Program-made: the position numbers and the translations under genes
Notes under the pieces: generated by a model
What the model saw: the letters and a program-made list of their open reading frames with translations, nothing else
Database searches by the model: none
Told to the model about the DNA's origin: nothing
Part shown: one piece after another, positions 1 through 64,000 of the stretch
Position numbering within the stretch: position 1 is the first letter of the stretch
How the letters are laid out: each line of letters opens with the position of its first letter
Origin: Punctularia strigosozonata HHB-11173 SS5
Lineage: Eukaryota > Basidiomycota > Agaricomycetes > Corticiales > Punctulariaceae
Length of the DNA: 64,000 nucleotides
Direction of reading: 5' to 3'
Assembly (NCBI RefSeq): GCF_000264995.1
Contig: NW_006767438.1
Coordinates: 1,475,211 to 1,539,210, forward strand

Positions 1-1670
1 CTCCATCTCCACCTCCAGGAATGGTTTGTTGGACGTTCTCGGACATATGGTGAGTTATGCCTGCGCGACCGTTCCGACCATCGTGCATATCAAGCGAAGC
101 CACCCGAGGGATGTTCTCGGGCTTCGGGGAAAGCGACTGTATCGCAGGATGGGGAACTACGTTCACCAAACCACATCTTGAGTGCACTGCCAACCGCGAG
201 ATAGCACGGACGTACCCTCGATCTCATCGTCATCGACGATCGGAATGGCAGTTGCCTCGGTGCGCCCTCGCAGAAGTAACGGGTCTTCCGTTGGGGTGGC
301 TGGCGGGAGCGGCGCAGAGAGGTCGATCTCAGGCGGTTCGTGTTTGATTTGAAGCCTAAGCTCCTTCTGCGTGGCATATCAGTATCCTGGATAACGAGTG
401 ATATTAGGATGGTACGGACCTTCTGCCTCCCACTCCGTGCCGCGCTTCTTGGTGGGACAGGCTGTGCGAGACCCGTTGGATCTTCTTCTTCCTTGACCTT
501 TGCCGGGGTCTTGGCTCGACCGGTCTTGCTCGGTGACGCACTCCGGCTGCGGCGGCGCGTAGGGGCAGGGCTAACTGCATCGAGCGTGATTTCGACAGGA
601 TTGCTAAACACCTGGCTCGGAGGCTCATACGCAACGCGGTTGGGAGGATGGTGCGCGGGGGTGGCAGATCGTCGATCTGATGATAAATCACTGTTAGGGC
701 CGAATGATCAACATCTGAGCTGATGATCGAGGTACGCACGGGACGGAGTGACAGAACGTGAAGCGGGTACGTAGTCCGCATTCGGTTTGTCTTGTGTGTG
801 GTTGGGACCCGACCTCTGGTTCAACGGGCCATGAGAGGGCGTCTGCGATCTTGCACGAGGGCGGAAAGAGGTTTCGGTAGGCGACGGTTGAGGATCATGT
901 CCGGTAGAGGGGGAGCGCGAATGGGAGAGCATGCGCTGCTTGCGGGCTTTCGGATTGGGTGTTACTGCGGGCAGGACGGTTCCTGAGTGTGGCGGGGATG
1001 CTGGATCGCCATGTGGTGTCGTTATTCGGTTGGTGGTGATGGTAGTGGGTCGTTTGCGTTTCGTGGAAGGTTTGGCAGGTGAGTAAATTGAAGTCTGGAC
1101 GAGACAAGGTCAGAGGATATTCACGATCGGGGGACGAGATGCAACAGGACAATCCTCGCTGTTGATTGAGTCGTAAGAGAAGGGCCGACTTACAGCTCGC
1201 CCGCTCTGTTCCTGCAGCCTCAGGGTTTCTTCAGGCGGCGGGCTGATGAGGCCGCTTGAACCGTCCCGGTCGGCATCATCGATCAAGTTGGCGGAGGTGT
1301 CTTGCGAAGAGTTGGACCCAGGAGGTGTGAACAGGCCCGTGTCATCCATTGCAGCGGGGTCCTTTCCGGACGTGTCGGGCTCGGCCGTATTAGTCGAGAG
1401 GTTGAGCCTCGTCCTGCTCGACTCCCGAACCTTCCTTGCGACCACATCATTCTTCGCCTTTTTCTTCCCCTTATCTTTGGTCTTTGAAGCCGGCGCAGAT
1501 CGCGTGAGCTGCTGGGCAGCGCTGGGTAGCATCGGTCGACGATACGATACTGTCTCTTCTTGCGCGCTCGTATCAGCGCAATGGGATGATATCCTCCGAG
1601 AACGACGCAGAGGCCTCGCATCATGTTGGGCTCGGCGTTCTACATCCGAGCTGACGGAGTTGGCAGCCAT
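1..1670 (-). CDS. Partial gene for an uncharacterised disordered protein
   Basis: I do not recognise this protein. The first exon is clear: ATG at 1670 (an in-frame ATG at 1748 is the alternative) running to a GTAAGT donor at 1193. It encodes about 160 residues rich in Ser, Pro, Arg and acidic residues, with a KTKDKGKKKAK basic patch and no transmembrane segment. Further minus-strand open segments of the same composition (roughly 708-930 and 340-611, the latter containing SPSKTGRAKTPAKVKEEE) suggest later exons, but I cannot place their junctions securely. The gene runs off the left edge. The composition suggests a nuclear or chromatin-associated disordered protein, which is inference only. 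Confidence 0.45.
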
Positions 1671-1936
1671 AAGGAGGGGAGGACCAAGCGAGTAGCGAGA
1701 AACACGAGGCACAACCTGCTCAAAGGTCGGTGAACAACGAACGGGCATTCACAGCCACTGAAGTCACGAGACCGCGTTCCCGCCCCGCGGCACGCTTTGC
1801 CGTCGCTTTGTCGATCGCGTGCCTACTCCTCGACAAAGTACCCGCTATCTCCTGGATATCAGCTATCAGCGCAGCGTAGCTTTATGATAACATGGTTCTT
1901 CCAGCCAGTTCCAAGGGCCTACCCGCGATTCGCCTT
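1671..1936. other. Intergenic: gene upstream region and left flank of the retroelement
   Basis: Short stretch between the unknown gene and the LTR element. It probably carries that gene's promoter. Together with the sequence to the right of the element it forms the pre-insertion site. No further feature seen. Confidence 0.4.
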
Positions 1937-1941
1937 CAATC
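1937..1941 (+). repeat. Target-site duplication, left copy (CAATC)
   Basis: CAATC lies directly before the left LTR and again directly after the right LTR (11382-11386). A perfect 5-bp duplication is what Ty3/gypsy integrases make. Confidence 0.93.
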
Positions 1942-2211
1942 TGTAACGGTGCGGCTCTGTCCGCGCGCCGTCCGAGCCGTAACCACCCCCCGGTATACTT
2001 CCTCCGGTCTCCAAGGCTTCCTTTCCTTACCGAATAACATATACTCCTCGCCTACTAGCCTACAGGTATATAAGTAGCGTACGACGAGAGATGTACGCTA
2101 CCTTTCTCTCCCCCGCTCAACGTAGACTTACAACGGTCTATCGCCTGAGCACTGAGAGTCTAAACCGTGTGAACGCACCTCCGCTCTAAACAGAGCCTTG
2201 CTCGCGTCACA
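1942..2211 (+). repeat. Left LTR (270 bp)
   Basis: Identical to 11112-11381. It starts TG and ends CA. A TATATAA-like box (ggtatataagtag, around 2063-2075) is a plausible promoter for the genomic RNA, with a pyrimidine-rich stretch (cctttctctcccccgc) after it. Confidence 0.95.
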
Positions 2212-2374
2212 TATTTTTGACCCACGTCTACGTGAGTTACACTCAAACCTTTGTCTAACTGACTTCCTTTGATTCTAGGACTCTACTCGGTCTGATCACC
2301 CGAGTAAAACCTGATCTTAGGACGTCACCGAACCCCTGTGAGTCCATCGTTACATCTTCTATACGCGCACTGCT
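2212..2374 (+). other. Retroelement leader between LTR and Gag-Pol
   Basis: 163 nt of untranslated leader. A tRNA-type primer site normally begins TGG just inside the LTR, and I see no TGG in the first 60 nt. Priming may therefore use a tRNA fragment or the element's own RNA, as in some fungal Ty3 relatives. Confidence 0.5.
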
Positions 2375-5300
2375 ATGGTTGCGCCACAGGAAGATGCCCC
2401 TCGCCGCGTTCTACGCAGCGACACTCGTCGTGTGGAGGCCGCTGGCAATGTTGCGCACACACGCGGTCCCGCCATTCCCAGGGTCGATTCCCGCGGAATG
2501 GAGACCGAGAGTACCCACGACCGTTCGGCAGAGCCTGGTGCTCCCGCCGATGTCGTTCTGCCCGGGGGCTGGAGCGCTATCCAGGCGCATGCCCCCGGTG
2601 TCGGGCTGACCGCGCCGACTGTGACCGCCGTGCCGCTGTCCCGCGAAGGGTCGGCCGGCTCTGGACTGACGTCTGCCTTCTCGGATGGGCAGACGTTTGC
2701 TTCCTCGAAAGATGGAAGCTCGAGCGCTGCGGGTGACGACCCGAGCGCATGGACTCGCGTGTCCAGGAGGTCGCCATCTCCAAAATTTAGTGTAAAGACT
2801 ACTATCGGCAATAACAATCAGTTCGCTGTGCTCGCTGAAATCGACGACGATCCTCGCGACGAGGATCTGGTCAGTCATGAGTTACAAGAACTTCCGAAAG
2901 CCGAACCCGGACGAGCGCCGCGCCTACCCGAACCCGCTACGCCGGTCGCGAAACGAATTTATCACTCGGTAACCATGGAAGACGTACCTGATGAAGGTAA
3001 CGCTTGGAAGGCCCCGGTTCACGCCACCCCTACTCCAGCCCCTAAGCTGGACAAAGGAAAAGGTGTTGCGCGATATGCCGGTCGTCCTGCGTCTCCGAAC
3101 CAGAAACCTGGACCCTCGGACTTGCGTCGTCATGATGCTGCCGAACCAGTGTATTTCCCCGGCACCGATGATAACGAACTCGAATCTGCAAAGCAGGATT
3201 TGGAACTACGCTATTGGAATAGCCGGCGCACACCGGTTGTTCCTAAGCTCGAGTCGCCGGACAGCCTCGGCATTGACATAGCCAATGCGGAGCGGTCTCG
3301 AGACCTATTCCTGACTGAACGTAACCATGCGCTTCAACAGTCTGAACAAGCTCGACGGGAAGCCGTACGCGAGAAACTGAATCTTGTCAAGGAAAGGGAC
3401 GAGATCGAGCAAAAATACCTCGAACTTTTGGCCAAGGTCTCGCGCACGCCGTCGCCGGGCTCGCTTTATGTCGAATCAGAACCCAAGGAGCGCCCAGGGC
3501 GCGAGCGGACTGGACCCAAGCACGACCCGCCCTCTCACGGGAATGTATTCGAGCATGATGACATGCCATCCCACCGCCAGCCTGATCTGGGGCATCGCAA
3601 CATCACAAGGAGCTCCTTCCTTCGCTCCGGATATCAGTCCATAAGTGCGCCCGTGCTACGTACAGCAAACCGTGTTCCTATCAGTCTTCAACCATCGCAC
3701 TATGTCCCCGCGTCGAGCTCACTCGGCCAGACTATCCGTCGGCGACTTGCTCACTTGCACCGCGCGACAACGGAAATCGAGAAGTGCATTGCGACCGGAC
3801 AATCCCTCCCTCGGGCCGTGATTAAACCACAACCGCCCACGGTCTACACAGGTAAATCAGACCTCGATGCATTCCAACGATTTGTAGAAGAAAGTTGTGA
3901 GTTCCTTATCGACGGGCAAGTAACGTCCGAGTGGCACGTCCAGAAGCTACGACGGTACCTCGGCGGCGCCGCCGAACGGTTCTACAAACAGGTCATAAAG
4001 GTCCCAGAGGACTGGGGTATTGACGATTTCCTACTCCATCTATTCAATTACTGTTTTGATGACGGCTTCCTCGGAGCAGTCCGCAAACGATTCAATAGTT
4101 GGATGCAGCAAGAATCCGCCGTAAAAATCTATGCGTCCGTACTTGAGGGGCTCCGCGAAGATCTGGGCAGCGAGATTAGCGACCTTCGCATGTCTCAACG
4201 ATTTTGGGAAGGGTTAAACCCCCAGATCACCGCATGCTTGTATCATTACGGAATGCATCCCGAACACGATTCGTTTGAGGATGCAGTGGCCGCCGCAATA
4301 CAAGCTGAACGGGCCATAAAGAATTCCGTGCATTTAGGATCCACTATCGCTAGTACGGGCTCAAAGACGCAGAAGAATACGCCAAACAGAAAGAGGAATG
4401 CAGGGTCTACCTCAGAGTCACACCCGCCATCAGGCAGGACTGAAGGGCCTACAGCGACGACCACGGCATCATCAGGACCCAAGAAACCGGCACGAAAAGA
4501 CATCCCGAAGATGTCTGACGAAGAGCGCCAGCGTCACATCGACAACGGACTCTGTTGGAATTGCTCCCAACCTGGTCATCTTGGACGTAACTGCCCTGAT
4601 CGCCAAAAAGCCAAAGGTACGACCACTCGGCCCCCGGGAAAAACCAGCTACGCTGTACGCCTACCGCTGGTCGAAGACGAATCCGATCACGAGAACTCGG
4701 GGGACGAACCCGTCGAAATCATCGATGAATTGCGAGCCAACTCAATGTACCTCACCGAGTTCTTCGGGGACAGCGACTCGGAGACGGAAACTGGCGACTC
4801 GACTTCTGACGACAGCGGATCTGAAACCGAGGTCGACGACGAAGATGACCGGTCGAGCACGTTGTCTGAAGTCGTCGCCCAGTACGGAAACCTCGGGGTG
4901 GTACTCGACAACGGTCTCGACGTCTGGGGTAACCCCCCTGACGTTCGCTTCACCCCGGAAACCCGCACTGCACCCTGGGATCATATCATCCGCGCCGATC
5001 AACTGTGGCATAACATCGACTACTTACGAACCCGGGGTATCACCCCTGTAATGGCCCAGGCGCGTGAAGCATACCATCGGGCCATCTCCCATCCCGACGA
5101 CAGATGCCCGGACGAGGTCCGGTATCACGAACTAGAAGAAGAAACCATGTATCGTCGACGTTTCGGTGATCCTGTGCAAGAACGCATTGAACGACAAATG
5201 ATGCTCGGGATACATCGCCTACCTCATTTATGGCAAACATGGCCACAGGAGACTGCGGTAGCTTCCTGCATGATCAAAACAAGATCAGGAGAACTGGCGT

Positions 5301-8300
5301 GGATAATCAATGAACCCGTATTGTCCGCACTAATCTTTTTACCTGTTCTGCACGTCGGACGCTACAATTTTGACTTTGTCGGGTGGTACCGCAAACGGAT
5401 CCTTGAGTTAATCGACCTATCGTACAAGTTTGAACGACAAGAACTGGACTATACAGCGGCTGATTACCTGGTTGATACGTGCATCTTTGAACTGACGAAC
5501 CGTAACGAGGAGGTCGACGACGATGATCCGCCGTCAGACCAAAACGGGAGCCAAGATTCGTCAAGTTCGGAGGGGGACGGTGATGAGGCCTTCTTCTCCT
5601 GTGAAGACGAATCCCCGAACAACGATGAACCAGTCACGGAGCAAACTGAGCACGTACCCGACACCGACACCCCAACCACAACACCGAACGCCTCAGGATA
5701 CGCCAACAGCTGGTGGGTCCACTCCCGAACAGGTGCAAAACCAGGTAGCCCGGTCACACCGCGTGTCGAAACGGTCACTGACCATAGCGATTGGGCCTTG
5801 AGCGAGATATCGGAAACGATACCGAGCCTACACTCGATCACCGACTCGGGCAGCGATGACGAGAGCTCGTCACATGAAGACGAGGACCCCGAGACTGACC
5901 TGGAGGGCGAGGATCCATCTTTGCGAACGGCTGCGCCCGCGAACAGCGAAACGATTGACTTCGGCGCAAAAAGACAAGAGATTGAAACAGCTCCGGTCGG
6001 GACGATAGGCGACGATTACGTCCTACGACCGCGACCAGTCGAAGTCATCGATGAGCTCTGCGAACTTAACGATATCCGGCCTGAGACGTGGCGTAACGAG
6101 AGCCTCCTCCGGTACCGAATCCACGCCGCGCGCGTCAAACAAGTACCCGAGGGCAGCTTTCCTTCCCTCCAACGCAATGCCGCTCGTGTCCGAACCACGG
6201 GGCGTAGCATTCCGAAACCCATAGTCATCCTAGTTCGCGTTAACGGCCACGAATGTCGGGCTCTTTTGGACTCTGGTTCCCTCGGAGACTTCATGTCGAC
6301 AACCCTCGCCGAACAACTTAAAGTCGCGAAGACCCCTCTCGACAGCCAAGTTACCGTTCAGCTTGCTGCGCAAGGATCGAAAACCAAGGTGAACTTTTGT
6401 ACTTCGGTCGATCTCCAGTATGCGAGCGTTGACTGCAAGAGAACCTTCGATATCATGAACATCGACGGGTACGACCTGATCCTCGGTACCCCATTCATTT
6501 GGCAACACAAGGTACTAATCGGTCTCAACCCCGCCAGGGTCATGATCGGAACCGACGAACCTAGCACGATGAAACCAGGGAACGACGTCGGATTACTCGC
6601 GTCCCGAGCGATTCGACTCGAAGAACGAAAACTCGACGATATCCGAAAAGAACTACACGAGTACGCACGCCCGCTCTACCAGAAGGCCACTGAAACCCAG
6701 CTACCACCGTTGCGGCGCGTAAACCACCGAATCCCGATCATCGACCGCACCAAACGTTACCCGTTCCGTCCCTCAAGATGCCCCGAAGGCTTTCGTGAGT
6801 TATGGAATGCGAAACGTGATATCTTTCTAAAATCCGGACGTTGGCAGTACGCGAACGGCATCAACGCCGCCCCACTCATGTTCCTCCGGAAACCAAATGG
6901 CGGCATGCGCAACACGATCGATCTACGCGCACGAAACGACAACACGGAGAAGATTGCGTCCCCGCTGCCTGACCAAGATGGTATCCGCCGTCGAGTTGCT
7001 CGTAGCAAGTACTTTACGGCAATGGATCTGGAGGGCGCGTACGAGCAGGTTCGGATAGAACCAGAGGACGTCGAACACACCCTCATGGCCACTCCTGATG
7101 GTACCATGATTAGTCTTGTATTACAGCAGGGTGATTGCAATGCCATCGCTACTTTCATGGCTGTAATGACGGATCTGTTTGCACCATACATCGGGGTATG
7201 GCTCGAGATCTACCTCGACGACCTCATCGTCCACAATGACGACCTCGAAGAGCATGTTCACTGTGTCAAGATTGTGATCGACACATTACGGGACAACCAA
7301 TTCTTCCTGTCCGAATCCAAGATGCATTTTCTCGCCGGCCAGATCAAGTTACTTGGCCATATCGTTACACACGACGGGATCTACCTCGACGGGGCCAAGA
7401 TCGACAAAATCAATTCGTGGAAAACACCTACAAACCGGGACCTGTTACGAGGGTTCTTAGGCGCCGTAGGATACCTCGCCGACGGATGCGCAGGGATACG
7501 CGTGCCAATGGATGTCCTTAACCGACTAACCGGCGACACCGTAGTATTTCGATGGGGACCCACCGAGCAGCGCGCCTTCGACGAAGTCAAGCAGATTGTT
7601 GAGTCCCATCGACACGTCAACCGCGTCTCTATGGACTATGGACCAGATGCCGCGCCAGTACACGTCATCACGGACGGATGCCTCACGGGTGTCGGTGGAT
7701 GTATCCGCCAGGGTGCAGATTGGCGAACTGCACCCGTCGTTGCATTCTATTCCGCAAAATTATCTGCTGCCCAGCAAAACTACGCCGTACATGAAATAGA
7801 ATTGCTTGCTGGACTCGAGACGATGATGCGCCATCGCGATATCCTGCTTGGGGTCCGGTTTCGATGGTACACTGACCATAAAGGACTAATACACTTTATG
7901 AACCAAAAGAACCTGACCGGACGACAGGCACGATGGTTAGAAAAGCTATCCGAATTCGATTTCGAAGTTGTGTACGTACCCGGACTCGAGAATAACCTCG
8001 CCGACGCACTCTCGCGAATCTACTCCAACGACTCCCCGGGAACCGAACGACGAGCATCCGAAATGGTTCAGCATGACGACAGACAACCCCCGAGCCACGA
8101 TGCGCCCATGATCCTGACCGGACTCGAAGCCCGCATGGCCGTACTACGACCACGACCAACTCGCCCCCAAGCCTCGCTGCAGGAAAAACAACCATCAGCA
8201 CCACGACAGGAGGATGCAAAGACCCACCAACGGAAGACGCAAACCGTCGCGCGGGCGCCCGCACAACGAAGGGTGACTGACGACGCGCCGGCAGAAACAG

Positions 8301-11059
8301 GACGACCCGAGACCGCGAAAGAATTTGCGAAGCGTATTAAGAGGGTCACCTTGAAGCTGCCAGTACAACTTCAGGAGGGCGAGGGCATTACTAGACAAGA
8401 ACCAGAAGAGAACGCAATCGCAGAGTTAGGCCCTGTGAACGAGCAACGCGACGAGCACGAGGATGACCTTACGCCTGCACTGCCGCCCATACTCGCTGGC
8501 TCCGACATCGACTTCCCTAACTGCCTTAAGGGCAAATACAACGACGACTCATTCTATCGGGACATCCTGGCCAATCCGTCACACTACAAGAACTTCGTAT
8601 GCGAAGACGACGTCGTATATCTCAAGGAATCGGGTGCGAGACTACTATGCGTACCTGACTGCTTCCTCGGACAGCGAAAAGCCCGCGAGATAATAATAAC
8701 GCGCGCACACTCCCTGCTAGCCCATCTGGGAGCCTCGAAAACGGTAACTTACCTCAGGAATAGCGTGTGGTGGAAGACCATGGTAGCTGACGTGCAACGG
8801 TACTGTGAGACGTGTACCACTTGCAAACGTAGCAAGCCCAGTAACCAAAAACCCTACGGTCTACTAAACCCCTTACCCGTAGCCACAGAACCATGGGAGG
8901 CGATAGGGATAGATTTTGTAGGACCGCTCCCCCTGTCGAAAGACAGGGATGGCTCGTACGACGAGATCACCGTCATCATCGATCTTCTGACTGGCCGAAT
9001 CCATCTGGTGCCTAGTCGACAGGATTATCGCGCTAGGGACGTTGCTGAACTGGTCTTCGTAGAAGTATACAGATTGCACGGACTCCCCAAGCGCATAATA
9101 AGCGACCGCGACGTCCTGTTCACGAGCACCTTCTGGCAGCACTTAAATCAACTTATAGGCATATCCTTAAACATGTCTAGTGCCTACCACCCGGAGTCTG
9201 ACGGCTCCACCGAGCGCGCGAACCGCACTATCACGCAGATGATCCGGGCATGCGTAGGGACTGATCAGAAGGATTGGGTATCCAAACTCCCGGGTATCGA
9301 ATTTGCCATCAACGCGGCTCGCTCTGACAGTACAGGTTTCACCCCGTTTTTCTTAGATACTGGGCGCATGCCCCGGTCCATGATCTGGGACCAACCGAAG
9401 GACGACGAATATCCGGGCGTCCGAGCCTTTGCACAACGCATGCGAAACGCGGTAATGGCCGCTCACGATGCCATTCTCGACGCACGAGTAAAGCAGACCC
9501 GACTCGCAAATCGACGACGACGACCCTCCCCTTTCGCGCAAGGAGACTTAGTATATGTTTCTACGAAGAACTTATCACTCCCCAGGGGACGTGCGCGGAA
9601 ACTCATACCAAAGTACGTTGGACCCTATCTCATTGAAACGGACTTCGGAAACAGCTCCTACCGGTTAAAGTTACCGGCGCGGTTGTTGCAACGAGGTATC
9701 CACCCGGTATTTCATGCGTCGTTACTACGTGTCCACGTACCTAACGACGACCGCCTATTCCCGGGGCGCGCCGAGACTCAGGTCGCAGACTTCGGGGAAG
9801 ACGCTTCGGAATGGGCTATCGACAGGATAGTCTCGCACAAAGGACGAGGAACGAACACGATCTTCGAAGTTCGCTGGCGTGCGGGTGATACAACATGGCT
9901 GCCGTTGTCAAAAGTCGAAGGGTTCGAACAGCTAAAGCACTACTTCGACGCTCTGGGAGTTTCTTCCGCCTCCGAGCTCTCGGACGGGACAGGGAAACCG
10001 CCTACGGATGATCCCCAGGTTTATGCAGGCGGCATCCGCCTCTCGCTTGTCGGCGACCTAGTTACTGACGATTTCGTATATAATACAGGACCACCAAGTC
10101 GCCCCGCAAGCAGCCCGCCACCTAATCCTCGACCTCGCCCCAACCGTCGCTGCCGAAACAAGACCCGCCGCACCCGCCGCTCACGCAAAGCGTCAATGGC
10201 TGATGCAGATACCCTCATGAACTTCGACGATGACCCCATCGGCGAATTCCTGAAGTCTCCTGTCTCTAACGACCTTACGGCTGCCCTCGGCGGGACTCCG
10301 TTCGATAACGCATCCTCGAATCCTACGCATGCATCCGGTGGGACCGATAACGGCCCTGCCCTTGACATCATCGACGGAAACTACCCCCCCGCGCCCGTGT
10401 CCGAGACAAGCTCCGTCGCTATCATCAACGAGGATCCCGAGAGCCTCGACCCTTCCTTTAGCCCCGTCGATGACTTCCTCGCCCTCGGGTTCTTTATCTT
10501 CATGAAGAAATCGGCCCGCCAATTTATCCTGCGCTCCCCGACGGGTGATGGTGGCTTCACCCTCGATACAATCGCACACACTACCCTTAATCGATTCCTC
10601 TCTTTCGACGAGAAGATCCGGTCGCACGCCGTACCTGCCTCCGCCGAACTGCCGGATGGCTACTACGACTTCGCCACGAAGTTCAACAATCTCGTACCAA
10701 AGACGAAGGCGTGCTTCTCCACTTACATCCCGGGTGATGCGAGCGGCACGCGCTACTACATCCACGGTCCCTCCCCTCGCGCCATCTTTTTCACTCCGGA
10801 GATTCGCGCCGCCTTCAGTCAGCGACGCCGCGACCAGCTACGCCCGGGCCGCGCCCGCCCACACGCGCAATCCCACTCCGGCACACCAGACTCTAGCGCC
10901 CGTACCGCTCGCAAGAACCGCCCCATGCGCAACGGTTATGTGGGCATCGACAGACGCGGCCGGAACGCGCCACCAATGTCTGACGCACAGCTGCGCGAAC
11001 GTATACTGCTGGAAGCAGTCCGGGAATCTATGAACGAACGAGCCGGTTCCCGCTTCTAA
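2375..11059 (+). CDS. Gag-Pol polyprotein of the Ty3/gypsy element (2,894 aa)
   Basis: One uninterrupted frame encodes the whole polyprotein, so Gag and Pol are made without frameshift or readthrough. Visible parts by approximate residue: disordered N-terminus (1-300), short coiled coil (310-350), Gag capsid-like region (480-650), CCHC knuckle CWNCSQPGHLGRNC (727), a long very acidic spacer (770-1230), protease with LLDSGS (1299), reverse transcriptase with YLDD (1613), RNase H (1764 on), integrase zinc-binding HHCC region (2112-2147) and catalytic core (from 2180), and chromodomain (2480-2535). About 350 residues after the chromodomain match no family I recognise. The ATG at 2375 is the first in frame after the leader. 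Confidence 0.95.
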   Translation: MVAPQEDAPRRVLRSDTRRVEAAGNVAHTRGPAIPRVDSRGMETESTHDRSAEPGAPADVVLPGGWSAIQAHAPGVGLTAPTVTAVPLSREGSAGSGLTSAFSDGQTFASSKDGSSSAAGDDPSAWTRVSRRSPSPKFSVKTTIGNNNQFAVLAEIDDDPRDEDLVSHELQELPKAEPGRAPRLPEPATPVAKRIYHSVTMEDVPDEGNAWKAPVHATPTPAPKLDKGKGVARYAGRPASPNQKPGPSDLRRHDAAEPVYFPGTDDNELESAKQDLELRYWNSRRTPVVPKLESPDSLGIDIANAERSRDLFLTERNHALQQSEQARREAVREKLNLVKERDEIEQKYLELLAKVSRTPSPGSLYVESEPKERPGRERTGPKHDPPSHGNVFEHDDMPSHRQPDLGHRNITRSSFLRSGYQSISAPVLRTANRVPISLQPSHYVPASSSLGQTIRRRLAHLHRATTEIEKCIATGQSLPRAVIKPQPPTVYTGKSDLDAFQRFVEESCEFLIDGQVTSEWHVQKLRRYLGGAAERFYKQVIKVPEDWGIDDFLLHLFNYCFDDGFLGAVRKRFNSWMQQESAVKIYASVLEGLREDLGSEISDLRMSQRFWEGLNPQITACLYHYGMHPEHDSFEDAVAAAIQAERAIKNSVHLGSTIASTGSKTQKNTPNRKRNAGSTSESHPPSGRTEGPTATTTASSGPKKPARKDIPKMSDEERQRHIDNGLCWNCSQPGHLGRNCPDRQKAKGTTTRPPGKTSYAVRLPLVEDESDHENSGDEPVEIIDELRANSMYLTEFFGDSDSETETGDSTSDDSGSETEVDDEDDRSSTLSEVVAQYGNLGVVLDNGLDVWGNPPDVRFTPETRTAPWDHIIRADQLWHNIDYLRTRGITPVMAQAREAYHRAISHPDDRCPDEVRYHELEEETMYRRRFGDPVQERIERQMMLGIHRLPHLWQTWPQETAVASCMIKTRSGELAWIINEPVLSALIFLPVLHVGRYNFDFVGWYRKRILELIDLSYKFERQELDYTAADYLVDTCIFELTNRNEEVDDDDPPSDQNGSQDSSSSEGDGDEAFFSCEDESPNNDEPVTEQTEHVPDTDTPTTTPNASGYANSWWVHSRTGAKPGSPVTPRVETVTDHSDWALSEISETIPSLHSITDSGSDDESSSHEDEDPETDLEGEDPSLRTAAPANSETIDFGAKRQEIETAPVGTIGDDYVLRPRPVEVIDELCELNDIRPETWRNESLLRYRIHAARVKQVPEGSFPSLQRNAARVRTTGRSIPKPIVILVRVNGHECRALLDSGSLGDFMSTTLAEQLKVAKTPLDSQVTVQLAAQGSKTKVNFCTSVDLQYASVDCKRTFDIMNIDGYDLILGTPFIWQHKVLIGLNPARVMIGTDEPSTMKPGNDVGLLASRAIRLEERKLDDIRKELHEYARPLYQKATETQLPPLRRVNHRIPIIDRTKRYPFRPSRCPEGFRELWNAKRDIFLKSGRWQYANGINAAPLMFLRKPNGGMRNTIDLRARNDNTEKIASPLPDQDGIRRRVARSKYFTAMDLEGAYEQVRIEPEDVEHTLMATPDGTMISLVLQQGDCNAIATFMAVMTDLFAPYIGVWLEIYLDDLIVHNDDLEEHVHCVKIVIDTLRDNQFFLSESKMHFLAGQIKLLGHIVTHDGIYLDGAKIDKINSWKTPTNRDLLRGFLGAVGYLADGCAGIRVPMDVLNRLTGDTVVFRWGPTEQRAFDEVKQIVESHRHVNRVSMDYGPDAAPVHVITDGCLTGVGGCIRQGADWRTAPVVAFYSAKLSAAQQNYAVHEIELLAGLETMMRHRDILLGVRFRWYTDHKGLIHFMNQKNLTGRQARWLEKLSEFDFEVVYVPGLENNLADALSRIYSNDSPGTERRASEMVQHDDRQPPSHDAPMILTGLEARMAVLRPRPTRPQASLQEKQPSAPRQEDAKTHQRKTQTVARAPAQRRVTDDAPAETGRPETAKEFAKRIKRVTLKLPVQLQEGEGITRQEPEENAIAELGPVNEQRDEHEDDLTPALPPILAGSDIDFPNCLKGKYNDDSFYRDILANPSHYKNFVCEDDVVYLKESGARLLCVPDCFLGQRKAREIIITRAHSLLAHLGASKTVTYLRNSVWWKTMVADVQRYCETCTTCKRSKPSNQKPYGLLNPLPVATEPWEAIGIDFVGPLPLSKDRDGSYDEITVIIDLLTGRIHLVPSRQDYRARDVAELVFVEVYRLHGLPKRIISDRDVLFTSTFWQHLNQLIGISLNMSSAYHPESDGSTERANRTITQMIRACVGTDQKDWVSKLPGIEFAINAARSDSTGFTPFFLDTGRMPRSMIWDQPKDDEYPGVRAFAQRMRNAVMAAHDAILDARVKQTRLANRRRRPSPFAQGDLVYVSTKNLSLPRGRARKLIPKYVGPYLIETDFGNSSYRLKLPARLLQRGIHPVFHASLLRVHVPNDDRLFPGRAETQVADFGEDASEWAIDRIVSHKGRGTNTIFEVRWRAGDTTWLPLSKVEGFEQLKHYFDALGVSSASELSDGTGKPPTDDPQVYAGGIRLSLVGDLVTDDFVYNTGPPSRPASSPPPNPRPRPNRRCRNKTRRTRRSRKASMADADTLMNFDDDPIGEFLKSPVSNDLTAALGGTPFDNASSNPTHASGGTDNGPALDIIDGNYPPAPVSETSSVAIINEDPESLDPSFSPVDDFLALGFFIFMKKSARQFILRSPTGDGGFTLDTIAHTTLNRFLSFDEKIRSHAVPASAELPDGYYDFATKFNNLVPKTKACFSTYIPGDASGTRYYIHGPSPRAIFFTPEIRAAFSQRRRDQLRPGRARPHAQSHSGTPDSSARTARKNRPMRNGYVGIDRRGRNAPPMSDAQLRERILLEAVRESMNERAGSRF

Positions 11060-11111
11060 CACCCCTCACTTATTCGTTGATTCATAGACCTTCGGTCTCT
11101 GGGAGGGCGAA
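11060..11111 (+). promoter_or_regulatory. Polypurine tract region before the right LTR
   Basis: GGGAGGGCGAA (11101-11111) abuts the right LTR. A purine run here is the usual primer for plus-strand DNA synthesis in LTR elements. Confidence 0.75.
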
Positions 11112-11381
11112 TGTAACGGTGCGGCTCTGTCCGCGCGCCGTCCGAGCCGTAACCACCCCCCGGTATACTTCCTCCGGTCTCCAAGGCTTCCTTTCCTTAC
11201 CGAATAACATATACTCCTCGCCTACTAGCCTACAGGTATATAAGTAGCGTACGACGAGAGATGTACGCTACCTTTCTCTCCCCCGCTCAACGTAGACTTA
11301 CAACGGTCTATCGCCTGAGCACTGAGAGTCTAAACCGTGTGAACGCACCTCCGCTCTAAACAGAGCCTTGCTCGCGTCACA
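11112..11381 (+). repeat. Right LTR (270 bp)
   Basis: Identical to the left LTR at 1942-2211, followed directly by the second CAATC (11382-11386). Confidence 0.95.
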
Positions 11382-11386
11382 CAATC
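11382..11386 (+). repeat. Target-site duplication, right copy (CAATC)
   Basis: Matches 1937-1941 exactly; the host sequence resumes at 11387. Confidence 0.93.
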
Positions 11387-12020
11387 CTTCGAGGAGCCAT
11401 TCCGGCCAGCCTAAAGTCGTATTTCGACTGGGGAATCCTCGATCAACATTTGTCCACATCATTTATGCCACACGAAATCTTTGGACGACAATGCGCGAAG
11501 ACGAGCGCGACGCGCCTTTCGATGTCTGTCAATCCCCTAATGAGTTGCGACATATTCTCACAGTGGCGCCGGTCCTTGGTTCATCACTCGATGCGATACA
11601 CGTTGCATTCGCGCGCAGCCTCGTCGAGTTATAACAGATCATATCTGCTATTGAATATGACATCACTGAAGGCCGTCTTCACCACGACTGGGCTCTAGCC
11701 TATGCCTTCGCGAATCCCGGCCACCGAGCAACCACAAACTAGCATCTTCGCGCATCATATCTACGAAGTAGCAACCGACTAGCAATGTCTGACACGTAAG
11801 GCGCGACTTTACGCCCCCTCCACGATCGCCCAACACCGCACCTGGACACCGCACCCGAGCTCTGGAAACCGAAGGAGCGCAGCTTCCCCTTCGTCCGCCT
11901 CATTTAGGTATGCTACGTGTGAGTCACCCGCTACCGCGTGCTCCTCGTCTCGTATTTCGACCGCGCTCTCGCCAGCCCGCATCTCGGTGCGTATCGTGAA
12001 TGATTCACCGATGCTCTTCC
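11387..12020 (+). pseudogene. Decayed promoter and first exon of a glutamine-synthetase-like gene
   Basis: From 11785 the DNA aligns by eye with the first exon of the glutamine-synthetase-like gene on the minus strand at 52075: ATGTCTGACACGTA, CTCCACGATCG, GAGCTCTGGAAACC, AAGGAGCGC and CTACCGCGTGCT occur in the same order. The frame is broken early (ATGTCTGACACGTAAG gives a stop at the fifth codon) and again later, so no product is expected. Upstream sequence is also shared: GATACACGT and the block around GCGATGTC-like TTTCGATGTC/TCAATCCC at 11515-11540 match the region above 52075. The copy therefore includes the promoter and arose at DNA level. It stops matching near 12020. The LTR element lies in its upstream part. 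Confidence 0.8.
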
Positions 12021-12597
12021 TTCCTAACTTGATTGGCGTTTGAAAGCGTCACCTTCGCGCTTGGCCTCGAATATCCGAAGCGTAGGTGCCGGACGTTTGG
12101 CAGGAGGATTGGGGAGAAGGGCAGGGGCAGGCCAGCCTTGACCGTCAACTGGTTGATGTAAGGAAGCAGATGAGGCGAATGGAAAGAAGAGGAGTACGAA
12201 TTCTAACATATTGTCAACGTGGGCCAGGTTGATCTCCGTACACAGCCGGTGTTGGATGAGAGAAGGCCATAATATCATTCCCAGATGTCTTGCGATAATC
12301 AGAAGGGTAGTTGGGAGGAGACGTTCGCAGGTGGTGGGAACACGAACGTATGGTGACAACCATCGTTGATGAAAGAGAGTACGGGTAGGATTGACGGCAA
12401 GGGAGAATGCCCGCAGCAGAGTGCCAACGGGCTGCTTGGGGAAGTCACGTATCGGCTCGCATATATTGTAGTGCTTGGAAAAACACAACTGAATCTATCG
12501 ATTCTGCGTCTCCTCCTTAGCGTGATGGGTCACACAGGACCGCGAGTGGCAAAACCTGGTCGATGTTCATCGAAATAGAAGTTCCAACTATCGCGCT
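12021..12597. other. No supported gene
   Basis: A minus-strand open frame (12024-12488, 154 codons) is present, with a hydrophobic middle but no recognisable motif and no splice context that ties it to a neighbour. I do not call it a gene. Confidence 0.4.
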
Positions 12598-13786
12598 TCA
12601 TGGTAAGTCGGACACCCTCGGCCGCACCACGACACCGCGCTCTCGGATGCCTACGAGATACTCTTGAATCAAGGCAGCTTCGTTGTAGACATCGCCATCA
12701 GCACGGGGACCCGCGACCCCCAGGCGCAACTCGGTGACGCGCTCGAAACGCGTGTCTGCGAGCGCGGACTCGATGGAGCTCATGCATTCCGCCAGAAGCG
12801 CGTGATCCGACACCCACACCCCTATGTCCAGAGACATCGATCTCAAGAAGCGTGACTCGATCGTGCAGAGCGAACGCGCGATATGATCAAAGTATCTTCG
12901 TAGGGAACGGTCGGCGCTGAGCCTCAGGTGAATGGTCGCAGAAACGAGCAGCTGATTCCTCGAAAAATCAACGGTCTCTGTCATGAAAGTGAGTATTCGA
13001 TCGTGGCACCCCATGAGCTTGCAGCCACTTGCCTGCAGGATAATCATAATGCGCTAGCTCGTGGAAGTTGCCGATTCGCACCGAGCGCAGCGCTTCGCTC
13101 CGCCGCAGGAGCGCATTGATGGTATCCACAGTATTGATGTATGGGAATACCAAAGTCGTGCTCAAGGAGACATCTTCGAGTGCGAGATCGAGGTCTCCAT
13201 TATCGGCCATGCGGAGCAACTGCTTGAGGACACCGTCCACCTGGCTATCATCAATTCGGAGGGTTTTGAGACGCAACCCTGTTGGAATTCCCGCAGGTAT
13301 GAAAGTGTCGTGATGATAGTCTTCCCACCACATGACAAGGCTCAGATCGAGCAAAAAAATTGGAGGCAACGCCTCTAGAAGGCTCGTGAACTGGCGCGAT
13401 GTGAACGCGGTATCATGAACGTGCAATGTGCAGAGTTGAGGGAAAGCCAAGAGTCCGCACCACTTCCCGGTGAAGTCGAGCGGGCGACCGAACAGTTTGA
13501 GCCTCCGGACGTTAGGAAGCCGAAGACGAGAGAAGGGAGAGAGCAGGCGACTGGCGATTGTCAACTTGGAGATGTAAGAGCATAGATGAGGCGAGGATTC
13601 GAGTATCTGAACGAAGCGCTCCACGTCTTCAACTGATGCAGACAAAGACATGTCGAACTCCGAGAACAGCAGAGACTGACTGGGGCGGACCCATCCCCAG
13701 CATGCCAACGAGCATGCGCTTAATGTGGATTTATCGTCGACAAATCCAAGAGCATGCTCCCATATTTCCTGGGGAAGGTACACCAT
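12598..13786 (-). CDS. F-box protein
   Basis: Likely substrate-recognition subunit of an SCF ubiquitin ligase. The N-terminus (MVYLPQEIWEHALGFV then ACSLACWGWVRPSQ, residues 1-45) is a typical basidiomycete F-box. The rest resembles the divergent leucine-rich repeats of these proteins (LRLPNVRRLKLFG, LCTLHVHDTAF). The gene has two exons, 13786-13033 and 12977-12598, joined by a 55-nt intron whose donor is GC (CAG/GCAAGT) and acceptor is ACAG. This junction restores one frame of about 377 residues. The frame is open upstream to an ATG at 13891, but the added 35 residues look like leader sequence, so I prefer 13786. The substrate is unknown. Confidence 0.8.
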
Positions 13787-15318
13787 GTGTTTTTGGCAAA
13801 TTGTAGGAGAAGCTGAAGGAGGGCCCCGGGGAGCAGAAATGAGCGACAGGAAGACAGAAACGACGAAGAGCCTGAGAAGAGTGAGATCCATCGCCTATCC
13901 ACGTGATCGTGGGTTTGCCGCCCAAGATAGGCCGGCATCGTCCTCCGGACCTCAGCACACAGATAACTGTTGATGCCCAGTGAAAACGACCAATTTTCAC
14001 CTGGGACGTGCGGGAATGCGACGTCGGAAGCTTGTAAGCGGACGGATGAGGGTGGTCACCAGAGGATGTGCGCGACTTCCGTTGCCGAGGTGCAATTTGC
14101 GGATCGGATTCATGGGAACATGCTCACGGGCACGGACACCATATTCTGTGCCATCGTCTACCAATCTATGCCACCAAAATTCTATCCTGACTCATACGTA
14201 CGTAGTGTCTCGGCACCTCCACTTCACAGTTTCTCTGAGTCGTACTAGACATGTGACCATGTTGGTTGAAGGCAGCACTGAGCTAACCTCCTTCGCTGAC
14301 GAGCCAGCCTAACGCCTTTCTTGATACGATCAATCCGTCCCAGCTGTCGTCAGCCGTTCTGCGCGCTCTCTGTAACATCAAGCCACTGTAACATAAACCG
14401 ACTCGTCTTGCCACGACACCAAGCACAACTTGTCCTGTACATATGTGAGCAGCACATCTGTCACTGGAACTGCGTCTCCGCCAATGTGTGCCTGCTTGAG
14501 CTCATGAGCCGTCGCACTAGCCGTTTGTCGTCATTGGACTTATTCTGATGGGATGGCACGGAGTTTTCGGTGCACAGAATACGGCAAGACAACTGGTGTG
14601 CCATCCTGCGTTGCGCAGATAACATGTCTCGTTCACGCTGATACTCACAGTAATGTTCGTTCTCGATTCTCATTGTCTCGCTCACAGTATGCTTGCCAGC
14701 AGGTCGTTGGCCCGAGGTTTTTCGCGACGCCCAAAGCATGCCGGCCTCACCTCCTCCCCATGCACAGCAGCAACGCACTCGCTCGTTCCAAGTAGCATCT
14801 GCACGCCACGGGGACTGACCAGCTATGGTGTCGGAGGTTCACCTGAAGACTTGCATTCAGTCCGCTCGAGCGGCCTTCCGGTCGGGAGAAGGGTGTCAGT
14901 CTACTGCTTTGCGCCACCGTGCTTGACGGATGAGGAGCTCACGATGCTTGCTGCGGACATGGTCACGTCCTTTGTGTACTCGCACGACGTGACGTCCGAC
15001 ATCCAGAATGCGGCAATGTGGTTGCCCGATGCGCAGAGTGGACTGGTTTACAGCAATCCGGAAGACGCTCGTGGCGAACATGCAGCACGCAGACCTGTTC
15101 CCGTCCGGGCGAACCTGGTGGACTATCCGGGATGGGGACCTCCGTCCGAGCAATCGCTCGACGGCGCCGGCGGGGGCAGGACAACACGCTGGGGAGAAAG
15201 TGCGGCATTTCAAAGTGTTGGATGCGAGGAAGGTGCTCGGGCAAATTGTATTTGCCAAGGACATGCTTAGGTACGTCCATGCGGAACGATACGATGTGAT
15301 ACGCGCTGAAAGCGTGTT
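13787..15318. other. No supported gene; possible decayed 5' part of a P5A ATPase gene
   Basis: Plus-strand open segments between about 14900 and 15318 may be relics of the N-terminal part of the ATPase fragment that follows, but I find no alignable motif. The rest holds nothing I can name. Confidence 0.3.
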
Positions 15319-15560
15319 CTGTATCATCTTCACAGCTCGCATCTACCTCATCAGTATGTTCGAGTACACGACCGTCACGCAGGTACGCTCGGCGTGGTGC
15401 GATTGCTCGCGTATATGACTGACGCATATATGCAGCGCCTCAACACGCTCAAAGAGTTTCGAACAATGTCCATTACCCCCTTCCCGATCCAGCGCCTCCG
15501 TAATGCGCAGTGGACCGTCGTTCAGACCGACGAGCTGCTTCCAGGCGATGTTGTCTCCAT
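15319..15560 (+). pseudogene. Fragment of a P5A-type (Spf1/ATP13A1-like) P-type ATPase gene
   Basis: Two exon-like pieces flank a 51-nt intron-like segment (GTACGC...TGCAG, 15382-15432). Together they encode a strip ending in RLNTLKEFRTMS, then TPFPIQRLRNAQW, then QTDELLPGDVVSI. This matches the transmembrane-to-actuator region of Spf1-type ER ATPases (EFRTMGIKPYTI...LQTNELLPMDLVSI in yeast), which remove mistargeted transmembrane helices from the ER membrane. The phosphorylation motif DKTGT and all later domains are absent, and the sequence loses similarity after GDVVSI. A full protein has about 1,200 residues, so this is a small remnant, not a working gene. Confidence 0.75.
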
Positions 15561-16165
15561 CGGTACGCTGCACCTTCACAGTTCTCCCGCTCATGTGACC
15601 ACGACGTCTGACATGGCCATCGCAGTTCGCCTACGAACAGTTTCCGCGGAATGTGGTTCGGTCTCGGATGACACGGTATCGTGCTATTGGTGGTGTTGAA
15701 TCCAGTCTCAAAGGCAAGTTCTTGCACGTCGATCCGTACCTGTTATCGTCATATATGAACCTAGAGAGATCGCCTGCATGTAGAATCGTTAGGGTTGCCT
15801 TTGAATAATGTTGCTTGTGATTCGTCCACACCCGATGAGATTCGGGCAGAGTGTGTATCAGACCGGATGTATTAGAATGCTTGGGCTTCGGGATCCGGGG
15901 ACAATCCGTACGATTCCCGAGGCTCTCGGCGACATTCATGCTACATTGATTCACATCCTACATTATCTGGGAGAACCGATGAGATCACCTCGCCAAACGG
16001 TGGCTATGTAGTTAAGTCTCAAAATCGTGTATGACCGCAGTTATCCCCGGATGACAGCGAGGTCCTGCGTGGTCGCTTCACTCTTGTGCTTCGGTCGCTT
16101 ATGCTGCAATTCCTCCTGCAACATCCTGTGTGAATTGCTCTCAAACTTGGTCGTTTTCACTGGGG
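15561..16165. other. No supported gene
   Basis: Sequence between the ATPase fragment and the inverted-repeat element. Nothing recognised on either strand. Confidence 0.4.
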
Positions 16166-17062
16166 TTGATGTACCATCAATGTCGTTTTGACACAGGGTC
16201 CAAATCTACATTTTTTGCATCTCAGAATCCAAGAAATATCCTGTAAACATTTGAAATTTATTAGAGCATGTTTCAGATCAAAAAATGTTTTGAAAAATCG
16301 CAGAAAATCGCAGAAAACTATGAATAAATCCAAATAAATTATTATTTTGTTCCTGATTTGTCACTTTCAAATAGATTTCAAATTCTTATAGGAATGTTTC
16401 TTGAATTTGGAATCATGAGAAATCTAGATTTGTACCCAGTGTGAGGACATTGATGGTGCCCTTCTGACCTGCGACATTTCCTCTCAATTCTTGGGAAAGG
16501 GTAGTTATAAATCTCAAGTGCTATGAATATTTCTATGTAGCGGTTGGTCTGCCAGAACCATTCTGCTCCGCCAAAAGTCTTTATTCCCATGCCGTGATGC
16601 CGAGCGCCCGACTGGCTCGCGCGGGAGGCCCCGCCAAATTCTCCTGCTTTGTCACCATTTTGGGCGGAGCTCGAACTCAGATGTCTCACTCTCCTCTCAA
16701 AGATTGCCCTTCGAGACGCTCCCTTTTTTCATTAGTATGAATCGGGAAATGTAAAAATAAACAGAATATAGTAGAGCACGTGTCCAAATATTTTCAGATT
16801 TTAGAATGTAACGATCCAGTGAGCCGAAGGATATCTTCGCGAGAGAACCAACTTGATTCACGCTTTCGACGACCTTGTCGATTTTATGCTCGCGTTCGCA
16901 GGTACTCCACTCGATATTGCTTTGACCCATAGCATGTTATAAGAATTACAATGATTTATGTTTATTCTCAAGCCATAACAACGAATGAGCATCGTTGAGC
17001 AACCTCATCTTTGCACACAGACATTGACATTGATGGTGCGAAAGACATTGATGGTACATCGA
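16166..17062. mobile_element. Non-autonomous inverted-repeat DNA element, copy 1 (about 0.9 kb)
   Basis: The ends are inverted copies of the 17-bp core GATGTACCATCAATGTC (16168-16184 and, inverted, 17044-17060). The right end carries a second copy of the motif just inside (17027-17040, TTGATGGTGC), and another lies internally at 16446-16459. The interior is AT-rich (16200-16400) and has no coding capacity. Copy 2 at 59755-60443 shares the terminal motif, the doubled right end and the internal block CTGCTTTGTCA...GCGGAGCT (here 16650-16673). The exact edges and target duplication are unclear. The family is unknown to me; a MITE mobilised by an absent transposase fits best. Confidence 0.7.
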
Positions 17063-17320
17063 CAGTAGATGTTCAACGTGCAATACAGGACCGGGCCCAA
17101 CAAGACTAGTACATCGTACGTACCAGTCCAAGTATACACGTCCAAGGAAGTTTCCGAAAACGTCACAAACCGACGTATATTATCCACGATGCAGAGAACG
17201 TATGTATGTATAATACAGCGAAGAAGCCCGAAAAAAAGTTCGAAAGTGAGGGCGATGCAACAGATGAATCATCAATTGACGTATACGTAACCCAAAGAAA
17301 GCGAAAATAAAAGACGTGTC
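17063..17320. other. Short intergenic stretch
   Basis: 3' flank of the DUF3433 gene, which ends at 17321 on the minus strand. Nothing else seen. Confidence 0.4.
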
Positions 17321-20300
17321 TTATGGCGTGCTGGGCGGCAGCGGGGTGGTTTTCGACGTCGAGAACCGCTTCGAGAACCGGTTGCTGATCTTGCCAGCAG
17401 GGACCGAAAGGCTCTCAAATACCGACTTGCGCGGCGTCGACGCGCTCTCGTACCCTTCCTCGCCCTGCATCACGATCTACACGGGTGAACAACGAGGAGA
17501 TCAGCGCTTCCGTCCCATCTTGCCACAAAAAAAAAAAAAAAAAAAAAAAAGGAAAGGGAGACGCAAGAAAAGCGGGTTACGTTACCTTCATCGTCCGCGG
17601 ATCGATCCTGAACCGCTTATCCCTCAACGCCTGCACGATATCCTCCTCCCGCTGCCGCCCGTCCAAGAGCTCGCCGACGGTGCTCCTCCCGCCGATGCTC
17701 ATCGCGGACGCGATCGTGCCCGGCTTATGCGCCAGCCTGAGCTCCTCCCGCTCGCCCCGATGGAGGAACTGGAGCGAGGTGCTGAAGATGGCGAGGATGA
17801 ACAACGCCGCGGCGAGCAGGTGCACCGCGACGTCGCTGAGGACATTTAAAAAAAGCGATCAACGACAGGATTGCGCGAAAGAAAAAAAAGAGGGTCAAGT
17901 ACCTGAGGAAGAGCCGCTTCTTGATCGTGAGGACCTCCATGTAGATGGGCTCCTGCGCCGAAAGGAAGTACACACTCTTCGCTACGAGCGCGAGGAACGT
18001 CCGCTGTCGAAAAGAGAAAAAAAAATTCAAACGATCCTCACCCGCTCACATTAGTGCGCCATATAAAAACAAAAACTTACGTATACCGACGTGCTCAAGC
18101 CCAAGAAGCCGTCCGTGGAGAACGTCGCCGTCAGCCCCTGCGGGCTCGTCTGCGCCGCCTGGAAGATCGCGGCGGGGAGCACGAAGCGGGTCGCGTTCCC
18201 GCGCTCGAGCACGAACGGGTCCGTCGTGTCGTTCACGAACGGAAAGCTGATCCCGTTGTACGCCCCCGCGAGGCTCGACACGTTCGCCGCGAGCGACGAA
18301 AAGTTGCCCGCGAGCGGTCCGACGTCCCGCAGCGCCGTCACGTTCCCGTCCGCGATCGACACGTCCACGAGCACGCTGCGGAGGTGGATGCTGGGCGTGC
18401 AGAACGAGATCGACGCCGCGGGCTTGGGCTGTCCAAAGGTAGTAAACGCGGTCAGGAAGAGCTACGTGATCATCCGGGTGCGACGCACGAGGTAAGTGAA
18501 GAACCAGAACACCAGAGGCTGGAACTGCGAAGGAGTATCCTGCTGACAGTCCTGGACCAAGTCCGTCCCTAGAAAATCCCCGTCAGCCGCACATACATCA
18601 AACAATTTCCACAATCCACGTACCAAACAGGTGGTCCGCCAGCCTGCTCACGTTCCACGAGAACGTGCACCCGTTGAACGACGCGCTGTTGTTCCAGAAC
18701 AGGACGCCGTCGCTGTCGTTAAACTGGACCATGGACACCTGCGCGAACTGGCACCCCGGATCCGACTGAACCGCGGTCGCGTTCACCCGCGCCGTGCCGT
18801 TACTGGCGATGTCGGTGGGTAACTAAAAAGCGGCACATGCCACGGAATCAGAACAGGAGAAGAAGCGGAGCGCGGACTGGGTACCGACCTCGAACGGGGC
18901 GACGGTGTAACCGTCCTTAGTGATGAACGGCGGCGGCTCGAGGTCGTACAAAGCCGCCGCAGAGGCGTATCCCGCGGCGCTCAAGAACACTGAAGAAGCG
19001 CATCAGATAACGCGAGTCCCTCGTGTGTGCGAATGTGCGTGCGCTCACCACTCAGATCGGCGAACTGGGCGCTCTGGTTGAGCCCGATGAGGCCCGTCGT
19101 GAGCTTGTTTTCGAACGTCGTCCACTGCGTATCGCGGATCTAGGCAAACGGCGGCGTCTCCGGGTCGGCTCCAAGTCTCTACTAAAGGCAGGCGAAAGAA
19201 GGCTCACCTCGAACAGGGCCGCGGCCAGAGGCTGGAATGTGAGTAGCATGAGGCTCATCAAGCTCGCGAGCATGACGAGGTAGTGCTTGTTCACGATCGC
19301 CTTCGCGGGCATCAGAAAGTTGCTGCGATTCCGAGCGGTCAGGAAAACGTCGCGGCGCAGGAGGTGCGTATCGACGGGTGCTCACTTGACCCTCGTATAG
19401 TCCAGCAAGATCGAGTGCTGCGGCTTGGACTCGCCCCGCACCAGGTCCACGTATGGCTGCCGCTCGCATCAGCATAGGGGGACAACGGCGCGAGGACGGA
19501 CAACCGCACCTGGAGCTTCTTCACCTCGACATCCGTCCACGTCCACAGCGCGACGAACAAGCCGGCTACGAACACGGGCGGCAGCGTCTAAATTCCGGAA
19601 CCAGACCGTAAGCAAAACCTCGTCCCATGCCAAGGGAAAGCCAGAACGCACGTAGGCGTAATGCCACCACCCCGCGTCCGTCGCCGAAAAGTCTCTCGAC
19701 ACCGCCCAGCCTGAACGATCGCACATCGCGTCAGCTCTCCGCCCTTACGGAGGGGGGAAGACGGGAGGGGAGGCAGGCTCACCGTTCCGCTTCTTGCTGA
19801 TGCTCAACGCGACCTCGAGCCCGATGGCGACGCCGACCATGACACACGCGAACGTGATCCAGAACCACGGCCGGAGCGGGACGGGCGTCCACGATTCGAA
19901 CGCGGCCGGCGGTGTTCCGGGATCTAGGGGTACGACGAGGAAGCGTGCGTAAGCCGGGGAGGTTCGACCCGAATTATATATATAAAAAAAGAACGAATGA
20001 ATAAATAAATAAAATGTGGAAGCCAGCCCCCGCACCTTCCTTCTTCCACTTCTCCTCCGTCGAGCTCCGGCTGTACCCCGGCCTGAGCCCGTTCGCGCCG
20101 TCCTCCGGATAGGTCGCGAACTGGACGTGCCCGAGCCCCGGGCTCGGTAGCGGACTGCGCGTGCGTCGGTCATCCCGTCCCTCTCCGTCTCGTGTCCCTT
20201 AGGGAGATGAGATGGGGGTGCTCACCTCGCTGTGGGCGTGTCGTAAGGCGACGGCTGGCGGCGGTTAGGCGAGAGCGGGCTCGTCGTGCCCGCGTTGACG

Positions 20301-20440
20301 GTGCCGTTGCCTGCGCGGAGGCTGGCGGGATGGCCGTTCGTGCCCGATGCGGAAGAGGGAGGCCGGCGGTTCGGGGTGAGCGGCGAGTCCGGGGCGATCT
20401 GATCAAGCAGGAGGGGCTGTGAGTCTGTCGCCGTTGCCAT
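17321..20440 (-). CDS. DUF3433-family multi-pass membrane protein
   Basis: A fungal integral membrane protein of unknown function, split into about 14 exons. ATG at 20440 begins a disordered Ser/Pro-rich N-terminus (MATATDSQPLLL...). Then come a transmembrane segment FWITFACVMVGVAIGLEV (about 19850), VFVAGLFVALWTWTDV (about 19570), the family-typical strip PYVDLVRGESKPQHSILLDY (about 19450-19390) and HYLVMLASLMSLMLL...PLAAALFE (about 19280-19210). A glycosylation-rich extracellular region follows (many NxS/T, for example NGT, NDS, NNS, 18830-18100), then PLVFWFFTYLVR and a final helix VHLLAAALFILAIFSTSLQF (about 17825-17765). The tail is cytoplasmic and the stop TAA is at 17321-17323. The frame reads cleanly across consensus introns, so the gene looks intact. 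The call rests on layout and the LLDY/PLAAALF strips. Confidence 0.75.
17527..17550 (+). repeat. 24-nt A homopolymer (T on the gene strand)
   Basis: An uninterrupted run of 24 A inside the last intron of the DUF3433 gene, which reads as a T run upstream of that intron's acceptor. It may act as an extended polypyrimidine tract and is likely to vary in length between strains. Confidence 0.85.
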
Positions 20441-20840
20441 TTTTTTGTTCCGGATACAAGTGGAGAGGAATGCGGGTTAGAAAAAGAGAGAGAGAGAGAA
20501 CGAACAGCTGGAAAGCAAGGGAGGGTAGGATGTCGCGGGAGCGGGACAGGCCGGTGCGGGATGTGAGACGGGGCTGCAGCAGCCTCGGTATGTAGGCGTG
20601 TGCGTCTCCACCGGCTGCGCCCGCGAAATGAAAAGCACGAGGGTGGCGAGCTTTCATTCCATCGCATCGCATCCATATGACGACACCGACGATACTGGCG
20701 ACCAAGAGAGATCTACCCGTACGTCCCCGGAGGCAGTCAACAACATACTGCAGCCGCGCCGTGCCCCGATAACCCAAGAAAAAGGAGAGAGAGCCGAAGA
20801 GACAGATCTACGATTTTGAAACGAGAGACGGACAACGTAC
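20441..20840. other. Upstream region of the DUF3433 gene
   Basis: Probable promoter and 5' leader. A GA microsatellite (gagagagagagaga, about 20485-20499) lies 45-60 nt above the ATG. If the exon at 20841-21155 belongs to this gene, this stretch would be its first intron. Confidence 0.45.
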
Positions 20841-21155
20841 CGACTGATACACCGCGCCGTCGCTCGTCCGCTGCGCGGGCGGCATCGCGCCCTTCGGCAG
20901 CGCGCCGCTCCCGCTCCCACCGCGGGACGCGCCCGTCAACGTGGCGTCGGGGTCGTCGTACCCGCCGCCACCGCCGTTCAGCGCTTCGTGTTCCATCCTG
21001 TCGTGGTCGTCGTCGTACGGGTTGATCAACGGCCGGCGCTCGGGCTCGGGCTCGGGCTGCAGATCGTAAGAGTAGGCGAGGGAGGGTACGGTGACGGACG
21101 TGGGGAGGGGAAGACGGGGAGGCGAATCAGATCCTGATGCTGCACGCCCGGACAT
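20841..21155 (-). pseudogene. Orphan first exon resembling a chitin synthase N-terminus
   Basis: ATG at 21155 opens exactly 105 codons ending ...DGAVYQS at a good donor (GTACGT, 20840). The peptide is disordered, with PRLPLPTSVTVPSLAYSYD, EPEPERRPLINPYDDDHDR, a Gly run, DDPDATLT and KGAMPP. To my memory this style is that of the region before the catalytic domain of basidiomycete chitin synthases. No catalytic part (EFTHMRYSAATCDP, QRRRW) follows on this strand before the DUF3433 ATG 400 bp away. Either this is a cut-off 5' exon of a lost gene or it is a distant first exon of the DUF3433 gene. The family assignment is weak. Confidence 0.3.
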
Positions 21156-22137
21156 GTGAGGCGGTGAAGGGGGCGCGCAAGCGCTTCTTCGAGTCTTTGC
21201 GGTCGCGAACGCGCTAAATTGGGACGGCAGGCGTTGATGGGGATGTCTGGCCGGTCTCCCAGGATGGAACAACAAGCCGAGAACAAAAAAAAATTAGAGG
21301 AGAAAGTGGAGGAGGAGAGGGGCGTCTCAGAGAGTCAGACACCCGTCATATGTATGTCTGTTCGCCGTCCAAGGCACGGACAGCATCCCGCGCGCGAGGA
21401 CGGCGAAACGTTGCCGAAAACGCACCAAGCCCAGAAAGGAAGCCGATCTCCGATCTCAGTCCCGTGGCGGTGAACCTTGGACGCCCTCGGCCCGGTGACC
21501 CTGAGTTCGCCGGCGCTTGTCCAAGTTCGTTCAGTCCGTTTGCTTTTTTGGCCACGAACCTTGACCTTGGGCTCGAGCTTCACCACCGCCTCGCGCCGCA
21601 CCATTGAGTTGCTCCGCGCCATAGAAAGGCCTCCAACCCTCGGGTCTTTGGCAAACGCTGCGTCTTGCTTTACTGCTTTTTTTTCTTACATGACACTACG
21701 GTCGGTATATGTACTCCGACAGTTCCGATCAAGTCGCGGTTTGGCGCTTCACTGCAGGTCGTCGCTCGCCCTCGTTTTCGGCCCCAGCGACGACCGTTTG
21801 TGCCCCGTCCTACGTACCTGACCGGCGTCCATAATCTGGGAAACTGTGCGCGGGATCGTTCGTACTGTCCATCGTAGGGCTATGCAGCTCGAGCGATGGA
21901 GAGGAGATGCTGTCGCACATTTAAATACCTATCAATTTCGGAAGAAACCCAAACAACTGGACCTACAAAGACGCGAAGGCGACGGCTAGTGAATCTCAAG
22001 CGCTGGTCTGTTGGGTATCATGCCCCGAGTCTTGGATTTTGCTTCTCCTAACGTCCATAAAACTGCAGAAGTCCACTCACAGCTGTGCACTCCCGATAGC
22101 TAAGCTGATCTACAACCCACGATACGACCAAAATCAT
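21156..22137. other. No supported gene
   Basis: GC-rich then mixed sequence between the orphan exon and the NRPS-like remnant. Several short frames are open but none has a recognisable motif. Confidence 0.4.
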
Positions 22138-23985
22138 CTATGTGGCCAGGAGATCGATCCGACGCCAGTACGCGAGCCATCTATCGACATCGTCGTGCGT
22201 CGAAGGCGCCATCGTCGCCAAGGTAAGGAGAGATCTCAATCGCCTTCCGCATGTCCATCGTCGGTACTTATCCCGCTCGCTTCGTCACGCTCCGCGGTTC
22301 TCGCACGTGTCTAGGTCAGCGCCGATGCTCTGGTCAAAACGGAAGCAGCCGCGTCGCCGGGTGGTCTCGCATATGTTCGAGCTCCGTCTTCGTGGGATCG
22401 GTCAAGGGCGTTCTGGAGGGCATCGAGCCACTGGGGGTAAGATATCAAAGGCACGCCGAGCCGCTCAGATACGTGTTTCATGACCATATCCCACGCGACG
22501 GGCTGCGGATGGGCAAGATGAAGCACCGGAGCGATGTTGTCAATGCCGGCCAGGGTAAACTCCAGCAATACTGGAGCGGCACCGTCGAGGTAAGTATCCA
22601 AGTGATATCCTATGACGTATCAAATCAACGCGATGGGCTCAGATCGAATAGCTCATTGACAAGCATACCGAGGGCTGACTCGGCAGACACTGAACCTTCG
22701 CGCCTGACGCGATTAGCGAGGGCAGCCATTCAGCCGTATTCCAGTCCCCGGTCTTCCCACCTGCGAGCTGGCCCACGCGAACCACTGTGGTTCTCAACGC
22801 GGGCACTGCGGCAGATGCGCGCTGAAGTATCCGCTCCGCGGTCCATTTCGACTCGGAATATCCGTTCCATATCGCGGACGATGGAACTTCTAACGGCGTC
22901 TCCTTCGCGGGCTCAACGCGACGAGCAGGTACCGAGGGGATGAGGTGAAGTACCGTGAAGAGAGAGATGACATGCAGCGTACCACCTAAGACGGCAATCC
23001 TGCTCGTGCATCTGATCGCCGGGGGTGTTGCTAGATGGGAAGATAGGGCAAAATCTATGATGTTGCGCACGATCAAGAGCTGCGGCTTGAACGACGAGAG
23101 CGAGATGTTAAAGTCGACTGGGTATGCTGTAAATCTTGTTCAGGACACCGCGATTTGATCCGCTGAACGCACTCATACCGTTGTGTATAATTCTGGTAAC
23201 GGAAGAACGCATCTGTTCTCCAACATCAGCAGAGCGTCACTGACAACGCATGGAGACGTACCTCCCCTCCCCATACAGCTTCCCGTCAAGGGCAAATCTA
23301 GGCAAGGCCATATTAACCTCCAGAAGGCAAACCTTGTCCGAGTCAACTAGATCGACGATGAGGCCGCGGCATCGCAGGATGCTCCTCTGACGTTCCCGCA
23401 GGGATTGATTCTTGGACGACCGCCGATTGAGCGCGTACACTTGTGCGACCTTTTCACAGGCAAACAGCTCATGAACTGCAGCCGAGCCGAGCCCTCCCGT
23501 GGTTCTGGTGATCATAACCGCTTCTCTACCGCCGGAAGAACACAACACGCTTTCGTGACCCGGAAAGTCAGGCGAGTATTTTGCCACCAGCTCCCGGAGT
23601 CTCTCCGCTTTCGACGGCTTATTCCTATCATCGTGATCTCCAGAAGAAACGATTTGACTCGCAAAACGGGAAAGAGCATTTACGGGTGGGTTTTCGTAGA
23701 CGAGATTGAATGGAACCGACTTCTCCGATCCTCTGATTGCACCGCGCATTCCGCGATACGGGGTATTGCGGATCCACGTTGCCTAAAGATTACGGTGGTT
23801 TTCAGCAGAGAAACCGTCTGGTGAAGACTGCACGGAGGTTATACCTGTCGCATCCACGTTGGAAGAAGTCGTCATCGTCTCAGACCACGCTCGTGAAAAC
23901 ACTCGACGATCTTCCGAGCGAAGTATCTCGTCGCTTCAAGCGTCCACACAGGAGGTGTGGCTATCTCGGGCTGAGGTGACTGCTT
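22138..23985 (-). pseudogene. Remnant of an NRPS-like reductase: carrier protein and thioester reductase end
   Basis: Read from 23985 downward, the order is that of fungal NRPS-like adenylate-forming reductases after the adenylation domain. A carrier-protein region comes first (TPPVWTLEATRYFARKIVE, then DDFFQRGCD, about 23980-23830; ATWIRNT, about 23770). Next is the linker NLVYENPPVNALSRFASQIV, then the reductase Rossmann start ITRTTGGLGSAAVHELF (canonical TGxTGxLG). Later come WNGYSESKWTAERIL (YxxxK), RVGQLAGGKTGDWNTAEWLP, VLHLAHPQPVAWDMV, and the terminal helix DDVDRWLAYWRR ending at TAG 22138. The serine that carries phosphopantetheine falls in a disrupted stretch, the frame changes more than once, and the adenylation domain is missing. 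I read it as a dead 3' part. Confidence 0.8.
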
Positions 23986-24988
23986 GACTGCAGCGTTCTC
24001 TACTCGTTATTCGGTCCTTGTTGCACGCCGAAAAGGTCCCATGTCATCGGTAATACCACTCGGACTTGCGGGCTTCTTGTGAGGGCGTCGCTCCCGTACG
24101 CGCTCAAGCAATTTTACTCACGCGAAGGTTACGGCAAAATCATGTTGCCGTTCCCGTCTGGAATATATGCCTCGCTTGGCTGGTGCGGTTGGCTTCTGTT
24201 ACACAAAGCGGTCCGAAAATGCTGTCGGCGTGGCACCAGTTCTATTCAATACAATTCTTCTCCGATAGTGTGCCTCTCATTCTGATTTAGAAGGTCCGTG
24301 CATGATCATGCGGCATACTTGCACACACAAAGCCCCTCCGCTTCGTACAGAGCGGTTCCAATAATAACACTACAGCTGGATTCAATACGATAGACCGGAT
24401 TTGCTCACGGTTGCTACTTCTTCCGCTTCAGGGGAAGAGCCTTTCCAGGCAGGAGTCACCGTCCCTGCATATGGGGAATTCGTGGTTTACGACACACTGA
24501 ACTCACCCTGATCAAGCAAGGTCATATACATATTGGGAAAGCCCTTGGCGCGTAGAAATCTTACGTCTGAATTGTGGGTAAAGGTTCACAAGAGCCATCG
24601 ATACCCTCGTGACAATGATCTACGACGATTCCTTCAGCCTGAGCGTTCGCCGGCTCACGAACCAAGTCAAAGCTCAATATGTGGCGTTGTAAGCCGGATT
24701 CCAACATGTGCTATTCTTGCTACCGGTATCACGGACAACTGTGGGGTAACGACGTATCTGAGGGAGTAGGTATGCGGGCTGTAACGAAGGAACTGCATTC
24801 CGACATGCTGTCCAGGTAGCGCAGTATATACAGGGCCATGTTAAGTTCTTCACCCCCTCCCTCGCTGTTCTGTCCTCGGTTATCGCTCCCTTTACACTGT
24901 TCGGGAAGAATGGTGTTGTCCGCAGTTGAGCTATTGTGTGTCTTTGTGCCTACAATGCGGTCCACCCTATCTGATAGACTTTGCAGAT
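23986..24988. other. No supported gene
   Basis: Where the adenylation domain of the NRPS-like gene would lie, no such sequence can be read on either strand. Probably intergenic DNA with the upstream region of DUF6534 gene A at its right end. Confidence 0.4.
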
Positions 24989-26657
24989 ATGGACCCATCT
25001 TCCTGGGTTTGCGTCTCGATAGTATTTAGCATATCTCGGCTGACGAAGGGAACAGGGGTGGTGTTGAACGTTCTCCTCTACGGGATTATGATAACCCAGA
25101 CCTATCTCTACTTTGCAGTGTATAGACAGTGAGCTTCAGTGACGCGAATTTCACCATGACGCACACGCTGAATTACATTGCAGTGACCGCGTTTGGATCA
25201 AGTGTCTCGTAGGGCTTCTATTCTTCGCCGATACTCTGAATACCGTGTTGTTAGTTCGACCTCCTTATAAGCGGCCCTCGTATGACAGGATGCTCGTAGC
25301 GATACCCTCTTTCTGTACTTGCGACTAGTTGTCGACTTCAGTGCGTTAAAACTCCTGCCAATCGAACATATTCAGTTACTCATCACTTCACTTTACAGAC
25401 AATCCGGCAGAGCTGGGCATTACAAACTGGGGTGCGTCTCTCTGACATGCGGTGCTCTCATGCTAACGGAACTTTCCCAGTCTTCAATACAGGTATAATC
25501 GCCTATGCTGATATGCTACTCCCTACAGCTGACCATAACATATGACAATACAGAAGCAGTAATGACGGTACGTCAGAATCGACTACCTATACACGTGTCA
25601 AGCTTATTGGCATCCCAAGGCAATTATTGCTTTGATTTCTCAAAGCTTCTTTGCGTGGAGGTAGGTACACTACATTATCACCATCCATCCATCGTTTCTC
25701 ATTTTGTTGCCATCCTTAGGGTGAAAGCTTTCACAGGATCTATATGGGCGTCAGCTATCATTGTGGGACTATCTATAGTACAGTTTCGTAGGTCTTCCAT
25801 GCACATCAAAAAGCATCGATACCAACAACAACCGGCTCTTTTACTGAAGTGGGCGGACTTGGAACCTCCATCGCTTGTGGTATCGTTACGGAATTTCGAC
25901 AGTTCCACAAATTCCAGGCCATTGTGATTGCATGGCTTGTTAGCGCAGCCGTCGCTGACGTTGCGATTGCGACGGTGATGGTTTTTCATCTGGTAGGAGG
26001 TTTACCTCAGGTCATTCTAAAACCCGCTAAAGTACTTCAGCGTGCACACAGAACTGGAATTCGCTCAACAGACGATATTATCACGAGACTCTCTAGGAGT
26101 TAGTTCGAGGGGCTTACTAATATGCATCCATTGTTGATAAGATTACAGTGATTGTGTCCACCGGTGCTATCACAGCAATGTGCGCCACGGCGGACCTTGT
26201 GGCATTTCTCACCAGTGTACGATTTGATCGTCTCATTTTCACGTTGTTGACTACTCAAGCTCACCGCAGACATCTGGTCTTCATCTCTTATTCAACACGC
26301 CTCTGGCAAAACTGTATACTAACTCACTGCTGTCCTCGTATGTGTCTGTTGACTCGTCTTGAAACAAATGTCCCTCAACCAGATATTATTTCGTGTAGGC
26401 TGAACTCACGTCATGGTGGACATTATAGTAATGAAGTCAGCATGCAAGATGCACTCGCGAGGACATCGGGTATCAACGGCTCACGACGGCCTGATGTTAT
26501 CGAGCTTCAGCCCGTTGGAAAGCGCTCAAATGCTATGAACATCACAGTAACACGCACAGTGGATGTTGACGACGGGAGTACCATGCCTGCTAAAGGTTAC
26601 GAATCAGGCAGCCTCGAGATTGAAGGTGCAACAGAAAGGAAGAATGCAATGGTGTAA
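24989..26657 (+). CDS. DUF6534-type seven-helix membrane protein, gene A
   Basis: A basidiomycete-specific family of small polytopic membrane proteins of unknown role. I can join about 12 exons cleanly from ATG 24989 (MDPSSW) to a stop after ERKNAMV, giving about 330 residues. Helices include GVVLNVLLYGIMITQTYLYF, CLVGLLFFADTLNTV, AIIALISQSFFAWR, SIWASAIIVGLSIVQF, IVIAWLVSAAVADVAIATVMV and MIVSTGAITAMCATADLVAFLTS. The family-typical end LLFNTPLAKLYTNSLLSSLNSR is followed by a cytoplasmic Ser/Thr-rich tail. Exons 4 (25481-25492, 12 nt) and 5 (25554-25567, 14 nt) are micro-exons encoding VFNT/EAVMT. The N-terminus is a little short for the family, so an upstream exon is possible. Confidence 0.75.
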
Positions 26658-27581
26658 GCTACAAGTTGCGCCCCTGCCTACGCAGCTTGTCTCCTCTGTA
26701 GCGCAATGTGTTACAGCTTTCCTTGAATGTCAACTCTCTTACACAAATTTCGGCCTGATGTCGTACTTATGTGCCATAAGAACATTCAATATAAGGACAG
26801 AAGCGTACTTAGGTAGATTATCCCGGAGGATTATGGAATTCTCCGTAAATACTTGGTCATTCCGGCGCCATGCATATCACCTCAGAACAAAGTCGCAACA
26901 ACGGTATCCCAGCAGATTTAGTGATATTTTCCTAAGCACACATGATGAAATGTTCAGAAGAGCTTTCGAACATATGGAGGTTCATCGGTGCGATAGTCAA
27001 GGACCTTAGCTAATCATGACTGCCGCAAGTGCCGCCTTATCGTAGTATATTTATGAGTTAACATCAATGTGTTGGCGGAGGTGAAGGAATGTTTTCGCTT
27101 CGCAGAAGCCCGTCAGCTGTTGAGGGTTGCGATACTTACTGATATTCAACGGCAGAACTATCAATAGTGTGTATCTGTGTGTCCACTGAAGCAAATTTCG
27201 TGTGTTCGTGGAACCCAATGCCATAACCTGGGTGTCGAACGCTTACTCAGCTTCGCAGTGCTTGGGAACGCACTGTCGTAGACTTGCCTCTTTGGATACT
27301 AGACAGACAAGATAACAGTTGACCAACCCTCGAATGTACGGCCCTCAATCATGACATTACCCTTTTCAGCCTCTCAACAAAGGGCCCTAGTTATCTTCCA
27401 TACCAGTTCCGCGCCTGCACCTCAATGCATGCGGTACAGAAATAGATTCGAAGATGAAGTAACGGACTCAATGCAGCCTGGGAGCAGAGTACGTGAAGGG
27501 TAGATAAAGTCGGTAGACGAGCTCGTTTTCTCCACCAACTCGTCAGTTGCAGATCTACATCCCCGCAGTATTCCTTCAGCA
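26658..27581. other. Intergenic, no gene seen
   Basis: Between DUF6534 gene A and the GMC oxidoreductase, same strand. Open frames here lack family motifs. The right end should contain the GMC promoter. Confidence 0.45.
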
Positions 27582-30500
27582 ATGAAACCAACGAACAGGG
27601 CAGAGGACATCGCAGGACGGGCGTTTGACTATGTGATATGCGGTAGGCATCATAGTCAATACTATATCTAAGTGAATACTGAAACCACGCATAGGCGGTG
27701 GGGTGAGTACACAAAACTCGCATCAGGCATGCAGCTGTTTCATTAGTTGTAACTGCTTTCGTAGACCGCAGGGCTTTGTCTTGCTGCACGCTTGAGCGAT
27801 GATCCAAAAAATACGGTTCTTGTTCTTGAAGCCGGCGAAGCCAACTTGAGTGACCCAAACATTCGTGAGCAGCATTGCATGATTCCATTTAACCTACTAG
27901 ACTTACTATTTACCTCGTTCAGTGCGCCCAGCCTCGTTTGGCAGTCATTTTGGCAATCCCTCTTACGACTGGTCTCATCAGACAGTGAGTTAATCCTGCT
28001 CCGAAGTATTCTGCGTACCTTAGATATGATTACTAGACCAAGCAGAAGTATTGCGATGGAAAATCGTACATTTGGAACCGGTACGCTGTGACCTCCCACG
28101 TATTTGCATACCGAGCCATTGAAGTGATATCATCTTGTGAACAGCGGGAAGGGTCTCGGTGGTAGCTCAGGCATCAACTTCATGTGTTTCACCTCGTGCT
28201 TTCCCATAGGGACGTACTGACTTCTCACTTCAGGTGCTGGGTAAAGCCTCCGGCGTCCGATATCAATGGCAAGTTTTACTGAGACGCGGGAGGATCATTT
28301 CTCGGACTGATACAGAAGCGCAGATATCGAACGACTAGGCAATCCGGGCTGGAACTGGGACAATTATGACAAGTATACTGCACGTACCGAAAGGTCAGCC
28401 ATCTTCTAAACCCAGCACAAGGCCTCATAATGATTGGTTGCCGACCAACTGATAGTTTTGTCGCACCGGATCCCGAGAAGCAGAAGGCCCACAATCTGGA
28501 ACTCCGTGCATGGAAGGGTGGATCAGGTGACTCACTGAGTAACTCTGATGTGACGCAGCTTTGTTAATTGAAAATTCTCCATAGGACCACTTCTCACCGC
28601 GTTTCCCGGAAACATCCTTGCGGCAGAGTTGGATTTTCAGCAGGTTCGTCAGTTCCAGTACCAGCCATCGGAAACCTCATTGAGCGTCATGCAGACTCTG
28701 ATCAACTGCGGTATTCCCATTGCTCCTGACCCTGTGAGCAAGAGGTTCGTCGCGTTCATGCAATGGCTGACGTACAAATGAATTTTTAGCTCGCTGGAAA
28801 TGTTAGCTCCCGCGTCCTGTAAAAAACAACATCTACTAATGGTCCGTTAAACTGTAGCCCGCTGGTGTATACTTTGCGCCGAACACGGTTGATCCCAAGA
28901 CGCATACCCGCACTTATTCAGTCACCGTAAGCTGGACTCGTCATTTCTATTTCTGTTTGCTCATGAGTGATAGGCTTTTTATACGCCAAACGCACACCGC
29001 GAGAATATAACTGTACTCTGCGGAGCTCAGGTCCGAAAGGTCCTCACTGCAAGCAGTGCTGACGGCCTGCTCGTCGCAGAGTCAGTAGAGTTCGACTCTG
29101 GAGGCAAGGTCCATGCCGTTAATGCTGCTCGTGAGATCATACTATCCGCTGGGTATGCCATATGTATGTCCTCCGGAGTCGGTACACTCAGACACTATCG
29201 TATCAGGGCCTTGAAAACCCCTCAAATACTCGAAATGTCTGGTATTGGACTGAAGTCGGTGCTGAACGATATCAATATTCCCGTTAAGCTTGACCTGCCC
29301 GTGGGAGAAAATGTTCAGGAGCACATATACGTCGGGATTAGTTGGGGTAAGTCTTAGCAAAACTTGTCTAGCATTGGCTGACGCTGCATTGCAGAGCTTC
29401 GCGAGGACGTGTCCTTTGATACGCTGGATATTTTACAAGACTCCGAAGTTGCTTCAAAGCATCTGGAGCTGCAGTAAGCATCCAGAACTCACTCTTGCGG
29501 CTAATCTGCAGCTGAATCATCATTAAGCGTCGCGGGAGAAGGCATATTCACCACTGGCATTGTTGGATTTGCCTTCGCCGGTCTTGACAAGGTCTCTGGG
29601 CGCGCTCCCGAGATTATTGCGCATGCTAGGAAAGTCATGGAGGATAGGAGTCAACTCTCGCCTGGACTTGTCGATCAATACGAGATTCAGCTCGAGAGAC
29701 TTGAAGGGGGAGCACCCGGATGCGAGATCATCAGTATCCCCGGATTTATGAGCGGCCCTAGTAAGCTTTGCCGTCAATTACAGTATGTTAAACGAGAGCT
29801 GATATGGCTGCGTAGACATGCCAGAGAAGGGAAAGAAATACTTGACGGTTCTGGCTGCCAGTAACTATTGCCTCTCGCGCGGAACAATTGTATGCACTGG
29901 GCTTTTCTCGAAATACTTTAACTGATTGGGTTGCAGCACTCTACGACTTCCGACCCCAGCGTTGATCCTGCATACGGTATAATTTTATCTCTCCACGAGA
30001 ACTGATGCGCTTACGTTAATTCATTATCAGATCCTCACTACATGCAGCGAGAAGTCGGCAAGTGCCCTACATACCCATTCCAGGTTCAATACGTGCTGAC
30101 TAGTGGTCAGATGCTCATATCCTTCTCGACACTGTCAAGTTCGTTCGCAATATGTCTAACGTTGCCCCGTTCAAGGACATGATCGGTATGCATATACGAT
30201 GGGATAGTTGCATCTGCTAATTTATTGAGCAAAATATTATAGTAAAGGAGGTAAACCCCGGCGCGGATATTAAAGATGATGCCGCATTGGATGGTACGGA
30301 AAACTCACCGTTCTCTATTGAGCACTGAACTTTATTCGTCGATTCGCGCATCCAGGCTGGATGAAGCAGACAATGGGAACTACATTCCGTAAGCGCGCCT
30401 CCTAAACGCGGTTGAAGAGTGTCCGAGTCATTATTGATACGTGGCATCAAAGATACGTGTGGCTCGGCTTCCATGCTTCCAAAAGACAAGGGAGGCGTTG

Positions 30501-30776
30501 TAGACCCGGATCTCAAGGTGAATAGTTACATTACACATCATTGCACATTTCTGGACTACCTAATTCATTCATGACGCAGGTGTACGGAACGACCAATCTT
30601 CGCGTTGTCGATCTATCCATTCTACCACTTCACTTTGCCGCACATCCGCTGGCTTCGGTGTATGCCATCGCTGAGCAAGGTAAGAGCTTCGCTCAGCACG
30701 TTTCAGGTTCAGCGCTGATAGTACTGTTTCAGCGGCGGACAAAATCAAGGAAGCAGCTGAATCCAGTGTTGCTTGA
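27582..30776 (+). CDS. GMC oxidoreductase (aryl-alcohol oxidase-like, AA3_2 type)
   Basis: FAD-dependent alcohol oxidase or dehydrogenase of the glucose-methanol-choline family, which in wood-decay fungi often supplies H2O2 or reduces quinones. I can splice about 26 exons in one frame of about 600 residues. It has an FAD-binding start DYVICGGGTAGLCLAARL...VLVLEAG, GMC signature 1 NRGKGLGGSSGINFM, signature 2 GALKTPQILEMSGIG, a catalytic-site strip TTFHTCGSASM, and HPLASVYAIAEQ before the stop (TGA 30774-30776). Introns are 50-65 nt. Exon 2 is only 8 nt (27695-27702) and encodes the core of the FAD motif; exon 12 is 12 nt (28790-28801, LAGN). Two introns start with GC (28269, 30058). No signal peptide precedes the FAD motif, so the product is either intracellular or has a missed upstream exon. 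A decayed copy lies at 36995. Confidence 0.88.
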
Positions 30777-32592
30777 TTCGCGGCGGGATCCGGAAGGTCG
30801 GTTCTCTTCGAAGTGCTTAGCAGGAAACAAGCGGCCGGGAAGGAAGTAAACACGTTCAAATATGACGAATGTCATCGTATTCTAGGCAATCGTACGAATA
30901 TTTTGAGCGTTACTTTGACGAAGGCGATAATACCTCAACGCCTTAAGTTGACCGACAAATGAGCATAGGACTTGCTCTAGGTGTGTAGCTCTCCCTGACT
31001 ATATGCATGTCATCCCACGACTTATGTAACAACCATCCTGTGGAGCTGATGTTTGCGAAGACAGTTGGGCGACCTAGTACCAGACGGAGACACGACGTTT
31101 GCATGAGTTTGATCATGAGTGCACACGGGGAGTATCGAAATGCGCCGTGCTATCCCAGTGAGATACGTGATAATAAACGCACTGAGGCTAGTGACTTTAC
31201 TCGGTCGGAGTGAGCCGCTTAGCCACAACGGTAGATGGGTGAATAATGATGGACCTTCTCACTTAAGAGTCGAACTGGCCATGACAGAATTGCTCATTTA
31301 GTTGATATATCGCTGAAATGATCGAATTAATCCATCCGGCTCCTGTTCTGGAAGAGTGCACGTGTACGACGCTATCTCCTTGCTCTCCTTGACTCCTGCA
31401 GCGCCTGTCGCACACGCGGCTAACAGGGCGATTAATGATTTGCCACAACTGGCACAATTAACACCGCGCTCTCGTGTACGGTACGTGATTCGTATGTATG
31501 TGCGTCCGAGGTTTACTCAAATCACACATAGGACCTTAAGGACTCATCCAAACGTCTTGGCAGCAGTAAGATACTTTTAGGAGGGTCTCTAGGCCTCTAT
31601 TATATATAATTAAGTGTTATTCCTGAATGGGAATTGCCAGAGCAGCCAAGAGACTTCTAAGAGCGGTGGAGATCTCGGAGTGAGAAATAGCAATCGACCG
31701 CGGCAGTTGGTATGGCGTCATAACGAGCGCACCGAGCGGCGGCGGGGAGTTTTCGCCAAGATCTCGCGATTTGAGGGGAAGAATAAGTAGTTTGGCATAG
31801 ATCGTGGTATGTGAGATTGGTGAACCGCATTGAATACTCAGGGAAAGCAATTCATCAAGGATCAAGGGAATTCTGAGGGTCGTCGGACGGGAAGAGAACA
31901 CGCTGAACTCGATATAGGGGTCGAGCTCCTACCTAAAAGGGGAATTTACACGCCCGAAAAGGCAGTGATGCTCGCGTGCCGTGTCGGGCGTCGGGAAGCG
32001 GGAGGCGCTTTGTAATCCTCTCGTTCTCTTACAAGGGGTCTCGCTCATGATATTCCAGCTGGATTCAATCTCCTGGTAGGACACCGAGAATGACCCTCAA
32101 ACATTCTCGACGATGTCTCGGACTTGCTCTTCTTTCCGACATTTTCCGGGTTCCGCGATCGTCCAGCCAGTCGTGCCCGGAACAGGATACCATCTTGTTC
32201 CCTGCAGCTCCGTTGGTTCCAGTCTCACTCCGTATGACGTGTCTGCTTCCCGGGATATTGCATTCGTCGCGGGATTTCTTCGCCGCTCGTAAATAGAGGT
32301 TATGTACTGCCATGAAGTTGTGCACGAATCCCCCACTCCAATATCTTAGACGACCCCATCAAGCCAAGCACTCACATCTTCGTCCAGCCTGAAGTAACCG
32401 GGTCATCCCCCTGGTCTCAGCTTCGTCGTCGCCACGCATCTGTCTCGACACACGCTTCCATATGATCATGTCCGCCTTCCGGAGTACACGCGACAGACCG
32501 CCTCATAAGTAACTCGAAGCACGCACCTAGGGTCCGTTTCGCGCCAGTGAACACGCACACTCGCAGCCCTAGTGGTCACCCGTGTTCTAGAG
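30777..32592. other. Intergenic, no gene seen
   Basis: 1.8 kb with no convincing coding sequence. A minus-strand frame at 31617-31901 (94 codons) has no family motif and no upstream splice context. The right end should carry the promoter of the glycosidase gene. Confidence 0.4.
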
Positions 32593-33989
32593 ATGCACGA
32601 TTATCTCTACATTCTCGGCGTCGTCGCCATGGCCGCCGCAAGTCACGCGCAGATTCTCAACGCCCAGCAAATCACAGCAGTCAAAGCACGTCTCGCCGAA
32701 GGCGCAACTCACAGGTTCGCCTCTCTCTCCCTCTGCTTTCCCTCTCTTCTCACCTTTCCCCAGCTGGGAAATCGGCACCCAATCCGAAGCCCTCCTCGAA
32801 CTCGACACACCCTCCTTCTCTGTCTTTACTGCCCCAGTACCTCCCATCTCACCTGCCCCGCGCTCGCTCAACGAAGTCCTCATCATCGCCGACCGCGTGC
32901 TCGCTCAACAATCCACGACGGGCACCGGGAGCGCCGTCTCGCTCTTTCCCGGCGACGTCTCTGCGGCCGATCCCGCCAGCGTCGGCATCGCCGTGCTCCT
33001 GGCGGGCTGGACGGGCGAGCGCGGGCACGAGTACTCCGCCGCCGCGACGAGCGAACGCAACTACCTCATCGAGGTCGCTCCTCGTACCCCGGACGGGGCG
33101 ATCTCGCATCGCGCGGCGCAGGTGCAATTGTGGTGCGTTCGGCCGTCGCTCGTACGACTCTCTACGGACTGCTGATGGGATTGTGTTGGTGGCGGTTAGG
33201 AGCGACTTCGTGTACATGGTCCCGCCCTTCTTGGCCTACTACGGCGCCATCACCGAGTCTTCTTCTGACGTTGACGAGGCGTTCAACCAGATCAAGCTCT
33301 ATCGCGACTACCTGCGCGACAACAGCGCCAGCGGGCTATGGAAACACATCCTCCTGGGCGAGTCAGGGAACGACGAGGGGCACTGGTCGACAGGTGCATC
33401 CTTTCTGTGCAGCAACTAACCGAGGCCCAACTATTACCTCTAACGCACTCCGCGATAATGCAGGAAATGCGTTGGTTGCGGCCGGCATGGTCCGCGTGTT
33501 CGCGACCTACACTCAATCCTCCTGGTACCTCGCCACAGCTGGCCGACGCGCGGAGCTTATCAACTGGATAACCGATATCCATGCCGCGATGTACGCACAC
33601 CAGGTATACCCCCCTCCCCCCACTCTTCCTTCGTTCATCTCTCTCATCCTACTCCACACCTCTAGCACTCCAGCGGCCTCTTCCATAACTACGCAGACGA
33701 CCGCTCGACCTTCCTCGACGCCGCCTCCGCCGCGCTCCTCGCCTCGACCGTCTACCGCCTCGCCTCCCTCACTGGGATCGAGACCTTCATCGCCCAGGCC
33801 GAACGCACGCGCGAGGGCCTCTTCGCGCCCAACCCGAACGGCTCGTTCGCGCACTTCGACGCCGACTTTTGGCTGAAGCCCGTCGGCAACCCGTACAACT
33901 ACGCAGCGCCAGGTAGCCGGAGTCCGGAGGCGCAAGCGTTCGTGATCGAGCTGCAGGCCGCGTACCGAGATTGGGCGGGCTTGTCTTGA
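32593..33989 (+). CDS. Secreted six-hairpin glycosidase-like protein (GH105/GH88-type fold)
   Basis: Five exons (32593-32714, 32764-33132, 33200-33393, 33464-33603, 33666-33989) join in frame to give about 380 residues. The first 20 residues (MHDYLYILGVVAMAAASHAQ) form a signal peptide. The mature part matches the basidiomycete six-hairpin family: SWEIGTQSEALLELD near the start, SDFVYMVPPFLAYYGAITE, LYRDYLRDNSASGLWKHILL, GNDEGHWSTGN, AAGMVRVFATYTQS and, near the end, LFHNYADDRSTFLDAAS and SPEAQAFVIELQAAYRDW. Such proteins are thought to act on unsaturated uronic or rhamnogalacturonan oligosaccharides; the substrate here is not shown. In the strip after STGN the usual GWAAAGM reads ALVAAGM. 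It converges with the monooxygenase gene, leaving 199 bp between stops. Confidence 0.85.
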
Positions 33990-34188
33990 AGGGTGATCGC
34001 CATCGTCGCATGTTCATCGCGCAGATAGGTTTCGGACTTCAAACAAGCGTTGGTTGTTGCCGCGCTCCATGGTTACCCCCGCACATCGGTGTAAGGGAAG
34101 AGTTCGGGCCCTCATCCGAGCCGTTAGAGCAGTCCGAAGCCTATTGGGCGTCTATAATATTCTACTGGATGTTGACTCATACACGGAA

Positions 34189-35938
34189 TCAAACCTGTTG
34201 CTTCTCTTTCGCCGCTTTCTCGAGCATGAGACGCAGTCTGAGCTGGTACATACCCGCCCTCGCCCGCTCTCTCTCCTCGTCGTCCCAACGCGTAAGCTGC
34301 TGATCCAGCCACGGCTTCGCGCTGATCACCCGCCGACGCGTCACCTTCGCGTGCTCGATCTCGTCCCCATTCTGCGCGAGGAGGTGATACGCCGCGGCGA
34401 TCGGCGCCGCATCCGGTGCCGCCTTCTTCAGCGCCTCCGGGTCCCCCGCATCGCGAGCCTTCAGCCACCTCTCCCGCTGCGCAGCTTGGACGGAAGGCAG
34501 CTGATCGCGTCGGTTCTTGATCAACTCGATGCGCTCGCGCTCCTCCGCTAGCCGCGCCTCGAGGCCCTCAGGGATGGAGTACGAACCGTCCCAGACGCTG
34601 CGTACGAGCCAACCCATGAGGTCCGCGAGCGGGAAGGGCGTGAAGCTGACGGGCAGGCCGATGAACGCGAGCGTCGGGTTACGAGCCAGAATGCTGTGCG
34701 CCCACAGGCCTTTGATACGTGGCGGCCAATCTTCCTCGGATAAGGGTGGTACCGGCTCGCCGATCGGGGGAGGCGCGGGTGAGATAGGCTCGTGCGACGG
34801 ACCCGCGCCGTCGTTCTGGAGTACGTGAACCCAGGGTATACGCCCGATGTGGTACCCAGTGCCGAGGAGGACGTAGTCGACGTTCTCGATCACGCTGTCG
34901 TCGTCCAGCACGAGGTCGAGCCGGTCCGCGGTCGGCATCTCGTACCGTTTGATGACGGGGACGTCCTTGATCCGTTCGTCCGGAAGGGACACGAACATGT
35001 GCGACTGCGCCGTCCGGATCGAGCGGTACACGGGCTCGTCTTGACCCAGGACGCGCTGGGCGGCGATGTGCGCCGCGGCTTCGTTGGCGCTGTTGCCGTT
35101 GCCGACGACGACGACGCGTTTGTGCGCGTACGGGGCAGGGCCGCGGTACCAGCGGGTGTGGTGCACGCGTCCGGCCTTGGCGGCTTCTTTGATACCGGGA
35201 ACGGGGGGATATACCGGCCAGTCATACCAGCCGGTCGCGACCACAACCTGGAGGCATGAAAAGCGTTGAGTGATCGGAGGGTTTCGAAGGTTTATATATG
35301 CTCGTACCGCGTCCCAGTGCGATTCGACGACCTCACCACCGCGATTCCAGTCTCGGTAATTCACGCGCCACCCTCCAGGCTTGTTAGTCTCTGTCGGCGG
35401 GAGCTCCCACACCCCCTGCACCTCGATGTTACACCGGATGTGCGGGCGCAGCGGCTTTGCGAAACTTGCAAGGTACTCGTGCGTCTCCAGGAGCGAGGGG
35501 AAGGTCTCTCCCTCTGCAAGCGGAGGGAACGGGTGGCCTGAGTAGGTGAGGAAACGCGGGAGGACGTTGCCGCGGAGGTTGGTGTAGGCAGGAGAGGGCC
35601 AGTACAAGGCGTCGGTGGAAGGTGAGCGGATAGGCCAGACACCGTCCGAATGACCTGCTGGAAGCGACTGTTCGATGTCTGCGACGCCGGGATCCAGGTA
35701 CCTGCACTGTTCGTCAGAACATCGCTGCTGAATGGAGCTGGGGTGGACTTCGAGTGAGAACTGACCATACCCCGCCGACATCTTTTCGCCGCTCGAACAA
35801 CAATACTTCATCAAAAGGACCCTTCTCAGACCCTGGTTCGGCTTGAACCAGAGATCGAAGGGCCGCTAGACCCGTAGCACCTCCGCCGATAACCACGACC
35901 TTGTTCGGCTTTGTCTGTGGTAACGCCGTCCTCGGCAT
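34189..35938 (-). CDS. FAD-dependent (flavin-containing) monooxygenase
   Basis: NADPH- and O2-dependent flavoprotein oxygenating a soft nucleophile or ketone; the substrate is unknown. Three exons (35938-35766, 35701-35308, 35247-34189) have introns of 64 and 60 nt and give about 540 residues. The FAD site KVVVIGGGATGLAALRSL (residue 12 on) is followed by LFERRKDVGGVWYLDPG, where intron 1 splits the Trp codon. FMO landmarks are VVVATGWYDWPVYP (FATGY-like) and the NADPH site RVVVVGNGNSANEAA. A long helical C-terminus (EERERIELIKNRRDQL) ends QQV. An in-frame ATG at 35962 is an alternative start; I prefer 35938 because it places the FAD motif at the usual distance. No signal peptide is seen. Confidence 0.88.
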
Positions 35939-35962
35939 CGTCGAACGACCAGTACAGTTCAA

Positions 35963-36994
35963 GCAGATGAGGAGTCGATTCTAACGCGATCTGCTCTGAT
36001 GAGAGCGAGATCTATATGGGCCGAGAAATCTGGCGGTGAGCGCTGGACGAGGATGAATTGCGTGCTTGTTTCGTCTCGGCGGCGTCGAGACCCGCGTGCA
36101 TTCTCGTGGATAGCATGGTGGTGTGAGATAGTGTGCACAAGTCGGGCTTCACATCCATGGACTTGGTGAAGACACTCCGTTGAGACACGAAAGTGAAGCA
36201 CCCAGAGAGGAGATGTGCGCCGCAGGCTAGCAATATGAAGTGAACCAGTCAGTCGCATAAATGGATGAACCGAACGCGCGACTCGGCGCAAGTCCCGGGT
36301 CCGGCGACTCGCGAGATACGCTGAGACACGCGAGGTTTCAAATATCCACCACCGTACACCCTTCCTACCAGGCACTTGGATGAAATCAACCCAGACTTGG
36401 TAAAGCTATCCGTATACGAACCTCAAGGGCCAGCAACCCCTCACTTGGGATCCCCTACGCGCGTTCAACTTATCAGTACATAAAGGTGAACTATGCTCTC
36501 CTTCGATCTGAACATTTTCACTGGGACACTGCTCCCGGACAAGCGCCTGAGCATGTTGCTTTGCTTGTCACGACGTATCCTACCCTAGTGAGTGCAATGC
36601 AGCAGTAGGCGTCAACACACGATAAATGACGGAGTGTTCGGGACATATATAAATAAAACTATACGGCCACACTTATCGAATGCCCTCTGTTTTGAAAGCG
36701 CTGTGAATAGAGTTCAACATCGGTCACAGCTGGCGACTTGAACCAGTGGACGCGTGTGCGGCCTGCCCCAGGTGCAGTCCCGTCTCAAGGTCAAACGATG
36801 TCACCTCACCGGTCGGCGCGAGGCGTCCTTATCATGCTCCGGTGGGATATTCGAACGAGGGTATGTGTGCGACGCAATGCGTGGAAGGCAAGGCAAAACT
36901 TCAGACAAAGACCACCCCCATCTTCGCTGCCATCTAGCCTGGCTTTCCCGTCACCTACTCATTCGAGTGGACCCTCCGACTAAGTATGCAAACA
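35963..36994. other. Intergenic, with a doubtful zinc-cluster relic
   Basis: Upstream region of the monooxygenase gene. Around 36745-36815 the plus strand can be read in pieces as CAAC...RLKVK, reminiscent of a Zn2Cys6 transcription-factor domain, but the frame does not hold and nothing supports it. TATA-like sequence (catatataaataaaac) occurs near 36645-36660. Confidence 0.3.
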
Positions 36995-38140
36995 CGATCG
37001 AGGATCCGACCGGAAGCCAGCTTGACTATGTGATCAGCGGTCCAAGACGGTCCTTGTTCTGGAATCCGGCGAGGCCAACCTGAACGACCCCAACATTTGT
37101 ATGTATTCGTTCTAGCATCCCGCGGATGCTTCTCATATTCGACTCTTCGCCTGACCACAGTGCGTCCCGCATCCTTTAGAAGCCATTTTAGCAAAACTGC
37201 TTACGTCTGAGCTCACAAAACGGCAAGCTGTCCCGATTGTGGGGGTATAGTCCCTGGTTCACTGACTGAGAGCATTAGGTCGAGCAGAAGTTCTGCGAAG
37301 CACATTCGTACATCTGGAACCGGTACGACTCTCGGCCTCGTCAGCTAACCCGTAGTGATATTCTCTGTGCACAGCGGGAAAGGTCTCGGCGGTAGTTCTG
37401 GGATTAACTTCATGTTCGTTCATTACTTCCACCAGTCATTCTTGATTTCAGGACCTGGACGAGACCTCCAGCTTCCGATATAGATGGCGAGTCTCTTATG
37501 CCCATTACATAATAATCCGTTGACAGTCCTCGGAACGCAGACCTTCAACGACTCGGTAACCTTGGATGGAACTAGCTCAACTGAGAAAAATACGTTGCGC
37601 GTACTGAGAGGCGAGCCATATACAACTTCCTATCTAATAAAGTAACGCTCTTAATCCGAATAGCTTCGTATATCCTGATCCGGAGAAGCGGAAAACTCAC
37701 AGCATCGAGCTTGGTTCATGGAAGGGTGGCTCAGGTGACTTATCCAGGACCATGACGACGTTCATCGATCTGATTCATCATCAGGCCCGCTTCTTACGGC
37801 ATTTCCAGGAAACATCCTTGCCGCAGAGTTGGACTTCCAACGGGCTCGTCATATCAATGCCCCCATTTCCTGTGTCTTTCCTCAACTAGTGTTATAGACC
37901 TTAATCAATTGCGGTATTCCTGTCGCGCCGGACCCGGTGAGTCAGACGTTCATAACTTCCCTGCAGTAGCTGAAGCGCGGAACGAACACAAGCTTGCTGG
38001 AAATGTTAGTTTCTGTACTCAGGAATTGTAGTCACTGTTGACAATCACGTATGTCGCAGCCCGGTGGTGTGTACTTGGCACCCAACACAGTAGACCCGAA
38101 AACGCACACTTACACATATGCTCCTTCAATCAACCTCTTG
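36995..38140 (+). pseudogene. Decayed, truncated second copy of the GMC oxidoreductase
   Basis: Segments line up in order with the GMC gene at 27582: LDYVISG and VLVLESGEANLNDPNI (37020-37100, with the FAD GGGTAG stretch lost), GKGLGGSSGINFM (37377-37412), PPASDID (37465-37490), EKRKTHS...WKGGSG (37685-37735), GPLLTAFPGNILAAELDFQR (37785-37842), TLINCGIPVAPDP (37898-37937), and GGVYLAPNTVDPKTHTYTY (38062-38120). Intron positions are shared, so it arose by DNA duplication. The stretch matching NPGWNWDNYDKY is out of frame (37545-37600). Similarity stops near 38140, so the second half including the catalytic histidine is absent. It abuts DUF6534 gene B, as the intact GMC gene lies near gene A. 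Confidence 0.85.
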
Positions 38141-38235
38141 GCAACGTCTACTATATATAGTACGTTCAGCATCAACCCGTGGCTTAGCATAAAGAGAGTA
38201 GAGTCGAAAATCTGAGCGCCGGAAGCGATGGACTA

Positions 38236-39919
38236 TCATGATTTGGACTGCTCTGGGAAGTTATTGTTCCATGCTGTTTCGGCACTCGGATGGATGATGT
38301 CCAGCCCTATGACCCGGCTATGACTCTTGCGACGTTTCCCCCTCGAATTCATCCTATAATTCAAGAGACAGATGTGAGAAGTACAGCGAAGAGGGGTGAG
38401 AAGAGGACCGACATTGCAAGGTAGCTGTTCAAGTACAATTTGGTATAGCATACTTCGAGGGCGAGGAACAAGAGACTCTGTGGTTTGACGACAAACTACA
38501 GGAAGTTGAGATGGGTGTTCGACAGAACATGGAGGGTTAAGTTCACCAAAATGATGACCAAAACTGCGGTCACGCTAAGGAGTGATCAATCGGTTGCTTG
38601 GATCATAGAGAAGTGGCACAATATAATTAATACCTGGTGAGAGCACCTGTTCCTAACACCCATATAATTATGTTATCAACCACAGAGCGCGATCTGGCGC
38701 TTTCAATGACATCCAAAATTGTGAGTGAACGGTTTACTCACGAAGCGAAATCTGGACTGGATTTGTAGAGATAATAAGATGTAGCAATTGCCACAGTACT
38801 GTCTGTGACTATCGCTCCCGATAGCGGTAAATAGACATTAGTTGTCTGAGAGAGCGCTCAGCCCAGTAATGTCGTGCGTGCAAGTTCTTTGCAACATACG
38901 CCCTCGAGTTGCACTTGCGTCAAGGTCTTCATCTTGACTCTGTTCTCATTTCAGAACAACCGTAGGTCTCCGATAGGGAGAAAACAATTCACGTCTGAAT
39001 GCCATTCACTGCACAAGTGTTATTGATATGATGACTCATACAATGGTAAGATAACTCACTCAAGGCACTAGCTGTGGGTATGCCTCAAAAATTCAGGGAC
39101 TAGTGACAAGATTCACACGTTTATAAGCGCACCCCACCCCACTACGGCTGCAACAGTCTTTCTTGCAGGTCAGACTATGCAGAGCGACGATGTTTTAGGC
39201 GAACTTACCACCAGAACAGGCATAAACCTTCTCTCCTTGGAAACTGTTGCCGGAAAACGCATAATGTTCAGTTGACATCTGAACCGTGACTACACAATGC
39301 TTACATTTCCATAGCCTTACACAATACATCTGCGACACATATTTTAGTAGCCCAGTAATATGGTGTTGGATTAACATACACTTACAGTCTGTACAGAAGA
39401 TATGAGGTCGCTTAGCAGCACCGAAATCTTTGAATTTCAATGTTAAGCTGAAACAAGATCACTGTAGCGTCCCGTTTCACATACTTTGAAGCTCCTGAGG
39501 TCTTTGAGCATATCTCTATTGTATACATTAAAGAATCATTCACCATATCGGGTTCAGGATGGTGAGTAAGTTCGCGCTGTTGTCGAACGTCGTGTGGTAG
39601 AGACCATGAAGATTGAGGGCAAATGTGAGTACGTCGAGGACGCCTGTGGTAGCGACCTAGAGACGTTATTGAAACTTAGATCAGTCGAGCAGAGATGTTA
39701 GGAATGTGAAGCAGACAAACAGCCGCCTTGGTCTGCAACGTGTCTTGGGGGAACCTTTTATAGAATATGTACCTGTAATTGCGGAAAGTCAATGCGCATT
39801 TAGTATTATCACATTGAAGCGGTTACAAACATTTGGAGACACATGATCCCTAATAGTACGCCGGAGAGGGAGACTCCGATAAAAAGCACGCCATAGGTGT
39901 CTGCGAGGAGTGACGCCAT
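38236..39919 (-). CDS. DUF6534-type seven-helix membrane protein, gene B
   Basis: ATG 39919 starts MASLLADTYGVLFIGVSLSGVLLG, the family's usual N-terminus and first helix. Later exons give YIFYKRFPQDTLQTK, VATTGVLDVLTFALNLHGLYH, LLKYVSQMYCVRLWK, VYLPLSGAIVTDSTVAIATS then YYLYKSSPDFAS, SRSVVDNIIIWVLGTGALT and VTAVLVIILVNLTLH. The signature end LFLALEVCYTKLYLNSYLAM is joined to MNSRGKRRKSHSR by an intron at the same place as in genes C and D. The stop TGA is at 38236-38238. The middle exons around 39400-39550 are less certain. The gene reads as intact and is closest in layout to genes C and D. Function unknown. Confidence 0.72.
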
Positions 39920-41398
39920 TGCGAGGACGGGGGATGGTGAGGACGTACCCTATATCAAATACTTATGGCGTTCATAAATCGCAGGTATGTAAGGTGTTGA
40001 CTGTGGAAGACATCCCCTGGATCAATTGCGACCAGATCAATCATACAGGGCGCTTCGTAAGGGGTGGCAGTCCAAGATATCGATCACCTGTGTTGTCCAG
40101 AAGGCCCATCCACATACCTGAAGTTGCGATTGCGAGTTATTCTTGGATTCGGAATGTCTCCGCCCTATTCCCATCATCACAAACCCGTGTATAAGTAGGC
40201 AAAGCAGTGCCTGCTGCTGAATGGAAGATGATCGAACTACCCGATCTTATGGATATGCCCAAATGAGAGCCATAAGTCCGACGTCGTATTCTCCGGATAG
40301 CGGCTTAGTATAGTTTGCACGTATATATATCTCAGAACGTAGGGGATGGTCATAGCGCCTCATGATCCGTGATGGGTCCGAGTATGATACTTACGGATGG
40401 AAACTATTGTCGCGGCGCCCTTCGCCTACTACGGCAATACGCTCTTTTGAAGGTGTCTGTCACACCGACGTTCTATCATGAGCCTGATGTCCTGCATGTC
40501 ATATTTCCCGCTCTAGTCATATCTTGCGCCATAGTACGCTGCGATCGAGGCTCCTACCTTCAAGTTCCTATATATCGAGTACTGAACAGCTATTTCGAAG
40601 TTGATGTCACTTGCATCCGCTTCCGAGACTCCTTTACCAGCGTGTAAAGGATTGTTTCAGCCGAACCTGCCGGATCCGTGACGGTGTCATCGAGGAAGGC
40701 CAACTCACGACGTGCAGTTCAAAGGCATATCAGCGGCATTGTTCATGATCAGCAGCGGGATTCTTGGATGATTTGTCCTGCGTACGCACCAATGTATATA
40801 TATTTGCGTGTGTATCACCTCTTGCATCTCTTGATGACATGATAACGACAACTGTTATATGAAATGAGGAAAATCAGAGTGTATCGTGCACCAAGGATGT
40901 CAACGGCCTGTAATGCCGCTGCGCAGCGGCTGCACTCGCGATCGTCTTCGATGGCAGACCGTGGAATCACCGCAATTCCCAGCTAAGTAGATCGTGTTCG
41001 CATGTGCCCATGCACGAGATATGTACGTACTGCGTTGTGGGGCTTGGATGCGGGGACTCCGCTCTTTGTGCGCGGTGGAGGCTGGAGTATTATTGGACTT
41101 TAACGTGTCGCCTACTCGAATCTGGAGGGTTGAGCCATGTGATAATAGAAAAGAGAGTACCACTGTAAGTACGGAGGGACTTGACGACGCACAGCATTGA
41201 ACAGTGGCGCGATATCATGAGGGCTCGCCCATCAGCGCTGAACGAGGGGGCTACTCGATAAACACTTCTTGGCATGTCATAATCGCTGTCATGAAACTCG
41301 TGCCGTCTCCTCTCGGCTCCCGCAATGATACACCGCGTGGACGATACGGCTCCGCGCCCTGACGCCCCTGTCGCTTTGTCCATTGTCCAACTGCGACG
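39920..41398. other. Intergenic, plus duplicated promoter of the amidohydrolase
   Basis: Nothing recognised from 39920 to about 41260. From about 41285 to 41398 the sequence matches the region just above the full-length amidohydrolase (46025-46140), sharing CGTGCCG, CTCCTCTCGGC, CACCGCGTGGA and CGACGATGGGGACCCA. The tandem duplication therefore included the promoter-proximal region. Confidence 0.55.
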
Positions 41399-43440
41399 AT
41401 GGGGACCCAAGAAATCCTTCCCGAGCCTTACGCTGGCGCAACCTCACAGCCGTCTTTTCTCGAGGGGGGACACTCTGCCTTGCGCTCGCCGGCATCATCT
41501 TCTTATTCAATCTCTTTGCGCCGATTTCATTATGGAACAATTTCGGAAGAGGAGGTGACGCTGCCGCGAGGATGCAGCGGCTTCCGATCCGCGCGACGGA
41601 GATCTTGGCGCGCTGTGCTGCGACGAAGGTAAAGGCGGGGATGAGCGAGGTTGAGTTGGACGTGTTTTGGAAAAGGGAGGAAAGCGAGCGATGGGATGGG
41701 GGAAACGCGACGCTCATCCGGAACGCGACCATCTGGACAGGTATGTCGCATCCTCATTCAGACTTGCGTCTGCGGAATGTTCGGATCCTGATTTTTCTCG
41801 TACGCTAGGTGCGCAAGCTGGCGCGGAAGTCCTCTACGGCGACCTGCTCCTTTTGAAGGGGGTCGTCAAAGGTGTCGGGCACATCCCCCGCTCCAAGCTC
41901 ACGCAGTTCAACCTACCTCCGGCCCTCGCAGCACAATATGCCCTCGAACAAGCCTACTCTAAGTTCAAGGAGAACCTTACGATTGTCGATGCCAGAGGAC
42001 GATGGCTCACACCTGGTCTCGGTACGCCCTTCTTTGCACCTCCTTATCCCAAGTGCTCGCTAACCCTGGAGCTAGTCGACCTGCACTCACATATCGGCCT
42101 GTCGTCCGCCCCTAGCCTCGCCGGCGCCGAGGACGTCAACTCACCCAACGGACCAGTGCTACCCTTCCTGAGGTCGATTGACGCGCTCAACACGCACGAC
42201 GATTCGCGTGTGCTTGCGCTCGTGGGCGGCGTGACCTCCGCGCTCGTCCTCCCTGGCTCAGGCAACGCCATCGCCGGCCAGGCCGTCGTTGTTAAGTGGC
42301 GCAAGCGCCGTGGATTCGGCCCCGGCGCGATGGTCGTTGAGCCGTCGCCCGAGCTGCACATCTCCGGCTCGGCTGCGGAGTACTACACGAACAGCACACC
42401 GTGGAGGTACCTCAAGTACGCATGCAGCGCATCTTATCGTAGCATCGGATTGACTGATATGCGCGTGTTAGGCAGGCGTGCGGCGAGATTTTGCGTCAGT
42501 ATGGCACGCGGATGGACTCGGCTTGGTCGTATCGAGCGGCGTACGAAGAGGCTCGCAAGATAAAGCGAGCCCAGGACGAATACTGTGCCACCGCTGAGGC
42601 GGGGCTGTGGAGTGCGATTGAGGGCAAGGAGTTCCCGGAGAATCTGCAGTGGGAAATGCTCGTCGACGTGCTGCGCGGGCGGGTGAAGGTGAACAACCAC
42701 TGTTACGAAGCTGGTAAGTGATGCATGGCGTGTCCGCGAGCCTCTCGTTAATATCGTCTGCATCGGTACAACAGTCGACCTCGACGATCTCGTCCGGGTA
42801 CGTTGCTTATGCTCTGTACTGTTGTGTAGATGAGGCTTACAAGCATCACAATAGTTGACGAATGAATTCAAATTCCCGCTCGCGGCGATCCACCACGCGT
42901 CCGAGGCATGGCTCGTCCCCGACCTGCTCAAGCAGACGTAGGTTCCTCAGCGCCTCCAATGACTTCGTCCCAATTACACTGACTAACGTATCCGCGCGGC
43001 AGGTATGGGGGCCCATCCGCGGTAGCGATGTTTGCTACCACCCATCGGTACAAGCGCGAGAGCTTTCGCGGTTCGGAGTTCGCGCCCCGCGTGCTGGCCG
43101 ACCACGGGATCGCCGTCGTTATGAAGGTGGATTTCGGGCCATCTCCCCATGTCCTCCGTATGACTGAACCTCGTCGTCGCAGTCCGACCATCCGATCGTC
43201 AACTGCCGCTACCTTGTGCACGAGGCGCAGCAGGCGCACCACTTCGGCCTCGCGCCGGATCTCGCGCTCGCGAGCGTTACCTCTACGTCCGCCGCCGCCG
43301 CCGGCCTCTCGCACCGTCTCGGTGTGCTTCGCGAGGGTGCCGATGCGGATGCAGTCCTATGGGACGCCCACCCGCTGCAGATTGGCGCTGTACCTCTGGG
43401 GGTGTCCCACTTCTATGTTCCAGGCTTTAAAGAGAAGTAG
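41399..43440 (+). pseudogene. Truncated amidohydrolase paralogue (CE9/imidazolonepropionase-like)
   Basis: Close relative of the gene at 46141, with the same exon order and introns. MGTQEILPEP begins at 41399, but the next strip (RWRNLTAVFSRGG, membrane segment TLCLALAGIIFLFNLFA) is in the frame that opens at 41383, so the original start appears shifted unless translation uses the ATG at 41383 (MSNCDDG). Then come HIPRSKLTQFNLPPALA, WLTPGL/VDLHSHIG (metal-binding HxH), GPVLPFLRSIDALNTHDD, GQAVVVKWRKR, HHASEAWLVPDLLKQT, HRYKRESFRGSEFAPRVLAD, SDHPIVNCRYLVHEAQQ and EGADADAVLWDAHPLQIGAVPLGV. It then departs into unrelated sequence and stops at 43440. About 450 C-terminal residues of the full paralogue are missing. 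Confidence 0.8.
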
Positions 43441-43551
43441 ATGCTTTCAGGGATATGATGGAACTGGACCGTGAACTGCTTGTGCCGCCGGGGGCATCGG
43501 GGACGTAGGTCACGGGTATAATAAAGATAAAAAGGAAAAAGAGAGACGAAC

Positions 43552-45740
43552 CTAAGCCATGTCGGCGAGGAACTCTGGAAGGTTGTTGAAATACAAGTCG
43601 GCCCCGGGGAACTCGGCCTTAACGAGCTCCCACACCCACTCAAAGGGAGTGCCGTAGGTGATGTCAGATCCATCTGTACCTTTGTTGGAACCGCCTGTGA
43701 GCAGGGCAACGAATTCGCCGAGGGTGGAGACGATAAGGGATCCCGAGTCACCGCCCTTGGAGAAGGTGCCCGAGTCCTGCTCGTGGGGGAGGATGGCGAT
43801 CTCGAGCGACTCGACGTTGCCGGTCGGGAAGTATTGTCGGACAAACGACATAAACTTTGTGAGTGTTCCGACGGTGGTGTTGGTGGTGAATCCACGCTTG
43901 AGAACACGACGAACGCGATCGCCTTGGAGGTTCAGGGTGGTGGGGTGGTTGATTTGGTCGGCGGTCAGGATGCCTCCGAGAGTAAGGAGACCGTTTCCAG
44001 GATACTTGAACTCTGAGGGGACGTCCACGCGCTCGTAAATCAGCGACTTCAGCTTCGCCTCGGACATCTCGGGACCTGGAAGAGAAAAGGGGAGGGAGAA
44101 GCACAGCTGAGATAAGCGACTTTAAGTGAGGATTGAATATCAACGCACCAAGGCTCAAGACGTTCCCGATCATAGACATGAACTTGTCCTTGTAGAGCTC
44201 GATGACGCAGAGGTCGCGCGTGTAGCGGTAAGGGGCGACGCCCACACCAATGGGGGGAGCCCAGCGGACGAATCCGATAACTCGGTCCTTGGCCTTGCTC
44301 CACTTCTTCTTGATATCGACGAAGAAGATTTTGAGATCGTTAATCTTGGTACGGGTTTTGACCAGCTCGCTCTCGTGCTCGTCCAGCTTCCTCTGCGACT
44401 CGACCACGTCGATTCCGTTTTCGACCCGGCCTCTAAACGTCGTAATCTTCTTGCGGAGACTCTCGGCAGCGTCGATAAGTGTGCCTATCAGAGCTTGGAT
44501 GGATGCCAAAAAGTTGTTGAACGCTAGAGAGCCCATGACCAGGACTTCCTTCTTCTGCGCGGATTCTAGCCCAGTAACAAAAGTCAGAGAAGCTCTTGAA
44601 CTCATTCAAGGTCGCAGATGTCAGAACGCACCATGGTACCGATACTCGTCGTTGTCTCCACTGAGCACGAAGAGATTATGGCGGACGGTGATGGCGTAGA
44701 GTTTGTTCCCGACGTGGAAATAAGGGCCCAGAGTGCCCTGCATTGTCGTCTTACGACCGGCGATAGGAAGACTGAGGGCAACAGAGACATTGTCAATGAC
44801 GTCCTTGAGAGAGTCACCGTCTTCGGCAGGGGGAAAAAGGGCTGGGCCGTGAGCGAGCGACAGCTTGTAGGTCGACTCCCTGAAGGCGATGTCGACGTTC
44901 TGGGTGCCGAGCGAGTTGAAGTAGGCACGGATGTCGAGGGAGGAGACATGAGCAACGCTACCGGTGAGCGTATCGGGCAAGACTGCGATCCAGATTGTTG
45001 GGTTGGTGTAATGGCGGTCTCCGTCCTCGACGGTCTGGATGCGGGGGATGTCGTCATAGTTCAGCTCTTCCTCTTCCTTCGCATCGTCGTCCTCGTCGTC
45101 CTCGTCGATCTCTCGGTCCACTGGCTTCTTCAACCAAGTAAATCGGACGAAATCGACGAGCGCTACTTTGATGTTCCTTTGGTTGAGCAGCATCACGACC
45201 TAAGAACGAAACATGAGCAATGAAACTATTGCGTAACAAGAAGGCCACGCACCTGATCCCTAACCTTATCCCACGTAACATCCGTACCAAGCTCAAAGGT
45301 ATCCGGAACCGCGACAATCCTCATGAGACGCGTGTACGCCTCAGGACCAGAAGGTGCTTCAAAAACGTCCTCGGACGTTCTGTAGATGAGCTTGGGTCCG
45401 CGTCCCTTAGGTCCCAAGCCAGCGTAGTAAAGATGGGCCTCAATTTTGGGAACGTCATACGGGCTAGGTTCGGCAATCGTGGCACTCGAGACACTATCGT
45501 CGCTAAACCAGAGGTCATCCTCAGAGTTACTGCCCTCGTCGGAGGACGAGTTGGCGAGAATAAGAGCCTTTTCATGACACTCGTTGTCAAATTCGGCCGT
45601 TTGGACGTACTCGTCGAGGTTGGGCTCGACGGCAACATCAACGTTGGAGTAAATTAGCAAAGACGAAGAGCAAACAAAAGGAAAATAAGAAGGTACTCAC
45701 GGTTTGGGTTAGATACGGTAGGATCGATACGAGCAGACAT
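43552..45740 (-). CDS. Serine-protease-like protein with GDSGS motif (trypsin-like fold)
   Basis: About 640 residues in several exons. ATG 45740 (MSARIDPTVSNPN) is followed by a GTGAGT donor; the junction to the next exon (PNLDEYVQTAEFDNE) is not fully resolved. An acidic N-terminal half (EDDEDDDAKEEEELNYDD) is followed by a probable protease core: YAITVRHNLFVL (candidate catalytic His), a helical insertion with coiled-coil character (SLRKKITTFRGRVENGIDVVESQRKLDEHE), RYTRDLCVIELYKDKF (candidate Asp) and FSKGGDSGSLIV (candidate Ser). The stop TAG is at 43552. There is no signal peptide, so it is probably cytosolic or nuclear. It lies inverted between the two amidohydrolase copies. The order His-Asp-GDSGS supports a chymotrypsin-like fold; activity is inference. 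Confidence 0.65.
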
Positions 45741-46140
45741 GATAGTTGAAGAACAGTTTTCGACTTGCGCAGGGCTTTGGTGAGCGAGTTGAGACAAGTA
45801 GTATGACATTATTTATCGCTGTAAAATAACGTTGAGTGTTCTGTGCATCGTGATCCGTGATCGCGCCTGTACACCTGCTATCCAGCGATATCGAGTACGA
45901 CGAGGGCGAGCCAACTCCAGGGCGTCGACAAACCGATGACTCGTTCATACTCATTCTTCTTCATCTCCTTGCACCACGGAACTTCAATATCAACACGCCT
46001 TTTCGCGTAAATGAACGCCCCACCATGAACGTCGTGCCGACTCCTCTCGGCACTCACGATGATATACGCATGCACCGCGTGGACCACACGACCGCACCCC
46101 TGACGCTCCTCTCGCTTTGACCGTCGTCACAAGCTCGACG
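45741..46140. promoter_or_regulatory. Divergent upstream region of protease-like and amidohydrolase genes
   Basis: 400 bp between divergently transcribed starts. The right 115 bp are conserved with the region above the truncated paralogue (41285-41398), which marks it as part of the duplicated unit. Confidence 0.5.
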
Positions 46141-49100
46141 ATGGGGACCCAGGAGATACTACCCGAACCTTTCGCCCACTATCGGCGGCGGCGGCACGGT
46201 CTGCCGTTCATCTCGTCTCGTACCAGCATAGCCTGCCTGGCGTTAGTCAGCGCACTGTGCTTCTTCAACTTCTTCGCGACCTCGTCGTGGAACGCGTTTG
46301 CAGGACTTGGTGAAGGAGGCGATGGCTCGAGCAAGGTGCAGCGCGTGCCGATGCGCGCGTCGGAGATACTGGCGCGCTGCGCGGCGACGAACGTGAAGGC
46401 AGGGATGAGCGAGGGCGAGCTGGACATGTTCTGGACGAGGGAGGAGAGCGAGAGGTGGGACGGGGGTAACGCGACGCTCATCCGGAACGCGACGATCTGG
46501 ACCGGTAAGCGATCAATATCCTGCTATATTTTATGTCGGCAGGCGTCTCTTGTGAGATGTCGCAGCCGCTGATTAGGACCGTATGCTAGGTGCACGCTCC
46601 GGCACGGAAGTTGTCTACGGTGATCTGCTTCTCTCAAAGGGCATCGTCAAGGGCATCGGACACATCCCTCGCTCCAAGCTCGCGAAGTTCAATATCCCAC
46701 CTGCTCTTGCGGTAGAACACAACTTCAACCAGTCGTACTCGAAGTCCAGGGAAAATCTTACAATCGTCGACGCCAACGGACGCTGGCTCACACCTGGTCT
46801 CTGTACGCTCTCCCCTCTCGTCATATCCCTATCCTTGCTAAGACCTTCCGCACAGTCGACTTGCACTCGCACATTGGACTGCTTGCAGCGCCTCACCTCG
46901 CCGGCGCCTTTGACGTCAACTCACCCAACGGGCCCGTCCTGCCCTTCCTTCGCTCTCTGGACGGGCTTAACACGCACGACGACGCGCGCGCGCTCGCCCT
47001 CGCTGGTGGCGTCACCTCCGGACTCGTCCTACCCGGATCGGGGAATGCGATTGGTGGGCAGGCTGTCGTCGTCAAGTGGCGTAAGCGCCGAGGCTTGGGC
47101 CCGAGCGCGATGGTCGTTGAGCCCCCGGCGGAACTGCACGTCAACGGATCCCATGCAAGACACTACACGAACAGCACGCCGTGGAGACACATGAAGTGAA
47201 TTGGCTTATCCTTCCGTTCGTCAATGTCGCTAACGGAGACTGGTTGCATAGGCAGGCATGCGGGGAGAACCTACGCAAGTATGGGACGCGCATGGATTCG
47301 ATCTGGTCTTTCCGTGCCGCTTATGGCGAGGCACGGAAGATCAAGCAGGCCCAGGACGATTACTGTGCCGCGGCCGCGGCCGGGCTGTGGAACGTCATCG
47401 AAGGCAAGGAATTCCCGGAGAGTTTGCAGTGGGAGATGCTCGTCGACGTGCTGCGAGGGAGGGTGAAGATTAACAATCACTGCTATGAAGCTGGTGAGCG
47501 CCGACATTCGTCATGACTGCGTGAGCTGCTGGTGATGTCTCTCCTTTCCTACAGTCGACCTTGATGATATCGTCCGCGTACGTTACCTCAACATGACCTC
47601 CAGTGTTGATGATGGCTCACGTGTTTGTCGCTACAGCTGACGAACGAGTTCGAGTTCCCGCTCGCGGCGTTTCATCACGCATCCGAGGCGTGGCTGGTGC
47701 CTGATCTCCTGAAACAGACGTACGCCATCGCTTCAACATGAGACCTGCCCTGCACTCTGCTAACATGTGCCTCTGCAGATACGGCGGTCCACCCGCGGTC
47801 GCAATCTTCGCGACCAACCACCGCTACAAGCGCGAAAGCTACCGCGGTTCTGAATTTGCGCCGCGCGTGCTGGCTGACAACGGGATAGCCGTCGTCATGA
47901 AGGTAAAGATGCCCCACGTACTCCTCGCCTTCTCGGATCATGGATCCTCACCCCTTGTTTTCGTTAGTCTGACCACCCGGTAATCAAGAGCCGCTACCTC
48001 GTACACGAGGCTCAGCAGGCGTACCATTTTGGACTCGCGCCGAACCTCGCGCTCGCGAGCGTGACCTCTACGCCAGCGAGCGCCGCAGGGCTCGCGCACC
48101 GCCTCGGCGTGCTGCGCGAGGGCGCGGACGCGGACGTCGTGCTCTGGGACGCACATCCACTCCAGATCGGCGCGGTGCCGTTGGGAGTGTGGGTGGACGG
48201 CGTGCGGGAGGTGCCAGCGCGGGAGGAGGACGGGGGAGTGGGATGGGTGAACGATTGGGTGGGCAATGATGGGGACGCGGATGTGGAAGGGGAGAGGCAG
48301 AGGGTGCCGAGTGTCCCGGACTATGATAAGGAGAGGGAGGAAGCGATTCGATGGGAGGGCTTGCAGCCGCTTGCGCCGAAGCAGGAGGCGGGCACCGTGG
48401 TGTTCAGAAACGTGGGCGAGATCTGGCTGAGAGAGGAGGGACGTGTTGAGAAGAGGGACGTGGGGGGAGCGGTGGTCGTCGTTGCGAACGGGAGCGTGGT
48501 GTGTACAGGCTCGTGCACGGCCTTCGTCCAGGAGGCGGACGCGATGGTCGACCTAAGAGGCGGCGCGATCGCGCCCGCTTTCACGGCATTCGGTGCGTTG
48601 TCCCCTCTTTTTTATCGTGTTTGATCAGCGCAGCTGAAAGTGTTATTCTCAGGATCTCCCCTTGGCCTCGAAGAGATCCAAGGCGAGCCCAGCACGGGCG
48701 ACGGTGCGCTGTATGACCCGTTCATGGCAGACGTACCGGCGGTAATGGGCGACGTCGCAGGCGTCCTCCGTGCCGCCGACGCGCTACAGTTTGGCACACG
48801 GAACGCTTTGTACGTTATCTGCTCACCACATCGCATAACTTTCGGCGCTGACGGAACTGGTTCTAGAACTGCCCACATCTCTGGAGTGACCAAGGCCGTT
48901 TCGTCCCTCACCAAGCGCACTCTCTTCGCCGGCGCGCTGTCGCTGACGCCCTCTGTGTCGGTCGCGTTCCGCACGGGCGCGTCCGGCGCACTCGAGCGGG
49001 GTGCGGTGCTAAACGAGGCGACGGCATTGCATGTGACGATACAAAGGGCGGCACCGTATGCATCCGGCGCGGCGAGCGTGAGCGCGCAGGTGGCGGCGCT

Positions 49101-49881
49101 GAGGCGGCTCCTGTTGGGTGGAGAGGAGCGGGGTGAAACGGGGCTGTGGTTCCGGCAGGCGGCTGAGGTCAGTTTGCCGTCTCACTGTGGCACACCTTAT
49201 CTGATGATGGACTTGGTAGGGACGCATCCCGCTCGTTGTCGACGTGGGCTCGGCGGACGTGATGGCAACGTTACTACGACTGAAGGACGAGGTGGAAGAG
49301 AAGAGGGGCTCGATGATTAGGATGGTGTTCGCTCGAGCGACCGAGGCTCATCTGATCGCGGACCGATTGGGTGAGCTCTAATTTTGATGCAGCTTGTCTG
49401 GAAATGCTGATTCATCGTCTGAACGTGCAGCGGAGGCGAAAGTGGGCGTGATACTCGTGCCATGGAGGCAGTATCCTGAGACTTGGGACGACCGCCGAAT
49501 GTATGCGCCCTTCTGCTCCAATTTTCATCGCTCACGTTCTCATTCGTTTATTGCAGTCTCCCCGGCCCACCTCTGACAAACGCGACGGTGCTGAAGACGC
49601 TCCTCGACGCGGGCGTGACCGTCGGCATCGCGCCAGGCGACGCGTGGCAGGCACGTAACACGCGCTTTGAAGCGGCGTGGGCGGCGCTCGAGGTAGGTGA
49701 GGAGCGGGCAGTGGAGCTTGTCAGCGCGAATCTGGACGACCTGCTGGGCGTCTGGGATGGGATTGCAGAGGAGCAGAGGACATGCGAGTGGGTCGCGTAT
49801 GAGGGAGGGGGCGTGCTAGATTTTGCGAGTAAGCCCGTCGCGGTGGTGTCGCCCGAGAGAGGGGTGGTGGATCTGTTCTGA
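46141..49881 (+). CDS. Amidohydrolase-superfamily protein (CE9/imidazolonepropionase-like), full length
   Basis: A large basidiomycete protein with the composite domain of metal-dependent hydrolases, about 890 residues in about 11 exons from ATG 46141 to the stop after GVVDLF (TGA 49879-49881). An N-terminal signal-anchor helix (SIACLALVSALCFFNFFA, residues 27-45) suggests membrane or secretory location. The core follows with VDLHSHIG (HxH metal ligands), GGVTSGLVLPGSGNAIGG, VVVKWRKRRG, NHCYEA, HHASEAW, HRYKRESYRGSEFAPRVLADNG and SDHPVIKSRYLVHEAQQA (Asp and His of the metal site), then REGADADVVLWDAHPLQIGAVPLGVWVDG. A second half (RWEGLQPLAPKQ..., GGAIAPAFTAFGSPLGLEEIQGE, HISGVTKAVSS) extends the family's usual length. 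The substrate is unknown. A short stretch of this gene (48566-48890) recurs at 60566. Confidence 0.82.
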
Positions 49882-50271
49882 AAGGATGTGTATGTGATTT
49901 CCGTGCGCACATATGTAGGGTATCGTCTGTGCGCATATATGCATGTTTTTGTCGCGCAACGCATTGGGTAACAATCTCGAACAGTTGGGCAACGCATAGA
50001 CCCGGGTTTTAGTGTTCCATCGATATGAACATGTCTCACCTTTTGTTTGGGACATCGTCAGTAGAGAATATCGACTCAAGGCTATCGAACACGAGGGAAA
50101 GGTGGAAGAGAGTTCAACAAGCCTGAGAGCCTGGGAGAGGGGCCCAATCGAGTATTCTACCTACCTACCTACCTCTCTTTGGCACGATCGACGGCGTACG
50201 TAATTTGGATAACACATCCCAATATCGTACATTCAAATCCAGTCTTTGGATCTTTGTTTCACCAAAGATAC
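49882..50271. other. Convergent 3' region
   Basis: Lies between the stops of the amidohydrolase and the glutamine-synthetase-like gene. It contains a short ACCT tandem repeat (about 50157-50174). No gene seen. Confidence 0.5.
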
Positions 50272-52075
50272 CTAATAATTCTCCGCCATGACCCTCACCC
50301 CGTCCCCGCCCAACCTGCCTGCCTCGGTCTGCACGGCCCTCTCAAGCGCCTCGTGCACCGTCAGATACGCGCTCACGATTTCCTCGCCCAATACCTCCTT
50401 CACCACTCCATCTCTCTTGAAAGCTTCCGTGCTTCCCATGGGCTGTTCGGCACGCGCTCCTTGATCCCCTTCTGCTCCCGCTCGTCCCATTGCAGCCCGT
50501 TCGGCCCCGCGCCTTCGCACGGCTCGACCTCGAGCAGCGTCTCGTCTTTGATCCCCTTCAGGCCCACGCCGAGCATCGCCGCGAGCGCGAGGTATGGGTT
50601 GGCCGTGCCGTCCAGCAGACGAACTCGAAGTCCCGCGCGGAGGGCAGACCGCACAGGCGGAGGGGCACCTCGCGTGTTCCTGAGATTCCCCACGCGACCC
50701 AGGTTCCACCCGAGTGTGGTCGCCGTCGCGAATCCGGTCGTGAGAAGACGGGGTAGGGAGGGTGAGCGCGGTGAGAGCCGGGAGGTGGGCGATGACGGAG
50801 GCGAGGAAAGCGCGTTCGGGGTCGGAGAGGGACGGGGTGCCGGAGGCGGGCTTGGGAGAGGTGAGATGAAGCGAGATATGGGCGTGCGATGAGCTACCAG
50901 CTACGTGAGGAGGGTCGTGAATTAGTCTGGTAAGAGGAGGAGAAATACGGGCAGCGAGACTCACGGCCATCGCGATAGATGCGAGGTGCGAACGTCGCGC
51001 GCAGGCCATGCGAGGCGGCGACGTTGGCGATGACCTCGCGCGTGGCGATGAGCGCGTCGGCGGAGTCGAGCGGCGTCAGCGGGCCGGTGACAACTTCGAA
51101 CTGGATAGTGCTTTAAGATATGCCCGTCGAGAGAGAGAACTGCGGCGGGACACCCATCTGACCGGGGAGGAGCTCCGAGTGGAATGTCTGCAGCTCGATG
51201 CCGGTGTCGCGCAGGGCGATGGCGATGGCGGTGAGGGTCTTGAGCTCGGGCGAGCCGGAGGCGAGGCCGCGCGAGACGCACCTGAGTGCATCGGGTTAAC
51301 GGAGTCCGAGAAGTGGAGGACAGTGGGGCTGGACTTACCAATCGGCTTCGTTGACGGGCGTGATCGGGTTCGTAGACGAGAGCAAGGCGAACTGGATCTC
51401 GAAACCGATGAGGAAAGTCACGCCTTGCGCGGTGGCTTGGCTGTTGGTTGCCAGAATTGGTATTTGAAGGAAGGCCAGGTCGATCTGAAACTTACTCGCA
51501 GACGCGCTTGAGCAACGCGCGAGGACACAGAGCGGAGTCGAGTTCAGGGGTGCCGAACGAAATGCTTGCAGGGGCCGACGGGACAGGCTGGGGGTGCGAA
51601 GATCGTCGCCGTGTCCTGTACGGGATGAACAATGATTATAGTACAAATATATGAGAGAGGACACTGACCTCGGTGTAGGACGCAATGCGAAGCGTGGACG
51701 TATCGGGGACGAAAAGGTTTTCGCCGTTGCTACCAAAACCTTCGGGGAAGGTGGAGAAGACGAGGCCGAGCGCGAGGGTGACGAGGCCGAGCGCGAGGGT
51801 GGCGAGGGCGACGCCTACGGAAAGTAATATTGATTCAGCAAGGATGAGCATCGGTGAAGCATGGTACTATACGCACCCGGTCGCGGGCTGGCGAGGATGC
51901 AGTCGGAATACGAGATGGGAAGCACGCGGTAACGGGTGAAGCCTGCGTAGTCGACCCATACGAGACGGACGAAGCGGAAGCCGCGCTCCTTGGGTTTCCA
52001 GAGCTCGGGAGCAGTCCAGGTGCCATGCTGGCCGATCGTGGAGGGAGTGTAAGTTGCGCCGTACGTGTCAGACAT
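50272..52075 (-). pseudogene. Glutamine-synthetase-like gene (FluG C-terminal type) with frame breaks
   Basis: ATG 52075 begins MSDTYGATYTPSTIG, ELWKPKERGFRFVRLVWVDYAGFTRYRVLP, typical of the type I-like glutamine synthetase domain of fungal FluG-related proteins. Further strips are ELQTFHSELLPGQM/FEVVTGPLTPLDSADALIATREVIANVA (active-site region, split by an intron), HISLHLTSPKPASG, then WVAWGISGTREVPLRLCG, LLDGTANPYLALAAMLGVG and GEEIVSAYLTVHEALERAV, with the stop TAG at 50272. The last four do not share one frame: the frame changes between FEFV and LDGTANP (about 50617) and again near PNSPWEA/AFKRDG (about 50430). Neither position looks like an intron. Unless these are sequencing errors, the C-terminal half cannot be made normally. 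The first exon and promoter recur, decayed, at 11387-12020. Confidence 0.72.
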
Positions 52076-52450
52076 TTTTGCGTGCTTGCTACCTGGGATA
52101 TACGATGGGCAGAGATGCTTGAAAGGAGGGGTGGAAGAGGTCAAGGTTGGATTGTCTTGTATTTATGGGTGGACATGATCTGGCAATAGCTCGACAAGGC
52201 CGGATGCGAACGCGACGTGTATCGGAGCGAGTGGTGCATGTTGACAGCGTCGAAGGAGGATATATAATATTTCCAGCCAACGACCGAGCTCCGCGACGAG
52301 AATATGACGCAACTTCATTATGGGATTGACATCGAAGGACGAGGCGCACTCGTCTGCGCGCATTTACGGCCCAACGACCTCGGGTGACACCAATGATGTG
52401 TATCAATATTGGATACTGGGGCTTCCAAGTCTGAACGCAATGTTGGTCTG
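52076..52450 (-). promoter_or_regulatory. Upstream region of the glutamine-synthetase-like gene
   Basis: On the minus strand this region carries GATACACGTCGCGTTCGC and a TCGATGTCAATCCC-like block that recur in order at 11387-11784, so it is the promoter part of the duplicated unit. A TATATAATATT stretch lies at 52260-52270. Confidence 0.5.
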
Positions 52451-53391
52451 GCGAGAGTGGCTCCTCGGGTGTGTTTCCTCACTAAATTGGCTCTTGAAAC
52501 CGATTGGGCCCGGGGAAGTCCGTATCACTCGTGGTCTCCGGCGTTGTTTACGAATTTGCAAAGGACATTAGATTGAACATCAGCGTTCGGAGAGAGCAAC
52601 GTTCAGGGATGTTTCCGAATTCTGAGGTCGTCGCCGTCGGCCAGAACAACGCGCATACAGTAACAGCACCCTTGGCGGACACCTGGCCACTCCTGCCTTC
52701 GTGTTCGAAGCCTCTGCTGGAACCTCGATGCTACCACAAGTACTTAAGAGGAATCTAGGATATGCTTGCATCTATGCTTTATTTTTTTGAATTTCTCCAG
52801 CGAATTCAGTGTTGTTCTTTGAGGTCGTGTGGCAGAATGTCGCTCTCGGTCATCACACTCTGGATTCATGCGCCCGTCAACACCGAGTACTGCAAGCCCA
52901 GCGGCCATAATCTCAGCTTCTATGTGCACAGATTTACATAAGTACTCCGCATATTGACTGACGTATCGCCTGCAGCAGACAACCGCCGTACGCATGCACC
53001 CCCACCCCCCTTGGTTGTGTGAAACGAGCTGTGGGCTGCGATTAACTTGCGGTCCAATCACGGGCTTCTCGGACCATAGATATCGAATATGCTATGCGCC
53101 TGCTATGTTTATCGCACATCTTCACTAAACCAGTCGGCGTGCGAAGGAGGGGGTCAGGTAGTGAACGAAGCTATATCCATTGAGGTAGGTGCCCGATTCC
53201 TTCGTTATAAATGCACCACGAGTTGATTGCATCCTTCGAAGTCCGCCAGCCAACTGAACATATCGCGAGCCTGATATAACATCACATTTATAAAAAGCTT
53301 GGATGTGGGAGGAGAACTCCTATTTCCGACCGTCCGCTCGCCCTTCTCGCATCGCTTCATCCGTACGACACTCCGAGAATACAGGCCTTTT
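52451..53391. other. Intergenic, no gene seen
   Basis: Open frames here have no family motif. TATA-like stretches (TTATAAATGC near 53205 and TTTATAAAAAG near 53290) precede the membrane-protein gene that begins at 53392. Confidence 0.4.
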
Positions 53392-54709
53392 ATGCGCGCC
53401 CTCGGCCTTCCAGCATCTGTACGTCAAGGCTGTTGAGCACAGCTAATGATACTACAGGCCTCATCATCAACCGCCTGCACTGCCCGCAAACCCTGTACGA
53501 TCCGATATAGACGATCTGTCTTGCTTATCATGCGACCCCGCCGAGGTTTTGACTGCCTCTCTTGTTCCTGCTCACCTCTTGAAAAAGCTGTCTTGATGGA
53601 CTGCTTGACGGATCTGACGCCGAATCCCGAGCTGAGCGGCGTTGGCGTGAGGCTATCCCTGTATTTGCAAGGCTTCTTCATGATGTTGAGTGCGACCAAA
53701 CTCGACTTGGATATGTAACCATCGCTCTGACCTGTCACACTAGTGACGTGCTCCCAAGAGCTTGGGTCGCTACGCATCAGATCAGATACCCCCAAGGCGC
53801 TCATCGTGACGAACATTTCGATATGCATCTCATCGCTCTTTTTAAGGCTTGGGACCCTCACTCTTATCGAGTACGTCTCATTCTAGAAACTTTATCTGGA
53901 CGTTATCAGAACTTAACGGGTTCTTTTCCAGCGCGTTATCGGCCGCGTTTCTGTTGACGGGATAGTCGATGTGTATCTTTGTGTGTCTGCCAAGATGTAC
54001 CTCGGACGAAACGGAAGCTATTTCGCATCGAGGGAGCATATTCATGGAATCTTTGGCGATATTCCATCACGCCTTCGTGTTCTCCGTGATCATTGCGATA
54101 CCAGTTCACATACCCCATCTCGGCCCGTACTCAGCCTCCTTTGAGGAGATCGCCTTAGAGGCGCCTTTCCTCTCTCCGGTGCTGCACGGCGGTTGGCAGT
54201 TCGGCGTTGATGCGGCGGTTATCATTATGCTCGCCGCCATCGGTGACGCGATCTCTCGCATCGCTCTGATGTGGTATCCTCACCACCTTCAACAATCATG
54301 GGCCCGTGGCAAAGCCTGCCTTCTCCTACGAATGATGATTGACATCCTTGTCGAATTCGGCGCTTTCGGTTGTTGTGAGAGCTTCCTACAAACCATCGGC
54401 TCGTCATCCTACTCTCAACAGCCCGATCACGCCTGGACTTTCGGACAGGTAACAAGAACTCGTCTTCGATTTTCTCTCTGCTGCTCGTCGTCGTTCCTCT
54501 GCCAACGATGGTCACCTCCGAATGTCCGTGAAGCGCACGACGATTGCAGGTTGCACCGAGTCCTGACACGAGAATTTTTAGGTGTGCGGGAGTGGCATCG
54601 AGCACGGCAGGCACATATATGGATGCGGCAGAGATTTCCACAGGCCGTTCTGACGAGACAAGGGGCTGATAGTCGTAGGAAGGGTCAGGCAGGACGGTAT
54701 ATCCAATGA
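53392..54709 (+). pseudogene. Uncharacterised multi-pass membrane protein gene, probably broken
   Basis: ATG 53392 (MRALGLPAS) joins by a 39-nt intron to a frame with PNPELSGVGVRLSLYLQGFF, the first-helix style of a basidiomycete membrane protein family (NPDISGIGVR...YAQ in relatives). A second exon gives DTPKALIVTNISICISSLFLR. A third gives ALSAAFLLTG, then hits TAG (about 53960), where the copy at 60.9 kb has TCG. Beyond it the frame stays open through SLAIFHHAFVFSVII, IPHLGPYS, LHGGWQFGVDAAVIIMLAAIGDAISRIALM, ARGKACLLLRMMIDILVEFGAFGC and HAWTFGQ. The TAG suggests a recently dead or polymorphic gene, unless splicing avoids it. Function unknown. Confidence 0.5.
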
Positions 54710-54912
54710 CTGCAATTTCTGTTGCAGATATACGCGGAAACGTTCACTGCAGTGTATTCCAATTGCGCACAGACTATGATACCAAGAAGCATATTGTCAA
54801 ATATACACGCTAGGCTCAATATTCAACGTTCTGGGACGATCGCTCTCCTGTCAACATTCTTTCACTGGCAAAGATCCGAGAGTGCAACCTGCGCTTCGGG
54901 TAAACCGCGCAG

Positions 54913-56761
54913 TTAGTTCACCTGCATGATCTTGTACACGTCGTCGTTCTCTGCGGCAGACGACGAAGGTTGTGGGTCGTCCTGTTCAAATTGTCCTCCG
55001 CTTGAGCATCCGTCGACAATTAAGAGAGGATCTGTGCTCACTTTGACCTCGTCGCGAGTTATACGAAACGGCGGCAATGGGTAAGCACTGCCGCGTCGCC
55101 CGAAGGAGCTGGTGTCGATGGTCGAGCTTAGATTGTTGAGAGCATGTGGGCTTCCTCCATTCCTCAACCTCAGCTTCTCCCTCGTGTTCATCCTATGTCA
55201 CGATTCTCGTCAGTGTATACCGGCCATGTCCTTCGGGCATAATGCATGACCCACATAGCAAGGAAGCTGTTCAGGTACAGTTTTGTATAGCATACCTCTA
55301 CCGCAAAGTAGATGAAGTTCGTTGGCATGGTCGCAAACTAGAATTTGGTACAGGATGGGTTTGCGATGTTATTTTCTTATGAACGATTGTACCAACCAGA
55401 ATAAGCGTTACTACCGCTCCAACACTGGAGAAGCCTACGTTGAAGTAAGTATTCGAATGGTTCGCGTACGTACATACCTCGTCAATGCACCAGTACCCAG
55501 CACCCAGAATATCAGGGTTTCAAGAACGGAACGAGATCTGTAGGCTCTGATAAAATTCTGGTGCAATATTGAAGGAAAATAGAGCTTACGAGGCGAACTC
55601 AGACCTGGCCCTGTGCAGATAATGGCATGTGCATGCAGCAATTGCGGTATCAACGATTGCCGCTGTTATCAGTGGAAAGTAGATGATGGCCTACCGTATA
55701 CATCATATTATGAGTCCATAGTCTCTTTCTTACAGTCATTGCGAACTTACTTACACGCATGTCGATGTCTTGTATAACGGTTGTCTCCATTGCGCTTGAT
55801 AAGTTGTAATCTACATCAGTGCCGCGAGGTGGCATACGGAGATAAGATGCCGTACCATTTTATAGCGTTTACTGCATAGATTGGGATTGGTTCAGAACGG
55901 AGAACTGCAAGATCCAGGGGATTTTACGTACGGAGTGCTGAAGCTTTGGGCATATTCTAAGTCAGGAAGTGCCTATTCCATGACGTAGCAACTCTTACCC
56001 CAGCCCGCCAGTACGCCAATAGTCTGAGCTCCTGGTTAGTGATGTTTCGGAATGCAAATACTCTAGACAGACCACAAGGCACGGGAGAAGCTTCTCTCCC
56101 CCTGAGACTGTTGAAAGATCATGAGTCTGTATATATCACGAACATAAGAAAATATTACTTTTCCAAAGCCTGATGCAGTACATCTGAGTGTCAAGCCAGT
56201 GAGCTATGAGCGTCGTCGTTATGAAGCTTTTCTATACTAACTGTCTGAGTCATAGGGATAAGAACATCACTCAGAAAGAGTGCAGCCTATTGGCCCGTGC
56301 ATGAGTTGCACAGTCTCAGCCGTATAGCTCGTTCTCACCAAGATGCTCCTACATGCTCACAGTCACAATTTGACTCATTATGATGAGAATATATAGCCAA
56401 CTGACCAGATAGGCAACAGAAGTGCAACAAAGCTTCCGTTGGTGGAGAACATGTAATGGTACAAAGCGTGAATGTTGAACGCGAAGGCGAGAACATCAAA
56501 CAATCCCATAATGGCAATCTACCAAGCCCGGTATTAATTGAGTGACACATATCTTGCGAGCACTCTACATACCATGACCTTTGTAAGGCGAGATTCTTGA
56601 GGGAATCTGTCGTAAAACAGATACCTTGTGGAGAAAATTTAGAGCCTCTTGAAACATCGAAAACAGGAGATTCACATTTGCAGGCACGTAACTCCAAGGA
56701 GTACACCGGAGATTGAAACCCCGACAAACAAGACGCCGTACGTGTTATCCAGAGTGATCAT
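54913..56761 (-). CDS. DUF6534-type seven-helix membrane protein, gene C
   Basis: ATG 56761 opens MITLDNTYGVLFVGVSISGVLLGVTCLQM. Exons then give YLFYDRFPQESRLTKVM, IAIMGLFDVLAFAFNIHALYHYMF, ITTTLIAHWLDTQMYCIRLWK, TIGVLAGW, AIIYFPLITAAIVDTAIAAC then CHYLHRARSEFAS, SRSVLETLIFWVLGTGALT, VGAVVTLILVGTI and FATMPTNFIYFAVEVCYTKL then YLNSFLAM, joined to MNTREKLRLRN and a Ser-rich tail ending MQVN. Introns are short and consensus, and all helices read through, so the gene looks intact (about 350 residues). The C-terminal tail is longer than in genes B and D and has an acidic Ser cluster, a possible phosphorylation site. Its nearest relatives here are B and D; D is the next gene upstream in the same orientation. 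Confidence 0.78.
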
Positions 56762-57488
56762 GGCAAGAATATCTAGCATTCACCGGCGATGCTCTAAGTC
56801 CCATTGGGCATATATACGCAGTGGAGGAGATGCTGTCCTGTTGGCAGTCCGTGTCACGCGCCAGCGTCTGATGGGCTCACGCAGTCCATTGCCACGCGTA
56901 CGCTTCGGAAGCTCAAATACACTGCAAGGGGAGTAGAATGTTAAGCCGGTACGCCACCAAGACGTCGAACTAGGCTCCAAGTACAAGTATTCACCGAGGA
57001 GAATCTGATCCTGTGATCGCCGTCATTGGAATTCTCGAAGGTGTGCAGGAATTCTGCCTGATCACTGACTACCTATGGAAGCGCTCGCGGGTAAACTGTT
57101 ATCGCTGCGAATTGTACTCTCTCATGTTATATGGAAGCGTCTGAACCGGGGCAAATGTGTGGCCAAGGACAGCATCGGCGGAATCGGCACCCGAAATCAA
57201 CGTCAGTGTGCCTCCGCGCAAACGACCAAGCCCCAATCATATTAGGGCAGGTCCACAGTAATCCTCCTGGGAGTATTCGCGTCCAGCGCGGCACGGTCGA
57301 ACGCGTTTCTGCCACTATATATACCATGGTACATGCGACTCAGTGTCCCACGGTCTAACGCGGACATTCATTTCGATAAGTCCATGCTGAAGTTAGTCCA
57401 AGGAGAAGGAACACATGACCTTCATGTGCCATCTACATAAACACTGTTGAGATCACCAACCTGACCATGATTCCGGAGGTCAAGTAGG
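56762..57488. other. Intergenic between DUF6534 genes C and D
   Basis: Promoter side of gene C and 3' side of gene D. No coding sequence recognised. Confidence 0.5.
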
Positions 57489-59174
57489 TTAAAGTGGAGG
57501 CAGATCGTAGGCGCTCTCTTTCGGAGCGCCCTCACAATTAAATTCGAAATCGACCACGTCTCTGTTCCTCATGCGCAGCTTCTCCCGAGTGTTCATCCTG
57601 TAATCACATTATAGAAATATGTTAAAAGTTCGAGAGCGCGGCGTACATTGCAAGGTAACTGTTCAGGTATATTTTGACAGCACACACGTCCAAGGCGAGG
57701 TAGACGAAGGTGTCCGGTTCGACAAGGAACTGTAACCCAGGAAAAAATAAGCACCTTTCGACTCCGACGCTCGGCACTCACTACCACGAGGATGAGGATG
57801 GCGCATATGCTATTGAAACGAAGAGTCGATGTACATCAGCTGAAATCTGTAAAGTTGAGCGTTTACGGCCCACGTTGTCAAAGCGCCGGTTCCAAGGACC
57901 CACACGATGAGAGTCTCGACGATCGAACGTAGGCTGTTGAAGCAAGTCAGGATAGATTCCTGGTATCCGGTTTCACTCACGGGACGGACTTGGACCGTGT
58001 ACGATGCAGATAGTAGCACGTCGAAATAGCAATCGTGGTGTCCACCAGTATAGCGGCCGAGAATGGCCAATATATGAGAACCACCTACGCACGCTAAGTG
58101 CAGGGAGCTGTAGCTGGACGCAATGTTTCGCTCACCTTTTCATTGAGCACCTCTAGGAACGATTGCAACTCGATTCTGTGTAGGGACATGCGGGTCAGCA
58201 GCGACAAGCATATGATACCAGTTGCAATGAAACATACATTCGGACATCCATCACTGTGGTATTGGTATATAACAGTCAGAGAAAGAAAGCATGGCTTAAG
58301 AATTGGCCGCGTACTCACTAATCGCACTCTCTGTACGGCGTAGTTTAGATCCGTCAGCAACTATCAATCAATACAGTAACTTGCCCCATCCCATAAGAAG
58401 TGCGATCGTCTGTGCAGAACACTGTCAGCATGAGAAGGGTGCGTATGCGCATTGGCGCTCGTACCACAATCATGGGAACTAGCCAGTCGCCGCCGGACAC
58501 TGACATGCGCGCAGCTTGTGAGAAATGGGTAGTGAGGGGTGGTCGTGCACATACGCTTCCATAAACGAAAGCAATACATCTGATGAGTTCCGGTATGATG
58601 AGTGAGCAGCACTTGAAGGAAACTCGAAGTACACGAACCGTCTGTACAATCGGGACGAGTGTATGTCCCAACACAAATGAGACCTGTGATGATTCCAGTT
58701 AGATGAGCGAGTAATACTGTGGCATCGCTTCGCATTGAGTACCTTGAGGCTCCTGAATCAGCGACTCAGTTACAGCAGTTGTGGTACCTGGCTTTAGTAG
58801 GGTGCTGACCAAAATGGTAAAAACAAGGCCTCCAGAGCGCCACCGATGGCGAACGTGTAGTGGTATATAGCATGGACACTGAAGATGAACGTTGCTATAT
58901 CGAGGGTTACCAGGAGAGAAATCTAGGCAAATGATGAGCACCGAGACTAACGCTGCGCGAGTATCAGGTGACATACGACGAATTTAATGAGTGCGGGTTC
59001 GTTTGGAAACCTATCGTGGAATAGATAACTGGTTACGAGGTGAGCGGAAAAACAGTCTAGAGAGTGATGGTACAATCACCCTTGGAGACAAGATATGCCG
59101 AGGAGAACACCGGATACCGCAATTCCGACAAACAGGACGCCGTATGTGTCGTCCAGCGACAAAGGGAAAGACAT
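57489..59174 (-). CDS. DUF6534-type seven-helix membrane protein, gene D
   Basis: ATG 59174 opens MSFPLSLDDTYGVLFVGIAV then SGVLLGISCLQG. Exons give YLFHDRFPNEPALIKFV, ISLLVTLDIATFIFSVHAIYH, FLQVLLTHHTGTHQMYCFRL then WK, GGDWLVPMIVTIALLMGWG, IELQSFLEVLNEK, VVLIYWPFSAAILVDTTIAI then STCYYLHRTRSKSVP, SLRSIVETLIVWVLGTGALT, ICAILILV and FLVEPDTFVYLALDVCAVKI then YLNSYLAM, joined to MNTREKLRMRNRDVVDFEF and the stop TAA at 57489-57491. The donor after MGWG (58384) reads GCAAGT where gene C has GTAAGA, so this intron is probably GC-AG. Looks intact, about 300 residues. Lies just upstream of C, same strand, so the two are probably tandem duplicates. Confidence 0.77.
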
Positions 59175-59754
59175 GGGCTCAGAGTGCGGCGGTGAGCGCC
59201 GGTTCATCGTAGACCATCTTCTTATATACTATTCACCTTTTGCCAATCGATTTTCAACGACCTGGCCCGACGAAGGTACCAAATGGCTGTCAATGCGTCG
59301 CGAACGATCGATCTGTCAGATATTAGCTTACGGCAGCGATTACGATACGCTAGCCTTCGACGATATCATCCGTTCTCGGCGTTAGCTTGAGCGTTACTAC
59401 CGCCATAACGTGGTCAGGTAGCAAAGCAACCTCTAAGAAGATCAGCTGATGGAGAATCCTCATTTGACGATAATGAAGAACCTACGGGCCGCCACGTACG
59501 CATGGCTATCCATCGGAGGCGGGGCAAGCGTAGCTCGATTTCCGACGAGCCCGGTAGGTATGGTGCATCGGAGAAGACGCTGCATTGACATAGGAAATTG
59601 ATTATGTTCTGAGGTTTGGCGGTACTTGCGTTGATCCGTGCACCCTGGTGTAAGACGTGGTCGGACTGGGTTCGGATCAAGCCCTCTTCTGACCGTGGGG
59701 CTTGCTTTGTATTAGTGGGAATGTTGCCACGCGCGTCGCATCCTTTCGTCAGGG
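59175..59754. other. Intergenic, no gene seen
   Basis: Upstream side of DUF6534 gene D, then featureless sequence up to the inverted-repeat element. A minus-strand open frame at 59414-59812 overlaps the element end and has no motif. Confidence 0.45.
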
Positions 59755-60443
59755 GTACTATGGATGTACCATCAATGCAATTTCGATTGCATTGATGGTT
59801 CAAAATCGTCATTTCATTGCTAATCCACCCAGAAACTAGATCATATGGTATCCAAAACCATGTAGCAGCTGTATGTCAAGCCTCAAATATTTTGGTACGC
59901 GGGATGCCTTGCCAGAGCGATGCCGGTAGGACGTGTCGATGACTCTGCAGATTGCACAATGGGTCCCCCAAGGCCGAGAAGCCGAGGCCGCGACCTTCTG
60001 GCGGGGAGCTCCTGCAATCTGACCCTGCTTTGTCAGCATTTAAAGCGGAGCTTTAATTGCATTCATGGCACCTCCGCCAGTAATCCTTGCATAGCAAGCA
60101 CAAAGTTGCAGATATCACGTATCGGGATAGACAGACGTACCTTCTGTATAGTATAGGGTATAGTTGAATATATCCAGATTTTTATCAGTTCCGATCCCTT
60201 GAGCCGAGCCGTGTCTTCATGCTAGAGCATGCTTGGATGGTTCCCCAAACGACGTTGCGCATTTTCTGTAGGCCCATCCCCTAATGCTTCGCTCTGTTCC
60301 TTTGGCACATATCATTAGATAGTACTGTATATGCACTCAATTTAATATGTAGGGATTAGGATGAGAGGGAGCCCCGCAGTGACGAGATTTCAGACCGATT
60401 GCATTGATGGTACACTATTGCATTTATGGTACATCCATAGTAC
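59755..60443. mobile_element. Non-autonomous inverted-repeat DNA element, copy 2 (689 bp)
   Basis: Terminal inverted repeats of 27 bp (59755-59781 and 60417-60443) differ at one base and read GTACTATGGATGTACCATCA inward for the first 20. The outermost GTAC is its own complement and stands at both ends, so it may be the target duplication (GTAC, or TA within it). Each end has a second copy of the inner motif: an immediate inverted copy on the left (59786-59799) and a direct copy on the right (60398-60412). The interior shares CTGCTTTGTCA...GCGGAGCT (60025-60051) with copy 1 at 16166-17062. No transposase is encoded. Superfamily not determined. Confidence 0.8.
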
Positions 60444-60565
60444 GCGGAGCAAGGGCTTGCTCCGAACCTACCTCCGCCCGTGTTGCATGCGTCACATCGA
60501 CGTCCCCTTTTTATTGATTACCTTCCAGTCCAGTCCGATCTTCTCTATTCCCCTGAAAACACTAC
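60444..60565. other. Short spacer
   Basis: Sequence between the inverted-repeat element and the chimeric duplicate. Nothing recognised. Confidence 0.5.
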
Positions 60566-60893
60566 GCAATCGCGCCCGCTTTGACGGCATTCGGTGCGTT
60601 TTCCCCTCTTTTTTCTTGTGTTTGATCAGCGCAACTGATGGTGTTATGATCAGGATCTTCCCTTGGCCTCGAAGAGATCCAAAGCGTGCCCAGCACAGGC
60701 GACGGAGCGCAGTACGACCTGTTCGTGGCACACGTACCGACGGTAATGGGTGACGTCGCAGGCACCCTCCGCGCCGCCGATGCGCTACAGTTTGGCACAC
60801 GGAACGCTTTGTGCGTTACCTACTCGCCACATCGCACAACTTCAACGCTGACGGGACTGGTTCTAGAATTTCCCACATCTCAGGCATATCGTC
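60566..60893 (+). pseudogene. Copied internal piece of the amidohydrolase gene
   Basis: About 325 bp closely matching 48566-48890 of the full amidohydrolase: CGCGCCCGCTTT, ACGGCATTCGGTGCGTT, CCTTGGCCTCGAAGAGATCC, GCGCTACAGTTTGGCACACG and GACTGGTTCTAG-type strips in order. The copy keeps the two introns of that region, so it was copied as DNA. It has neither the start nor the catalytic part of the gene and is not expected to work. It ends within a few bases of the start of the membrane-protein duplicate. Confidence 0.85.
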
Positions 60894-61590
60894 TGTGCTT
60901 CTGTTAACAGGATCGTCGATGTCTATCTTCGTGAGCCTGCCAATATGTACCTCGGACGAAACGGAGGCCATGTCTCATCGAGGGAGCATATTCATGAAAT
61001 CTCTGGCGATCTTCTATCACGCCTTCGTGTTCTCCGTGATTATCGAGATACTGGTCCGCATACCCCACCTTGGCCCGTACTCAGCCTGCTTTGAGGAGAT
61101 CGTCTTGGAGGTACCTATCCTCTCTGCGGTGCTGCACGGCGGTTGGCAATTTGGCATTGCTGCGGCGGTTTTCATTATGATCGCCGCCATCAGTGACTCG
61201 ATCTCTCGCATCGTTCTGATGCGGTATCCTCACCATCTTCTGCGATCATGGGCCCGCGGCAAAGCCTGCTTTCTCCTACGAATAATGACTGGCATCATCG
61301 TTGAACTCAGTGCTTTCGGGTGCTGCGAGAGTCTCCTCCAAACCATCAGCTCCTCGTCATACTCGCAACAGCCCGATAACGCCTGGAGCTTCGGACAGGT
61401 AGCGAGAACGCCATGCATGGCCCAAGCCGATCGGTACTGACTCTCGTCTTAGATTCTCTCTCTGCTGTTCCTCTGCAAACGATGATAACCTCCGAATTTC
61501 CGCCAAGCGCACGACGATTGCAGGTGACACCGAGACCTCGTCTCACGAGAATTCTTCGCCTCCTGTCGTCACTCACGCCATCTCAGTGTC
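60894..61590 (+). pseudogene. Partial copy of the membrane protein gene at 53392
   Basis: Matches about 53937-54585, including the stretch after the last clear exon. The frame reads LLLTGSSMSIFVSLPICTSD, MKSLAIFYHAFVFSVIIEIL, IPHLGPYSACFEEIVLEVPI, LHGGWQFGIAAAVFIMIAAI, ARGKACFLLRIMTGIIVELS, NAWSFGQ without a stop, and runs open until 61440. It lacks the first exons (PNPELSGVGVR and DTPKAL regions), which have been replaced by the amidohydrolase piece. Many of the differences from the other copy change the amino acid. It is probably not expressed as a working protein. Confidence 0.75.
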
Positions 61591-62075
61591 TCGACGGCTA
61601 GGCGATGATTGCCAGTGAGGATCTTCGTGAGCGCTACGCGATGGGCAGCGATAGTGACTTTGAGGTATTCTCTCTTGCGACGTATATCATTGACCCTGCT
61701 ACCTTCGCTTTACTCTGCTTTTGTGCAGTCGACGACCATTTTCAATTCACTGACCCTTCAAAGGCAGTAACGGCAACGCTCTCGCGTTCACGCGCACAAA
61801 AATTCTCTGTCGTCTCGAAATTGGGCAGGGACGTGCAGTATCCGTGCACGTCACCGCCCTTTGTCACTGTATCCACGCCGAAGCTCACGGCGTCGGAGCG
61901 GTGCAACACGCCTTGCACAGTGTTTGCACAAAAATATCTTTAGCGTCGTCACCCCTGCGTGCACATCAGGAACACAATCGATGCATTGTCAATGGCAGAT
62001 CCTAGCGCATCTCAATGACGTTTCCAGGGCGTATCACTGACTTTATCACGACGCATGTAGCTACAAAAACGGATA
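61591..62075. other. Intergenic, no gene seen
   Basis: A plus-strand open frame (61605-61943, 112 codons) has no recognisable motif. It is the 3' side of the MDR gene. Confidence 0.4.
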
Positions 62076-63488
62076 TCAAGTACTCGTATTGGGTACGCCG
62101 GTGTATTTCGTCTCGTCAAGTATCAAGACTGATTTTCCAAGGTTCTTTCCCGTCAGTTGATCCACGATGGCTTCTCCCGCGCTTTCAAGGCCATGATAGA
62201 TATGCTCCTTATACTGCAGCTTTCCGGATGCTAGTTGTTGTGGAACAGTTCCGTAGAATTCTTCCGAGTACTTTTGGTCCCAGTCGACGACAATATAACC
62301 TTCCATCCTAGAATGCCAAATTATTTGCGCAGAGAAAACACGCATTACTCCACTTACCGGATTCGTTTGCGGTTGAGAAGCCATAGGTTCTAACCATGTG
62401 TTAGCTGACATATTAGGGACGAATGAAATAAGGTCTGACCTTGATCCCATACGACTCTTCTGTGCTTGTGTTGTACTGGCTTATCATTCCGCAGATAATG
62501 AATCGAGCGCGCTGCGCTGCGTTATCAATGGCAATTTCCAGTGTTCGTCCACCGACTCCATCGAAATAGATGTCAATTGGACCTTCTTTCTCGAGTTCGG
62601 TTTGAAGATCGGTTGTGCGCCAGTTGAAGACGTGATCAGCTCCGAGGGATTTCACGAAAGCTACCTTCTCGTCGCTTCCGCACGACGCAATCACCTTCAG
62701 CGATTTCAATTTTGCCATCTGAACCAGCATGCTAAGCATGCGATTTAGCAGACCTCGAAGACAAATTGGTGAACACTCACTGTCCCACGGCACCAGCGGC
62801 GGCCGGTATGTATATGACTTCGCCCTGCGGTCAATATTGTTTCAGGACAGTTGTTCAATATGCGTGAAAGAACGGGCCACGTGCCGCCTTCGGATCAGAT
62901 ATGTCCTTCAAGGCATAGAATGCAGTCTGTCCCGACATGCCCACGGCACCAGTAAAGTAGCTCCACGGGAGGTTGTAAGGATTTTGCAAGATCTTGAGAG
63001 AAAGGGCGGGCATGCCATGGGACTGCGAGTCACCGCTAGGGAAGATTGCATAGCGCTGAAAAGCTACATCGACGTTCATCAGAATGACATGTGGGGCGGA
63101 CAGTGCATTAACTTACGCATGAAACCATATACGTGCATCCCGACCTGGAACTCTGTAGCATCCGATCTCAATACCCTTGCGACGCCAAATCCAGTGATTC
63201 TACGGAAATGGATTTTAACAGGCCGGTAATGAGCGAGTAGGTCTGTTGTGACGCATACATCTCCCCGATCCTAAAAGCAGGCATGTCCCCAGGAGTGTCA
63301 GGCTCCCTCATGCGGTTGCGCATGTATGGATCAACGCTGAGAGCAATTGCCTCGACGAGTACGCCGCCTTCGAGGCTTGCTGATTCCAGGCATAGGTGCT
63401 CGTCAATGCAGCGGAACACATGTTTGGGGTCTGGGAGGCCGCGTGGGATGGCGTTGAACACCAATCGAGGATTGTGCAGCTGGGTCAT
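62076..63488 (-). CDS. NAD(P)-dependent MDR reductase (leukotriene B4 dehydrogenase/prostaglandin reductase type)
   Basis: Zinc-independent medium-chain reductase that probably reduces the double bond of enals or enones with NADPH. ATG 63488 opens MTQLHNPRLVFNAIPRGLPD. Further exons give EGGVLVEAIALSVDPYMRNRM, RITGFGVARVLRSDATEFQVG, PWSYFTGAVGMSGQTAFYALKD, GEVIYIPAAAGAVGQ (cofactor AxxGxxGQ), MLVQMAKLKSLKVIASCGSD, GADHVFNWRTTD, IDIYFDGVGGRTLEIAIDNA, ARFIICGMISQYN and MEGYIVVDW, then LTGKNLGKSVLIL and the stop TGA at 62076. The SVDPYMRNRM strip and YFDGVGG are typical of this branch. About 350 residues in about 7 exons, with no break seen. Confidence 0.85.
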
Positions 63489-64000
63489 AGTCTTTCGTAT
63501 AGAACGAGGGAACGTCCTTCTAAGGTAGACGGTCTGAAAGTTGCCCCAAGATTATATAGTCGGTCGGCCTACCCATGCACGTGGGCGCATGTCTTTTTCG
63601 GAGCTCCACATCAAGCTGTCACAGTGCTCCGTGTGATGGAAACCTTACGTTCTGCTTTCCAGTGTTTCTTCATCTTTTCTGATGGTAGGCTGTAGTGCGA
63701 GTTCCCGTTTCCTCCGGCGTGGCGCCGTGATGCAGGTAAATGGTCACACAAGGCACTGAAATAGCACCATATAACCCGTAGTAGACGCTGTGAGCTCCAT
63801 GACTCAGCGAAACATTCATGATTCGGCGAAGCATACGGACTGTCGCCAAAGATCATAAACTGCAACTGTTGGTGAAGGGCTGTAGCTCTTGCATTGACGA
63901 GGCCTGCGCGAGCTATGCATTCCCCATGACGATGAACTCATTGGGTAGCTATCATTAATCTGAACTGAGGCCTCGCTGTCACTGTTCAAGAGACTTTTAT
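63489..64000. other. Upstream region of the MDR reductase gene
   Basis: Probable promoter. TTATATAG (about 63551-63558) lies 65-70 bp above the ATG and is a fair TATA candidate. No other gene seen up to the right edge. Confidence 0.45.

What the first reader, a model, noticed from the sequence alone, without database searches (positions are those of the whole stretch)
59755..60443. Inverted-repeat element family with doubled ends, two copies in the window
Two loci (16166-17062 and 59755-60443) share the inward terminal motif GATGTACCATCAATG, a second copy of it a fixed short distance inside the right end, and an internal block CTGCTTTGTCA...GCGGAGCT in the same orientation. Interiors otherwise differ in length (about 900 and 689 bp). 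The repeated motif could be a transposase binding site. I know no named family with this end structure.
Basis: seen in the sequence. Interest (0 to 1): 0.75.

Follow-up and report, generated by a model that had tools for sequence, protein, structure and literature searches.

The report
Small gene-less transposon family in fungus
A wood-rotting fungus carries about a dozen near-complete copies of a roughly 690-base jumping DNA element that has no genes of its own and keeps a fixed pattern of repeated end signals, which is an ordinary kind of mobile DNA with a few interesting details.

Summary
In the 33.57-Mb assembly (by protein match Punctularia strigosozonata HHB-11173 SS5) the 59756-60442 unit has nine near-full copies, eight of them 95-99% identical. 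The 16-kb copy belongs to a second, deeply diverged subfamily with three near-full copies; its extra length is a separate 250-bp palindromic repeat nested in it with a TGA duplication, absent from its two sisters. Both edges are TA in 11 of 12 near-full copies. Paralogous empty sites of the focal copy show a two-base target, but read TG there, not TA. No frame is conserved, and no longer copy with a transposase was found. The motif stands twice at each end: tandem at the right, inverted (a hairpin) at the left. This four-site array sits at nearly the same places in both subfamilies although their interiors are only about 51-58% alike. Best reading: a non-autonomous, cut-and-paste DNA transposon that works like a Tc1/mariner MITE, with the motif as inferred transposase-binding site. 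The partner transposase is not identified, so superfamily membership is unproven.

The parts
59756..60442 (+). Focal copy, subfamily A (687 bp including one TA at each edge; 683 bp between the TAs)
   Evidence: 9 near-full copies share these edges; paralogous empty site
59756..59757 (.). TA target dinucleotide, left
   Evidence: TA at both edges in 9 of 9 near-full A copies; TG at this place in two empty paralogs
60441..60442 (.). TA target dinucleotide, right
59758..59781 (+). Left terminal inverted repeat CTATGGATGTACCATCAATGCAAT
60417..60440 (-). Right terminal inverted repeat (one mismatch to the left one)
59766..59777 (+). Motif site 1, GTACCATCAATG (left, inward)
   Evidence: element position 11 in 8 of 9 A copies (lost in L017) and in C24; at 15 in C2 and 13 in the 16-kb copy
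59790..59801 (-). Motif site 2, inverted partner at the left end; 17-nt arms with 4 nt between them in the focal copy
60402..60413 (-). Motif site 3, inner copy at the right end
60421..60432 (-). Motif site 4, outer copy at the right end, within the terminal repeat
60060..60071 (-). Weaker internal match to the motif (2 mismatches); in all 9 A copies, in none of the 3 B copies
60025..60052 (+). Internal block CTGCTTTGTCA..CATTT...GCGGAGCT shared with subfamily B
16158..17067 (+). Second window copy, subfamily B, with a degraded left edge (CA in place of TA) and TA at the right edge (17066-17067)
16192..16441 (.). Separate 250-bp palindromic repeat nested in the 16-kb copy, ends CACAGGG / CACTGGG
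   Evidence: own copies at C13, C20, C1, C10; absent from sister copies C24 and C2; 3-bp duplications TGA, ACT, ACT at 3 of 5 copies
16189..16191 (.). TGA duplication, left of the nested repeat (partner at 16442-16444)
16644..16671 (+). Internal block in the 16-kb copy

Best explanation
A non-autonomous, cut-and-paste DNA transposon family (MITE-like, about 690 bp, no gene) that inserts at TA. A transposase supplied in trans would bind the repeated 12-17-bp motif (two sites per end: inverted at the left, tandem at the right), pair the ends, cut the element out, and put it into a new TA, which is duplicated. Shown: multiple copies with the same edges, terminal inverted repeats, TA at the edges, a two-base target at one insertion, no conserved frame, a four-site array kept in two diverged subfamilies. 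Inferred: motif = transposase-binding site, cut-and-paste movement, Tc1/mariner-type enzyme.
For: Nine near-full A copies, eight of them 95-99% identical, sharing edges while the flanks differ. TA at both edges in 11 of 12 near-full copies (the 11; the 16-kb copy has it only at its right edge). Joined-flank search: the paralog C6:1567059-1567248 reads GGGG-TG-CGCGG where the filled site reads GGGG-TA..TA-CGCGG; C9:363839-363877 also reads TG there. In the five copies examined the longest stop-free frames are 96-126 aa and differ in frame and strand. Motif array: 11>, 35<, 646-647<, 665-666< in 8 of 9 A copies and 11>, 35<, 645<, 663< in the B copy C24. TA-bounded inverted repeats around DDE_3 transposase domains occur in the same genome, e.g. 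TA|CTGTGGCG..., which shares five of its first six bases with the B ends TA|CTGTCG....
Against: No transposase-bearing element with these ends was found: none of the 25 transposase-domain loci taken with about 1.5 kb on each side (21 places) has a pair of such ends; only scattered words with 2-3 mismatches were seen (L049, L050, L051, L063, L066 among them). Both empty paralogs read TG, not TA, so one G/A difference must be assumed, and only one insertion of the 11 searched gave an empty site. Copy number is low for a MITE, and 690 bp exceeds the <500 bp that PMC5579170 gives for MITEs.
Confidence: 0.8

Rival explanations
1. The element belongs to another superfamily: TA belongs to the element itself and the true target duplication is absent or differs (Spy-, Crypton- or PIF/ISL2EU-like).
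For: PIF/Harbinger-type DDE_Tnp_4 domains are present in this genome (23 matches); their loci were not fetched, so their ends were not compared. The PHIS paper (PMC4482050, passages read) describes groups with no duplication (Spy, AAATTT targets) and with AT duplications (ISL2EU). The empty paralogs read TG, not TA.
Against: With no duplication and a TA-carrying element, the target bases TG should survive beside the filled site; they do not. No AAATTT, A|AT|T, TWA or longer duplication is seen at the 9 A copies.
Confidence: 0.12
2. The two subfamilies are independent internal-deletion products of two related autonomous transposons, and the shared interior is leftover non-coding sequence of those parents.
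For: Deletion of the transposase frame from a full-length parent is the usual account of MITE origin (passages of PMC5579170 and PMC3878927). No parent is at hand to exclude it.
Against: A (687 bp) and the B copy C24 (684 bp) are colinear and nearly equal in length, which two independent deletions would not be expected to give; interior homology with the ends removed scores 41 against at most 17 in 500 shuffles.
Confidence: 0.25
3. The sequence is a host non-coding gene or regulatory repeat spread by segmental duplication, not a transposon.
For: Conserved internal blocks; modest excess folding of the focal copy (z -2.7, 0 of 20 shuffles as stable, partly owed to the terminal repeats).
Against: The copies end at the inverted repeats and their flanks are unrelated; an empty paralog exists; in the focal copy only two Rfam matches at about a fifth of the gathering score.
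Confidence: 0.03

Closest known systems
mimp elements of Fusarium (MITEs mobilised by the Tc1/mariner element impala)
   Same: Fungal, gene-less, terminal inverted repeats, uniform size; mimp1 shown to be mobilised in trans by the transposase of impalaE (PMC5579170, passages read)
   Different: mimps are about 180-220 bp (same passages) against about 690 bp here; their terminal consensus differs; a mobilising element is known for mimp and was not found here
Tc1/mariner-superfamily elements with more than one transposase site per end (Tc3, Sleeping Beauty-type ends; recalled, not checked in a paper here)
   Same: TA target; repeated binding motif inside the ends
   Different: Asymmetric arrangement here: inverted pair at the left, tandem pair 18-19 bp apart at the right; no transposase gene; binding not tested
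DDE_3 elements of this same genome (C10:76471 = L049, C5:8153 = L050; ends TA|CTGTGGCGAAAATAAG)
   Same: TA-bounded inverted repeats starting CTGTGG against CTGTCG in subfamily B
   Different: Similarity stops after the first bases; BLAST (E up to 1) finds no match between the 25 transposase-domain loci and the family

Membership tests
Non-autonomous TIR DNA transposon (MITE-like) | Several dispersed copies with common edges and unrelated flanks | tested here: met
   9 near-full A and 3 near-full B copies
Non-autonomous TIR DNA transposon (MITE-like) | Terminal inverted repeats | tested here: met
   30-31 nt including TA, with 3-5 mismatches, in 8 of 9 A copies and in C24; shorter or degraded in L017, C2 and the 16-kb copy
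Non-autonomous TIR DNA transposon (MITE-like) | No coding capacity | tested here: met
   No frame common to the five copies examined; translated A-B matches (best E 2e-8) come up in several frames of both strands at once
Non-autonomous TIR DNA transposon (MITE-like) | Shares its ends with an autonomous element of the genome | tested here: not met
   None found; the assembly held may be incomplete
Tc1/mariner superfamily | TA at both edges | tested here: met
   11 of 12 near-full copies
Tc1/mariner superfamily | TA target duplicated, seen at an empty site | tested here: inconclusive
   Two-base target shown at one of 11 insertions searched, but both paralogs read TG there
Tc1/mariner superfamily | DDE/D transposase of the superfamily encoded by the element or by a partner with the same ends | tested here: not met
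   DDE_3 (20 matches) and DDE_1 (5 matches) present, none with a pair of these ends within the stretches held
PIF/Harbinger (PHIS) | TWA (or AT, TNA, ANT, CWG) duplication | tested here: not met
   No such duplication at the 9 A copies; groups as given in PMC4482050
Listed repeat family (Repbase and the like) | Match to a catalogued consensus | not testable with these tools
   No repeat library on hand

The most novel reading that the evidence does not exclude
The ~690-bp element is an old, self-standing non-autonomous lineage: both subfamilies descend from an ancestor that was already gene-less and of this size, and an asymmetric array of four transposase sites, perhaps with internal blocks, has been kept by selection for mobility while the rest of the interior changed at about half of its positions. 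This would be a gene-less parasite that outlived its original partner and was re-mobilised later.
Probability: 0.3. Interest if true: 0.45.

Novelty: new member of a known kind. Interest (0 to 1): 0.27.

Why it matters
Gene-less DNA transposons are usually seen as short-lived by-products of a full-length parent. Two subfamilies of nearly equal length and equal end architecture but strongly diverged interiors offer a natural record of which parts of such an element the transposase needs. Otherwise it is an ordinary addition to the transposon catalogue of a wood-decay fungus.

Tried and rejected
Autonomous partner. (a) Terminal pattern with up to 3 mismatches over the whole assembly: 43+33 matches against 25+27 for the reversed control. 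All matches with 0-1 mismatch lie in copies known. Six 2-mismatch matches lie elsewhere; one (C4:2601118) was fetched, five (C4:329309, C6:1218608, C7:1337139, C12:35379, C12:536853) and the 3-mismatch ones outside known copies were not fetched for this (C3:781950 lies within L051). C4:2601118 is a true-looking lone end, TA|CTATCGATGCACCACCAATGTCATTTT, 83% like B over 29 bases; no inverted partner with under 8 mismatches in 20 was found in the 3.6 kb behind it, eight open frames there have no Pfam domain, and a 1005-base stretch from this end inward (with 4 bases of flank) occurs once in the assembly. (b) Two 1-mismatch matches of the motif alone, C11:1026348 (2 kb from a DDE_3 domain) and C4:1132447, were fetched: neither has the TA|CTRTS terminus nor a BLAST match to the family. 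(c) The 25 transposase-domain loci L043-L067 (21 places): motif words with 2-3 mismatches only; TA-bounded inverted pairs of other sequence at L043, L047/L057 (one place), L049, L050, L051, L052, L066 and weak ones at L055; relaxed tests on 11 and 10 of the 25 gave none; BLAST of both subfamilies against all 25 gave none. L066 (DDE_1) has two inward motif-like words, 3 mismatches each, but its own ends are TACAGTGTAATGG, so it was rejected. (d) The degraded relative L021 as query brought no new full copy. (e) The 23 DDE_Tnp_4 matches were listed only.

Coding remnant: translated frames of A against B copies match weakly (best E 2e-8, A+1 against C2; 8e-8, A-1 against the 16-kb copy) in several frames of both strands, as nucleotide homology would give. 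RNA gene: two Rfam hits (E 0.32 and 0.5, about 20 bits against a gathering score of 100) on the left hairpin; only 59700-60500 was searched. RIP: substitutions of the eight close A copies from the majority line are mixed (18 G>A, 16 A>G, 15 C>T, 13 T>C, 13 C>A), no RIP signature.

Selection on internal blocks: identity between the focal copy and the 16-kb copy is more clustered than in shuffles (variance p 0.010; best 12-base window p 0.065; 5000 shuffles), but the aligner itself clusters matches, so this is weak.

Literature: Punctularia strigosozonata with transposable elements and Tc1 (0 papers); with transposon (1 paper, listing only); with transposable elements and MITE, any two of three terms (2,129 papers, the 20 listed name the species 0 times); basidiomycete MITE with target site duplication (7 papers, two read in passages); transposase sites in mariner and MITE (9 papers, one read in passages); mimp and impala (30 papers, 8 listed, one read in passages). 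I found no description of this family in these searches.

Full report
Identity of the genome. The window is C6:1475211-1539210 of a 33,569,446-base, 32-contig assembly. The best protein match of a window open frame (96% identical over 93%) is named Punctularia strigosozonata HHB-11173 SS5 and lies on a contig of 2,122,796 bp, the length of C6; this is an agaricomycete of the order Corticiales.

The observation. Both loci have the described structure. The focal element runs from TA at 59756-59757 to TA at 60441-60442. A whole-genome search returned 21 matches: 14 rows of element bodies and 7 rows of terminal repeats of known copies read in the other direction. Nine bodies are near full length: L009-L016 (686-687 bp, 95.3-99.1% identical to each other) and L017 (659 bp, 90-92% identical to them). 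The other five rows are C4:429141 (first 424 bases), C8 (two rows, bases 1-103 and 98-170, split by about 7.4 kb), C10:322846 (right end only) and a degraded relative at C3:1258126.

The second window copy. Searching with 16160-17070 gave 13 matches. Its real sisters are C24:57872-58555 and C2:315027-315637; C8:1327102 and C3:1613880 are fragments. Query bases 33-282 match other places instead (C13, C20, C1, C10): a separate 250-bp palindromic repeat. C24 and C2 read straight across this point, so they are empty sites for it, and a TGA is duplicated around it. Its copies at C13 and C1 show ACT duplications; those at C20 and C10 show no clear 3-bp duplication. So the 16-kb locus is a B copy of about 656 bp plus a nested repeat.

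Edges and target. At the nine near-full A copies the edge is TA on both sides and no longer duplication is seen. Of the B copies, C24 and C2 have TA on both sides, the 16-kb copy on the right only. To find empty sites, 80-base flanks of 11 copies were joined around a TA and searched (61 matches, 40 of 49 candidates scored). Two places other than the copies themselves cross a junction, both that of the focal copy: C6:1567059-1567248 and C9:363839-363877. Both read ..GG-TG-CGCGG.. where the filled site reads GGGG-TA[element]TA-CGCGG. The target is therefore two bases. The TG/TA difference is a single transition between paralogs; had the element carried its own TA and made no duplication, TG should still be there. 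The other 10 insertions gave no empty site.

Architecture. With two mismatches allowed, GTACCATCAATG or its complement lies at 11>, 35<, 646-647< and 665-666< in the eight close A copies, with a weaker site at 304-305<; L017 lacks the two outermost sites at this threshold. In B the array is 11>, 35<, 645<, 663< (C24), 15>, 39<, 572<, 590< (C2) and 13>, 37<, 617<, 635< (16-kb copy without the nested repeat). The left pair is inverted and can form a hairpin; the right pair is tandem. Outside the ends A and B are related: best local score 41 (58% over 355 columns) against at most 17 in 500 shuffles; core identity is 51% of ungapped columns. So two subfamilies of nearly equal length (687 bp, and 684 bp in C24; C2 is 611 bp) share end architecture and blocks while their interiors have largely diverged.

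Mechanism. No frame is shared by the copies examined, so the element must be moved in trans. From established knowledge of Tc1/mariner elements (TA targets duplicated, MITEs moved in trans; passages of PMC3878927), the simplest account is binding of a transposase to the repeated motif, pairing of the ends, excision and insertion at TA. The binding role and the enzyme are inferred. The genome has DDE_3 (20 matches), DDE_1 (5) and DDE_Tnp_4 (23) domains. TA-bounded inverted repeats around DDE_3 or DDE_1 domains have other sequences: TACTGTGGCGAAAATAAG, TACAGTGGCGTGCG, TACTCGTTCCCGC, TACAGCTAAACTC, TACAGTGTAATGG. None of the 25 loci (21 places) has a pair of ends like CTATGGATGTACC or CTGTCGATGTACC, though for many of them no ends at all were recognised within the stretch held. 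Over the whole assembly the terminal pattern occurs in inverted pairs at element distance only at the known copies; among the single matches, C4:2601118 is a real-looking lone end without partner, domain or second copy, and five other 2-mismatch matches were not fetched. The DDE_Tnp_4 loci were not fetched. The partner is thus absent from this assembly, extinct, on scaffolds not held, or has ends that differ beyond these searches.

Verdict. A real family of a known kind, for which I found no report in the searches named. The most interesting point is the constancy of size and site array across two strongly diverged gene-less subfamilies. Superfamily membership is likely but unproven.

Noticed in passing
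window 1942-11381: LTR retrotransposon: 270-bp flanking repeats 100% identical (1942-2211 and 11112-11381) around a 2894-aa open frame with reverse transcriptase, RNase H, integrase zinc-binding and Tf2-1-like SH3 domains, hence probably a recent insertion.
   Followed up: partly
window 16192-16441: 250-bp palindromic repeat with ends CACAGGG/CACTGGG nested in the 16-kb copy; other copies at C13, C20, C1, C10; 3-bp duplications TGA, ACT, ACT at three of the five. Looks like a separate MITE family with a 3-bp target.
   Followed up: partly
window 48564-48884 and 60565-60884; 53937-54579 and 60887-61556; 41290-43405 and 46024-48190: Diverged duplications (88%, 80%, 72%) within the window; the focal element sits just before one of them, and the empty paralog at C6:1567059 lies about 28 kb beyond the window's end.
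   Followed up: no
L019 1501-1599 and L020 1501-1573 (C8:466784-466882 and C8:459282-459354): An A copy split by about 7.4 kb of other sequence; a 131-bp repeat, 98.5% identical, lies at one inner edge and about 200 bp from the other. Perhaps another mobile element inserted in the copy.
   Followed up: partly
L075, end at C4:2601135 (minus strand): Lone transposon-like end TA|CTATCGATGCACCACCAATGTCATTTT resembling subfamily B, without an inverted partner in the next 3.6 kb, a Pfam domain in eight frames, or a second copy; possibly a relic of a third subfamily or of a longer relative.
   Followed up: partly
L032 (C2:315636-315717, flank of the C2 copy) and flank of L011 (C3:1699083-1699133 and others): Two further repeat families in flanks of copies: one at 14 other places, 274 bp with inverted ends and 98.5% identical between L032 and L063, the other at 9 other places.
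   Followed up: no
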